A program made the position numbers and the translations under genes. Shown in pieces: positions 1 through 36,278 of a stretch of 36,278 nt of DNA. Numbering within the stretch: the stretch's first letter is position 1; every line of letters starts with the position of its first letter. The notes under the pieces were generated by a model. That model was given only the letters and a program-made list of their open reading frames with translations. It was not told the origin of the DNA and did no database searches. Where the stretch lies: the NCBI RefSeq assembly GCF_011806385.1, contig NZ_JAATOX010000028.1, positions 1 to 36,278 of the forward strand. The letters are read 5' to 3'. This stretch comes from Phaeobacter sp. HF9A. Its GTDB lineage: Bacteria; Pseudomonadota; Alphaproteobacteria; Rhodobacterales; Rhodobacteraceae.

Positions 1-2
1 GA

Positions 3-281
3 TCTGGAAACGACCTCCTACGCGGTGGCACCCTGGTCGATACCTTTGTATTTGACGTTGGCCATGACGCAGACGAGATCAACGACTTTGAGATTTTCAA
101 TGATCGGTTGGAACTCTCCTCGGCGTTGGTCGATGGGCTGAGCAACTCTCAGGAAGTCATTGACACTTTTGCCAGCTTGCAGAACGGCGTGGCCGTCTTT
201 GACTTTGGCGATGGTGATCGCATCACCCTCTCGAATATGACCAGCCTTGATGGCCTGGCGGACAACATAGATATCGTCTGA
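3..281 (+). CDS. C-terminal end of an RTX-type secreted calcium-binding protein (5' end outside window)
   Basis: The open frame runs in from the left edge and ends at TGA 279-281, giving 92 residues. It opens with a GNDLLRGG stretch, typical of the last glycine/aspartate-rich RTX nonapeptide repeat. Then comes the DTFVFD...DEINDFE...DRLELS pattern that closes many type I secreted proteins. The very C-terminus (LADNIDIV) is acidic and hydrophobic, as expected for an uncleaved type I secretion signal. RTX repeats fold on calcium outside the cell. What the missing N-terminal part does (adhesin, enzyme or other) cannot be told. The type I ABC ATPase and adaptor at 14.3-17.5 kb are plausible exporters. 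A strong hairpin follows 23 bases after the stop. Confidence 0.75.
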   Translation, partial: SGNDLLRGGTLVDTFVFDVGHDADEINDFEIFNDRLELSSALVDGLSNSQEVIDTFASLQNGVAVFDFGDGDRITLSNMTSLDGLADNIDIV

Positions 282-304
282 CCTTCTTCAAAGGCCAGAT
301 ACCA

Positions 305-335
305 AAAACGGGCGGCGCATTGCGCCGCCCGTTTT
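305..335. terminator. Bidirectional rho-independent terminator
   Basis: AAAACGGGCGGCGCA (305-319) and TGCGCCGCCCGTTTT (321-335) form a near-perfect GC-rich hairpin with an A run before and a T run after. It can therefore terminate in both directions. It lies between the RTX gene end (+) and the convergent epimerase gene (-), exactly where a shared terminator is expected. Confidence 0.85.
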
Positions 336-371
336 GCATGTCCACACCAACATCTTTTGTCTCGAACCGGT

Positions 372-1466
372 TCAGACCGAGAGACCATCCGAGACGTAGA
401 AACGGATGGCCACCAGGATATGGTAGAAGGTCGAGGCAGGCATATTCTCTGACAGGAGCACCCCTGCGGTGGAGCGTTTGTCGTACCAGCCCCCCATCAC
501 GGGGGTGTCGAGATATTGGTCCCACATCAGGGTCAGCACCGCCTCGGGAAGTGGCCCTCCTGCCGGGGTCTCGCCACGCCGTGCCATGGCGATCACCGCT
601 TTTAAAAGTTCGGTCTGTGGCCACATCCGGCGGGTCTCTGCCGCTGGATCGGAGCGGTCCGGCAGCAGGCCGCTGGCATCGCGACGCGCCAGCACCGCGT
701 CATAAAGTGTCTTCATCGGCACATCGGCGTTGCGCCCAGTGGCCACCTCGTAGCGATCAATAAGATAGACCCACTCCGCCATATGCCCCGGTTCTACGGC
801 CTGGTCGGCTTCATCAAGCGGGCTCCAATCCTCGGCAAAATACTCCAGAACCCGGCCATCCTCGGCGAGAAAAACCTCGCGGAACAGGCTCAGGCTTTCC
901 TCCGCCATGTCACGAAAGCGGGTTTCGCCGGTTGCGGCAAACAGCGCGGTGGAGGTCTCGAACATATGCATATGCGGGTTTTGGCGGCGCGGCAGATCGT
1001 GAGCCGCATTCTCGTACCAGCCCCGCGGAGCTTTCAGCTTGGCTAACTCCTCCTCAAGCCGGGCCAGATCCGCAGCGACATCCGCGCCCGTGGCGATCAA
1101 CGCCGAGGCCGCCAGCAGCATGAAGGCCACATCATAGAGATCATGCGGCGCAGTCAGGATTGAGGTGTCGGGTGCCAGCCGCGCGGCCAGATTGCCACTT
1201 TCTGCATCAAAGCCGTGATCCATGGCAAAGCGGAACAGTTGCAACGCCAGCGCCCGATGCGCTGGATCTTCAGACTTGGCAAAACAATAGGCTTGACGGA
1301 CCTGCACCCGCAGGCGGCGTTGCATATCAGCGCAAGGGGCGCCACTATGATCAAGGGCCTCCCAGGCGGTGCCAGTGGCTTGATCCAGTCCCGCCCCGCT
1401 CCACAGCGGCAGCGCCTCTTGCCGCAGCCAGACCGGCAGCAGAGCTTTAAAATCCGTGGTTGTCAT
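372..1466 (-). CDS. AGE-family (N-acylglucosamine 2-epimerase-like) epimerase/isomerase
   Basis: This 364-aa protein has the alpha/alpha-barrel signature of the AGE superfamily. The active-site-type segments are RVQVRQAYCF near residue 55, NPHMHMFET near 165, EPGHMAEWVYLI near 225, RMWPQTELLKA near 285 and MPASTFYH near 345, with conserved His and Glu residues. Members interconvert N-acetylglucosamine and N-acetylmannosamine, or mannose/glucose/fructose, or are phosphomannose isomerase-like. Motifs alone do not fix the substrate. Next to a CMP-sialate synthetase, ManNAc supply is attractive but inferred. ATG 1466 overlaps the upstream stop (TGATG), implying translational coupling, with an AAGGAGAGG Shine-Dalgarno just upstream; a TTG one codon earlier is possible. 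It is the third gene of the leftward neuA operon and ends before the bidirectional terminator. Confidence 0.75.
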   Translation of the reverse strand: MTTTDFKALLPVWLRQEALPLWSGAGLDQATGTAWEALDHSGAPCADMQRRLRVQVRQAYCFAKSEDPAHRALALQLFRFAMDHGFDAESGNLAARLAPDTSILTAPHDLYDVAFMLLAASALIATGADVAADLARLEEELAKLKAPRGWYENAAHDLPRRQNPHMHMFETSTALFAATGETRFRDMAEESLSLFREVFLAEDGRVLEYFAEDWSPLDEADQAVEPGHMAEWVYLIDRYEVATGRNADVPMKTLYDAVLARRDASGLLPDRSDPAAETRRMWPQTELLKAVIAMARRGETPAGGPLPEAVLTLMWDQYLDTPVMGGWYDKRSTAGVLLSENMPASTFYHILVAIRFYVSDGLSV

Positions 1467-2272
1467 CAAAATAATATCCTCTCCTTAAGTCCCCGTAACG
1501 CTGCGCTGCCCCGCCGCAGAACTTTCAGCGCTCTGATCGGATAAGGTCCGGCCCAGCTGGCCCAGTCGGTGGGCGGGTCAACGCGGGGCTGCTCCAGCCC
1601 TGCCCCGCCGCGATCAGGGGCCGGATCGCTCACGTCGCGCAACAGTGGGCTGTCGCCTAGACGTAACAGCTGCAAATCTCCGCGGGTCTGCAACATCTGC
1701 AAAATCGCGTGATCCAGATCCAGATCGTGCAAGTGGGCATCCAGACCGCGCCGCCCCAGATCCTGCCCCATCAGGTCCCGGTAATGCGGGCCCGGCGAAA
1801 ACGGATAGCGCTGATGGGTGCCGTAAAAATCCATCCCCGGCAGGAGGATCTGTTCCGCTCCCATGCCATGCGCCATCAATACCGCATAGATCCCGGTGGT
1901 CGGGTGGCGCCCGTGTCTGACAATCAACTGCCGCACCGCCTGTTCGACCATCTTGTCCCGATACCGCATGGGTTGAAAACTCTGGGCAAACCGTCGTCGC
2001 CCCGCCCGAATCACCTGCGGATTATGGCTGCTCCATCCTCTGAGATCATAGTCGTTGCGGCAGCGATACAGGGTTTCAAACATGAAAGGCGCAACCCTAG
2101 GATCACCGCCCATAAAAGCAAGATCCACCCGACGCCCTAGATAGAAACGCGGTTCAAAAAAGAAATTGTTAGTCCGGATGATGAAATCATCCGCCAGGAT
2201 AGCCCCGTGCGGCAACCGCGCCAGAGAGGCCCCGTTGCCAGCCACGACTACCGGGCGATCACGGAACGGCAC
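1466..2272 (-). CDS. GT42-like (CST-I family) sialyltransferase
   Basis: This 268-aa protein resembles Campylobacter CstI/CstII. It has an N-terminal nucleotide-binding motif VVVAGNGASL (residues 8-17), the acceptor/CMP segment RTNNFFFEPRFYLGRRVD (33-50), and PTTGIYAVLMAHGMG (124-138) followed by ILLPGMDFYG (142-151). His182 in LHDLDLDHAIL aligns by eye with the catalytic His of CstII (GHSKNTDIKAL). The family transfers sialic or related nonulosonic acids from CMP donors to galactose-type acceptors. The only usable start is GTG 2272, four bases after the CMP-sialate synthetase stop, so donor synthesis and transfer are coupled. The C-terminal 65 residues are rich in Pro, Arg and Trp and lack recognised motifs. 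DUF115/Maf-like nonulosonate transferases share the GNG-S motif and are the alternative. Confidence 0.72.
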   Translation of the reverse strand: MPFRDRPVVVAGNGASLARLPHGAILADDFIIRTNNFFFEPRFYLGRRVDLAFMGGDPRVAPFMFETLYRCRNDYDLRGWSSHNPQVIRAGRRRFAQSFQPMRYRDKMVEQAVRQLIVRHGRHPTTGIYAVLMAHGMGAEQILLPGMDFYGTHQRYPFSPGPHYRDLMGQDLGRRGLDAHLHDLDLDHAILQMLQTRGDLQLLRLGDSPLLRDVSDPAPDRGGAGLEQPRVDPPTDWASWAGPYPIRALKVLRRGSAALRGLKERILF

Positions 2273-2276
2273 GTTC

Positions 2277-3479
2277 TCAGCCTATCGCAGCAGAGGCCAT
2301 CAGGACATCCGACATTGATCGTAGCGCCCCCTGTCCCCCCGGTAGCGGCAGAATCCAGTCGGCTACCCCTAGGATAGAGGGATGCGAATCCGACGGGCAC
2401 GCCGATAGGCCCGCTCGCTCTATCGCACCCCGGTCGTTGACGTCATTGCCCACATAAAGGAGGTCATCCCAGCCGAGATCGCGTTCGGCCAGCCAGCGTT
2501 CCAGCGCCGCCACTTTGTCGTCGACGCTGTGCTGCACCTCAAGCTTCAGCTTTTCGGCCCGTTTCAGCACCACAGGATTGCGCTCCTTGGACAAGATCAT
2601 CATCTTGTAGCGACCGCTTTCACGCAGGGCTGCAATGCCCATGCCATCGCCGCGTGATGTGCGCACGCTTTCGATCCCGTTCTGGTCGGTGATCACCAGA
2701 TTGTCGGTATGCACCCCGTCGAAATCCATCACGATAGCCTTGACTCTGGCCAGCCGCCCTGGCGCAATCTCGCTGTGTCCGCCAGCTTGGGCGATCTGAG
2801 AACACAGGGCGAAATCCTGCAAGGTATCGATCTCGATCGGCGGGTGATCGACGGGATAGAGCGCCACCGATCCGCAGAACCGCTGGCCCGTGGTAAGGAA
2901 GGACGCCAGCTGCACACAGTAGATAGCGCCGCTTTCACAATATTGCGGCGGCAGATCCTGACGGCGTTTGCGCTGTTCGCGTTCGTTGTGGTTGAGTCCA
3001 ACCCCTCGGCCATCGGCGTCGAGCCCCCAGAGGAAGGAGTGATCCTCGGTGACCGACAGGGCGCAATCGGTTCCCCTAGCCTCCATCTCCGCCAGGCAGC
3101 CGTCGATATCGGCACCGGTGATGAAGGGGGAGGTACACTGCAGGAACACCAACTTGTCGAGACCGGGCAGATCGTCACGCACCAGCGGAACCGCGTGCAG
3201 CCAGCCAGCCTCGGAGCTGGCGGTATCGCCCGACAGCTCTGCTGGGCGGTCGATAATGCGGGCTCCATACAACGCAGCCTCGGCCGCAATGTCGGCGTCA
3301 TCGGTGGAAACATAGACCGCCGCGACACCGGTAGCTGCGCGGCCTGCGCGCACGGCACGGCCAATCAGCGAAACCCCACCTACCGGGCGCAAATTCTTGC
3401 CCGGAACCCCTTTGGAACCGCCTCGCGCCAGTATGATACAGGCTGTATTGGCCGATGTGACGAGGGGGCGTTCAGACAT
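2277..3479 (-). CDS. neuA: CMP-sialate (acylneuraminate) cytidylyltransferase fused to a KdsC-like HAD phosphatase
   Basis: The 400-aa protein has two domains. Residues 12-230 form a cytidylyltransferase: the P-loop-like LARGGSKGVPGKN (17-29), STDD (58-61) and QCTSPF (114-119) are hallmark CMP-NeuAc synthetase motifs. It activates a nonulosonic acid with CTP. Residues 246-400 form a HAD phosphatase: MDFDGVHTD (251-259, nucleophile D252, acid D254), S297, K322 and the GNDVND motif (344-349) are all present, so it looks catalytically intact. The same domain order occurs in animal CMAS and some bacteria, where the HAD part resembles KdsC or Neu5Ac-9-P phosphatase. It leads the leftward operon neuA - GT42 - AGE. 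No NeuB or NeuC lies in the window, so the exact acid (Neu5Ac, Leg, Pse, Kdn) is unknown. Confidence 0.87.
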   Translation of the reverse strand: MSERPLVTSANTACIILARGGSKGVPGKNLRPVGGVSLIGRAVRAGRAATGVAAVYVSTDDADIAAEAALYGARIIDRPAELSGDTASSEAGWLHAVPLVRDDLPGLDKLVFLQCTSPFITGADIDGCLAEMEARGTDCALSVTEDHSFLWGLDADGRGVGLNHNEREQRKRRQDLPPQYCESGAIYCVQLASFLTTGQRFCGSVALYPVDHPPIEIDTLQDFALCSQIAQAGGHSEIAPGRLARVKAIVMDFDGVHTDNLVITDQNGIESVRTSRGDGMGIAALRESGRYKMMILSKERNPVVLKRAEKLKLEVQHSVDDKVAALERWLAERDLGWDDLLYVGNDVNDRGAIERAGLSACPSDSHPSILGVADWILPLPGGQGALRSMSDVLMASAAIG

Positions 3480-3633
3480 GGTGGGCTTCCGTTCTGATCA
3501 ATGTGTTGTTCTCTCGCCTATAGAGCGGGCTTCTTGCCTGCTCTATAGGCGAGGCTATAGCCTTCTCGTTTACAAACCCCATCTGCTTGTGTAAATCCCA
3601 CAAGAAATTTCAGACAGGCGGACACGTCCCAGA
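3480..3633. promoter_or_regulatory. Divergent control region with inverted repeats between neuA and the 68-aa gene
   Basis: This 154-base gap separates neuA (-) from the rightward pair. It holds a perfect 14-bp inverted repeat, CTCGCCTATAGAGC (3513-3526) and GCTCTATAGGCGAG (3540-3553), with a 13-base spacer. The 10-bp palindrome GGCTATAGCC (3553-3562) starts on the last base of the right arm. The element could be an operator for a dimeric regulator controlling both directions, or a hairpin in the neuA leader. No clear sigma-70 boxes could be fixed. Confidence 0.5.
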
Positions 3634-3840
3634 ATGATCGCAATACTCAAGAAAACAACATTTGGGAAAATGCTGTATCGCCTGTCTCGCACCGCTCTCG
3701 GCCGGCCACTGGTTTGGTTTGCAGCCCTGTTGCAACACGAGGCGATACAGCCCGCGCATTTAATCCCTGCGCACCGTCGTCACAACCAACAGCAGCTCGA
3801 CATCCTGTCGCGTTTCGAAGCCCGCACCGGAAAGTCCTGA
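3634..3840 (+). CDS. Small basic hypothetical protein (68 aa)
   Basis: The frame encodes 68 residues, strongly basic at the N-terminus (MIAILKKTTFGKMLYRLSR), with a short hydrophobic patch (LVWFAALL) and a His/Gln-rich C-terminal half (PAHRRHNQQQLD). I do not recognise a family. Support for a real gene is its position. Its TGA overlaps the ATG of the next gene (TGATG at 3838-3842), the arrangement of translationally coupled pairs, and a weak GGCGGA precedes the start. It may be a membrane-associated partner of the downstream putative glycosyltransferase. It also carries inverted copies of the 10-mer TGTATCGCCT found upstream of parA (see findings). Coding status is plausible, not proven. Confidence 0.5.
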   Translation: MIAILKKTTFGKMLYRLSRTALGRPLVWFAALLQHEAIQPAHLIPAHRRHNQQQLDILSRFEARTGKS

Positions 3841-4994
3841 TGGCGCAAGACTCTCTGCCCCAGCCGGCCTGTTCCTGTGACATTTCGGCGCCCCTGCCCT
3901 TCAGCGAACGCCCTGTCCTGCTGCTATTCAGCGACGATTCAACGCTGTTCTTTGCACTGCGGATGCGTGATTGCCTACGTGACGCCGATCCCGATCTGAA
4001 GATCGAGATGGGTTGGGTGGTGGCGGAAAATGCGCTCTCCTACCGACAGATGGCACAACTGTTGCCGGAGGGACCGGATCTAGCCCTGCACGGCAAGACC
4101 GCCTTCGAGAAGCTATTCGGTGCTTGCAGCCACAAGGCGGTTCTGACCAGCCGTGTCTATGCTCCGCTGGGAGCTCAGCTGCGGCGCACGATCATGCATG
4201 TCAGTGCCGAACGGCCTTGCGTGATCGCGTTTCTCGGCGGGTTGGATTTTTTCCCCCAGGACGGCTACTTCCGACGCCGAAACTGTGATGGGGTGTTTCT
4301 CTTTCCGCAATCGGAGCTGGCCACCTTCGAGGAGCAGGCAAAAAACTGGCCGGACCGGATGTGGCAGGAGGTCGGCTTCGGCCATCCCGCCTTCGTCACG
4401 CCGGAGCAGCTTACCCCAGAGGAACTGGCCGGACGCAAGGACATCTATTTCTTTACCCAGGCGCTGTCGCCCTCCACCCGCCGGGGTCGCATGCACATGC
4501 TGAAGGCAATGGCGGCCATGGCTCGTGCCAATCCTGACCACACGATCTGGATCAAGCTGCGTCACCTGCCGGACGAAAATCGACAGCACCTGCATCTCGA
4601 AAAGCACGACTACCCGGCGCTGCTGGCAGATCTGCCAGCAGCGCCAGTAAACCTGAAACTCACCGCCTGCACGATGGACGAGGCCCTGGAAACCGCAGCG
4701 CTTGGTATCACCTGCACCTCTACTGCCGCCATTGACGTCGTGCGCGCCGGGATCCCATGTATGGTACATCTTGATTTTGTCGACACCTATCTCGACCCAC
4801 TGGTCGCTCCGATGCGTAAGCTATTTAAGTCCAGCGGCCTGATTACTTCGCTCGAGGATATGCTGCATATGCGCGCTCAGGCCCCAAACCCCTCTTGGAT
4901 CGAGGATATGTTCTGCCCTCGCGACCTGGGCGAGCGCGCGCTGCGTATGGTGGAACTGTTTCAGCACAGACCGTTTCAAGTCCTGTCCTTTTAA
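3840..4994 (+). CDS. DUF6716-like putative glycosyltransferase
   Basis: From ATG 3840 this is a 384-aa protein. It has alternating beta strand/helix character: PVLLLFSDDSTLFFALRMRDCL near residues 25-46, CVIAFLGGLDFFP near 126-138, KDIYFFTQALSP near 200-211, and a donor-site-like C-terminal part with LGITCTSTAAIDVVRAGIPC near 295-315. This resembles GT-B folds and the DUF6716 family, which I recall as a neighbour of acylneuraminate cytidylyltransferases. The acceptor and donor are unknown. ATG 3840 was chosen because it overlaps the upstream TGA; longer readings start inside the 68-aa gene. The divergent neuA operon suggests a role in nonulosonate-containing glycan assembly. Confidence 0.6.
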   Translation: MAQDSLPQPACSCDISAPLPFSERPVLLLFSDDSTLFFALRMRDCLRDADPDLKIEMGWVVAENALSYRQMAQLLPEGPDLALHGKTAFEKLFGACSHKAVLTSRVYAPLGAQLRRTIMHVSAERPCVIAFLGGLDFFPQDGYFRRRNCDGVFLFPQSELATFEEQAKNWPDRMWQEVGFGHPAFVTPEQLTPEELAGRKDIYFFTQALSPSTRRGRMHMLKAMAAMARANPDHTIWIKLRHLPDENRQHLHLEKHDYPALLADLPAAPVNLKLTACTMDEALETAALGITCTSTAAIDVVRAGIPCMVHLDFVDTYLDPLVAPMRKLFKSSGLITSLEDMLHMRAQAPNPSWIEDMFCPRDLGERALRMVELFQHRPFQVLSF

Positions 4995-5357
4995 ATCAAT
5001 TTTCTCACAAAATGGCATATGTTGCACATATCTGGGAAGAAGCTGCTTCCTCTTTCCCAGACGGGCTTATTCCGCAGCTGTATGTGAGAGATGTGCCAAG
5101 GGCGGTATAATGGCATGATGCGGATTTGGCCTCTCCGAGACCCGTCTGTCATCGCCGCGCGCCTTCGACAAGCTCTCTAAAAAGTCTGTTATCTGCTGGA
5201 GCGACATACGGCACAGGACCTTCAGCGTCAGACAAACCTGAATCGCAGGCCCCGCCCGTTGCGTCCCCGGCGTGCGCGGTGTTTTTCGCCCCTTCAGCCC
5301 GGGGCGCTATTCTGCGCCGGTCCCTCGCCCCTTGCCTGCGCAACCCGGAGCCCCCTT
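4995..5357. other. Non-coding gap upstream of the DUF2793 gene
   Basis: No convincing gene lies here. The left part is AT-rich and holds a small inverted repeat, ATATGT-TGC-ACATAT (5017-5031), which could be an operator. A hairpin that may end the DUF6716 gene follows directly. The right half is GC-rich and shows only the GGAG ribosome binding site (5347-5350) for the next gene. Confidence 0.4.
5032..5060 (+). terminator. Hairpin after the DUF6716-like gene, possible terminator
   Basis: CTGGGAA (5032-5038) pairs with TTCCCAG (5054-5060), and an inner GAAGC/GCTTC pair adds a second stem. It lies 38 bases after the stop of the DUF6716-like gene. There is no T run after it, so it may instead be an RNA processing or rho-related element. 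Confidence 0.35.
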
Positions 5358-6545
5358 ATGAGCCAATCCTCGCCCCGTCTGACCCTGCCCTATCTGCAAC
5401 CGGCCCAGGCCCAGAAACATGTCACCCATAACGAGGCGCTCCAGCGCCTGGATGCGCTGGTGCAACTGGTGGTGCAAGAGGTCGGTGCCGAGACCCCGCC
5501 CGCCAGCCCGGACCCCGGCGTGGCCTATGCCCTGGGCGCCAATCCCAGCGGGCTCTGGGCCGGTCAGGGCGATCAGATCGCGATCTTTCAGGGCGAGGGC
5601 TGGCTGTTCCTGCCCCCGCAGCCCGGCTGGCGCGCCTGGGATCTGGCAACGCAGTCCTTACACGTCTGGGATGGCAGCGCCTGGGGCGCGCCGGATCTGC
5701 CTGACATGGTGGATCAGCTTGGCGTGGCGACCTCGGCCAATGCCGACAACCGGCTGGCGGTCTCCTCGGATGCGGTGCTTTTCACCCATGCCGGTGACAA
5801 TCATCAGCTCAAGCTCAACAAGGCCAGCGATGGCGATACCGCCAGCCTGCTGTTTCAATCCAACTGGAGCGGCCATGCGGAGATGGGGCTGGCGGGCAGC
5901 ACCGATTTCTCGATCAAGGTCTCCGGCGGCGGCAGCTGGCCTGCCGCCATGGTGGTGAAATCCGCCACCGCCCGGGTGGGCTTTGGCACCTATAGCCCCG
6001 GCGCGCGGCTCGACATCGCCCATGGCGGCAGCGGCGATGATTACCTGCTGGCGGGCGAAGGTGCTCCGCTGTTCCGGCTGGCGGCCGATGGCAATGGCAG
6101 CTGCGCCGGCGCCTGGAGCGGCGGCGGCGCCGATTACGCGGAATATTTCGAATGGCTGGATGGCAACCCCGAAGGCGAAGACCGGCGCGGGCTGGCGGTG
6201 CTCTGCGAGGGGGAGAAAATCCGCCCCGCCCGCGCGGGCGAAACCCCGATCGGCGTGGTCTCCGCCGCGCCCTGTGTGATCGGCAATGATGACGGCGGCG
6301 CCTGGGCCGGGCGCGATCTGCGCGACGCTTATGGTGCGCCCTGTCTGGACGCCGCAGGCCAGCGGCGGCGCAACCCGGCCTATGATCCGACCCGCCCCTA
6401 TCAGCCCCGCGCGACGCGGCGTGAATGGGATCTGGTCGGCCTCATCGGACGGCTGCATCTGCGCCAGGGCCAGCCGGTGGACCCCCGCTGGATCCGGCTG
6501 CGCACAAACCAGGAGACCGGCCTCGACCTCTGGCTTTTGCGCTGA
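5358..6545 (+). CDS. DUF2793 protein with C-terminal peptidase G2 (IMC autoproteolytic) domain
   Basis: This 395-aa protein starts at ATG 5358 with GGAG seven bases upstream. Residues 5-90 match the DUF2793 pattern (LTLPYLQPAQAQKHVTHNEA then a Trp-rich section), as found in alphaproteobacterial phage-tail-like proteins. The middle is beta-rich with AGSTDFSIKV and GARLDIAHGGSGDD, like tail-fibre repeats. From about residue 255 to the end, GADYAEYFEW, LDGNPEGEDRRG, IGVVSAAPCVIGN and the final RWIRLR region match peptidase G2, the autocleaving chaperone-like domain of tailspikes. It may be a surface or secreted beta-helical protein, perhaps glycan-binding or depolymerising. No signal peptide is visible. 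It converges on kdsB, leaving a 5-base gap. Confidence 0.78.
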   Translation: MSQSSPRLTLPYLQPAQAQKHVTHNEALQRLDALVQLVVQEVGAETPPASPDPGVAYALGANPSGLWAGQGDQIAIFQGEGWLFLPPQPGWRAWDLATQSLHVWDGSAWGAPDLPDMVDQLGVATSANADNRLAVSSDAVLFTHAGDNHQLKLNKASDGDTASLLFQSNWSGHAEMGLAGSTDFSIKVSGGGSWPAAMVVKSATARVGFGTYSPGARLDIAHGGSGDDYLLAGEGAPLFRLAADGNGSCAGAWSGGGADYAEYFEWLDGNPEGEDRRGLAVLCEGEKIRPARAGETPIGVVSAAPCVIGNDDGGAWAGRDLRDAYGAPCLDAAGQRRRNPAYDPTRPYQPRATRREWDLVGLIGRLHLRQGQPVDPRWIRLRTNQETGLDLWLLR

Positions 6546-6550
6546 GGCGG

Positions 6551-7357
6551 TTAGGCCATGCCCATCCGGCTAAGGTAGCCTTCGATCAGCGCCACATCAG
6601 AGGGGTTGTTCAATTCCCAGAAGGCGGCGCCGGGTTCCGAGACCTCGATGGTGCTGACCGGATGACCGTTTTCCAGAAAACGCAGCTGCTCCAGCCCCTC
6701 CAGGGTTTCCAGAGTGCCCTGCGGCCAGCCCATATAGGCGGCCAGCGCCGACTGGCGGTAGGCATAAAGCCCGACATGGTGGAACACCGGAACCACCCCG
6801 TTCACAGAGCTTTTTCCATCGGTGAAGGGCAGCACCTCCTTGGAGAAGTAAAGCGCCTGGCCCAATTGGTTGGAAACCACCGTGGTGGCCCCGACCCGTC
6901 CGGCGCGGCGATCCGCGAGGAAGTTGCTCAGCGCTTCCTCGTCGCAGCGCAGCACCGGCGTGGCCACCTGCATGTCTGGTGTCTGTTGCATGGCAGCGAT
7001 CAGACTGCGCACAAAAGACGGCGGCGTCAGCGGCGCATCCCCTTGCAGGTTGATGATAATATCGCTGGTGATGCCGGCATTCTTCACCGCCTCGGCGACC
7101 CGCTCGGTGCCATTGCGGCAGCTTTCCGAGGTCATGATGACCCCGGCGTTGATGCGTTCGGCCTCGGCGGCGATGCGCGCATCATCGGTGGCCACATAGA
7201 TCGCAACCTCCGTTCCGACAGCGGCACGGGCCGCGGTGACCGAGCGCTCCAGCAGGCTTTTGGACTGGCCGGTGGCGCCGCGCAGATGCACCAGCGGCTT
7301 GCCCGGATAGCGGGTCGAGGCATAGCGGGCGGGGACAATGATGGAAACGTCACTCAT
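6551..7357 (-). CDS. kdsB: 3-deoxy-manno-octulosonate cytidylyltransferase (CMP-Kdo synthetase)
   Basis: This 268-aa protein has the CMP-Kdo synthetase fingerprint: IIVPARYASTRYPGKPL (residues 6-22), ATDD (56-59), SCRNGTER (78-85) and LQGDAPLTPP (about 104-113). It couples Kdo to CMP in the cytoplasm for lipopolysaccharide or capsule linker synthesis. The usual GDEP motif reads GDAP here, a variation worth noting. It is the last gene of the leftward operon, 24 bases after kdsD, so Kdo precursor formation and activation are encoded together. Lipid A biosynthesis normally has chromosomal copies; a second pair on a polysaccharide plasmid suggests use in an exported glycan. Confidence 0.9.
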   Translation of the reverse strand: MSDVSIIVPARYASTRYPGKPLVHLRGATGQSKSLLERSVTAARAAVGTEVAIYVATDDARIAAEAERINAGVIMTSESCRNGTERVAEAVKNAGITSDIIINLQGDAPLTPPSFVRSLIAAMQQTPDMQVATPVLRCDEEALSNFLADRRAGRVGATTVVSNQLGQALYFSKEVLPFTDGKSSVNGVVPVFHHVGLYAYRQSALAAYMGWPQGTLETLEGLEQLRFLENGHPVSTIEVSEPGAAFWELNNPSDVALIEGYLSRMGMA

Positions 7358-7381
7358 GGGAGAACCTCTTTGCTCCGATGT

Positions 7382-8353
7382 TCAGGCGATGCCTGCCCGC
7401 AGGCAGTCGTGAATATGCAAAAGCCCCACCACGTGATCGTCTTGATCCAGCACAAACAGCGAGGAAATCTTGCGGCTGTTCATCTCATGCAGGGCTTCGG
7501 AAGCCAAGGCACCACTGCGGATGACCTGGGGATCGCGGGTGGCGACGGCACCGGCGGTCTTTTCCATCAGCCCCGTCATGTTGCGACGCAAGTCGCCATC
7601 GGTGATGATGCCGGCAAGGCGGTCCTCCTCGATCAGGCCGGCAACGCCAAAGCCCTTGGCGGTCATGGTCAGCAGCGCCTCCGCCATCGGGGTGTCGGGC
7701 AGCACCAGCGGCAGCGCCTCGCCCGCATGCATCAGCGCATCCACCAGCATCAACTGCGCGCCCAGCTTGCCGCCGGGATGAAAGACCTGGAAATCCTCAC
7801 GCTGAAAGCCACGCCGCGCCATCAGGGCCACGGCCAGCGCATCACCGATCGCCAATGTCGCGGTGGTCGATGTGGTCGGCGCGACCCCGATGCCGCAGGC
7901 CTCCGGCGCATCGGGCAACAACAGCGTCACATCGGCCTGCTGCGCCAGCGTGCTCTCGGCGACGCGGGTGATGGCGATCAGCGGAATGCCAAAGCGGCGG
8001 CTGTAGGTGATGATATCGGCCAGCTCGCGGGTCTCGCCGGAATTGGAAATCACCAGGCAGACATCCCGCGCGGTCACCATGCCCAGATCACCGTGGCTCG
8101 CCTCGGTGGCATGGACAAATTGCGCCGGCGTGCCGGTCGAGGCGAGCGTGGCCGCGATCTTGTTGCCGATATGGCCGGACTTGCCGACGCCGGAGACAAT
8201 GACACGACCCTGCATCGCCTCCAGAATGCGCACCGCCTCCAGATGCGGCGCGCCCAGGGCCTCGGCCATCTGCTGCAAGGCGCTGGCCTCGGTGGTCAGC
8301 ACCCGGGACATTTCGCCCAGGGTATCGGCAGAGGTCATCTTGGCGGGTATCAT
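7382..8353 (-). CDS. kdsD: D-arabinose-5-phosphate isomerase (KpsF/GutQ family)
   Basis: From ATG 8353 (GGAG upstream) this gives 323 residues, the usual size for KdsD/KpsF. An N-terminal SIS domain shows GVGKSGHIGNKIAATLAST near residue 52 and ATEASHGDLGMV near 78, with SNSGET further on. Two C-terminal CBS domains follow from about residue 195 (GVAGLIEEDRLAGIITDGDLRR and ISSLFVLDQDDHVVGLLHIHDCLR). The enzyme converts ribulose-5-phosphate to arabinose-5-phosphate, the first committed step to Kdo. Position just before kdsB and inside a polysaccharide operon suggests a capsule-type KpsF role. Longer upstream readings are not supported. Confidence 0.9.
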   Translation of the reverse strand: MIPAKMTSADTLGEMSRVLTTEASALQQMAEALGAPHLEAVRILEAMQGRVIVSGVGKSGHIGNKIAATLASTGTPAQFVHATEASHGDLGMVTARDVCLVISNSGETRELADIITYSRRFGIPLIAITRVAESTLAQQADVTLLLPDAPEACGIGVAPTTSTTATLAIGDALAVALMARRGFQREDFQVFHPGGKLGAQLMLVDALMHAGEALPLVLPDTPMAEALLTMTAKGFGVAGLIEEDRLAGIITDGDLRRNMTGLMEKTAGAVATRDPQVIRSGALASEALHEMNSRKISSLFVLDQDDHVVGLLHIHDCLRAGIA

Positions 8354-8442
8354 GTTTGGATATCTCCAGGCCCTAGGATATGATCTGGTCTGTGTAGTCG
8401 GTGCCACGACGAAAGGCCAGTAAAGGTCAGGCCTGTGCCACC

Positions 8443-9687
8443 TCAGAACATGATCGGCGCGACAGTGTTTGCGAGGCCGTTGATCCGCGAAACATGTTCC
8501 GGCAGGCAATGGGTCAGGAAATCATAATGCGCCACCACATGTGCCCGGGCGTTGGGGCCCAGATGCGCATAATTTTCCGGGCGCGCCAGCACGTCACAGA
8601 CCTGCGCCGCCAGCGCCGAGGGCTCAAAAAAATCCACCAGAAGGCCGGTTTCATCATGGCTGATCGCCTCGCGCACCGGCGCCACATCGGCGGCAACGAT
8701 CGTCGCCTGCATCGCCATGCTCTCCAGCAAGGACCAGCTTAGCACAAAGGGCATGGTCAGATAGATATGGCAGCGCGAAATCTGGATGATCTTGCAGAGC
8801 TGTTCATAGGGCACCCGGCCGACGAAATGCACCCGGCTCCAATCGACGCGATCGCCCAGCTCCTCTTCCATCTCGCCGCGCAGGCCACCGGGGTGTTTGC
8901 TCTCGGCGCCGTAAGAGGTCTCATTGCCGCCGATCATCAGGATGCGGGCGTTGGGGCGCGCGGCCTGGATCTCCGGCAGGGCGCGCATCATGATGTGAAA
9001 GCCACGCGCGCGTTCCATATTGCGGGCGACATAGGTCACCACCTCATCGCCCCGGGTCAGGGGCCGGTCCAGCCGGCCCAGACGCACCTGCGCCTCCGGG
9101 TTGGCGCTCAGCCGATCAGTGCGGATACCGTCGTGACAGACATACATCTTGTCATGAAAACTCGCCGGGAAGCGATCCCGCTGCCAGAGTGTCGGCACAT
9201 GACCCAGATCCACCACATCGCGGTTGAGACAGGGCACCACATTGCGCGCCCGGTTGAAATAGGGCGCATGCTCCCCCGGCGGGCGTTCGGGATCAAAGCC
9301 CACCATGCCGCCACTCATGGAATAATAATATTCAAAGAAGCCCAGGATCGGCACATCCGGCCAGAGATCCTTGAAAAAACTGAGCTCCCCCCAGCCGGTA
9401 TGCCCCAGGATGATATCGGGGCGAAAGCCGGTCTCGGCGGAAAACTTCTGTGCCGTCTGCACCGCGCCAAACCCGACCCCCACCGCCGCCTCCCAATCCT
9501 TGGACAGACCAAAGGCGTCGCGCGCGGGGCGGTGAAACGGCTTATAGACCAAGGTGCGCACGCCGGGGATCTTGATATCCCCGCGCTGGCTCAGGAACAC
9601 CAGCTCATGGCCGCCCTGCGCCGCCAGCCATTGCACCAGCTCGCGATACTGGCCGGGCATGTTCTGATGCACAAACAGGAGTTTCAT
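8443..9687 (-). CDS. GT4-family glycosyltransferase
   Basis: The 414-aa protein has an N-terminal acceptor domain starting MKLLFVHQNMPGQYREL and containing DIILGHTGWGE near residue 92. A C-terminal Rossmann donor domain follows: VTYVARNMERARGFHIMMRALPE near 220-242, FVGRVPYEQL near 290-300, and the retaining GT4 signature LSWSLLESMA near 325-334. Retaining GT4 enzymes use activated nucleotide sugars in the cytoplasm. Here the adjacent rml genes make dTDP-rhamnose, so a rhamnosyl or Kdo-linked acceptor step is possible but inferred. ATG 9687 follows AAGGGGTGG, eleven bases downstream of the rmlA stop, so it is co-transcribed. Confidence 0.85.
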   Translation of the reverse strand: MKLLFVHQNMPGQYRELVQWLAAQGGHELVFLSQRGDIKIPGVRTLVYKPFHRPARDAFGLSKDWEAAVGVGFGAVQTAQKFSAETGFRPDIILGHTGWGELSFFKDLWPDVPILGFFEYYYSMSGGMVGFDPERPPGEHAPYFNRARNVVPCLNRDVVDLGHVPTLWQRDRFPASFHDKMYVCHDGIRTDRLSANPEAQVRLGRLDRPLTRGDEVVTYVARNMERARGFHIMMRALPEIQAARPNARILMIGGNETSYGAESKHPGGLRGEMEEELGDRVDWSRVHFVGRVPYEQLCKIIQISRCHIYLTMPFVLSWSLLESMAMQATIVAADVAPVREAISHDETGLLVDFFEPSALAAQVCDVLARPENYAHLGPNARAHVVAHYDFLTHCLPEHVSRINGLANTVAPIMF

Positions 9688-9698
9688 CGTCCCACCCC

Positions 9699-10589
9699 TT
9701 ATCCCAGAAAGCGGCTCAGATAGGCCCCATAGCTGTTCTTCTTGAAAAGCTCCGCCCGCTCTGCCAGCTCTTCGCGCGAAATCCAGCCGGCGTGAAAGGC
9801 GATTTCCTCCAGGCAGCCGGTCTGCAAGCCCTGGCGCTCGTGCAGGGTGCGCACAAAATTGCCCGCGTCCAGCAGGCTGCCATGGGTGCCGGTATCGAGC
9901 CAGGCATAGCCGCGCCCCATGCTCTCGACCGAGAGCTGGCCCGCGTCGAGATACATCTGCAACAGATCGGTGATTTCCAGCTCGCCGCGTGGCGAGGGCT
10001 GCACCTGTTTGGCCCGCTCCGGCGCGGTGCCATCGAGGAAATAAAGCCCGGTCACCGCGTAATTCGACGGCGGCACCGCGGGTTTTTCAATGATCTGACG
10101 CGCCCTTCCCTCGGCATCAAAATCCACCACCCCATAGCGCTCGGGGTCGGCCACGTGATAGCCAAAGACGGTGCCGCCCTCGGGCCGGGCATCCGCCGCC
10201 GCCAGAAGATCCGGCAGGCCATGGCCAAAGAACACGTTATCGCCCAGAACCAGCGCCGAGGGCGCGCCATCGAGGAACTCCTCGGCCAGAATAAAGGCCT
10301 GCGCCAGACCATCGGGGCTGGGTTGCTGCACATAGGTCAGCGAGACGCCCCATTGGCTGCCATCGCCCAAAAGCCGCTGGAACTGATCGGCGTCCTGCGG
10401 CGTGGTGATGACGCAGATCTCGCGGATGCCCGCCAGCATCAGAACCGAGATCGGATAGTAGATCATCGGCTTGTCATAGAGCGGCAGGAGCTGTTTGCTG
10501 ACCGCCATGGTGATCGGATAGAGCCGGGTGCCGGAGCCCCCCGCCAGAATGATACCTTTGCGGTGCGTGTCAGGTTTGCCTGTGCTCAT
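9699..10589 (-). CDS. rmlA: Glucose-1-phosphate thymidylyltransferase
   Basis: ATG 10589 gives 296 residues, the normal RmlA/RfbA length. The nucleotidyltransferase signature GGSGTRLYP lies at 17-25, followed by [24 protein letters not shown], and the C-terminal [10 protein letters not shown] and KNSYGAYL motifs. It makes dTDP-glucose from dTTP and glucose-1-phosphate, the first step to dTDP-L-rhamnose, and is usually feedback-inhibited by the end product. Its start overlaps the rmlD stop (ATGA), showing coupling. A longer reading up to 10676 would run deep into rmlD and was not used. Confidence 0.95.
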
Positions 10590-11434
10590 GCCGTTTCCAA
10601 GTCCTTCAATATCTCGCGGAGCCCAACGCGCCAATCCGGCTGCGGGATGCCAAAAACAGTGTCTAACAAGGCGCAATCGAGCCTTGAGTTCAGCGGGCGC
10701 GCCGCGGGCGTCGGGTAGTCGGAGGTCGGGATATCCGCCACCGCGCAGCTCAGCCCCGCCTGGGCAAAGATCTCGCGGGCAAAATCCGCCCAGCTCACAT
10801 AAGGCGCGCCCTGAAAGTGATAGATCCCCGATTTGCCGGGATCCGCGATCAGCTGCTCTGCCATGCTGATGCAGGCGGCGGCAATGTCACGGGCCGGGGT
10901 CGGCGCGCCGATCTGATCCCCGACGATGGTCAGCTGGTCCCGCTCGGCCCCCAGCCTGAGCATGGTCTTTACAAAATTATGCCCATGGCACGAGACCACC
11001 CAGGAGGTGCGCAGGATCGCATAAGTCCCGCCCGCCGCAATCACCGCCTCTTCGCCCGCGCGCTTGCTGCGCCCATAGGCATTGGGCGGCGCCACCGGAT
11101 CCTCGGGGCGCCAGGGCATCTCGCCGCTGCCGGCAAAGACATAATCGGTGGAAATCTGCACCAAAGGCACGCCCAGCTGCACGCAGGCCGCCGCCATCGC
11201 GCCGGGCGCCGCCCCATTGATGATCCGGGCCAGCTCTTCCTCACCCTCGGCCTTGTCCACCGCCGTATAGGCGGCCGCATTGATCACCGCCCGCGGAGCA
11301 TGGGCGCGAATGGCCGCAGCGCAGGCGCCGGGATCCGACAGATCCGCCTGATCGCGGCCAAGGCAGACCACCCCGTCAAAATTGGCCAGTTCCCGCGCCA
11401 CCTGGCCGGTTGCGCCAAACACAAGAATGCTCAT
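10586..11434 (-). CDS. rmlD: dTDP-4-dehydrorhamnose reductase
   Basis: From ATG 11434, preceded by a GGGGGCGGG purine-rich site, this is 282 aa. An NAD(P)-binding GATGQVARE motif starts at residue 7. QISTDYVF (93-100) and the catalytic YGRSK (Tyr120, Lys124) mark an extended short-chain reductase. It performs the last step, reducing dTDP-6-deoxy-L-lyxo-4-hexulose to dTDP-L-rhamnose. It overlaps rmlA by four bases. All four rml genes are intact here, so the pathway is complete on this replicon. Confidence 0.94.
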
Positions 11435-11497
11435 CCCGCCCCCTTCATCTTTTCCCAAATATCCCCGCCGGAGGCCGCTGTCCGCCAGGACAGCCCC

Positions 11498-12550
11498 TTA
11501 GGCTTTCACCCCAAGCCGGGCGCCGACGCCATCTCGGTCCTGCAAGGCCCGCCACCAGGTCTCATTGTCCAGATACCATTGCACGGTGCGCGCCAGACCT
11601 TCCTCGACGGTGACGCTTGGCCGCCAGCCCAGCTCATTGCGGATACGGCTGGGATCAATCGCATAGCGCGCATCATGGCCCGGGCGATCCGCCACAAATG
11701 TGATCTGCTCGGCATAGGATTTGCCATCGCTGCGGGGCTTTTTCTGATCCAGGATCTCGCAGAGCGTCTGCACCAGCTCCAGGTTGCTGCGCTCATTCTC
11801 GCCGCCGATGTTATAGCTGCGGCCGTTTTCGCCCTTCTGCACCACGGTGAGCAGCGCATCGGCGTGATCTTCCACATAAAGCCAGTCGCGGATGTTCGAG
11901 CCATCGCCATAGATCGGCAGCGCCTTGCCCGCCAGCGCATTCAGAATGATCACCGGAATCAGCTTTTCGGGGAAATGATAGGGGCCGTAGTTGTTGGAGC
12001 AATTGGTCAGCACCACTGGCAGCCCGTAGGTCTCGTGCCAGGCGCGCACCAGATGGTCCGAGCTGGCCTTTGAGGCGGAATAGGGCGAGCGCGGATCATA
12101 GGCCGTCTCTTCGGTGAACATCACCGATTTATCCGCCGGCAAGGATCCATAGACCTCATCGGTCGAAATATGGTGGAACCGGAAATGCCCCGGCTTGCCC
12201 ACCGCGGCCCAGAACTTGCGCGCCGCCTCCAGCATGTTGAAAGTGCCGGTGATATTGGTCTCGACAAAATCAGAGGGCCCGTCGATCGAGCGGTCCACAT
12301 GGCTCTCGGCGGCCAGATGCATCACCACATCCGGCGCATGCAGGGCAAAGATCTTGTCCAGCGCCGCGCGGTCCCGGATATCGGCCTGCTCAAAACTATA
12401 AAGATTGCTCTGCGCCACCTCGGCCACATTCTCCAGACAGGCCGCATAGGTCAGCGCGTCCAGATTGACCACCTCATGACCAGCCTTCACCGCCTGGCGC
12501 ACCACGGCGGATCCGATAAACCCGGCGCCGCCGGTGACAAGAATCTTCAT
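11498..12550 (-). CDS. rmlB: dTDP-glucose 4,6-dehydratase
   Basis: The 350-aa protein carries the NAD-binding GGAGFIGS motif (7-14) and the RmlB active site: T130-D131-E132 in [10 protein letters not shown], plus Tyr157 and Lys161 in [17 protein letters not shown] (78-89) is the classic family motif. It converts dTDP-glucose to the 4-keto-6-deoxy intermediate. ATG 12550 is preceded by AAGGAG that lies inside the last codons of rmlC, so translation of the two is tied. A gap of about 63 bases to rmlD shows no clear structure. Confidence 0.95.
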
Positions 12551-12555
12551 GGCTC

Positions 12556-13110
12556 TTACTCCTTCCAGGTAAAGGGGCTGTCGAGTTCCGCCAGGATCGG
12601 CGCCACCGCGTCTTTGCCCGACAGCACCGGCGTGCCGTCAAAACCCCAGTCAATCCCGCAGCTGTCCCAGCGCACGCCGCCATCGCAATCCGGCGCATAA
12701 TAATCGGTGCATTTATAGATGACCTCGGTCATCGGCGCGCGGGTGATGAACCCGTGCAAAAAACCCTTGGGCACCAGGATCTGCTTGCCGTTTTCGGCCG
12801 AAAGCTCCACCCCGACCCATTCGCCATAGGTGGGCGAGCCCTTGCGGATATCCACCGCCACATCAAACAAGGCCCCCTGACCACAGCGCACCAGCTTGTC
12901 CTGGGCATGCGGCGGGGCCTGGAAATGCAGCCCCCGGATGGTGCCGACCTCGGCGGACATCGAGTGATTGTCCTGCACAAAATCCAGATCCAGCCCGGCC
13001 GCGGCCATCCGCTGCCGGTTCCAGCTCTCGGAAAAGAAGCCTCGCGCATCCCCAAACCGTTGTGGGGTCAGGATCTTGACGCCCGGCAGCCGGGTCTCTT
13101 CAATCTGCAT
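12556..13110 (-). CDS. rmlC: dTDP-4-dehydrorhamnose 3,5-epimerase
   Basis: From ATG 13110 the product is 184 aa. The cupin active-site residues are present: His62 in GTIRGLHFQ, Lys72 in QDKLVRC and Tyr138 in TDYYAP, close to the canonical His63/Lys73/Tyr139 numbering. The [12 protein letters not shown] start of the family is at 19-30. AAAGGGG sits six bases upstream of this ATG, which favours it over an ATG seven codons earlier. It is the first rml gene (order C-B-D-A), about 100 bases after the WecG-like gene. Confidence 0.95.
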
Positions 13111-13213
13111 AAAAAACCCCTTTGGTTTCACGTTGTAATTTAGATACCTTCCCTGATAACAAGCTCAGTATGACCTGTCTTCGACAATTTGTTTGTTCCA
13201 TGGCCAGCGAAGA

Positions 13214-14110
13214 TCACCGCGCCTTGGCTTGCCTGCCAAGTGTTTTCAATCGGCGCGCATAGATCAGGCTCAGAGCCCAGAACAGCGCGCCATTGATGCA
13301 ATAGCGCCGGAACATCCGCCGCGGTTCGCGCAGCAGGCGAAACAGCCATTCCCCCCCGCTCCGGCGCATCCACAGCGGCGCGCGTGGCGTGAGACCGGAG
13401 AGAAAATCCAAAATCGCGCCGCCATTGATCACCAGCATATCCTGCTGCGCCAGCACCGGGTCGCTGGCCAGCCGCAGCGCCAGGCGCTCCTGTTTGGGCA
13501 TGCCCATGCCCAGGATCACCAGCTGCGGCGGGCTCTCGCGCAGCAGCGCGATATACTCCGCCTCCTCGCGAAACCCGTCGCAGGTATAAAGATCCTCAAA
13601 CCCCATCATTCGCAGCCGCGCGGCCGCCTGTCCCAGCGCCGGCTCCCGGCTGCCCAGAAGCGCGACCCGGCTCTGGCGCGGCAGCTGCGCCAGAAGCTGC
13701 GGGATCAGATCGGTGCCATTCATATTGAGCCCCGGCGCCAGCCCCGCCCGGCGCATCAAAAGCGCCATGCCGACCCCGTCGCGCAACAGCAGATCTGCCG
13801 CCAGCAAGGCCGCGCGAAAGCCGGGATCGCGCCAGGCCAGCATCACCGCATGGGCATTGACAAAGGACAGCACCCGCAGCCCGCCTGCCGGCTCCAGCAG
13901 CGGCGCCAGTCGCGCCTGTGCCTCTTGCGGGCTGCGGCAGGGGCTCTGCTTGGCCAGCAGCGCGGCGGCGGTGGTGACAAATTCCGACATGGTTTCAATC
14001 TCTGGCAGCAGGCGGCGGGCCTGCATGTGATAACCCAGAGACGCCACCGCCGCGAGGCCTCGTCGCATTTCCTTTTGCACGGACGGCCATAGCATATGTT
14101 TTGCAGGCAT
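13214..14110 (-). CDS. WecG/TagA/CpsF-family (GT26) glycosyltransferase
   Basis: Up to 298 aa. The GT26 core begins near residue 80 with LSFVNAHAVMLAWRD. It continues through LLLRDGVGM, NMNGTDLIPQLL (acceptor/catalytic region), VALLGSREPALGQAA, the signature VILGMGMPKQE and INGGAILDFLSG. WecG and TagA transfer ManNAc-type sugars from UDP donors to undecaprenyl-linked intermediates at the inner membrane, without a classical GT-A/B fold. The 40-residue N-terminal extension may be over-long: an internal ATG at 13990 would give 258 aa, closer to family size. It precedes the rml operon on the same strand and is divergent from the secretion ABC gene. Confidence 0.82.
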   Translation of the reverse strand: MPAKHMLWPSVQKEMRRGLAAVASLGYHMQARRLLPEIETMSEFVTTAAALLAKQSPCRSPQEAQARLAPLLEPAGGLRVLSFVNAHAVMLAWRDPGFRAALLAADLLLRDGVGMALLMRRAGLAPGLNMNGTDLIPQLLAQLPRQSRVALLGSREPALGQAAARLRMMGFEDLYTCDGFREEAEYIALLRESPPQLVILGMGMPKQERLALRLASDPVLAQQDMLVINGGAILDFLSGLTPRAPLWMRRSGGEWLFRLLREPRRMFRRYCINGALFWALSLIYARRLKTLGRQAKAR

Positions 14111-14335
14111 TTATAGTTTTTGCTCCGCTGTCGGGTATGGCTTGAGGTTTGCGCAAGGAGTTTACTGTAACACATTGAGAACCAAAGAGGGACTGTGATA
14201 CCAGCGCCCCACTTCTTGCGGCGCAGTCCGTCAAGAGGGAGGCGGGGCTTGCGCGGCCTTGCAAGCTGATCAATCAAGAAGGCATCTTTCAAATGACATC
14301 TTCTTCAGGCTCTTCTTTTTTCTATGGTTTTGCTC
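14111..14335. promoter_or_regulatory. Divergent intergenic region between the WecG-like gene and the secretion operon
   Basis: This 225-base gap must carry promoters for both directions. A small inverted repeat GCTTGC/GCAAGC is visible near 14248-14267 and the last 40 bases are pyrimidine-rich. I could not fix -35/-10 boxes or an obvious Shine-Dalgarno for the ABC gene. Confidence 0.4.
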
Positions 14336-16177
14336 ATGTCCAAGCTTGATCCCACCGCGTTGACTGAGCTCCAGCAGGCGCGGCGACGCCATCGTGGGCT
14401 TTATTGGTTTGTCGGCCTGTTTAGCGTCTTTGTGAATGCGCTGATGCTGACCGGGCCGCTTTACATGATGCAGGTCTATGACCGGGTGCTGGGCAGCCGA
14501 TCAGAGGCAACACTGGTGGCGCTGTCGCTTCTGGTGCTGTTTCTCTATGGCATGATGGGGCTGTTGGATGCGGTGCGCGGCCGCATCATGCGGCGGGTGG
14601 CGGCGCGGTTTCAGGCCGATCTCGACCAGCGGGTGTTTGATGCGATGATCCGCCGCTCGGCCGTGGCCAATGACCCGGAGGCCCAGACCGGGTTGCAGGA
14701 TCTGGAAGCGATCCAGCGCTGCATTGCCTCGCCGATCGTGCTGGCCGCCTATGATCTGCCCTTCACGCCGGTCTTTCTGGCCGGGATTGCGCTGTTCCAC
14801 CCCTGGCTCGGGATCCTGGCGCTCGGCGGCGGAACGGTCCTCGTGGGCATTGCGCTGCTCAACCAGATGCTCAGCGCCGCACCGGGGCGCGAGGCCATGG
14901 TCAGCGGCCACAAGGCAACATTGCAATCCGAGGAAATCCGCACCGAGGCCGAAATGATCCAGGCCATGGGCATGCGCGACAGTGCCTTTCAGCGCTGGCG
15001 CGGCGCCCGTGTGAAGGCGCTGCGCGACAGTGTCACCGCAACCGATATCACCAGCGGCTTTGGGGTGCTGACCAAGACCCTGCGCTTGTTCCTGCAATCG
15101 GCAATGCTGGGGCTGGGCGCCTATCTGACGCTGGAAGGCATGCTGAGCCCCGGGGCGATGATCGCCGGCTCTATCCTGATGGGCCGGGCGCTGGCACCGA
15201 TCGAGATCGGGCTCGGGCAATGGCCGGTGTTTCAGCGCGCCCGCAAGGGCTGGCAGAACCTCACCAGCCTGCTGGAGAAGGTGCCGCCGGAACCACAGCG
15301 CACCGCATTGCCCAAGCCCCGCGCCCTTCTGGAGGTGCAATCGGTCTCGGTCGCCGCGCCGGGGGACAATCAGCCCCTGCTGCGCAATGTCTCCTTTCGG
15401 GTGAACCCCGGCGAGGCGATTGGCGTGATCGGCCCCTCCGGCTCGGGTAAATCGACGCTGGCGCGGGTGATGACCGGCGCCTGGCGGGCGGGCGCGGGCA
15501 CCGTGCGGCTGGATGGGGCGGCGCTGTCGCAATATGCCCCCGCCACCCTGGGCACGCATATCGGCTACCTGCCGCAGCGGGTGCAGCTGTTTGACGGCAC
15601 CATCGCGCAGAATATCGCCCGGCTGGCCTCCGAACCCGATGCCGAAGCGGTGGTGGCGGCGGCGAAAAAGGCCGATGCCCATGATATGATCGTCAAGCTG
15701 CCGCAAGGCTATGACACCCAGGTGCGCGCTGGCAGCAGCCGGCTCTCGGGCGGGCAGATGCAGCGCATCGGCCTTGCCCGCGCGCTCTATGGTGATCCGG
15801 TGATCGTCATTCTGGACGAGCCCAACTCCAACCTCGACAATGACGGCTCCATGGCGCTCAACACTGCGATCCGGGGGCTCAAGGCCTCCGGGAAATCGGT
15901 GTTCATCATGGCCCACCGTCCGGCGGCAATTCAGGAATGCGACAAGCTTTTGGTGATTGATCAGGGCCAGATGGCGGCCTTTGGCCCCAAGGATGAGGTG
16001 CTGCGCAAGATGGTGAGCAACCACCGCGAGCTCCAGCCGGGCGCCCCCGCCCCGGCGCAAAGCCCCCCTCCCGGTGCCCCGCCTGCTGCCACTTCTGCGG
16101 CCTCGGTCGGCAGCCCTGTCACCGGCTCCGTCCGGGCCTCCTTTGGCCGGTCTCTCAAAGGGGGGAAACCCTCATGA
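14336..16177 (+). CDS. Type I secretion system permease/ATPase (PrtD/HlyB-like ABC transporter)
   Basis: About 613 aa. An N-terminal transmembrane domain (residues 20-300, starting GLYWFVGLFSVFVNALMLTG) has no C39 peptidase or CLD domain, so it is PrtD-type. The nucleotide-binding domain has Walker A GPSGSGKSTL near 366, signature LSGGQMQRIGLARAL near 470 and Walker B VIVILDEPNSNLD near 489, with AHRPA as the H-loop. It powers one-step export of C-terminal-signal proteins such as RTX adhesins and proteases. The C-terminal 60 residues are Pro/Ala/Ser-rich. ATG 14336 (MSKLDPT) was preferred over ATG 14324; neither has a clear ribosome site. It overlaps the adaptor gene by four bases. Confidence 0.92.
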   Translation: MSKLDPTALTELQQARRRHRGLYWFVGLFSVFVNALMLTGPLYMMQVYDRVLGSRSEATLVALSLLVLFLYGMMGLLDAVRGRIMRRVAARFQADLDQRVFDAMIRRSAVANDPEAQTGLQDLEAIQRCIASPIVLAAYDLPFTPVFLAGIALFHPWLGILALGGGTVLVGIALLNQMLSAAPGREAMVSGHKATLQSEEIRTEAEMIQAMGMRDSAFQRWRGARVKALRDSVTATDITSGFGVLTKTLRLFLQSAMLGLGAYLTLEGMLSPGAMIAGSILMGRALAPIEIGLGQWPVFQRARKGWQNLTSLLEKVPPEPQRTALPKPRALLEVQSVSVAAPGDNQPLLRNVSFRVNPGEAIGVIGPSGSGKSTLARVMTGAWRAGAGTVRLDGAALSQYAPATLGTHIGYLPQRVQLFDGTIAQNIARLASEPDAEAVVAAAKKADAHDMIVKLPQGYDTQVRAGSSRLSGGQMQRIGLARALYGDPVIVILDEPNSNLDNDGSMALNTAIRGLKASGKSVFIMAHRPAAIQECDKLLVIDQGQMAAFGPKDEVLRKMVSNHRELQPGAPAPAQSPPPGAPPAATSAASVGSPVTGSVRASFGRSLKGGKPS

Positions 16178-17481
16178 GCGGGCCCAATACCTCATGGTCT
16201 GTGCGCGGCTCGTTGATCGCCGGCATCCTCGGTCTGGTGATCCTGCTGGGCGGTTTTGGCTCCTGGGCGGTGTTTTCCTCGATCGCCGGGGCGGTGGTCA
16301 CCTCCGGGCGGATCGAGGTCGACCGCAACCGTCAGGTGGTGCAGCATATCGACGGCGGCGTGGTGGCCGAGATCCTGGTGGACGAGGGCGATCTGGTCGA
16401 GGCCGGTCAGGTGCTCCTGCGGCTGGATGCCACCGATCTGGCCTCGCAGCTGGTGATCACCGAAGGGCAATTGTTCGAGATGATGGCCCGGCGCGGACGG
16501 CTGGAGGCGGAACGCGACGAGGCCCAGGAGATCAGCTTTGATCCGCAGCTCCTGACGCTGGCGGGTCAGCGCCCCGAGGTGGCCGATCTGGTGCAGGGGC
16601 AGGAGCGATTGTTCCAGGCGCGGCGCGACTCCGTGCAGCGCGAAGCCGAACAGCTGGACAAACGCGCCGCCCAGATCAGGGAGCAGATCACCGGCGTGCA
16701 GGCCCAGCAGCTTGCCACCCGCCAGCAGCTGGAGCTGATCGCCGAAGAGCTGGGCAACCAGCAATCCCTGCTGGATCGCGGGCTGGCCCAGGCCTCGGTG
16801 GTGCTGAACCTGCGCCGCACCCAGGCCAATCTCGAAGGGCGGCTCGGCGAACTGATCGCCAGCGAGGCTCAGGCCAAGGGGCGCATTACCGAACTGGAAA
16901 TCGAGACCCTGAAGCTGGGCAATCAGCGCCGCGAAGAGGCGATCACCCGGCTGCGCGATCTGCGCTATCAGGAGCTGGAGCTGGCGGAAACCCGGCGCGC
17001 CACCCTGGAGCGGCTGAACCGGCTGGATATTCTGGCGCCGGTCTCCGGCGTGGTCTACGGGCTGGCGGTGCAGACGCCGCGCTCGGTGATCCGCCCGGCA
17101 GAGCCGCTTCTCTATCTGGTGCCGCAGGACCGGCCGCTGGTGGTGGCAACCCAGGTGGCGCCCACCGATATCGACCAGATCTTTGTCGGCCAGCCGGTCT
17201 CTATCCGCCTGCCCGCGCTGGACCAGCGACAGACGCCGGAGCTCTTTGGCACCGTCACCCAGGTCTCGGCCGATGCCTTTGTCGATGAGGCCACGGGCAG
17301 GTCCTATTACCGCGCCGAAATCCAGATGCGCCCGGGCGAGACCGATAAGCTCCCCAGGGGCACGGTGCTCATTCCCGGCATGCCGGTGGAAGGTTTCATC
17401 CGCACCGCCGAGCATTCGCCGCTGTCCTATCTGGTGAAACCGCTGGCAGATTATTTCATCCGCGCTTTCCGGGAGAACTAG
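16174..17481 (+). CDS. HlyD-family type I secretion periplasmic adaptor
   Basis: This 435-aa membrane fusion protein has one N-terminal membrane span (residues 11-35, LIAGILGLVILLGGFGSW). The lipoyl-type segment VQHIDGGVVAEILVDEGDLV is near 52-71. A long Gln/Glu/Arg-rich coiled coil spans about 100-270, and the C-terminal beta-barrel ends LVKPLADYFIRAFREN, typical of PrtE/HlyD. It bridges the inner-membrane ATPase to an outer-membrane TolC-type channel, which is not in the window. Its ATG overlaps the ABC gene stop (ATGA), so the two are made together. The RTX protein ending at 281 is a candidate substrate. Confidence 0.92.
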   Translation: MSGPNTSWSVRGSLIAGILGLVILLGGFGSWAVFSSIAGAVVTSGRIEVDRNRQVVQHIDGGVVAEILVDEGDLVEAGQVLLRLDATDLASQLVITEGQLFEMMARRGRLEAERDEAQEISFDPQLLTLAGQRPEVADLVQGQERLFQARRDSVQREAEQLDKRAAQIREQITGVQAQQLATRQQLELIAEELGNQQSLLDRGLAQASVVLNLRRTQANLEGRLGELIASEAQAKGRITELEIETLKLGNQRREEAITRLRDLRYQELELAETRRATLERLNRLDILAPVSGVVYGLAVQTPRSVIRPAEPLLYLVPQDRPLVVATQVAPTDIDQIFVGQPVSIRLPALDQRQTPELFGTVTQVSADAFVDEATGRSYYRAEIQMRPGETDKLPRGTVLIPGMPVEGFIRTAEHSPLSYLVKPLADYFIRAFREN

Positions 17482-17484
17482 CAG

Positions 17485-17510
17485 GAGGGTAGGCCTTTAC
17501 GCCTACCCTC
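17485..17510. terminator. Hairpin between convergent secretion adaptor and manC genes
   Basis: GAGGGTAGGC (17485-17494) and GCCTACCCTC (17501-17510) form a 10-bp stem with a 6-base loop. It starts four bases after the adaptor stop and overlaps the last bases of manC on the other strand. There is no T tract, but the position between convergent genes supports a terminator or transcript-end role. Confidence 0.6.
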
Positions 17511-18936
17511 TCGCGTAGATATCTTCGTAACGGACGATGTCATCCTCGCCCACATAAGCGCCGGTCTGCACCTCGATCAGCACCATCGGCAGCTTGCCGG
17601 GGTTTTCCATCCGGTGCACGGCCCCAAGGGGAATGTAGACGGATTGGTTTTCGGTCACCAGCCGCACCTCGTCATCCACGGTCACCTTTGCGGTGCCCTC
17701 CACCACGATCCAGTGTTCGGAGCGGTGGAAATGGCTCTGCAAGGAGAGGCTGGCGCCGGGGTGCACCTGAATGCGCTTGACCTGGAACCGCCCGCCAACC
17801 ACCAGGCTCTCGAACCAGCCCCAGGGGCGGTGCTCCTTGGGAAAGGCGGTGGCCTGGGCGGCGCCCTTGGCCTTCAGCGCAGAGACCGCCAGTTTCACAT
17901 CCTGGGCGCGGGATTTATCCGCCACCAGCACCGCGTCATTCATCGCCACCGCCATGATGCCCTCAAGCCCGATGCCGACCACTTCCAGCCCCTCGCTGTC
18001 CGAACGCAAAAGCGTATCGTGGCAGTCGATCGCCGTGGCGCCGGCGCTGGTCACCACGCCGTTGTCATCCGGGCCCAATTCACGCCAGACCGCATCCCAG
18101 CCGCCAAGATCAGACCAGGCCGCATCAAAGGGCACCACCGAGAGGTTCCTGGCCTTTTCCATCACCGCGTAATCGATCGAGATATCCTCAGCCTGGGCCC
18201 AGGGCTCCGGCGCCAGGCGCAGAAACCCCAGATCGACCTGCGCTTGGTCCAGTGCGGCCTGCACCGGCGCGACCAACGCGGGCGCATGGGCGGTGAAGGC
18301 GGCAATGATATCCCTGGCGGCAAAGAGGAAAATCCCGGCATTCCATTTGAAATTGCCCGCCGCCAGCATCTCGGCGGCGCGGGCGGCGTCGGGTTTTTCG
18401 ACAAATTGTTTCAGCGCCACCGGCGCGCCATCGGCATCGGGGGCGGCGGCCAGCTCCAGATAGCCATAGGCGGTTTCCGCATGGGTCGGGGTGATGCCAA
18501 AGGTGACCATCTGCCCCTCGGCCACCGCAGCCAGCCCTTGAGAGATGGCGGCGTGAAAGGCGGCAACATCGGGCACCACATGATCGGAGGGCGCCACCAG
18601 AAGCACCGCCTCGGGATCCTCTGCCTGCGCGCGCAGGGCGGCGGCCAGCACCGCCGGGGCAGTATTGCGCCCCTCCGGTTCGATCAGGATGGCGCCGGGG
18701 TCAATGCCCACCGCCTGCAATTGCTCGGTGACGATAAAGCGGAAATCGGAATTGGTCAGCACCAGCGGCGCGCCAAACGAAAGCCCCTCTGTCACGCCCG
18801 CCAGCCGTTTGGCCGAGGCCTGGAACAGGGTTTCCTCCCCCATCAAGGGCACAAACTGCTTGGGATAGCTTTTGCGCGACAGCGGCCAGAGCCGCGTGCC
18901 GGAGCCACCACATAAAAGTACTGGTGTAATGGTCAT
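17503..18936 (-). CDS. manC: Mannose-1-phosphate guanylyltransferase / mannose-6-phosphate isomerase (bifunctional type II)
   Basis: The 477-aa protein has an N-terminal nucleotidyltransferase with LLCGGSGTRLWPLSRKSYPKQF (7-28) and VAPSDHV. A C-terminal cupin begins near residue 365 (RPWGWFESLVVGGRFQVKRI) and contains the metal-binding QSHFHRSEHWIVVEGTA region. This layout is the bifunctional XanB/AlgA/ManC type, making GDP-mannose. ATG 18936 is preceded by AAGGA. GDP-mannose feeds mannose or fucose-type residues of exopolysaccharide. The gene stands alone, convergent with the secretion operon and downstream of the dehydrogenase gene on the same strand with a 92-base gap. Confidence 0.93.
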   Translation of the reverse strand: MTITPVLLCGGSGTRLWPLSRKSYPKQFVPLMGEETLFQASAKRLAGVTEGLSFGAPLVLTNSDFRFIVTEQLQAVGIDPGAILIEPEGRNTAPAVLAAALRAQAEDPEAVLLVAPSDHVVPDVAAFHAAISQGLAAVAEGQMVTFGITPTHAETAYGYLELAAAPDADGAPVALKQFVEKPDAARAAEMLAAGNFKWNAGIFLFAARDIIAAFTAHAPALVAPVQAALDQAQVDLGFLRLAPEPWAQAEDISIDYAVMEKARNLSVVPFDAAWSDLGGWDAVWRELGPDDNGVVTSAGATAIDCHDTLLRSDSEGLEVVGIGLEGIMAVAMNDAVLVADKSRAQDVKLAVSALKAKGAAQATAFPKEHRPWGWFESLVVGGRFQVKRIQVHPGASLSLQSHFHRSEHWIVVEGTAKVTVDDEVRLVTENQSVYIPLGAVHRMENPGKLPMVLIEVQTGAYVGEDDIVRYEDIYARG

Positions 18937-19028
18937 GTCCTATCCTTGGTTCATCTGCCGCGCGGGCAGTCCCAGCATATTCCAAATCGTGTGAGAGGGA
19001 GGGCACAATTATCCAAAGGCATGATTTA

Positions 19029-20195
19029 CTAGTCCGCGCCAAAGAGATCGCGGGTGAAGACCTTGTCGGCCACATCGGCAATCTCGTCACTCAGCCGGTT
19101 GGCGACGATCAGCTCTGCCTCCGCCTTGAAGGCCTCAAGATCGCGGATCACCCGGCTGTGGAAGAAGTGATCTTCCTCCAGCACGGGTTCGTAGACGATG
19201 ACCTCGACGCCCTTGGCCTTCAGCCGTTTCATGATGCCTTGGATCGACGACTGGCGGAAATTATCCGAACCCGCCTTCATCACCAGCCGGTGGATGCCGA
19301 CCACCCTGGCGCCGCGCATCAGGATCTGATCTGACAAGAAATCCTTGCGGGTGCGGTTGGCATCGACAATGGCGCGAATGAGGTTCTGCGGCACGTGGTT
19401 ATAGTTCGCCAAGAGCTGCTTGGTGTCCTTGGGCAGGCAATAGCCGCCATAGCCAAAGGAGGGGTTGTTGTAATGGCTGCCGATCCTCGGATCGAGGCTG
19501 ATGCCCTCGATGATCTGGCGGGAGTCCATGCCACCGGCCATGGCATAGCTATCGAGCTCGTTGAAAAACGCCACCCGCATGGCAAGATAGGTATTGGCAA
19601 AAAGCTTGATCGCCTCGGCTTCATCCGGGTCGGTAAAGAGGATCTCGACCTCTGTTTCCTCGGCGCCCTGCAACAGAAGATCGGCAAAGATACGCGCCCG
19701 TTCGGAACGTTCGCCGACGATGATGCGGCTGGGGTGCAGGTTGTCATAAAGCGCGCGCCCCTCGCGCAGGAACTCGGGGGAGAAGATCACCTGATCGGTC
19801 TCCAGCCGGCGGCGCAGATCGCGCACATAACCCACCGGGATGGTGGATTTGATGACGATGGTGGCGCCGGGGTTTACCGCGATCACATCCTTGATCACCG
19901 CTTCGACGCTGGAGGTGTCAAAATAATTGGTCTTGGGGTCGTAATTCGTCGGCGTGGCGACAATCACATAGGCGGCATCCGCATAGGCGGCGCTGGCATT
20001 TGTGGTCGCCGAAAGCCGGAGGTCCCGATGGCTCAGGAAGTCTTCGAGCTCGGCATCGACGATGGGGCATTGGCCGCCATTGACCATCTGCACCCGGGTC
20101 TCGGAGACATCGACCGCCGTGACCTCATTGTTCTGGGCCAACAGAACGGCATTGGAGAGCCCCACATAGCCGAGACCGGCAACGGCGATTTTCAT
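19029..20195 (-). CDS. ugd: UDP-glucose 6-dehydrogenase
   Basis: At 388 aa this matches the short Ugd class (E. coli Ugd is 388). NAD-binding [15 protein letters not shown] (7-21), SPEFLREG (139-146), Lys198/Asn201 in [11 protein letters not shown] and the catalytic Cys253 in [12 protein letters not shown] are all present. It oxidises UDP-glucose twice to UDP-glucuronate, an acidic building block of capsules. AAAGGATACTC precedes ATG 20195. Related enzymes oxidise other UDP-sugars, but the short length and motifs favour UDP-glucose. It is the gene closest to repA and points the same way. Confidence 0.9.
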
Positions 20196-20484
20196 GAGTA
20201 TCCTTTCGCTCCTTCAATTCCTGTATCCGATGCGCGTCCCGCGCCCGGAAGAGAATGGACCGGCCTTCATCACATCCTCACGTCGGTCGCATCGACATAT
20301 CAACCAGGGCTTCATCAAGTATTATCTGTCGATAAAGCCTCTCGTGATCTCTGGACCTGTGTAGGCGGCTCAGAGAAAAAAAACCAGCTAGAAGAAGCGC
20401 GCCCGTTGCTCCGCTCACTGCTGAAAAACGGACATAACGACGAAAGAGCATTCATGCGAAGGACAAGCCGCTCCGCCCCTCCTC
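20196..20484. promoter_or_regulatory. Gap between repA and the UDP-glucose dehydrogenase gene
   Basis: No gene is evident in these 289 bases. A short palindrome TATC-TGTC-GATA (20323-20334) lies about 130 bases upstream of the dehydrogenase start and could be an operator. An eight-A run is at about 20375. The repA end shows no clear hairpin terminator, so readthrough from repA is possible. Confidence 0.35.
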
Positions 20485-21501
20485 TCAGGAAAAGGCGCCA
20501 TCCTTCCTGCGCTTCCTCACCCAGCCCAAAAACGCCGCATCGGGCTTCCTCAGCCGGGGCGCGCCGGTGCGGGCCCAGACCGCCCGCCAGTCGGCCTCCA
20601 GCGCGTGCACATCCATGCCCGGCATCAGGCGGCGGGCCTCTTCGCGGGCCTCTTCGCTGACCGTGGGCGGCGCGCTCTCCACCAATCTGTGTTTCTGGGC
20701 AAAGCGGATGAGATCGCCCGGCAGCTCCGAGATTTCGTAATCCGGCAGCGGCTGGCTTTGGATCATATCGCGGATCATCTTGCGAAACACCCGGCGCGGG
20801 CTGGCGGAGCCGGATTTCTTCAAGAGCGTCTCCACCGAGATCTGCCAGCTGTCCTGGCGACCGCAGTGCTTGCGGGCCAGCTCGTAGATGCGCCGCTCCA
20901 AGGGTTTGCGCAGCCGGAAATAATCGCGGCTCAAGGTCAGCACCGATTTTGACAGCACCGCACGATAGAGCCAGTCCGACAGCGTCACCGCCACCGAGAC
21001 CATGCGACCACCGCGTGCCTTCCTCACGATCTCCCAGCTCTCGATCAGGCCAAAGCCCGAGGTCACCTCATGGCCGCCGGTGGTGATATTGGTGGTGATA
21101 CGCGTCCCCGCCAGCCGTTCAAAGGCTTCGCGCAGGCGGCGATAGGCATCGCCCGAGGTTTCGCGATTGCAGGCCACCAGAAGATCATGCGCGGTCAGAT
21201 GCAGGGTGCGAGAAACCTGACGGCCCGCGTTCAGCGCCGCCATCAGCTGGCTGACGCAGAAGATCAGGATATCCTTGTCATGGATCGTCGCCAGCCCCTT
21301 GACCGAAGGGGTCACGGTGATCTCGGCGCCGTTGTGTTCGTAATTCAGGATGCGCCGGTCCGGTCGGGTGCCTAGCGAGAACAACGGATGCTCCATCGAC
21401 GCCAGGTCATTCTTCGGCATCGCATCAAAGATATCACAGAGGAAATAGGCCCCCTGCCCTTCCGGCGGATATCCCGCTGCGGCGGTGCTGATGCCCGTCA
21501 T
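20485..21501 (-). CDS. repA: RepA-type plasmid replication initiator
   Basis: The 338-aa protein resembles the RepA initiators of alphaproteobacterial plasmids. HPLFSLGTRPDRRILNYEHNG (residues 38-58), TVTPSVKGLATIHDKDILIF (62-81), the winged-helix-like RLREAFERLAGTRITTN and LSRDYFRLRKPLERRIYELARKHCG are conserved-looking parts. The C-terminus is basic (RKRRKDGAFS). It would bind the iterons just upstream and open the origin. ATG 21501 has AGGA eight bases upstream. Divergence from parA with the iteron region between them is the usual layout. I infer the RepA-I compatibility type from the rhamnose-operon context; sequence typing was not possible here. Confidence 0.88.
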   Translation of the reverse strand: MTGISTAAAGYPPEGQGAYFLCDIFDAMPKNDLASMEHPLFSLGTRPDRRILNYEHNGAEITVTPSVKGLATIHDKDILIFCVSQLMAALNAGRQVSRTLHLTAHDLLVACNRETSGDAYRRLREAFERLAGTRITTNITTGGHEVTSGFGLIESWEIVRKARGGRMVSVAVTLSDWLYRAVLSKSVLTLSRDYFRLRKPLERRIYELARKHCGRQDSWQISVETLLKKSGSASPRRVFRKMIRDMIQSQPLPDYEISELPGDLIRFAQKHRLVESAPPTVSEEAREEARRLMPGMDVHALEADWRAVWARTGAPRLRKPDAAFLGWVRKRRKDGAFS

Positions 21502-21580
21502 GATCTTGTCCTGCTGCTCAATATCGCCCGGGGATTAGCCCCCCGAGTCATTCGTGGTTTTGATTACACCCATCCTAAGG

Positions 21581-21776
21581 TTATCCACAGAGGCGCACAA
21601 CGGGGGTTCAGAGTCAGCAGATCGGGGGTTCGGAGTCATTCTATCGGGGTTTCAGAGTCGGTGAGCCGGAAAATTGGCCCCAAACCCCCAATAAAAAAGG
21701 ACTTTGCCACGCGCGGTGATCTGCCTTAACAGTAAATAACACATATATAACATCACAAAAAAATATGACGGCCTAG
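21581..21776. other. Putative replication origin (oriV): DnaA box, three 22-bp iterons, AT-rich tract
   Basis: A perfect DnaA box TTATCCACA is at 21581-21589. Three direct repeats follow with an exact 22-base period. Their cores are GGGGGTTCAGAGTC (21602), GGGGGTTCGGAGTC (21624) and GGGGTTTCAGAGTC (21646). Beyond them, 21663-21774 becomes AT-rich (AATAAAAAAGG, TAAATAACACATATATAACATC, AAAAAAATATG), a likely unwinding element. The block lies between divergent repA and parA, directly upstream of repA, where an iteron origin is expected. Confidence 0.82.
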
Positions 21777-21862
21777 GCACAGGCCCAAAATGCCCCGCTG
21801 CCCCCCCCCTGCAAGCCTCGGATTTGCTTAGAAAATTCAAGAGGGGTCATCATAATGCTTCC

Positions 21863-21904
21863 ATGTATCGCCTTTTGTGGTATCTTGTGAAAAAGGCGAT
21901 ACAT
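21863..21904. promoter_or_regulatory. Inverted repeat upstream of parA (candidate parS or partition operator)
   Basis: ATGTATCGCCTTTT (21863-21876) and AAAAGGCGATACAT (21891-21904) form a perfect 14-bp inverted repeat with a 14-base spacer, 63 bases before parA. Such palindromes near par genes commonly act as the centromere or as the autoregulation site. Which protein binds it is inferred. Confidence 0.6.
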
Positions 21905-21967
21905 CGGCGGGTGTTCCGACACAGGCAGGACAATCCCCACCGCTTTCACACATGAGGCAGAGGCAGC

Positions 21968-23377
21968 ATGGCCAAAGATATCCACAGCAAGGCAGGCCCC
22001 GCCCTGCCCCCCTATTTCAACATTGATCCCGACGCGGCCCTGGCCGAACTGGACCAGCCCACCGATACCGCGCGCTTTGCCGAGATCGCCGAAGGCTGTG
22101 CCCGGGGCCGCGCCGATCTGGCCAGTCGTGGCCTCAATGAGGAGGGGTCGAAATCCCTCCGCCTGTTCTCCACCTGGGAGATCACCCGCTATCTGATCCC
22201 CGTCGCCCAGGCGCATTTCCGGCGGGTGCTGAAGGCCAACCCGGATCTGCCCCAAGGGCGGTCGGAAACCGAGGGCGGCGCCAAATGGTTCACCCTGGAT
22301 GAGGTGCTGCGGCTCCGGGCCTTTTTTGCCGCCCAGGGCTCCAAGGCCAAGAACTACCTGCCCTACCGCCCCGAGGGGCTCGCCGCCAAACTCGTCGCGG
22401 TGGCGAACTTCAAGGGCGGCGTCGGCAAGACCTCGACCGCGGCGCATCTGGCAATGTCGGCGGCGCTGGATGGCTACAAGGTTCTGGTGATTGATCTGGA
22501 CAGCCAGGGGTCGATGACGTCGATCTTTGGCGGCAAGGTCGAGGACGAATGGCAAACCGCCTTTCCGCTGCTGGCGCGTCATTACGGCGAACATCTGCGG
22601 CTGGAAAACCAGCGCCGTCTGGACCGGGGCGACGCGCCGCAGCCCTTGGACGAAAGCCTGACGGCGGCGATGGAGATGACCGCGCAGGACGTGATCCAAT
22701 CCACCCACTGGCCCAATATCGACCTCATCGGCGCCCAGCTGAACCTCTATTGGGCCGAGTTCCAGATCCCGGTTTGGCGCATGGCCGCGCGCTCCTGGAA
22801 GCTCTGGGATGCGCTCACCGACCGGCTGGAGGCCGACGGGGTGCTCGACCAATATGACGTGGTCTTTATCGACACGCCGCCGGCACTTGGCTACCTCACC
22901 ATCAACGGGCTCTCGGCCGCCGATATCCTGCTGGTGCCGATGGGGGCGTCTTTCCTGGAATTTGATTCCACCGGCCGCTTCTTTGACATGCTGCATTCCA
23001 CCTTTGCCTCGATCGAGGAGGGCGAGAACCTCGCCGCGCGCGCGCTGGGGCGGCCTGAGATCGGTTTTGAATGGGACGCGGTGCGGGCGGTGATCACCCG
23101 CTATGACAGCGCCCAGCAGGGCGAGCTGGCCGGGCTGGTGCAGGCCTATATGGGCCCGACCCTGTCGCCGCACCGGCAGGATTACACCGCGCTGATTGGT
23201 CAGGCGGGCGAGCAGGTCAATGGCATCTACGAGGCGGATTATCGCGACTTCAACCGCGAGACCTATGCCCGCGGGCGCGAGACCTTTGATGCGACCTATG
23301 CCGCCTTCAAGCGATTGCTGACCGGCGTCTGGCGGCGCGAGGAACTGGCGTTGCAACAAGAGCGCGCGGCCTCCTGA
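21968..23377 (+). CDS. parA: ParA-type plasmid partition ATPase
   Basis: The 469-aa protein has a long N-terminal region (1-145) with a helix-turn-helix-like, MerR-style part (WFTLDEVLRLRAFF near 100), as in type Ia ParA proteins that also repress their operon. The deviant Walker A motif NFKGGVGKTSTAAHLA is near residue 150. LVIDLDSQGSMTSIF and VFIDTPPALGYLTINGL are the A' and B motifs. The C-terminal 100 residues contain alternating acidic and basic stretches. It drives plasmid segregation together with ParB. AGAGG precedes ATG 21968. A 66-base gap separates it from parB. Confidence 0.93.
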   Translation: MAKDIHSKAGPALPPYFNIDPDAALAELDQPTDTARFAEIAEGCARGRADLASRGLNEEGSKSLRLFSTWEITRYLIPVAQAHFRRVLKANPDLPQGRSETEGGAKWFTLDEVLRLRAFFAAQGSKAKNYLPYRPEGLAAKLVAVANFKGGVGKTSTAAHLAMSAALDGYKVLVIDLDSQGSMTSIFGGKVEDEWQTAFPLLARHYGEHLRLENQRRLDRGDAPQPLDESLTAAMEMTAQDVIQSTHWPNIDLIGAQLNLYWAEFQIPVWRMAARSWKLWDALTDRLEADGVLDQYDVVFIDTPPALGYLTINGLSAADILLVPMGASFLEFDSTGRFFDMLHSTFASIEEGENLAARALGRPEIGFEWDAVRAVITRYDSAQQGELAGLVQAYMGPTLSPHRQDYTALIGQAGEQVNGIYEADYRDFNRETYARGRETFDATYAAFKRLLTGVWRREELALQQERAAS

Positions 23378-23443
23378 GGCCATGTTGAGACAAGGCTGCG
23401 AGACTGGCCCATGCCCCGCCGCTGATGAGCAAGGACGACGAGA

Positions 23444-24595
23444 ATGGCAAAACGCAAACGGCTGACCCCCGCCCAACCCACCTATCTGAGCGCGGCGGAA
23501 CGGGCCGCCGCCACCCCGAGCCCCGCGCCCGGTCTCAGCAAGGGCGTGTCGGTCGGGGCCGCGCCGATCGCCCAGGTCGCCTCTGACACCGCCGCCGCCG
23601 CCGCGCTGGAGGAGCTCTCCGGCGTTTTGGAAAATGCCCGCGCCAGGGGGCTGATGATCACCGAGATCCCGCTGGAGGCGATCGACGAGACCTATCTGGT
23701 GCGCGACCGGGTGGTGCAGAACGAAGAAGACATGCTGGCGCTGATGGCCTCGATTCACAGCCGCGGCCAGCAGACGCCGATCGAAGTGGTGGCGCTGGAG
23801 CAGCCGCAGGGCGGGCATAGCCATGGTCTGATTTCCGGCTGGCGCCGCCTGACCGCGCTGCGCCGTCTCGCCGCCGAGACCCCGGATCCGGTCACCACGG
23901 TCAAGGCGCTGATCGTGACCCCCGCCAGCGCGGCGGATGCCTATCTGTCGATGGTCGAGGAAAACGAGATCCGGGTGAACCTCAGCCATTATGAACGCGC
24001 CCGCATCGCCATGCGCGCGCTGGAGGAGGGCGTCTTTCCCGATCAAAGAAAGGCTCTATTGGGCCTGTTTGGCAATGTTTCACGCGCCAAACGCTCCAAG
24101 ATCGCCAGCTTTGTCACGCTGGTTTCAGCCCTCGATGAGGCGCTGCGCTTCCCCACCGCAATTCCCGAAAAGTTGGGCCTGGGGCTGGCGCATCTCCTTG
24201 AGAAGGATCCCAGCTTCGGCCCCCATCTGCTGGAGCGCCTGCGCGCCTCGGCGCCTGCCGATGCGGTGGAAGAGATGACGGTTTTGAACGGCGCGATGAC
24301 GGCGCGAAACATGGTTCTAAATGAGCGTTTAGAGTCTGATAAAGATGTGCCTGCGGTGCTTCGGGTCCAGCCCCCTGCCCCCGTGAACCCGCCACAGGCT
24401 GCCGCTCCATCTCCGGTGCAGATGCCCCCGCGCAGCCAGGCCGCGGCGCCGCTCTCATCGGAACGGGTCATGCTCAATATCGCTCCGGGCCTGCGCCTGT
24501 CCTTTGCCGAGGAGGCCGGAACCATCGAGCTGAGCGGCGAGGCGGTGACAGCGGATCTGATGACAGAGCTCAAAGTCTGGCTCTCCCGCCGCTGA
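23444..24595 (+). CDS. parB: ParB-type plasmid partition protein
   Basis: This 383-aa protein has a ParB/Spo0J N-terminal domain: EIPLEAIDETYLVRDR, MLALMASIHSRGQQTPIEVV and GLISGWRRLTALRRL (a variant of the usual GERRxxA box), near residues 80-150. A central helix-turn-helix includes ENEIRVNLSHYERARIAMRAL (about 172-192) and FGNVSRAKRSKIASFVTLV. A Pro/Ala-rich linker precedes a C-terminal dimerisation-like end (LSFAEEAGTIELSGE). It binds parS and loads ParA. AAGGA lies eight bases before ATG 23444. The C-terminal third is less conserved-looking than the rest. Confidence 0.9.
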   Translation: MAKRKRLTPAQPTYLSAAERAAATPSPAPGLSKGVSVGAAPIAQVASDTAAAAALEELSGVLENARARGLMITEIPLEAIDETYLVRDRVVQNEEDMLALMASIHSRGQQTPIEVVALEQPQGGHSHGLISGWRRLTALRRLAAETPDPVTTVKALIVTPASAADAYLSMVEENEIRVNLSHYERARIAMRALEEGVFPDQRKALLGLFGNVSRAKRSKIASFVTLVSALDEALRFPTAIPEKLGLGLAHLLEKDPSFGPHLLERLRASAPADAVEEMTVLNGAMTARNMVLNERLESDKDVPAVLRVQPPAPVNPPQAAAPSPVQMPPRSQAAAPLSSERVMLNIAPGLRLSFAEEAGTIELSGEAVTADLMTELKVWLSRR

Positions 24596-24817
24596 CCCTC
24601 CGTTTCCTGCGATCTTTGCGACGCGCCTCATTGGCCCAACCGCCCCGAACGTGCACAGATGGGGGTTGTGAGGAACACAAGGAGAACGCACGATGCAGTG
24701 ACCATTCGCTGCGCGTTGTTTGAAGAGGTGGGATGCGGGACAAACCGGGCTTTCGCTGCTGTCGCACCAATGGCTGCTTCATGGCTTTAAGTCGATGCAG
24801 CATGTACCAGTGTTTTA
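24596..24817. other. Gap after parB, no gene recognised
   Basis: These 222 bases hold no supportable gene. A good AAGGAG at 24677-24682 is followed by ATG CAG TGA, a three-codon frame that is probably decay. The region ends at an IS6-type inverted repeat, so it marks the boundary between the plasmid backbone and the insertion-sequence mosaic. Confidence 0.4.
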
Positions 24818-25022
24818 GGCTTTGTTGCACAAATCATCTAAAGGCCGGAGTTCCCCTTTTCCCGGCCGGATTTATCCTACGGCCTCTGTGACGGGTATCT
24901 GTAACGATCCTTTTTGGCACGAAGCCCCAGCGTTTCATCACCTTGACCAAAAGTCGCCTTGCCGCGCGCTTGTCTCGCTTGGACTGCAGAATTTTTGTAA
25001 CCGTCCGGCCTGCCCGCACTGA
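24818..25022 (-). mobile_element. IS6-family remnant (terminal repeat plus middle of transposase)
   Basis: GGCTTTGTTGCACAAATC at 24818-24835 is the terminal repeat of an IS6-type element. On the minus strand, 24905-25005 reads ILQSKRDKRAARRLLVKVM then KRWGFVPKRIVTD, the centre of an IS6 DDE transposase up to its second catalytic Asp. After that Asp the frame jumps to unrelated terminal sequence, so the C-terminal half was deleted internally. The N-terminal half is missing too. It is inactive. IS66 sequence abuts on the right. Confidence 0.75.
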
Positions 25023-25043
25023 CGGTGATCGTTAGTGAGGGAT

Positions 25044-25071
25044 AATGTCCATTAGCGAACAAATGGACATT
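25044..25071. repeat. Perfect 10-bp inverted repeat ahead of the IS66 tnpA gene
   Basis: AATGTCCATT (25044-25053) and AATGGACATT (25062-25071) pair around an 8-base loop, just before the GGAG ribosome site and ATG of tnpA. It could block translation of read-through transcripts or be an operator. IS66 terminal repeats themselves were not identified. Confidence 0.55.
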
Positions 25072-25084
25072 GCCGGAGTGGAAC

Positions 25085-25435
25085 ATGTCGAAGCGGCGCA
25101 GGCGGCGGACTTGGTCTGAAGACGAGAAGCGCATGATTTGCGCGCAGACGCGGGTGGCTGGTGTATCGGTTGCCCAAGTTGCGCGGTGCTACGATGTGAA
25201 TGCCAATCAGGTCTTCAATTGGCTTAAAGAGCCGCGGTTTGCGGCGGAGGCCGATGAGGAGCAGGACGTACCCCGCTTCCTGCCGGTTGAAGTTCTGGAC
25301 GCTGAGCCTGCTTCAGCCCCGCCGGATGCCGGGGCGCAGATCGAGGTGGAGCTTGCCAACGGCCACCGCCTGAAGGTTCAGGGCGGCTTTGATCCTGATG
25401 CGCTTTCTGCTTTGATCCGGAAGCTTTCGACGTGA
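25085..25435 (+). CDS. tnpA: IS66-family accessory protein TnpA (OrfA)
   Basis: From ATG 25085 this is 116 aa. The start is basic ([15 protein letters not shown]). A helix-turn-helix region [21 protein letters not shown] lies at about 27-47, typical of IS66 Orf[31 protein letters not shown] at the C-terminus is the diagnostic IS66 OrfA tail. GGAG stands six bases upstream. Its TGA overlaps the GTG of tnpB. The gene itself looks intact, but its element is broken after tnpB, so it is an orphan. Confidence 0.85.
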
Positions 25436-25512
25436 TCCCGGTTCCGGCAAACACAAAGGTCTGGCTGGCGGCCGGGGTCACAGACATGCGCAAGGGGTTT
25501 GGCGGTTTGTCG
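25432..25512 (+). pseudogene. tnpB: IS66-family tnpB (OrfB), truncated after 27 codons
   Basis: GTG 25432 overlaps the tnpA stop (GTGA) and the frame reads [19 protein letters not shown] then RKGFGGLS, the invariant start of IS66 TnpB. At 25513 the sequence switches to TGTCAATCGGCAGG, an IS21-type end. TnpB is therefore interrupted by, or joined to, another element, and the following frame stops at 25578-25580. Confidence 0.85.
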
Positions 25513-25910
25513 TGTCAATCGGCAGGCAATCTTGCCCCGCTATCGGCATCCAAGAATGACCCCCATGGAGCGCTCGGGTAGCTGGCCCGATGCGGTGTAG
25601 CCCTCACACAGCGCAGCCGTATCGGGCCAGCGGGTTCTCGGTCATTCACGGGTCTTGAAGCGCCAGCTCTCGTTGCCGGTCTCGACGATGTCACAGTGAT
25701 GGGTCATCTGCCGGTCGCCGTTCGGCACCTTGCCAAGCTTGCGCCGCACGCGCCTGATCGCAGGCGGCAGGTCCCAGTCCTTGAAGGGCGAGCCATTCCG
25801 GAGAGCACCGGGCTTGCGAGCCAGAACAGGAATGTAGTGCAACGGGTCGTAGATGGCCTTGTCGCGCCCGAAGGCTCGGGCGTGGCATTGGCCTCGGACC
25901 AATGGCGGTT
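25513..25910 (-). mobile_element. IS21-family remnant with an istA-istB deletion chimera
   Basis: TGTCAATCGGCAGGCAATC at 25513 looks like an IS21-family terminal repeat. On the minus strand, 25902-25642 encodes an 86-aa frame. It begins in the C-terminal part of IstA (DPLHYIPVLARKPGALRNG, FKDWDLPPAIRRVRRKLGKV) and switches in frame after NGDRQM to the last residues of IstB (THHCDIVETGNESWRFKTRE). Everything between, including most of istB, is deleted, and the istA 5' end is missing. The element cannot transpose. Confidence 0.75.
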
Positions 25911-25927
25911 CAATGCCTCAATCCTGA

Positions 25928-26095
25928 AAATACGCCCGTCGGATCGACACCGCCGCTGAGAAGTTATGGGGCTATGCATCTAACAATGCCCGCCACGGTC
26001 AGGAAGGGCAGCAGGTTGATCTGCCAGAGGCTGAATTGATTGTCAGTGTAGCCTGTGCAATTTGCACATATTTGGCAAAGCGCGTGGAGAGCTAG
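25928..26095 (+). pseudogene. C-terminal remnant of an unrecognised gene
   Basis: A plus-strand frame without its own start reads about 55 residues, ending TAG 26093-26095. The better part is AEKLWGYASNNARHGQEGQ, then QVDLPEAELIVSVACAICTYLAKRVES. The helix-rich, GYASN...RHG...EAE-V pattern recalls C-terminal HEPN/abortive-infection-like domains, but this is only a resemblance by eye. It is cut at its 5' side near the IS21 remnant. Confidence 0.35.
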
Positions 26096-26150
26096 GCGCT
26101 TCAAGAAATGCCCTTTACGGGCGTCGCAAAACAACCATCACTCCATCACG

Positions 26151-26744
26151 CTACGAAATACCGAACCCCGCATCGTCAAGTTGTTCCCTCTCCGGTAAAT
26201 CTGCAAGGGACCCCAACCCGAACGCGACCAGGAAGTGCTCTGTGGTCACGAATGTATAGGGCGCTCCTCGCTGAGGCGACCTTGGCCCGGTCCCGATCAG
26301 GTCGCGCGCATGCAGCCGCCCGATCAGGTCACGGCTGATCTCCTTGCCGAAGATGTCCTTGAGCCCGTCGCGAGTGATCGGCTGGTGGTAGGCGATGGCC
26401 GCCAGGACCGCGACGTCGAACTCACTCAGGTCGAGCAACTGATTCCCGACATCCGCCGCAGCGCGGATCGCAGGCGCGTAGGAGGGTCGCGACCGGAACA
26501 TCCAGCCGCCAGCGACTTGGGCGATCTCGAAGGCCCGCCCTTCCAGATCAGCGACCAGGTCTTCGACCAGCAAATCGACCGAGGCCCCCTGCCCCACCAC
26601 GCGGGCCAGGTCCTCGCGCGGCACCGGCGAGGCCGAGGCAAAGAGCACCGCCTCAATCCGGCGCATCCATTCCCGCCAGCGCAACTCAGGCGGCAAGTCT
26701 ATCAACTCGCGATCAAGCTCCGCTTCAAGGCGATCCTTTGCCAT
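26151..26744 (-). CDS. ScpB-like protein (SMC-Scp complex subunit)
   Basis: The 197-aa protein has the tandem winged-helix layout of ScpB: RRIEAVLFASASPVPREDLARVVG (residues 28-51), LEGRAFEIAQVAGGWMFRSRPSYAPAIRAA (about 67-96), LSEFDVAVLAAIAYHQPITRDGLKDIFGKEISRDLIGRL (105-143) and YTFVTTEHFLVAFGLGSLADLP. ScpB, with ScpA and SMC, organises chromosomes. A chromosomal copy is expected elsewhere, and no scpA or smc is present here, so this is a divergent plasmid-borne paralogue. It begins two bases after the DUF1403 gene, on the same strand, so they form one operon opposite an integrase gene. Confidence 0.85.
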   Translation of the reverse strand: MAKDRLEAELDRELIDLPPELRWREWMRRIEAVLFASASPVPREDLARVVGQGASVDLLVEDLVADLEGRAFEIAQVAGGWMFRSRPSYAPAIRAAADVGNQLLDLSEFDVAVLAAIAYHQPITRDGLKDIFGKEISRDLIGRLHARDLIGTGPRSPQRGAPYTFVTTEHFLVAFGLGSLADLPEREQLDDAGFGIS

Positions 26745-26746
26745 CG

Positions 26747-27631
26747 CTACACCCCGTAAAGCCGGAAGGTGTCCCGCCCGGTCAGCTCGCGCACCGCGCC
26801 GAGGTCGACCAACCGGTCGCAGAGCCGCCGCGCGGCGCGGTCCGGCAGGGGGAGCGCGGCAGGCGCCACCGCATCGCGGGTCAGGAACATCGCGACCGCG
26901 TCGCCCGCACCCTTGGCGCGAAGTTTGGGCGCGATCGCCTTCAGGTGCGCCGCCCGACGCGCGAGGTCGGCAGCGAGACGCACGGCCTCAACCGCCGATG
27001 AGATGAGCACGCTATGGCAGGCGAGACGAAGGTCCTCGTCGCGCTTGCGCAAGTCAGTGCGTTTCAGGTCTGCGGCGAGTAGCGGCACAAGGTGATCCCA
27101 GCCAAGCGCCTGGGCGAGGGCCGCCTCCGCGAGGATCAGCGCAGCTACGTCTGCGCACGGTGCCTTCGTCAGCACCGCTTCCAGCACCATTGCGGCACGG
27201 GCAACGGGCGCCCCCTCCCCCGCATCGAGCCACGTCGCGACCTGACCCGGCTCGAAGGCCGGTAAGGCTCGGCACAGCGCCTTGAGCGACAACGGTCGCT
27301 CCACCGCGCGCCGCCAGGCCAAGTAAGTTTCGCCGGCCGGTCCAGGCAAGTCGCCCGGGCGCAGAAGGTGCACCGCGTCGCGCAGCTCCCCTGCCCTCTC
27401 GGGACGTCCAGAAAACGCGACACAGGCCTCAGCAGCCCGCAGCGCCAGCCGATCCCGCAACAAAGCTTGGGGCACCTCCTCATGTCCCAGTACAAGATGC
27501 AGGTGGCTCAGCGCTGCCCCCGAAAAAAACGCTACATCTTCAAGGGTTTCCGCATGTCCAGAGGTGACCCAGGCGGGCATCCAGGGTAACGTCTCGAGGT
27601 CGCTGATGGGGTTAAGTCTGGCAGATATCAT
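26747..27631 (-). CDS. DUF1403 family protein
   Basis: The 294-aa protein matches my memory of DUF1403. LPWMPAWVTSGHAETLEDVAFFSGAALSHLHLVL (residues 15-48), ALLRDRLALRAAEACVAFSGRPERAGELRDAVHLLRPGD and GPAGETYLAWRRAVERPLS are the recognisable blocks. The rest is helix-rich and Ala/Leu-rich with conserved Arg and Asp. Molecular function is unknown. Its partner is the ScpB-like gene downstream, two bases away, suggesting action in one complex or pathway. ATG 27631 has GAGGG directly adjacent, unusually close, so the true start may differ. Confidence 0.8.
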   Translation of the reverse strand: MISARLNPISDLETLPWMPAWVTSGHAETLEDVAFFSGAALSHLHLVLGHEEVPQALLRDRLALRAAEACVAFSGRPERAGELRDAVHLLRPGDLPGPAGETYLAWRRAVERPLSLKALCRALPAFEPGQVATWLDAGEGAPVARAAMVLEAVLTKAPCADVAALILAEAALAQALGWDHLVPLLAADLKRTDLRKRDEDLRLACHSVLISSAVEAVRLAADLARRAAHLKAIAPKLRAKGAGDAVAMFLTRDAVAPAALPLPDRAARRLCDRLVDLGAVRELTGRDTFRLYGV

Positions 27632-27756
27632 CCCTCGAGCCTATACTGGAGCGGCGCTTTATGCCAGAAAATAGCGCCCTAACCGCCCTACTTTGGTGTT
27701 CTATACTATGTCCAATAAGTTTGCATTATCGGATATGAAAAGGTATGCTCAGCGCC
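27632..27756. promoter_or_regulatory. Divergent promoter region between DUF1403-scpB and the integrase gene
   Basis: The gap contains two copies of CTATACT (near 27642 and 27702), a GGCGCT/AGCGCC inverted repeat (about 27653-27682) and an AT-rich part (TCCAATAAGTTTGCATTATCGGATA) before the integrase. A TATAGG-like -10 faces DUF1403. These could allow shared regulation. The assignment is by eye. Confidence 0.4.
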
Positions 27757-28854
27757 ATGTCAGAAAATCACGAGAAATCGAGCTCAGAGCCGCCAATCGG
27801 GTCTTCGTCCAGCGAGGACAACGAGAGAGATCACCTTGACGGCGAGGCCTTGAGCCTGCCCTCCTTTGTGGCCGGCTCTGGCACCCTCGATCAGCTGGTC
27901 GACACGGCCCGCGACTATGCGCGCGCTGCTGCGTCGGATAACACGCTGAAAGCTTATGCCAAGGACTGGGCGCATTTCGCACGCTGGTGCCGGATGAAAG
28001 GCACCGAGCCCTTGCCCCCGTCGCCGGAGATGATCGGGCTCTACCTTGCCAATCTGGCATTTGGGTCGGGTCCCTCCCCTGCTCTTTCGGTCAGCACCAT
28101 AGACCGCCGCCTGTCGGGCCTCGCCTGGAACTACGCGCAGCGGGGATTCACCCTTGATCGCAAGAACCGGCACATCGCCACGGTGCTGGCCGGGATCAAG
28201 CGCAAGCACGCACGGCCCCCGGTTCAGAAAGAAGCGATCCTAGCCGATGATATTCTTTTGATGGTGGCCACCCTTGCTTTCGATCTCCGCGGTCTGCGAG
28301 ATCGTGCGATCCTTCTCTTGGGCTATGCCGGAGGTCTGCGCCGCTCGGAAATCGTCAGCCTCGACGTGCACAAGGACGACACAGCAGACTCTGGCGGCTG
28401 GATCGAGATATTCGACAAGGGTGCCCTGCTGACCCTCAATGCCAAGACCGGCTGGCGCGAGGTCGAGATCGGTCGGGGATCGAAAGAACAGACATGTCCC
28501 GTGCATGCTCTCGAGCAATGGCTGTACTTCGCGAAGATCGACTTCGGCCCGGTATTTGTCGGGACCTCGCGCGATGGCAAAAGGGCATCCGAAACGCGGC
28601 TCAACGACAAGCATGTAGCCCGGCTCATCAAGCGCACCATTCTGGAAGCCGGCATCCGATCTGAGCTACCAGAAAAGGAGCGACTGGCGCTGTTCTCTGG
28701 CCACAGCTTGCGCGCCGGTCTTGCCAGCTCCGCAGAGGTTGACGAACGCTTTGTCCAGAAGCAGCTGGGGCACGCCTCGGCGGAGATGACCCGCCGCTAC
28801 CAGCGCCGCCGCGATCGGTTCCGGGTAAACCTGACCAAAGCAGCCGGGCTATAG
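27757..28854 (+). CDS. Tyrosine recombinase (site-specific integrase)
   Basis: About 365 aa from ATG 27757; an alternative ATG at 27745 adds four residues. The SAM-like core-binding domain includes SDNTLKAYAKDWAHFARWC (about 60-78). The catalytic domain has Arg in YAGGLRRSEIVSL (about 190-202), His-x-x-Arg in SGHSLRAGLAS (about 314-324), QLGHASAEMTRRY with the box III His, and the nucleophile Tyr near 348. All catalytic residues are visible, so it looks functional. The N-terminal 40 residues are Ser/Glu-rich. It is divergent from DUF1403-scpB. Its stop overlaps the end of the broken parE on the other strand. Confidence 0.88.
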   Translation: MSENHEKSSSEPPIGSSSSEDNERDHLDGEALSLPSFVAGSGTLDQLVDTARDYARAAASDNTLKAYAKDWAHFARWCRMKGTEPLPPSPEMIGLYLANLAFGSGPSPALSVSTIDRRLSGLAWNYAQRGFTLDRKNRHIATVLAGIKRKHARPPVQKEAILADDILLMVATLAFDLRGLRDRAILLLGYAGGLRRSEIVSLDVHKDDTADSGGWIEIFDKGALLTLNAKTGWREVEIGRGSKEQTCPVHALEQWLYFAKIDFGPVFVGTSRDGKRASETRLNDKHVARLIKRTILEAGIRSELPEKERLALFSGHSLRAGLASSAEVDERFVQKQLGHASAEMTRRYQRRRDRFRVNLTKAAGL

Positions 28855-29152
28855 GTCAACATTTCTGAGAGCAGCCAGCGCCGCGACATGACGCGCAAGA
28901 TCACTGCGGGAATGCAGGATATCAACGATGATGACCTCGTCAGGCTGATCCAGGAACGCAGGAAATGCTCCCCTGCCCTCGCGAACCGCACAGCTTCTGC
29001 TATGCGCCTGACTGTTCAGGATTGCCTGCAGCGGGCGAGCAGTTCCGCTTCATAAAGGTCTGCCTGTTTGAGCCCGAATTGCTCGATCGCCATTTGGGAA
29101 TCTCGACCAGACTGGCCTCTGCGCGCCGGGTCAGCCGAAGGGATCGGCTCAT
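28849..29152 (-). pseudogene. parE: ParE/RelE-family toxin, inactivated by frameshifts
   Basis: ATG 29152 overlaps the parD stop (ATGA) and the frame starts MSRSLRLTRRAEASLVEI, a normal ParE start. Near 29092 one base is missing, so AIEQFGLKQADLYEAELLARC continues in another frame. A second shift near 29031 moves to a third frame, ending FLDQPDEVIIVDILHSRSD and LARHVAALAALRNVDL at TAG 28849. Some middle residues also seem lost. Uninterrupted translation gives only about 46 nonsense-ended residues. The gyrase-targeting toxin is therefore dead. Confidence 0.8.
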
Positions 29153-29406
29153 GAAGATGTGCGCGCTTGCCGAAATGCCCGCCGGATCGCGTCGTCACGG
29201 CTACCTTCGGCGAATTCGCCCGCCTTTGCCTGCGCCAATCCCTCGAACAACCCCTGCCGAATACCGGTGAGTCGGGCTTCTTCCTGCTCCAACAGCCGAA
29301 GCCCCGCGCGCATCGCCTCGCTGACGTTCTGATAACGTCCGGAGGCAACCAAAGCCTGAACCAGCTGGTCTTGGGTTTCGGTCAGAACGACATTGCGTGT
29401 CACCAT
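29149..29406 (-). CDS. parD: ParD-type antitoxin (type II toxin-antitoxin)
   Basis: ATG 29406, with AAGGAGAG upstream, gives 85 aa. A ribbon-helix-helix start (VTRNVVLTETQDQLVQALVASGRYQNVSEAMRAGLRLLEQEEARL) is followed by a toxin-binding tail (GLFEGLAQAKAGEFAEGSRDDAIRRAF). It normally binds ParE and its own operator. The gene is intact, but its toxin partner is frameshifted, so it is an orphan antitoxin that might still neutralise a related ParE. The longer frame reading up to 29637 runs through the resolvase gene and is not real. Confidence 0.88.
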   Translation of the reverse strand: MVTRNVVLTETQDQLVQALVASGRYQNVSEAMRAGLRLLEQEEARLTGIRQGLFEGLAQAKAGEFAEGSRDDAIRRAFRQARTSS

Positions 29407-29422
29407 GGAACAACTCTCCTTG

Positions 29423-29439
29423 TTGGCAATATATGCCAA
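29423..29439 (-). promoter_or_regulatory. Palindromic operator candidate upstream of parD
   Basis: TTGGCA-ATATA-TGCCAA is a symmetric site 16 bases upstream of the parD ATG. It covers a TATATT-like -10 on the minus strand and ends next to the AAGGAG ribosome site. Autoregulation by the ParD ribbon-helix-helix protein is the natural reading. Beyond it, to 29532, lies the AT-rich space before the resolvase, which may hold its res site. Confidence 0.55.
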
Positions 29440-29532
29440 TGCGAGGGTTCGCTCAATGTCACGGAGGCTTGTATCACCGTTTCCAAAGGGTCGTTTATTG
29501 ATGATACATAAAATTGCAAACGGCCCGTTTTC

Positions 29533-30006
29533 ATGCCCCTGATAGGCTATGCGCGCGTATCGACAGAGGATCAGACCCCCCTGCCCCAGTGTGAGGCCCT
29601 GCAAACTGCGGGATGCGTCGAGATCTTTGAAGAGCACGCCTCAGGCGGCAATCGCGCGCGGCCGGTGCTGGCACGCGTGCTCGAACGCGTCCAGAGCGGC
29701 GATACACTGGTCGTTGTGCGGATCGACCGGCTTGCACGGTCTCTGTCCCACCTACTGGAACGTCTGGAGGCCAAGGGAGCTTTCTTCCGCTCCCTTCAGG
29801 ACCCCATCGACACCGCTTCCCCGCAGGGCAAGTTCACATTGCAGGTTCTGAGCGCCGCGGCCGAGTTCGAGCGCGCGCTAATACGTGAGCGCGCAAAGGC
29901 CGGGCTTGCCTCTGGGGCAGCCATGCTTGCGCGTTTGTCGGGCAAACAGTTCCCCGGACTGTTTGCTGACCCTCCTCACTCCATTCCCCTTCGCCTTCGG
30001 ATTTGA
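29533..30006 (+). pseudogene. Serine recombinase (resolvase/invertase family), 3' truncated
   Basis: The frame starts MPLIGYARVSTEDQT with the catalytic Ser in the YARVST motif (residue 10). It continues through GDTLVVVRIDRLARSLSHLLERLEAKG, SPQGKFTLQVLSAAAEFERALIRERAKAGLAS (to about residue 128), the full catalytic domain and E helix. After that the sequence departs from the family and runs into antisense IS5/IS903-group DNA, so the C-terminal helix-turn-helix DNA-binding domain is missing. A functional resolvase is unlikely. Its promoter side faces the parD region. Confidence 0.82.
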
Positions 30007-30479
30007 TGCCCGTGCTGTCGATGAGCAGGTGCAGAGGGCCGGTGGCTCCGCGATACGGCAGGCTCACGTTCAGTGTCTGTTGACGGCGGCAAAGGGTGCT
30101 GAAATCGGGCACCGCCCAGGCCAACCCAACCAACTGCAACAGGCTTTCGACGAAACCCGCGGTTTGCCGCTGCGGCAAGCCAAATAGCACTTTTAGCGTC
30201 AGACAGGTCTGGATGGCCGCGTCGCTGAATTCTTGCTGTCGCCCACGCTTGCCCGTTGGCGGCGGCGTCCAGGTCATCTCCAGATCAAACAAAATCGACA
30301 GCGATCCGCGTTGCTTCAGCGCATTCGCCATTGTGCTCGAACCAATGGCGCATCAATGGCTCATTGTACGAAGGCCAGTTCCTGGTCTTTTACTTCGTAG
30401 GGGCCCAAATGCCCATGTCGCCCAGCTATCATACTGGATTCAAAAAGTAAATCCCTAAAGCGATTTATGCGACAAAGCC
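29970..30479 (-). mobile_element. IS5-family (IS903-group) element, 3' truncated, transposase disrupted
   Basis: GGCTTTGTCGCATAAATCG (30479-30461, minus strand) is an IS903-like terminal repeat. The transposase then begins near 30411 (MGIWAPTK) but meets a TAA after eight codons. It resumes as KTRNWPSYNE and shifts frame around a small duplication. Then it continues from 30331 as MANALKQRGSLSILFDLEM, SDAAIQTCLTLKVLFGLPQ, AWAVPDFSTLCRRQQTLNV and HLLIDSTGIKSEGEGEW, including the first catalytic Asp. It stops matching near 29975, where it meets the resolvase. The element is dead. Confidence 0.8.
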
Positions 30480-30540
30480 TCAACGACCTGCTGACTTGGA
30501 ATTACGCCAAACACGTGTGACCGGCGCTCCGCTTACGATA

Positions 30541-30727
30541 GAGGCCGATCACGGCAAGCTCAAGCAGCTGATCAAGCCGGTGCGTGGCTTCAAGACGATG
30601 AGGACGGCCTACGCCACAATCAAGGATTTCGAGGTGATGCGCGCCCTGCGAAAAGGCCAAGGCCGGGCCATGTATCATGACCGAGGCAATGACGCTGATC
30701 GCAGAGCATTTCAAAGCCGCGGCATAA
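30541..30727 (+). pseudogene. IS6-family transposase C-terminal remnant
   Basis: From 30541 the frame reads EADHGKLKQLIKPVRGFKTM then RTAYATIKDFEVMRALRKGQ, the catalytic-Glu region and following helix of an IS6 transposase. Then it breaks: the normal last residues (MTEAMTLIAEHFKAAA, stop TAA 30725-30727) are found in another frame. A deletion of several dozen bases removed the piece between. No terminal repeat was found on either side. Confidence 0.75.
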
Positions 30728-30793
30728 GTAGGTCCAATGCAGGGATAACTGCGTCCTGTGATAAAGTTTTCAACAGAGCCTTCAAGCGGCTTC

Positions 30794-31483
30794 TCAGGTG
30801 GTTTTGACCGTATCCAACGCTCCCCGTGCCGCAGCGGATTGTTGCGCTCGGTTCCAAAGCTGCGCATCGATGTCGAATAGCTCTTCCAGAATGCCGCATT
30901 CCATTTCGGACAGATCGGCACGCATTACGGTCTTGGACGACTTGTTGCGGTCGAGCGAGGGGGCGAGCGGCTGGCCCGTGAGCCGCCTATAGGCATCATC
31001 CAGTTCCGACAGCGTATAAAGTGTCACGCCGAAGCGGTGAAGGAAAGCCTCGGCAGCCTCCCAATTGCGCTCGCCAGAGAGGTAGTAACATTGAAAATTT
31101 GGCGACCAAATGGGAATCCGATGGGAAAGCGCCATGAATTGCCAAAAAGTCAGCTCCTTCACGCGGTCATAGTTCTGAGTGTGGGTGGCGGTGATGGCGA
31201 AGTTATACATCGATAGTGCCGCCGATATCGGTTCGCGGCAGACAGCGATGTATTCGGCCTCGATATTCGTCAGCATCCGCTCGTATGGAAAGCGGGCGTT
31301 GTGCACGGTGATGACGTCGATGTCGCGGAACCCCGTGGCCGCGTGGCGCTGAAGCGTGGGCCAGTCGCTGCGGTTGACGTATTGAAAAAAGCGTGGCCCC
31401 AGATGCGCGTTCAGATTGGCATCCACCGTGGTGCCGCCGCATTTGGGCAGGTGGATATAGACCTTCAGGGGGGTGGTGCGCAT
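30794..31483 (-). CDS. Sulfotransferase-family protein (PAPS-dependent)
   Basis: The 229-aa protein starts MRTTPLKVYIHLPKCGGTTV, where PKCGGTT (13-19) is the 5'-phosphosulfate-binding loop of sulfotransferases. AVCREPISAALSMYN (80-94), with Arg83 and Ser87, is the 3'-phosphate site. Size and motifs match the carbohydrate-type Sulfotransfer families. It would move sulfate from PAPS to a hydroxyl of a glycan or small molecule; the acceptor is unknown. It begins 21 bases after the GT42/GT4 fusion gene on the same strand, so a joint role in making a sulfated sugar is likely but inferred. It is intact, although IS6 debris lies just beyond its 3' end. Confidence 0.82.
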   Translation of the reverse strand: MRTTPLKVYIHLPKCGGTTVDANLNAHLGPRFFQYVNRSDWPTLQRHAATGFRDIDVITVHNARFPYERMLTNIEAEYIAVCREPISAALSMYNFAITATHTQNYDRVKELTFWQFMALSHRIPIWSPNFQCYYLSGERNWEAAEAFLHRFGVTLYTLSELDDAYRRLTGQPLAPSLDRNKSSKTVMRADLSEMECGILEELFDIDAQLWNRAQQSAAARGALDTVKTT

Positions 31484-31504
31484 GCGTGACTCCTATGGGT
31501 TTTG

Positions 31505-33880
31505 TTATTCCGCGGCCTTCTGGGGGCCAAGCTGTGCTTCGATCTTTTCCAGGATGCGCTGCGCGCTGGCGGACTCTGGATTGCTTTGAGTGGCCTCGAT
31601 AGCAAAGGCATGGGCGGTGTCCAACCGGCCGGTGTTGAAGAAATGGATCGCCGCCTCGCGCCGGGCGGATGCCTTTTCGGGGTTGTTCTCGACCGAGGCC
31701 AAGATGGCCTTATCGGCCAGCGTCTGTTCGCCCATCTCGACAAGCTGCCGAGCCACGCGGGCATAGACCACCGTGTCCTCGGGGCGGTCGATCAGGCGCT
31801 GGCAGGCGGTCAGCACCTGATCCCAGCTTTGCCGCGGGGCCGCCCCGCGCAGCCGGTCGACCACCGTGCGGGTGCGCGATTTCAAAAGCTTCAGCCCGCG
31901 TGTGGCCTCTGGGCTTTCGGCGGCCTCAAACTCTGACTCCGAACGCATGCCGTCGATGGCGTCTTTCAGGCGCCGGGCGAAGACCTCTGTGTCGAAACGG
32001 TCGCGCAGCACCGCGTCGACCCGGTCGAAATCCAGCGGCGTGTTCAGCGCCTGTTCCAGCGCGGCCAGCGCTGCCTCTGGGGTGTAGTCGTCAAAGACCG
32101 CGCAGCCGGGGATGTCGCGCACCCATTCGGCGGTGCCGATGCCCGCATAGCACACCAGCTTGACCCCGCGCGACGCGGCTTCCAGCGCGGCCAAGGGCTG
32201 AGGGTCATCGCGCGAGGGGATGAACATCACATCCAGATCGGCGATGAATTCCTGCGCCTCTGCCGGGGGCTTGGCGCCGTGAAAGGTGATGGCGTCGCGG
32301 TCAACTAGGCCCTCGCTTTGCTTGCCCACCCATTCAAACGACATCTTGGTCCCGCCGACCATGCGTGCCACCTGGGTGAACAGTTCCGTGCCCTTGCGCG
32401 ACTGATAAGACCCCACCATCCCGATGCACAGGCTGCGGCCTGGGTCGCGATCAGACCGGGCGATGCGGTTCATCCGCCGCGCCTCTGGCGGTAGGATCGT
32501 GTCGACGGTGTTATAGACCAGCTCGGTGGCCTTGGGCGCGAACGCCTTTTGCACATAGGCCTCTTGCGCGGGCGACACGCACATGACCGTGGCGCGGCTG
32601 ACGCAATTAAGAAACCGGTAATAGCCCAAGGGCTGCTTTTGGCGGTAGCCTTCCATCGTCCATTCTGTTTCGTGCAGGTAGATGGCGATCTCGTCGGCCT
32701 CGTCGATCAGCCGCTGCACGCGCGTGTCCGAAAAGCTGGCGATGCTGTTCAGCACCAGCCGAAAGGGCCCCGCGGTGACGTGGTCGATGGTCATGCGCAC
32801 GCGGCGGCGGTCGCGGTCGGATAGGTTGATGACCTTGGGGCGCAGGTGCAGCTTTTGGTTGGACACGTCCAGATAGGTCTGCAGCGGGCGATAGACCCCG
32901 GCGAACGATTGCATCTCGTGCACCACCCAGACCACGTCGGAATGGGGCAGACCGTCCAGGCTGATCAGATCAAAGAGCCGGTTCATCCGCTCGATGTCCA
33001 GCTTTTGATCCTTAAAGCCCGCAAGCTTGGCCTCCAGCGCCTTGATCTGTACCTGCATGCGGCCCAGCGTGGCGCCGACCTCGACACTGATGGCGAGCGC
33101 GGCGGGGTCAGAGGCGTCGGCCGTGACCGCCGGCACAGACACAGGTGAAGGCGCTTGGCCTTCAGGCAGCGCGTTGATGGCGAACTTTCGTGCCAGCCGC
33201 TTGCCTTTGACCATGTCGTCAAGGTCGCGGAAATGGGTGTGGTTGACAATCTCAAAGTCCGGGAATTCCTTTATGATCGTCTGCAGGAACTCCAGATCGG
33301 CCTCAAGCGAATGCGCGCCTGCCTCATAGCCCGGGGTGGTGTGCGTGTCGCCCAAGGTGCGCGCCAGATCTTCGGGGATGGTAAAGGCATAGCGGCTGTC
33401 GGCGCTTTGATAGAAATCCAAGCCAAAGAGATAGGCGCGCTTGACCCCCATCACCGCGAAGGTGGCCAGGGCCTGCACCCCCAGCGTGGGCAGGGGGCGG
33501 CTCATCATGCGGCGTCCCAGCGGGTCGCATTGGCCGATCACGCGCCAGTGGTCGAATAGCTTGTCGTCGGGAAAGAAGGGATCGTCTTTCACCTTGCCGT
33601 GGTCGTAATCCATCCGGTCGATGGGCACCGACGAATAAAAGGCGTCAAAGGCATAGCGCCCGCTGTCGACGGTGCTGCGCAGGGTTTCGTGCAGCGCTTG
33701 GCGGTTAACCGCCCAGAAATAGCTGTCGACCGCGCGGCCATAGGGCAGACCCTCTTCCAGCATGAAGAAGTTCATCCGCGCCACATGCGCCGGTTCCTTG
33801 ATATCCTGGAAAGCCATCGCGTTGTCTTTTGACGACGGCCCGTTTCCAACAATAACAACCGCTTGGTTTTTGAAAATCAT
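31505..33880 (-). CDS. Fusion glycosyltransferase: GT42-like domain, coiled coil, GT4 domain, TPR-like tail
   Basis: From ATG 33880 (GAGGA seven bases upstream) the product is 791 aa. Residues 6-215 look like a CST-I/GT42 sialyltransferase: VVIVGNGPSS (8-17), RMNFFMLEEG (35-44), PTLGVQALATFAVMGVKRAYLFGLDFY (131-157) and His190 in GAHSLEADLEFL aligning by eye with the CstII catalytic His. Residues 265-300 form a coiled-coil-like linker. Residues 311-645 are a GT4-type GT-B domain: VVWVVHEM (316-323), IGMVGSYQSRKGTELF (486-501), and DDPQPLAALEAASRGV (558-573). Residues 690-785 are TPR-like helical pairs. It may add two different sugars in one protein. The sulfotransferase gene follows in the operon. 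DUF115/Maf-like is the alternative for the first domain. No signal peptide or membrane span is seen. Confidence 0.75.
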   Translation of the reverse strand: MIFKNQAVVIVGNGPSSKDNAMAFQDIKEPAHVARMNFFMLEEGLPYGRAVDSYFWAVNRQALHETLRSTVDSGRYAFDAFYSSVPIDRMDYDHGKVKDDPFFPDDKLFDHWRVIGQCDPLGRRMMSRPLPTLGVQALATFAVMGVKRAYLFGLDFYQSADSRYAFTIPEDLARTLGDTHTTPGYEAGAHSLEADLEFLQTIIKEFPDFEIVNHTHFRDLDDMVKGKRLARKFAINALPEGQAPSPVSVPAVTADASDPAALAISVEVGATLGRMQVQIKALEAKLAGFKDQKLDIERMNRLFDLISLDGLPHSDVVWVVHEMQSFAGVYRPLQTYLDVSNQKLHLRPKVINLSDRDRRRVRMTIDHVTAGPFRLVLNSIASFSDTRVQRLIDEADEIAIYLHETEWTMEGYRQKQPLGYYRFLNCVSRATVMCVSPAQEAYVQKAFAPKATELVYNTVDTILPPEARRMNRIARSDRDPGRSLCIGMVGSYQSRKGTELFTQVARMVGGTKMSFEWVGKQSEGLVDRDAITFHGAKPPAEAQEFIADLDVMFIPSRDDPQPLAALEAASRGVKLVCYAGIGTAEWVRDIPGCAVFDDYTPEAALAALEQALNTPLDFDRVDAVLRDRFDTEVFARRLKDAIDGMRSESEFEAAESPEATRGLKLLKSRTRTVVDRLRGAAPRQSWDQVLTACQRLIDRPEDTVVYARVARQLVEMGEQTLADKAILASVENNPEKASARREAAIHFFNTGRLDTAHAFAIEATQSNPESASAQRILEKIEAQLGPQKAAE

Positions 33881-34050
33881 TGGCTTTCCTCGACATCCAC
33901 AAATTTTTACGCACGTCATAATTCGTACTTTAAAGACGGAGATTAAACATAGAAATCTACAAGTAAAGTGCCTTCTAAACGTATCAAAGAAGCGCCAGTC
34001 TTGTTCGAATATTCCTAACCGTGGTCCCGTAGAGGTGATTCGGGAAATCT
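33881..34050 (-). promoter_or_regulatory. AT-rich leader and likely promoter of the fusion-glycosyltransferase operon
   Basis: This stretch is clearly more AT-rich than its surroundings and sits directly upstream of the 791-aa gene. On the minus strand TTTACT (around 33966) and TATGTT (around 33948) are a loose -35/-10 pair. To the right it meets an IS3-type end near 34046, whose exact terminal repeat I could not fix. Confidence 0.35.
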
Positions 34051-34116
34051 GAACAGGTGAGTTAGGTGGATTTTCCGCTCCCAATCCGGCAGTTTTGCCG
34101 GGAAGAAGGAGCGACG

Positions 34117-34428
34117 ATGACAAGACGGCCGAGACGGAACCATAGCCCCGCTTTCAAGGCAAAAGTCGCGCTGGCGGCTTTGAAGGGCGACAGAACGATG
34201 AGCGAGCTGGCGACACAGTTCGATGTGCATCCGAACCAGATCAAGCAATGGAAGGATCAGCTCCTCGACGGCGTGACGGATGTCTTTGACGACAAACCCA
34301 AGGCGTCGAAGGAGCCTGAGATCGACGTCAAATTCCTTCATGCAAAGATCGGCCAGCTGACGCTGGAGAATGATTTTTTAGAGGGAGCGCTCGACAAGGT
34401 CGGTCTGTTGCCGAGCGCAAAGAAATGA
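34117..34428 (+). CDS. IS3-family transposase OrfA
   Basis: ATG 34117 with AAGGAG six bases upstream gives 103 aa. RRPRRNHSPAFKAKVALAALKGDRTMSELATQFDVHPNQIKQWKDQLLDG (about 3-52) is the helix-turn-helix start. A leucine-zipper-like EIDVKFLHAKIGQLTLENDFLEGALDKVGLL follows. OrfA binds the IS ends and forms a frameshift fusion with OrfB. Its stop overlaps the OrfB ATG (ATGA at 34425). The gene is intact, but OrfB is cut, so this copy cannot transpose by itself. Confidence 0.87.
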   Translation: MTRRPRRNHSPAFKAKVALAALKGDRTMSELATQFDVHPNQIKQWKDQLLDGVTDVFDDKPKASKEPEIDVKFLHAKIGQLTLENDFLEGALDKVGLLPSAKK

Positions 34429-34640
34429 CAAATCGCAACCACGCCCTGAGCCTGAGCCGCCAAGCCGATCTGCTCGGGATCAGCCGGGGCAGGCTGTGTT
34501 ACGAGCCGCACCCCACCTGTGAAAATGATCTCAAACTGATGCGCCGGATTGATGAGCTGCACATGGAGTATCCGTTTGCGGGCAGCCGGATGATGAAAGG
34601 TCTTCTGCGTCAGGAGGGCTTCACTGCTGGACGATTGCGT
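34425..34640 (+). pseudogene. IS3-family transposase OrfB, 5' part only
   Basis: The frame reads NHALSLSRQADLLGISRGRL, CENDLKLMRRIDELHMEYPF and SRMMKGLLRQEGFTAGRLRV, the N-terminal region of IS3 OrfB. Near 34640 it changes abruptly to unrelated sequence and stops at 34677-34679. The rve catalytic domain is missing entirely. Confidence 0.82.
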
Positions 34641-34649
34641 GTGGCCATC

Positions 34650-34895
34650 CTTCGAGCGGAATGTGCAGCCGTAGTCTGACGGCTCCAGCCCAAAATGAGG
34701 TGCGAGAACCTCAAACATGGCCTTGTCCGGGGAATAGATCGCGCCGTACTCCTGCGGGATGCCGACGCGGAAGCTGATCGCAAAACTGTGGCGCAGGTCG
34801 ATATCCGCGAGATCGCCCCCTTCGACTGTCAGTCCGTGCGTCTCTGCCACGGCGAGGCATGCCTTCATCATATCCCGGCGAAGCCGATCGCAAAG
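34650..34895 (-). pseudogene. Internal fragment of a conserved plasmid-type hypothetical gene
   Basis: The minus strand reads DMMKACLAVAETHGLTVEGG, DLADIDLRHSFAISFRVGIP, EYGAIYSPDKAMFEVLAPHF and GLEPSDYGCTFRSKDG without start or end. This resembles an uncharacterised protein I associate with alphaproteobacterial mobile elements; function is unknown. It is cut on one side by the IS3 remnant and on the other by an IS6 remnant, so both ends are lost. Confidence 0.55.
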
Positions 34896-34904
34896 CTCTG
34901 GGGT

Positions 34905-35200
34905 CAGGTTCCGTCCCAGATCATCGTTCATGTCGTCTGGCTCTACGCCCGGTTCAACTTGAGCCTGCGCGAGGTTGAAGAGCTGATGCTGGAACGTGGC
35001 GTGGACGTTTCGTACGAGACGATCCGGCGCTGGACGGTGAAGTTTGGTCCACTGATTGCTCACACCTTAAGGCGTCGGCAGCCGCGTCCCGGCGATGTCT
35101 GGCATCTGGAACGAAGTCGTCGGGAAGATCGCGGGCCGGTCATTCTGGCTGTGTCGGGCTGTCGATCAACACGGCGTCGTTCTTGAAGAAATTCGAGGCT
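34905..35200 (+). pseudogene. IS6-family transposase N-terminal remnant, frameshifted
   Basis: The plus strand reads PSQIIVHVVWLYARFNLSLR, EVEELMLERGVDVSYETIRR and WTVKFGPLIAHTLRRRQPRP, then GDVWHL, the helix-turn-helix and start of the DDE domain of IS6 transposases. After HLE an extra base shifts the frame; EVVGKIAGRSFWLCRAVDQH then GVVLEEI continues in the other frame. At about 35198 it joins the truncated VirD4 gene. It cannot be functional. Confidence 0.78.
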
Positions 35201-35833
35201 GTCCGGTGGCAGCCGGTCGAGGGGATTGTAGCAAGCCGAAGGATGGCCGCTGACTTCAAACGGATCGAGGACATGAACCGTCCCGAAGCGCCGCCGGGCC
35301 TCGCCCGCGATCCGGGCATTCTCGCCCTTGGGGTCGATGACCAGCACCAAGCGTTCCGCCGCCAGCAGGTTCGGGATCACGGTGCCGACGCCTTTCCCGG
35401 CCCGTGTCGGGGCGAGCGTGATCAGATGGGCCGGACCGTCATAGTGCAGCAACCGCCCGGTGTGCGGATTGCGCCCGATCAAAAGTCCGTCTTCGCGTTG
35501 GAGCTTTTTCAGCTCCTTGCGGTTCGCAAACCGGGCCGAGCCGTGGCTGTCACCGGTCAGCCCGAAATAGGCACCGGCCCCGGAGGCCATGCGCCAGTAC
35601 TGGAACCCGAAGACAGCACCCACGAACATGAAGGGACCGAAGACCAGCCACTGCCAGGCGCTTTCGCCCGGCGTCTGGTCGAAGAAGGCAAAGATGAATG
35701 GCGTGGCCACCAAAGAGCCGGGCATCGCCCCAAAGGCCATCGCTCCGATCAACCATCCGAGCAGTATAGGCGTGAAGATCAACCGACCGAAAAAGCGGAA
35801 CAGCCCCCCAAAAACGAGCATCACACTCCGCAT
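35199..35833 (-). pseudogene. VirD4/TraG type IV secretion coupling protein, 3' truncated
   Basis: The minus strand encodes about 211 residues of VirD4/TraG. Two N-terminal membrane segments are visible (LFRFFGRLIFTPILLGWLIG and FGPFMFVGAVFGFQYW). They are followed by SHGSARFANRKELKKL, the Walker A region LAPTRAGKGVGTVIPNLL (about 138-155), LVLVIDPKGENA (Walker-B-like) and HVLDPFEVSG, ending CYNPLDRLPPDS at an IS6 remnant. The C-terminal two-thirds of the ATPase are gone. Intact VirD4 brings the relaxosome to the mating channel, so conjugation from this copy is lost. Start codon choice (35833 or four codons later) is uncertain. Confidence 0.83.
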
Positions 35834-35877
35834 CAGGCCGCGCCGTCATCGCTTGGGGCAGGGGAGGGGGTATCCCA

Positions 35878-36119
35878 CTACGCGAAGGCCTTGCGGTCCT
35901 GTTCACGGGAGAGGTTACGGATCAGACGGTCGAGCATGGCCGCAGCGTAGGAATCCCGTTCCGCCAGGTCCATGAGCGCCCCGCCCGCCGCGTATCCAGC
36001 TTGCGCTGTCTGGTGGCTTCCCGGTTCTTCAGAGCCTGATGAAGGCGGGCCTTGGCCTGGGCGTAGCGTTTCTCGGCGCGTTCAAGCTCAGTCTCGGCCA
36101 ATTCGGGAAGCCACTTCAA
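35878..36119 (-). pseudogene. Conjugal transfer TraC/TraD-like small protein, frameshifted
   Basis: From ATG 36119 the minus strand reads ELERAEKRYAQAKARLHQAL then KNREATRQRKLDTRR, the helical start seen in small Tra proteins next to virD4/traG. A deletion of about a dozen bases with a shift follows. The known-looking end GGALMDLAERDSYAAAMLDR then LIRNLSREQDRKAFA is in another frame, stopping at 35878. Its place directly upstream of virD4 fits a conjugation region. Confidence 0.65.
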
Positions 36120-36201
36120 AGAGGGCAGGTGTAAAGGTTAGGCTTGCCACAATCAGCGATAGCGCTTACCCGTAGGCCTGTAAAGGACAAGGGCGCACTT
36201 A

Positions 36202-36278
36202 GGCCATGTTGCACCAATCGGTTGGGGGATTCACTGCATGAATCCAGCATGATAGCTGGGAGGCATGAGCAGCTGGCC
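36202..36278 (+). mobile_element. 5' end of a second IS5-family (IS903-group) element, running off the window
   Basis: GGCCATGTTGCACCAATCGG at 36202 is an IS903-like terminal repeat. The next 60 bases align closely with the other IS903-group copy at 30479-30400 (shared GAATCCAG-ATGATAGCTGGG). The transposase would start at ATG 36265 (MSSW...), and the window ends after 14 coding bases. The preceding 36120-36201 has no visible gene. Confidence 0.65.

Follow-up and report, generated by a model that had tools for sequence, protein, structure and literature searches.

A GT42-GT4-TPR fusion beside a sulfotransferase-like gene: a candidate two-domain polymerase of a nonulosonic-acid polysaccharide in Phaeobacter sp. 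HF9A

In a 36,278-nucleotide stretch of DNA from the marine bacterium Phaeobacter sp. HF9A (the window), we found a gene for a single protein chain that joins a GT42 domain to a GT4-like domain and a TPR-like tail. We put the chances at close to even that this fusion is a bifunctional, chain-elongating polymerase of the capsule-polymerase type, whose product is sulfated by a neighbouring enzyme and exported. The two genes of the pair are as follows:

31505..33880, minus strand: GT42-GT4-TPR fusion gene, 791 aa (Pfam, AF2 model, Foldseek, orthologue)
30794..31483, minus strand: sulfotransferase-like gene, 229 aa, 21 bases past the fusion gene (Pfam below cut-off, orthologue)

Domain architecture of the fusion protein

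The fusion consists of a GT42 part (about residues 5-215), a long helix (259-292), a GT4 part (about 315-645) and a TPR-like tail (about 683-784). Pfam searches matched residues 7-206 to CST-I/GT42 (PF06002; 28.7 bits, cut-off 25) and residues 486-613 to Glyco_trans_1_4 (PF13692; 39.4 bits, cut-off 27), with a further match to PF00534 (36.4 bits, cut-off 26.4). Although the TPR match of 11.9 bits stayed under its cut-off, the tail was confidently modelled by AF2 as helical pairs, with a pLDDT of 90-96 across residues 701-780; the pTM of the whole model was 0.43, making the packing between domains unreliable. Foldseek searches with this model returned CstII chains at ranks 1-7 (1ro8_A, E 4.6e-9, TM by target 0.67), indicating a CstII-type fold, and MshA for the GT4 part (3c4q_A, E 6.0e-8). 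The fusion is not a chance product, because an orthologue of almost its whole length (residues 5-784, 45% identity) is present in another genus. The three-part chain described in the initial annotation, including the GT42 assignment of its N-terminus, thus holds up.

An alternative reading as DUF115/MptE (PF01973) was rejected, since neither the fusion nor any other protein of the genome matched this profile. Relatives matched PF01973 weakly and under the cut-off (20.4 against 34.6 bits); 4 of the 21 relatives with a GT8 domain in second position did so at E <= 0.001.

A profile built from four relatives matched CstII at E 1.9e-15. His190, already noted as conserved in the initial annotation, aligns with CstII His188, and the positions matching CstII N9, N31, Y156, Y162 and H188 are identical in all 16 aligned GT42 domains. 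By contrast, N51 and R129 of the CstII acceptor site, which are CstII features not established as defining the GT42 family, correspond to A57 and L130 in the fusion and differ in all 16 rows; R163 of the fusion is invariant. According to a review, Arg129, Asn51 and Tyr81 contribute to binding of the sialylated acceptor in CstII (PMC4202792). By this pattern of kept and changed residues, the catalytic core of the GT42 half has been retained and its acceptor site altered.

The sulfotransferase-like neighbour

The initial annotation proposed a sulfation partner for the fusion. The adjoining gene is indeed there, but its Sulfotransfer_2 match reached 17.4 bits, and that of its Zongyanglinia orthologue (53%) 20.4, both under the cut-off of 22. 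K14, R83, P85 and S91 are invariant across four aligned rows, two of which are annotated sulfotransferases; these residues may correspond to the PAPS motifs (a PKxGGT-like loop and R..P..S). BLASTP against the two annotated sulfotransferases gave E values of 0.012 and 2.7, and a sequence search of the PDB found no relative. The model of this protein was poor (mean pLDDT 40).

A nonulosonic-acid polysaccharide locus

Other genes of the window and of contig C47 of the same genome make up most of a nonulosonic-acid polysaccharide locus. Those in the window are the following:

372..1469, minus strand: AGE-type N-acylglucosamine 2-epimerase (PF07221, 162.4 bits)
1466..2272, minus strand: stand-alone GT42, 268 aa (PF06002, 38.7 bits)
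2277..3479, minus strand: fusion of a CMP-nonulosonate synthetase with a KdsC/Kdn-9-P-phosphatase-like HAD domain (PF02348, 57.8 bits)
3714..4994, plus strand: DUF6716 putative glycosyltransferase (PF20471, 125.5 bits)

Contig C47 carries NeuB and KpsM/KpsE/KpsT-like exporter genes. A search aimed at sugar identity gave NCBIfam matches below the cut-offs for NeuA-HAD, NeuB and AGE alike. On a 45-kb contig of Zongyanglinia huanghaiensis, the fusion/sulfotransferase pair lies between AGE-GT42-NeuA-DUF6716 and NeuB with a KpsMTE-like exporter, so that two transferases in one chain do occur at a capsule export locus there; in Phaeobacter, the parts sit on two contigs. The Zongyanglinia locus has two sulfotransferase-type genes in addition to NeuA, NeuB and the exporter, and neither the Sulfotransfer_3 gene nor the methyltransferase of its cassette had a match in the window or on C47.

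In the mechanism that we infer, sugar identities included, the GT42 domain would transfer a CMP-activated nonulosonic acid to a hexose by an inverting reaction with His190 as base, and the retaining GT4 domain would in turn extend the nonulosonic acid with a hexose taken from a nucleotide sugar, the two activities alternating on one growing chain. The TPR tail may serve as a docking site, either for the growing or priming chain or for partner enzymes. The sulfotransferase-like enzyme would sulfate the product, and the KpsM/KpsE/KpsT-like exporter encoded on C47 would export the polymer.

Enzymes of comparable build are on record. SiaD of Neisseria meningitidis W/Y (GT4 + GT97) likewise combines in one chain a GT4 hexosyltransferase of the retaining type with a transferase that uses CMP-sialic acid (PMC10361700), although its domain order is reversed, its sialyltransferase is GT97 rather than GT42, and the TPR-like tail and sulfotransferase-like neighbour are found on the fusion side. 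TagF-like Cps3D/Cps7D, from a group 2 capsule locus, also have two transferases and a TPR region per chain but belong to other transferase families and build a polymer of other chemistry; the TPR domain of CpsD polymerases is essential for linker elongation (PMC11666461). CstI and CstII share with the fusion its N-terminal ~210 residues, the catalytic His and the N9/N31/Y156/Y162 equivalents, whereas they are stand-alone enzymes and the fusion has no equivalents of N51 and R129 at the acceptor site.

The initial annotation spoke of a glycan-capping unit. A bifunctional enzyme that decorates a repeat built by other transferases with a single nonulosonic acid and a single hexose, in the form of a side branch or cap, before sulfation follows, is an unlikely alternative. 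The locus contains further transferases (the stand-alone GT42, DUF6716 and two GT2-like genes) that could build a backbone, and CstI and CstII put sialic acid on lipooligosaccharide (PMC4202792). However, the locus also holds capsule-type exporter genes, and the TPR tail and two-domain build of the fusion are akin to those of capsule polymerases. We therefore favor elongation over capping, given the capsule-type exporter, the published two-domain capsule polymerases and the polymer of a species that carries a cousin of the fusion.

The altered motif of the GT4 half

By profile and fold, the second half of the fusion is GT4-like, and its activity is a prediction. Its EX7E motif reads D559-x7-E567, departing from EX7E in that the first Glu is Asp in both GT4-type members. 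This substitution raises the possibility, which we consider improbable, that GT42 alone is active and the GT4 half serves as a binding or scaffold module; AceA activity is abolished by loss of the first Glu, a result cited in PMC10361700. Against such a loss of function, E567 and long invariant stretches around the motif are kept in the two members, and K496 probably corresponds by eye to the catalytic Lys of GT4 enzymes, with Asp presumably substituting for Glu.

Insertion-sequence flanks and the origin of the pair

Broken insertion sequences lie on both sides of the pair, as the initial annotation had observed:

29834..30331, minus strand: DDE transposase fragment, left flank (DDE_Tnp_1_5, PF13737)
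30496..30807, plus strand: IS240/IS6-type transposase, C-terminal piece, left flank (PF13610, positions 97-139 of 139)
34066-34428, plus strand: IS3-type orfA, right flank (PF01527, PF13276 for the orfA/orfB pair)
34425-34679, plus strand: short, apparently truncated IS3-type orfB, right flank (same profiles)

The pair looks like the displaced centre of the nonulosonic-acid polysaccharide locus. Its arrival as cargo, suggested earlier from these flanks, is less likely because most of the remaining locus genes are present in the same genome (window 372-4994 and contig C47). A phage origin was rejected after a phage collection gave no match.

Displacement by insertion sequences could have turned the pair into a relic that has lost any useful setting for its expression; the flanking remains and the distance from DUF6716 and NeuB are consistent with this, but we give it little credence. 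Both frames are uninterrupted and preceded by purine-rich ribosome sites, and their third-position GC (0.80 for the fusion, 0.72 for its neighbour) lies inside the 0.67-0.83 range of 12 other window genes.

It is highly improbable that the fusion is a protein glycosyltransferase whose TPR tail binds a secreted protein such as an adjoining calcium-binding repeat protein. FlmG does combine TPR and GT domains and bind flagellin through its TPR part (PMC7591256), and the loci of Zongyanglinia and C47 are bordered by repeat proteins. However, the FlmG domain is GT-B-type and not GT42, the neighbouring genes are for polysaccharide synthesis and export, and repeat proteins of this type are also present at loci that lack the fusion.

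Distribution of the GT4-type fusion

Of 394 family genomes, 2 had a close relative of the fusion, and the same two had a close relative of the sulfotransferase-like gene; we saw only two full-length GT4-type members. Among 385 class genomes and 18 genus genomes, the genome under study alone had such a member. Viral contigs gave no match to the C-terminal part of the fusion, and a single-protein search of genome contigs returned none for the fusion; since this latter scan missed Zongyanglinia, which was later found in the same collection, zero-match scans do not prove absence. Three records in a collection of 72,556 plasmid records matched, none spanning 80% of the fusion; two of the three are near-identical Ensifer copies, of which one was examined. 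The sulfotransferase-like gene matched nothing among the plasmids or viral contigs.

GT42-GT8 relatives and a possible link to teichulosonic acid

All 21 scanned relatives with GT42 fused to a second glycosyltransferase had GT8, with an invariant DxD, in place of GT4, and NeuA was nearby in 13 of them. These GT42-GT8(-TPR) proteins, from Promicromonosporaceae, Rhizobiaceae and others, share the two-transferase plan of the fusion, differ in the second domain and are, as far as we found, uncharacterised; in titles and abstract openings, we recognised no description of a GT42-GT4 or GT42-GT8 fusion. The initial annotation called the two-transferase chain unusual, which applies to the rare GT4 version alone, because GT42 with a second glycosyltransferase is recurrent.

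In a phylogenetic tree, which we used solely for the split from seven stand-alone Rhodobacterales GT42, the GT42 domain of the fusion grouped with GT42-GT8 and was separated (100/100) from the stand-alone GT42 that loci of this kind carry. The branch uniting GT8 types without GT4 types was weak (81/70), and the tree carries a long-branch warning, with a stand-alone gammaproteobacterial GT42 (branch 3.64) placed on the fusion side.

The GT42-GT8 gene of Promicromonospora citrea adjoins NeuA, NeuB and pyruvyltransferases. The wall polymer of this species contains alpha-Glc, 3-sulfated alpha-Glc and 7,9-pyruvylated alpha-Kdn, according to its published description. With more doubt than confidence, we suggest that GT42-based two-domain polymerases spanning phyla build alternating nonulosonic acid/hexose chains with an exchangeable second transferase: GT8 in Rhizobiaceae capsules and actinobacterial wall polymers, and GT4 here. 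These may include the P. citrea enzyme for the sulfated, pyruvylated Kdn-teichulosonic acid, for which the literature found assigns none. One GT42-GT8 chain may not suffice in P. citrea, because the repeat has two glucoses per Kdn. The link is directly testable since the polymer structure is published; a Streptomyces teichulosonic-acid gene region is also published. If true, GT42 enzymes, stand-alone sialyltransferases in the literature found, would also serve as polymerase halves in several phyla, pointing to the gene for the Kdn wall-polymer backbone in Promicromonosporaceae and to a route for enzymatic synthesis of sulfated nonulosonic-acid polymers.

Seven P. citrea KTGTT proteins were considered as candidate sulfotransferases and are only a lead: two of the seven had a weak Pfam match (E 0.029), and hhalign gave a probability of 0.3%, with no relevant PDB match.

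The window, a contig sequence, also resembles the roseobacter rhamnose-operon 'biofilm plasmids' in its rml genes, RepA, ParA, ParB, polysaccharide genes and plasmid matches, and differs from them in its added nonulosonic-acid module.

A GT42-GT4 fusion protein with a sulfotransferase-like neighbour

The fusion gene and the gene for the sulfotransferase-like protein P0002 lie 21 bases apart, each behind a purine-rich ribosome site:

31505-33880, minus strand, fusion protein, 791 aa, intact frame
30794-31483, minus strand, P0002, 229 aa, intact frame

Pfam searches matched CST-I (GT42) at fusion residues 7-206 (28.7 bits, cut-off 25) and Glyco_trans_1_4 at residues 486-613 (39.4 bits, cut-off 27), bearing out the initial annotation of GT42 and GT4 domains in one 791-aa chain. 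Among PDB sequences, CstII was matched by the fusion at E 3.9e-6 (phmmer) and by a profile built from four relatives at E 1.9e-15. The AlphaFold2 model, built from 16 alignment rows, had a mean pLDDT of 74.6 and a pTM of 0.43, up to residue 220, most blocks had a pLDDT of 79-95 and two had 69 and 72, whereas values were mixed (32-94) in the GT4 part and 90-96 at residues 701-780. Foldseek ranked CstII chains in the top seven places (1ro8_A, E 4.6e-9, TM by target 0.67), with GT4 enzymes next, MshA among them (E 6.0e-8), so that profile search and predicted structure both upheld the GT42 assignment. The TPR-like tail proposed for the protein was confirmed in part: residues 701-780 were confidently modeled, although the Pfam TPR match fell under its cut-off. 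We judge the fusion genuine: one protein with a GT42 and a GT4 domain, belonging to a locus for a nonulosonic-acid polysaccharide.

We aligned 16 GT42 domains, comprising the fusion, its orthologue, 12 domains fused to GT8 and two stand-alone GT42 proteins. The equivalents of CstII N9, N31, Y156, Y162 and H188 were identical in all 16 rows, in line with the predicted conserved catalytic His; the kept residues other than His188 presumably serve donor binding. The equivalents of N51 (A, S or G) and R129 (L, N or H) differed from CstII in every row, the R129 alignment resting on the profile, with a shift possible. According to a review, His188 is the base, and Arg129, Asn51 and Tyr81 contribute to sialylated-acceptor binding (PMC4202792). 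Residue conservation and these roles together indicate a GT42 catalytic core that is kept and two acceptor residues that are lost. Arg163 of the fusion, beside Tyr164, was invariant in 16/16 and 21/21 rows (overlapping sets) where CstII has Ser, and may replace the lost Arg129. In both GT4-type members, the first Glu of the GT4 EX7E motif is Asp559, and E567 is kept.

Distribution and genomic setting of the gene pair

The full-length fusion occurred in 2 of 394 family genomes, those of HF9A and Zongyanglinia huanghaiensis, and was not found beyond HF9A among 385 class or 18 genus genomes. Close P0002 relatives occurred in the same two family genomes, so the pairing extends to a second genome; 14 further family genomes matched P0002 weakly (26-39%, mostly partial). 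PF06002 was present in 6 of 292 order genomes. Capsule_synth (KpsC/KpsS-type) genes were found in 6/6 genomes queried and are therefore background, not specific support.

The Zongyanglinia locus (G038:C15, also fetched as L050, with the same protein in both; 45,465 nt) encodes AGE, GT42, NeuA-HAD, DUF6716, a Sulfotransfer_3 protein (32.8 bits, cut-off 27), the fusion orthologue (45% over 5-784), a methyltransferase and the P0002 orthologue (53%). Beyond these lie relatives of the GT2, methyltransferase, second GT2-like and NeuB genes of C47, another HF9A contig (NeuB, 89%), then KpsM-, KpsE- and KpsT-like genes and RepA/ParA/ParB (74% DNA identity to the window). C47 itself carries GT2, methyltransferase, GT2-like, NeuB, KpsM, KpsE and KpsT genes, the KpsE matching the BexC/CtrB/KpsE profile under its cut-off. 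The window holds a further block:

372-4994, AGE, stand-alone GT42, NeuA-HAD and DUF6716 genes

Neither the window nor C47 matched the Zongyanglinia Sulfotransfer_3 gene or the first Zongyanglinia methyltransferase. The gene pair sits between insertion-sequence remains on both sides, as originally described, which had suggested that it arrived as cargo. Separate arrival is the less likely course; most genes of the locus are on the window or C47, and displacement of the cassette from its locus is the simpler reading.

The window resembles roseobacter biofilm plasmids in its rml, mannose-1-phosphate guanylyltransferase, RepA, ParA and ParB genes (named partly by eye, partly from annotations of plasmid matches), and plasmid matches came from Tritonibacter, Ruegeria, Leisingera and Phaeobacter. 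Next to the rhamnose operon, 6551-8509 holds genes that by eye resemble KdsB and KdsD/KpsF and would supply CMP-Kdo. Left of the gene pair is a C-terminal piece of an IS240/IS6-type transposase (30496-30807); an N-terminal piece was seen by eye to its right, on the same strand (about 34900-35160), and 34695-35186 had no Pfam match. The window also contains a ParD-type antitoxin domain (29149-29637, PF03693) and, bordering the insertion-sequence region, a fragment of a conjugative transfer protein of the VirD4/TraG type (35060-35833, PF02534). An IS66-like piece was seen by eye at the left end of C47.

GT42 is recurrently fused to GT8

A second scan of genome contigs gave 18 loci: one GT42-GT4 (Zongyanglinia), 16 GT42-GT8 and one stand-alone. 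Viral contigs added three GT42-GT8 loci, two of them near-identical, and the plasmid collection gave matches in Ensifer and S. meliloti. PF06002 and PF01501 both matched (E <= 0.001) in 21/21 GT8-type proteins scanned and TPR_14 in 8/21; DxD and all five CstII-type residues were invariant in 21/21. By tblastn (E 1e-10, flanks of 10 kb or less), NeuA lay in the flank of 13 and NeuB of 12 of the 17 fusion loci on genome contigs; both were present in the S. meliloti flank and neither in the flanks of the three viral loci or the Ensifer locus. Across the 21 GT8-type loci, NeuA was near 13 and NeuB near 12. A midpoint-rooted GT42 tree of 25 rows, for which the tool gave a long-branch warning, split seven stand-alone Rhodobacterales GT42 proteins from the other 18 rows (support 100/100), namely all 17 fusions used and one long-branched stand-alone GT42 (L065).

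One GT8-type locus is from Promicromonospora citrea ATCC 15908 (L057) and encodes DUF6716 (395.9 bits), NeuB, NeuA-HAD, GT42-GT8-TPR and two PS_pyruv_trans proteins, one under cut-off. We take ATCC 15908 and 665T to be one and the same type strain; a search for this equivalence found nothing. GT8 enzymes are retaining. An inverting GT42 acting on CMP-Kdn would give alpha-Kdn, and a retaining GT8 acting on UDP-Glc would give alpha-Glc. The 665T wall contains a Kdn-teichulosonic acid with the repeat ->6)-alpha-Glc-(1->6)-alpha-Glc3SO3-(1->4)-alpha-7,9Pyr-Kdn-(2-> (PMC6801904), which the predicted linkages fit. The link between locus and polymer is circumstantial, because the repeat requires a second Glc transfer and the local sulfotransferase candidates match weakly; the KTGTT family is weakly sulfotransferase-like, and two Sulfotransfer_3 matches over cut-off lie elsewhere in the genome. 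Pyruvyltransferase-like and KTGTT-motif proteins adjoin the GT42-GT8 gene (L057:11924-16880). For Streptomyces, too, a wall teichulosonic acid made of Gal and Kdn (PMC11481543) and a gene region for it (PMC13011467) have been described.

The two transferase domains in one chain had been read as a glycan-capping unit. The domains stand, and capping is the less preferred role: we favor chain elongation. In its favor are the exporter; the precedents set by SiaD-W, the two-domain (GT4 + GT97) capsule polymerase of Neisseria meningitidis W (PMC10361700), and by TPR-bearing capsule polymerases (PMC11666461); and the polymer of the species carrying the GT8-type cousin.

A variable center beside a common core

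AGE, GT42, NeuA and DUF6716 occurred together in six fetched relatives, among which, Zongyanglinia (G038) apart, the genes beside DUF6716 differed: GSCFA, a GT4 and a 748-aa protein in G180; a 1043-aa protein in G097; a pseudaminic-type dehydratase and aminotransferase in G090 and G176; and PseF in Tritonibacter p4, with other pse genes farther away. The pattern suggests that the core is shared and that the type of polymer built around it has been swapped. Large proteins of G097, G176 and Tritonibacter (994-1059 aa), related to one another (for G097, across the C-terminal half), are encoded near the block:

L044:3498-6629
L046:16511-19690
L072:3409-6393

The two scanned (L044 and L046) had no Pfam match at E 0.001; these proteins are possible candidate polymerases. 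Two further fetched plasmids were left out of the six: that of Marinovum carries NeuA, GT42 and AGE with a sulfotransferase-annotated gene close by, and that of Pseudorhodobacter has the same gene kinds in a different order.
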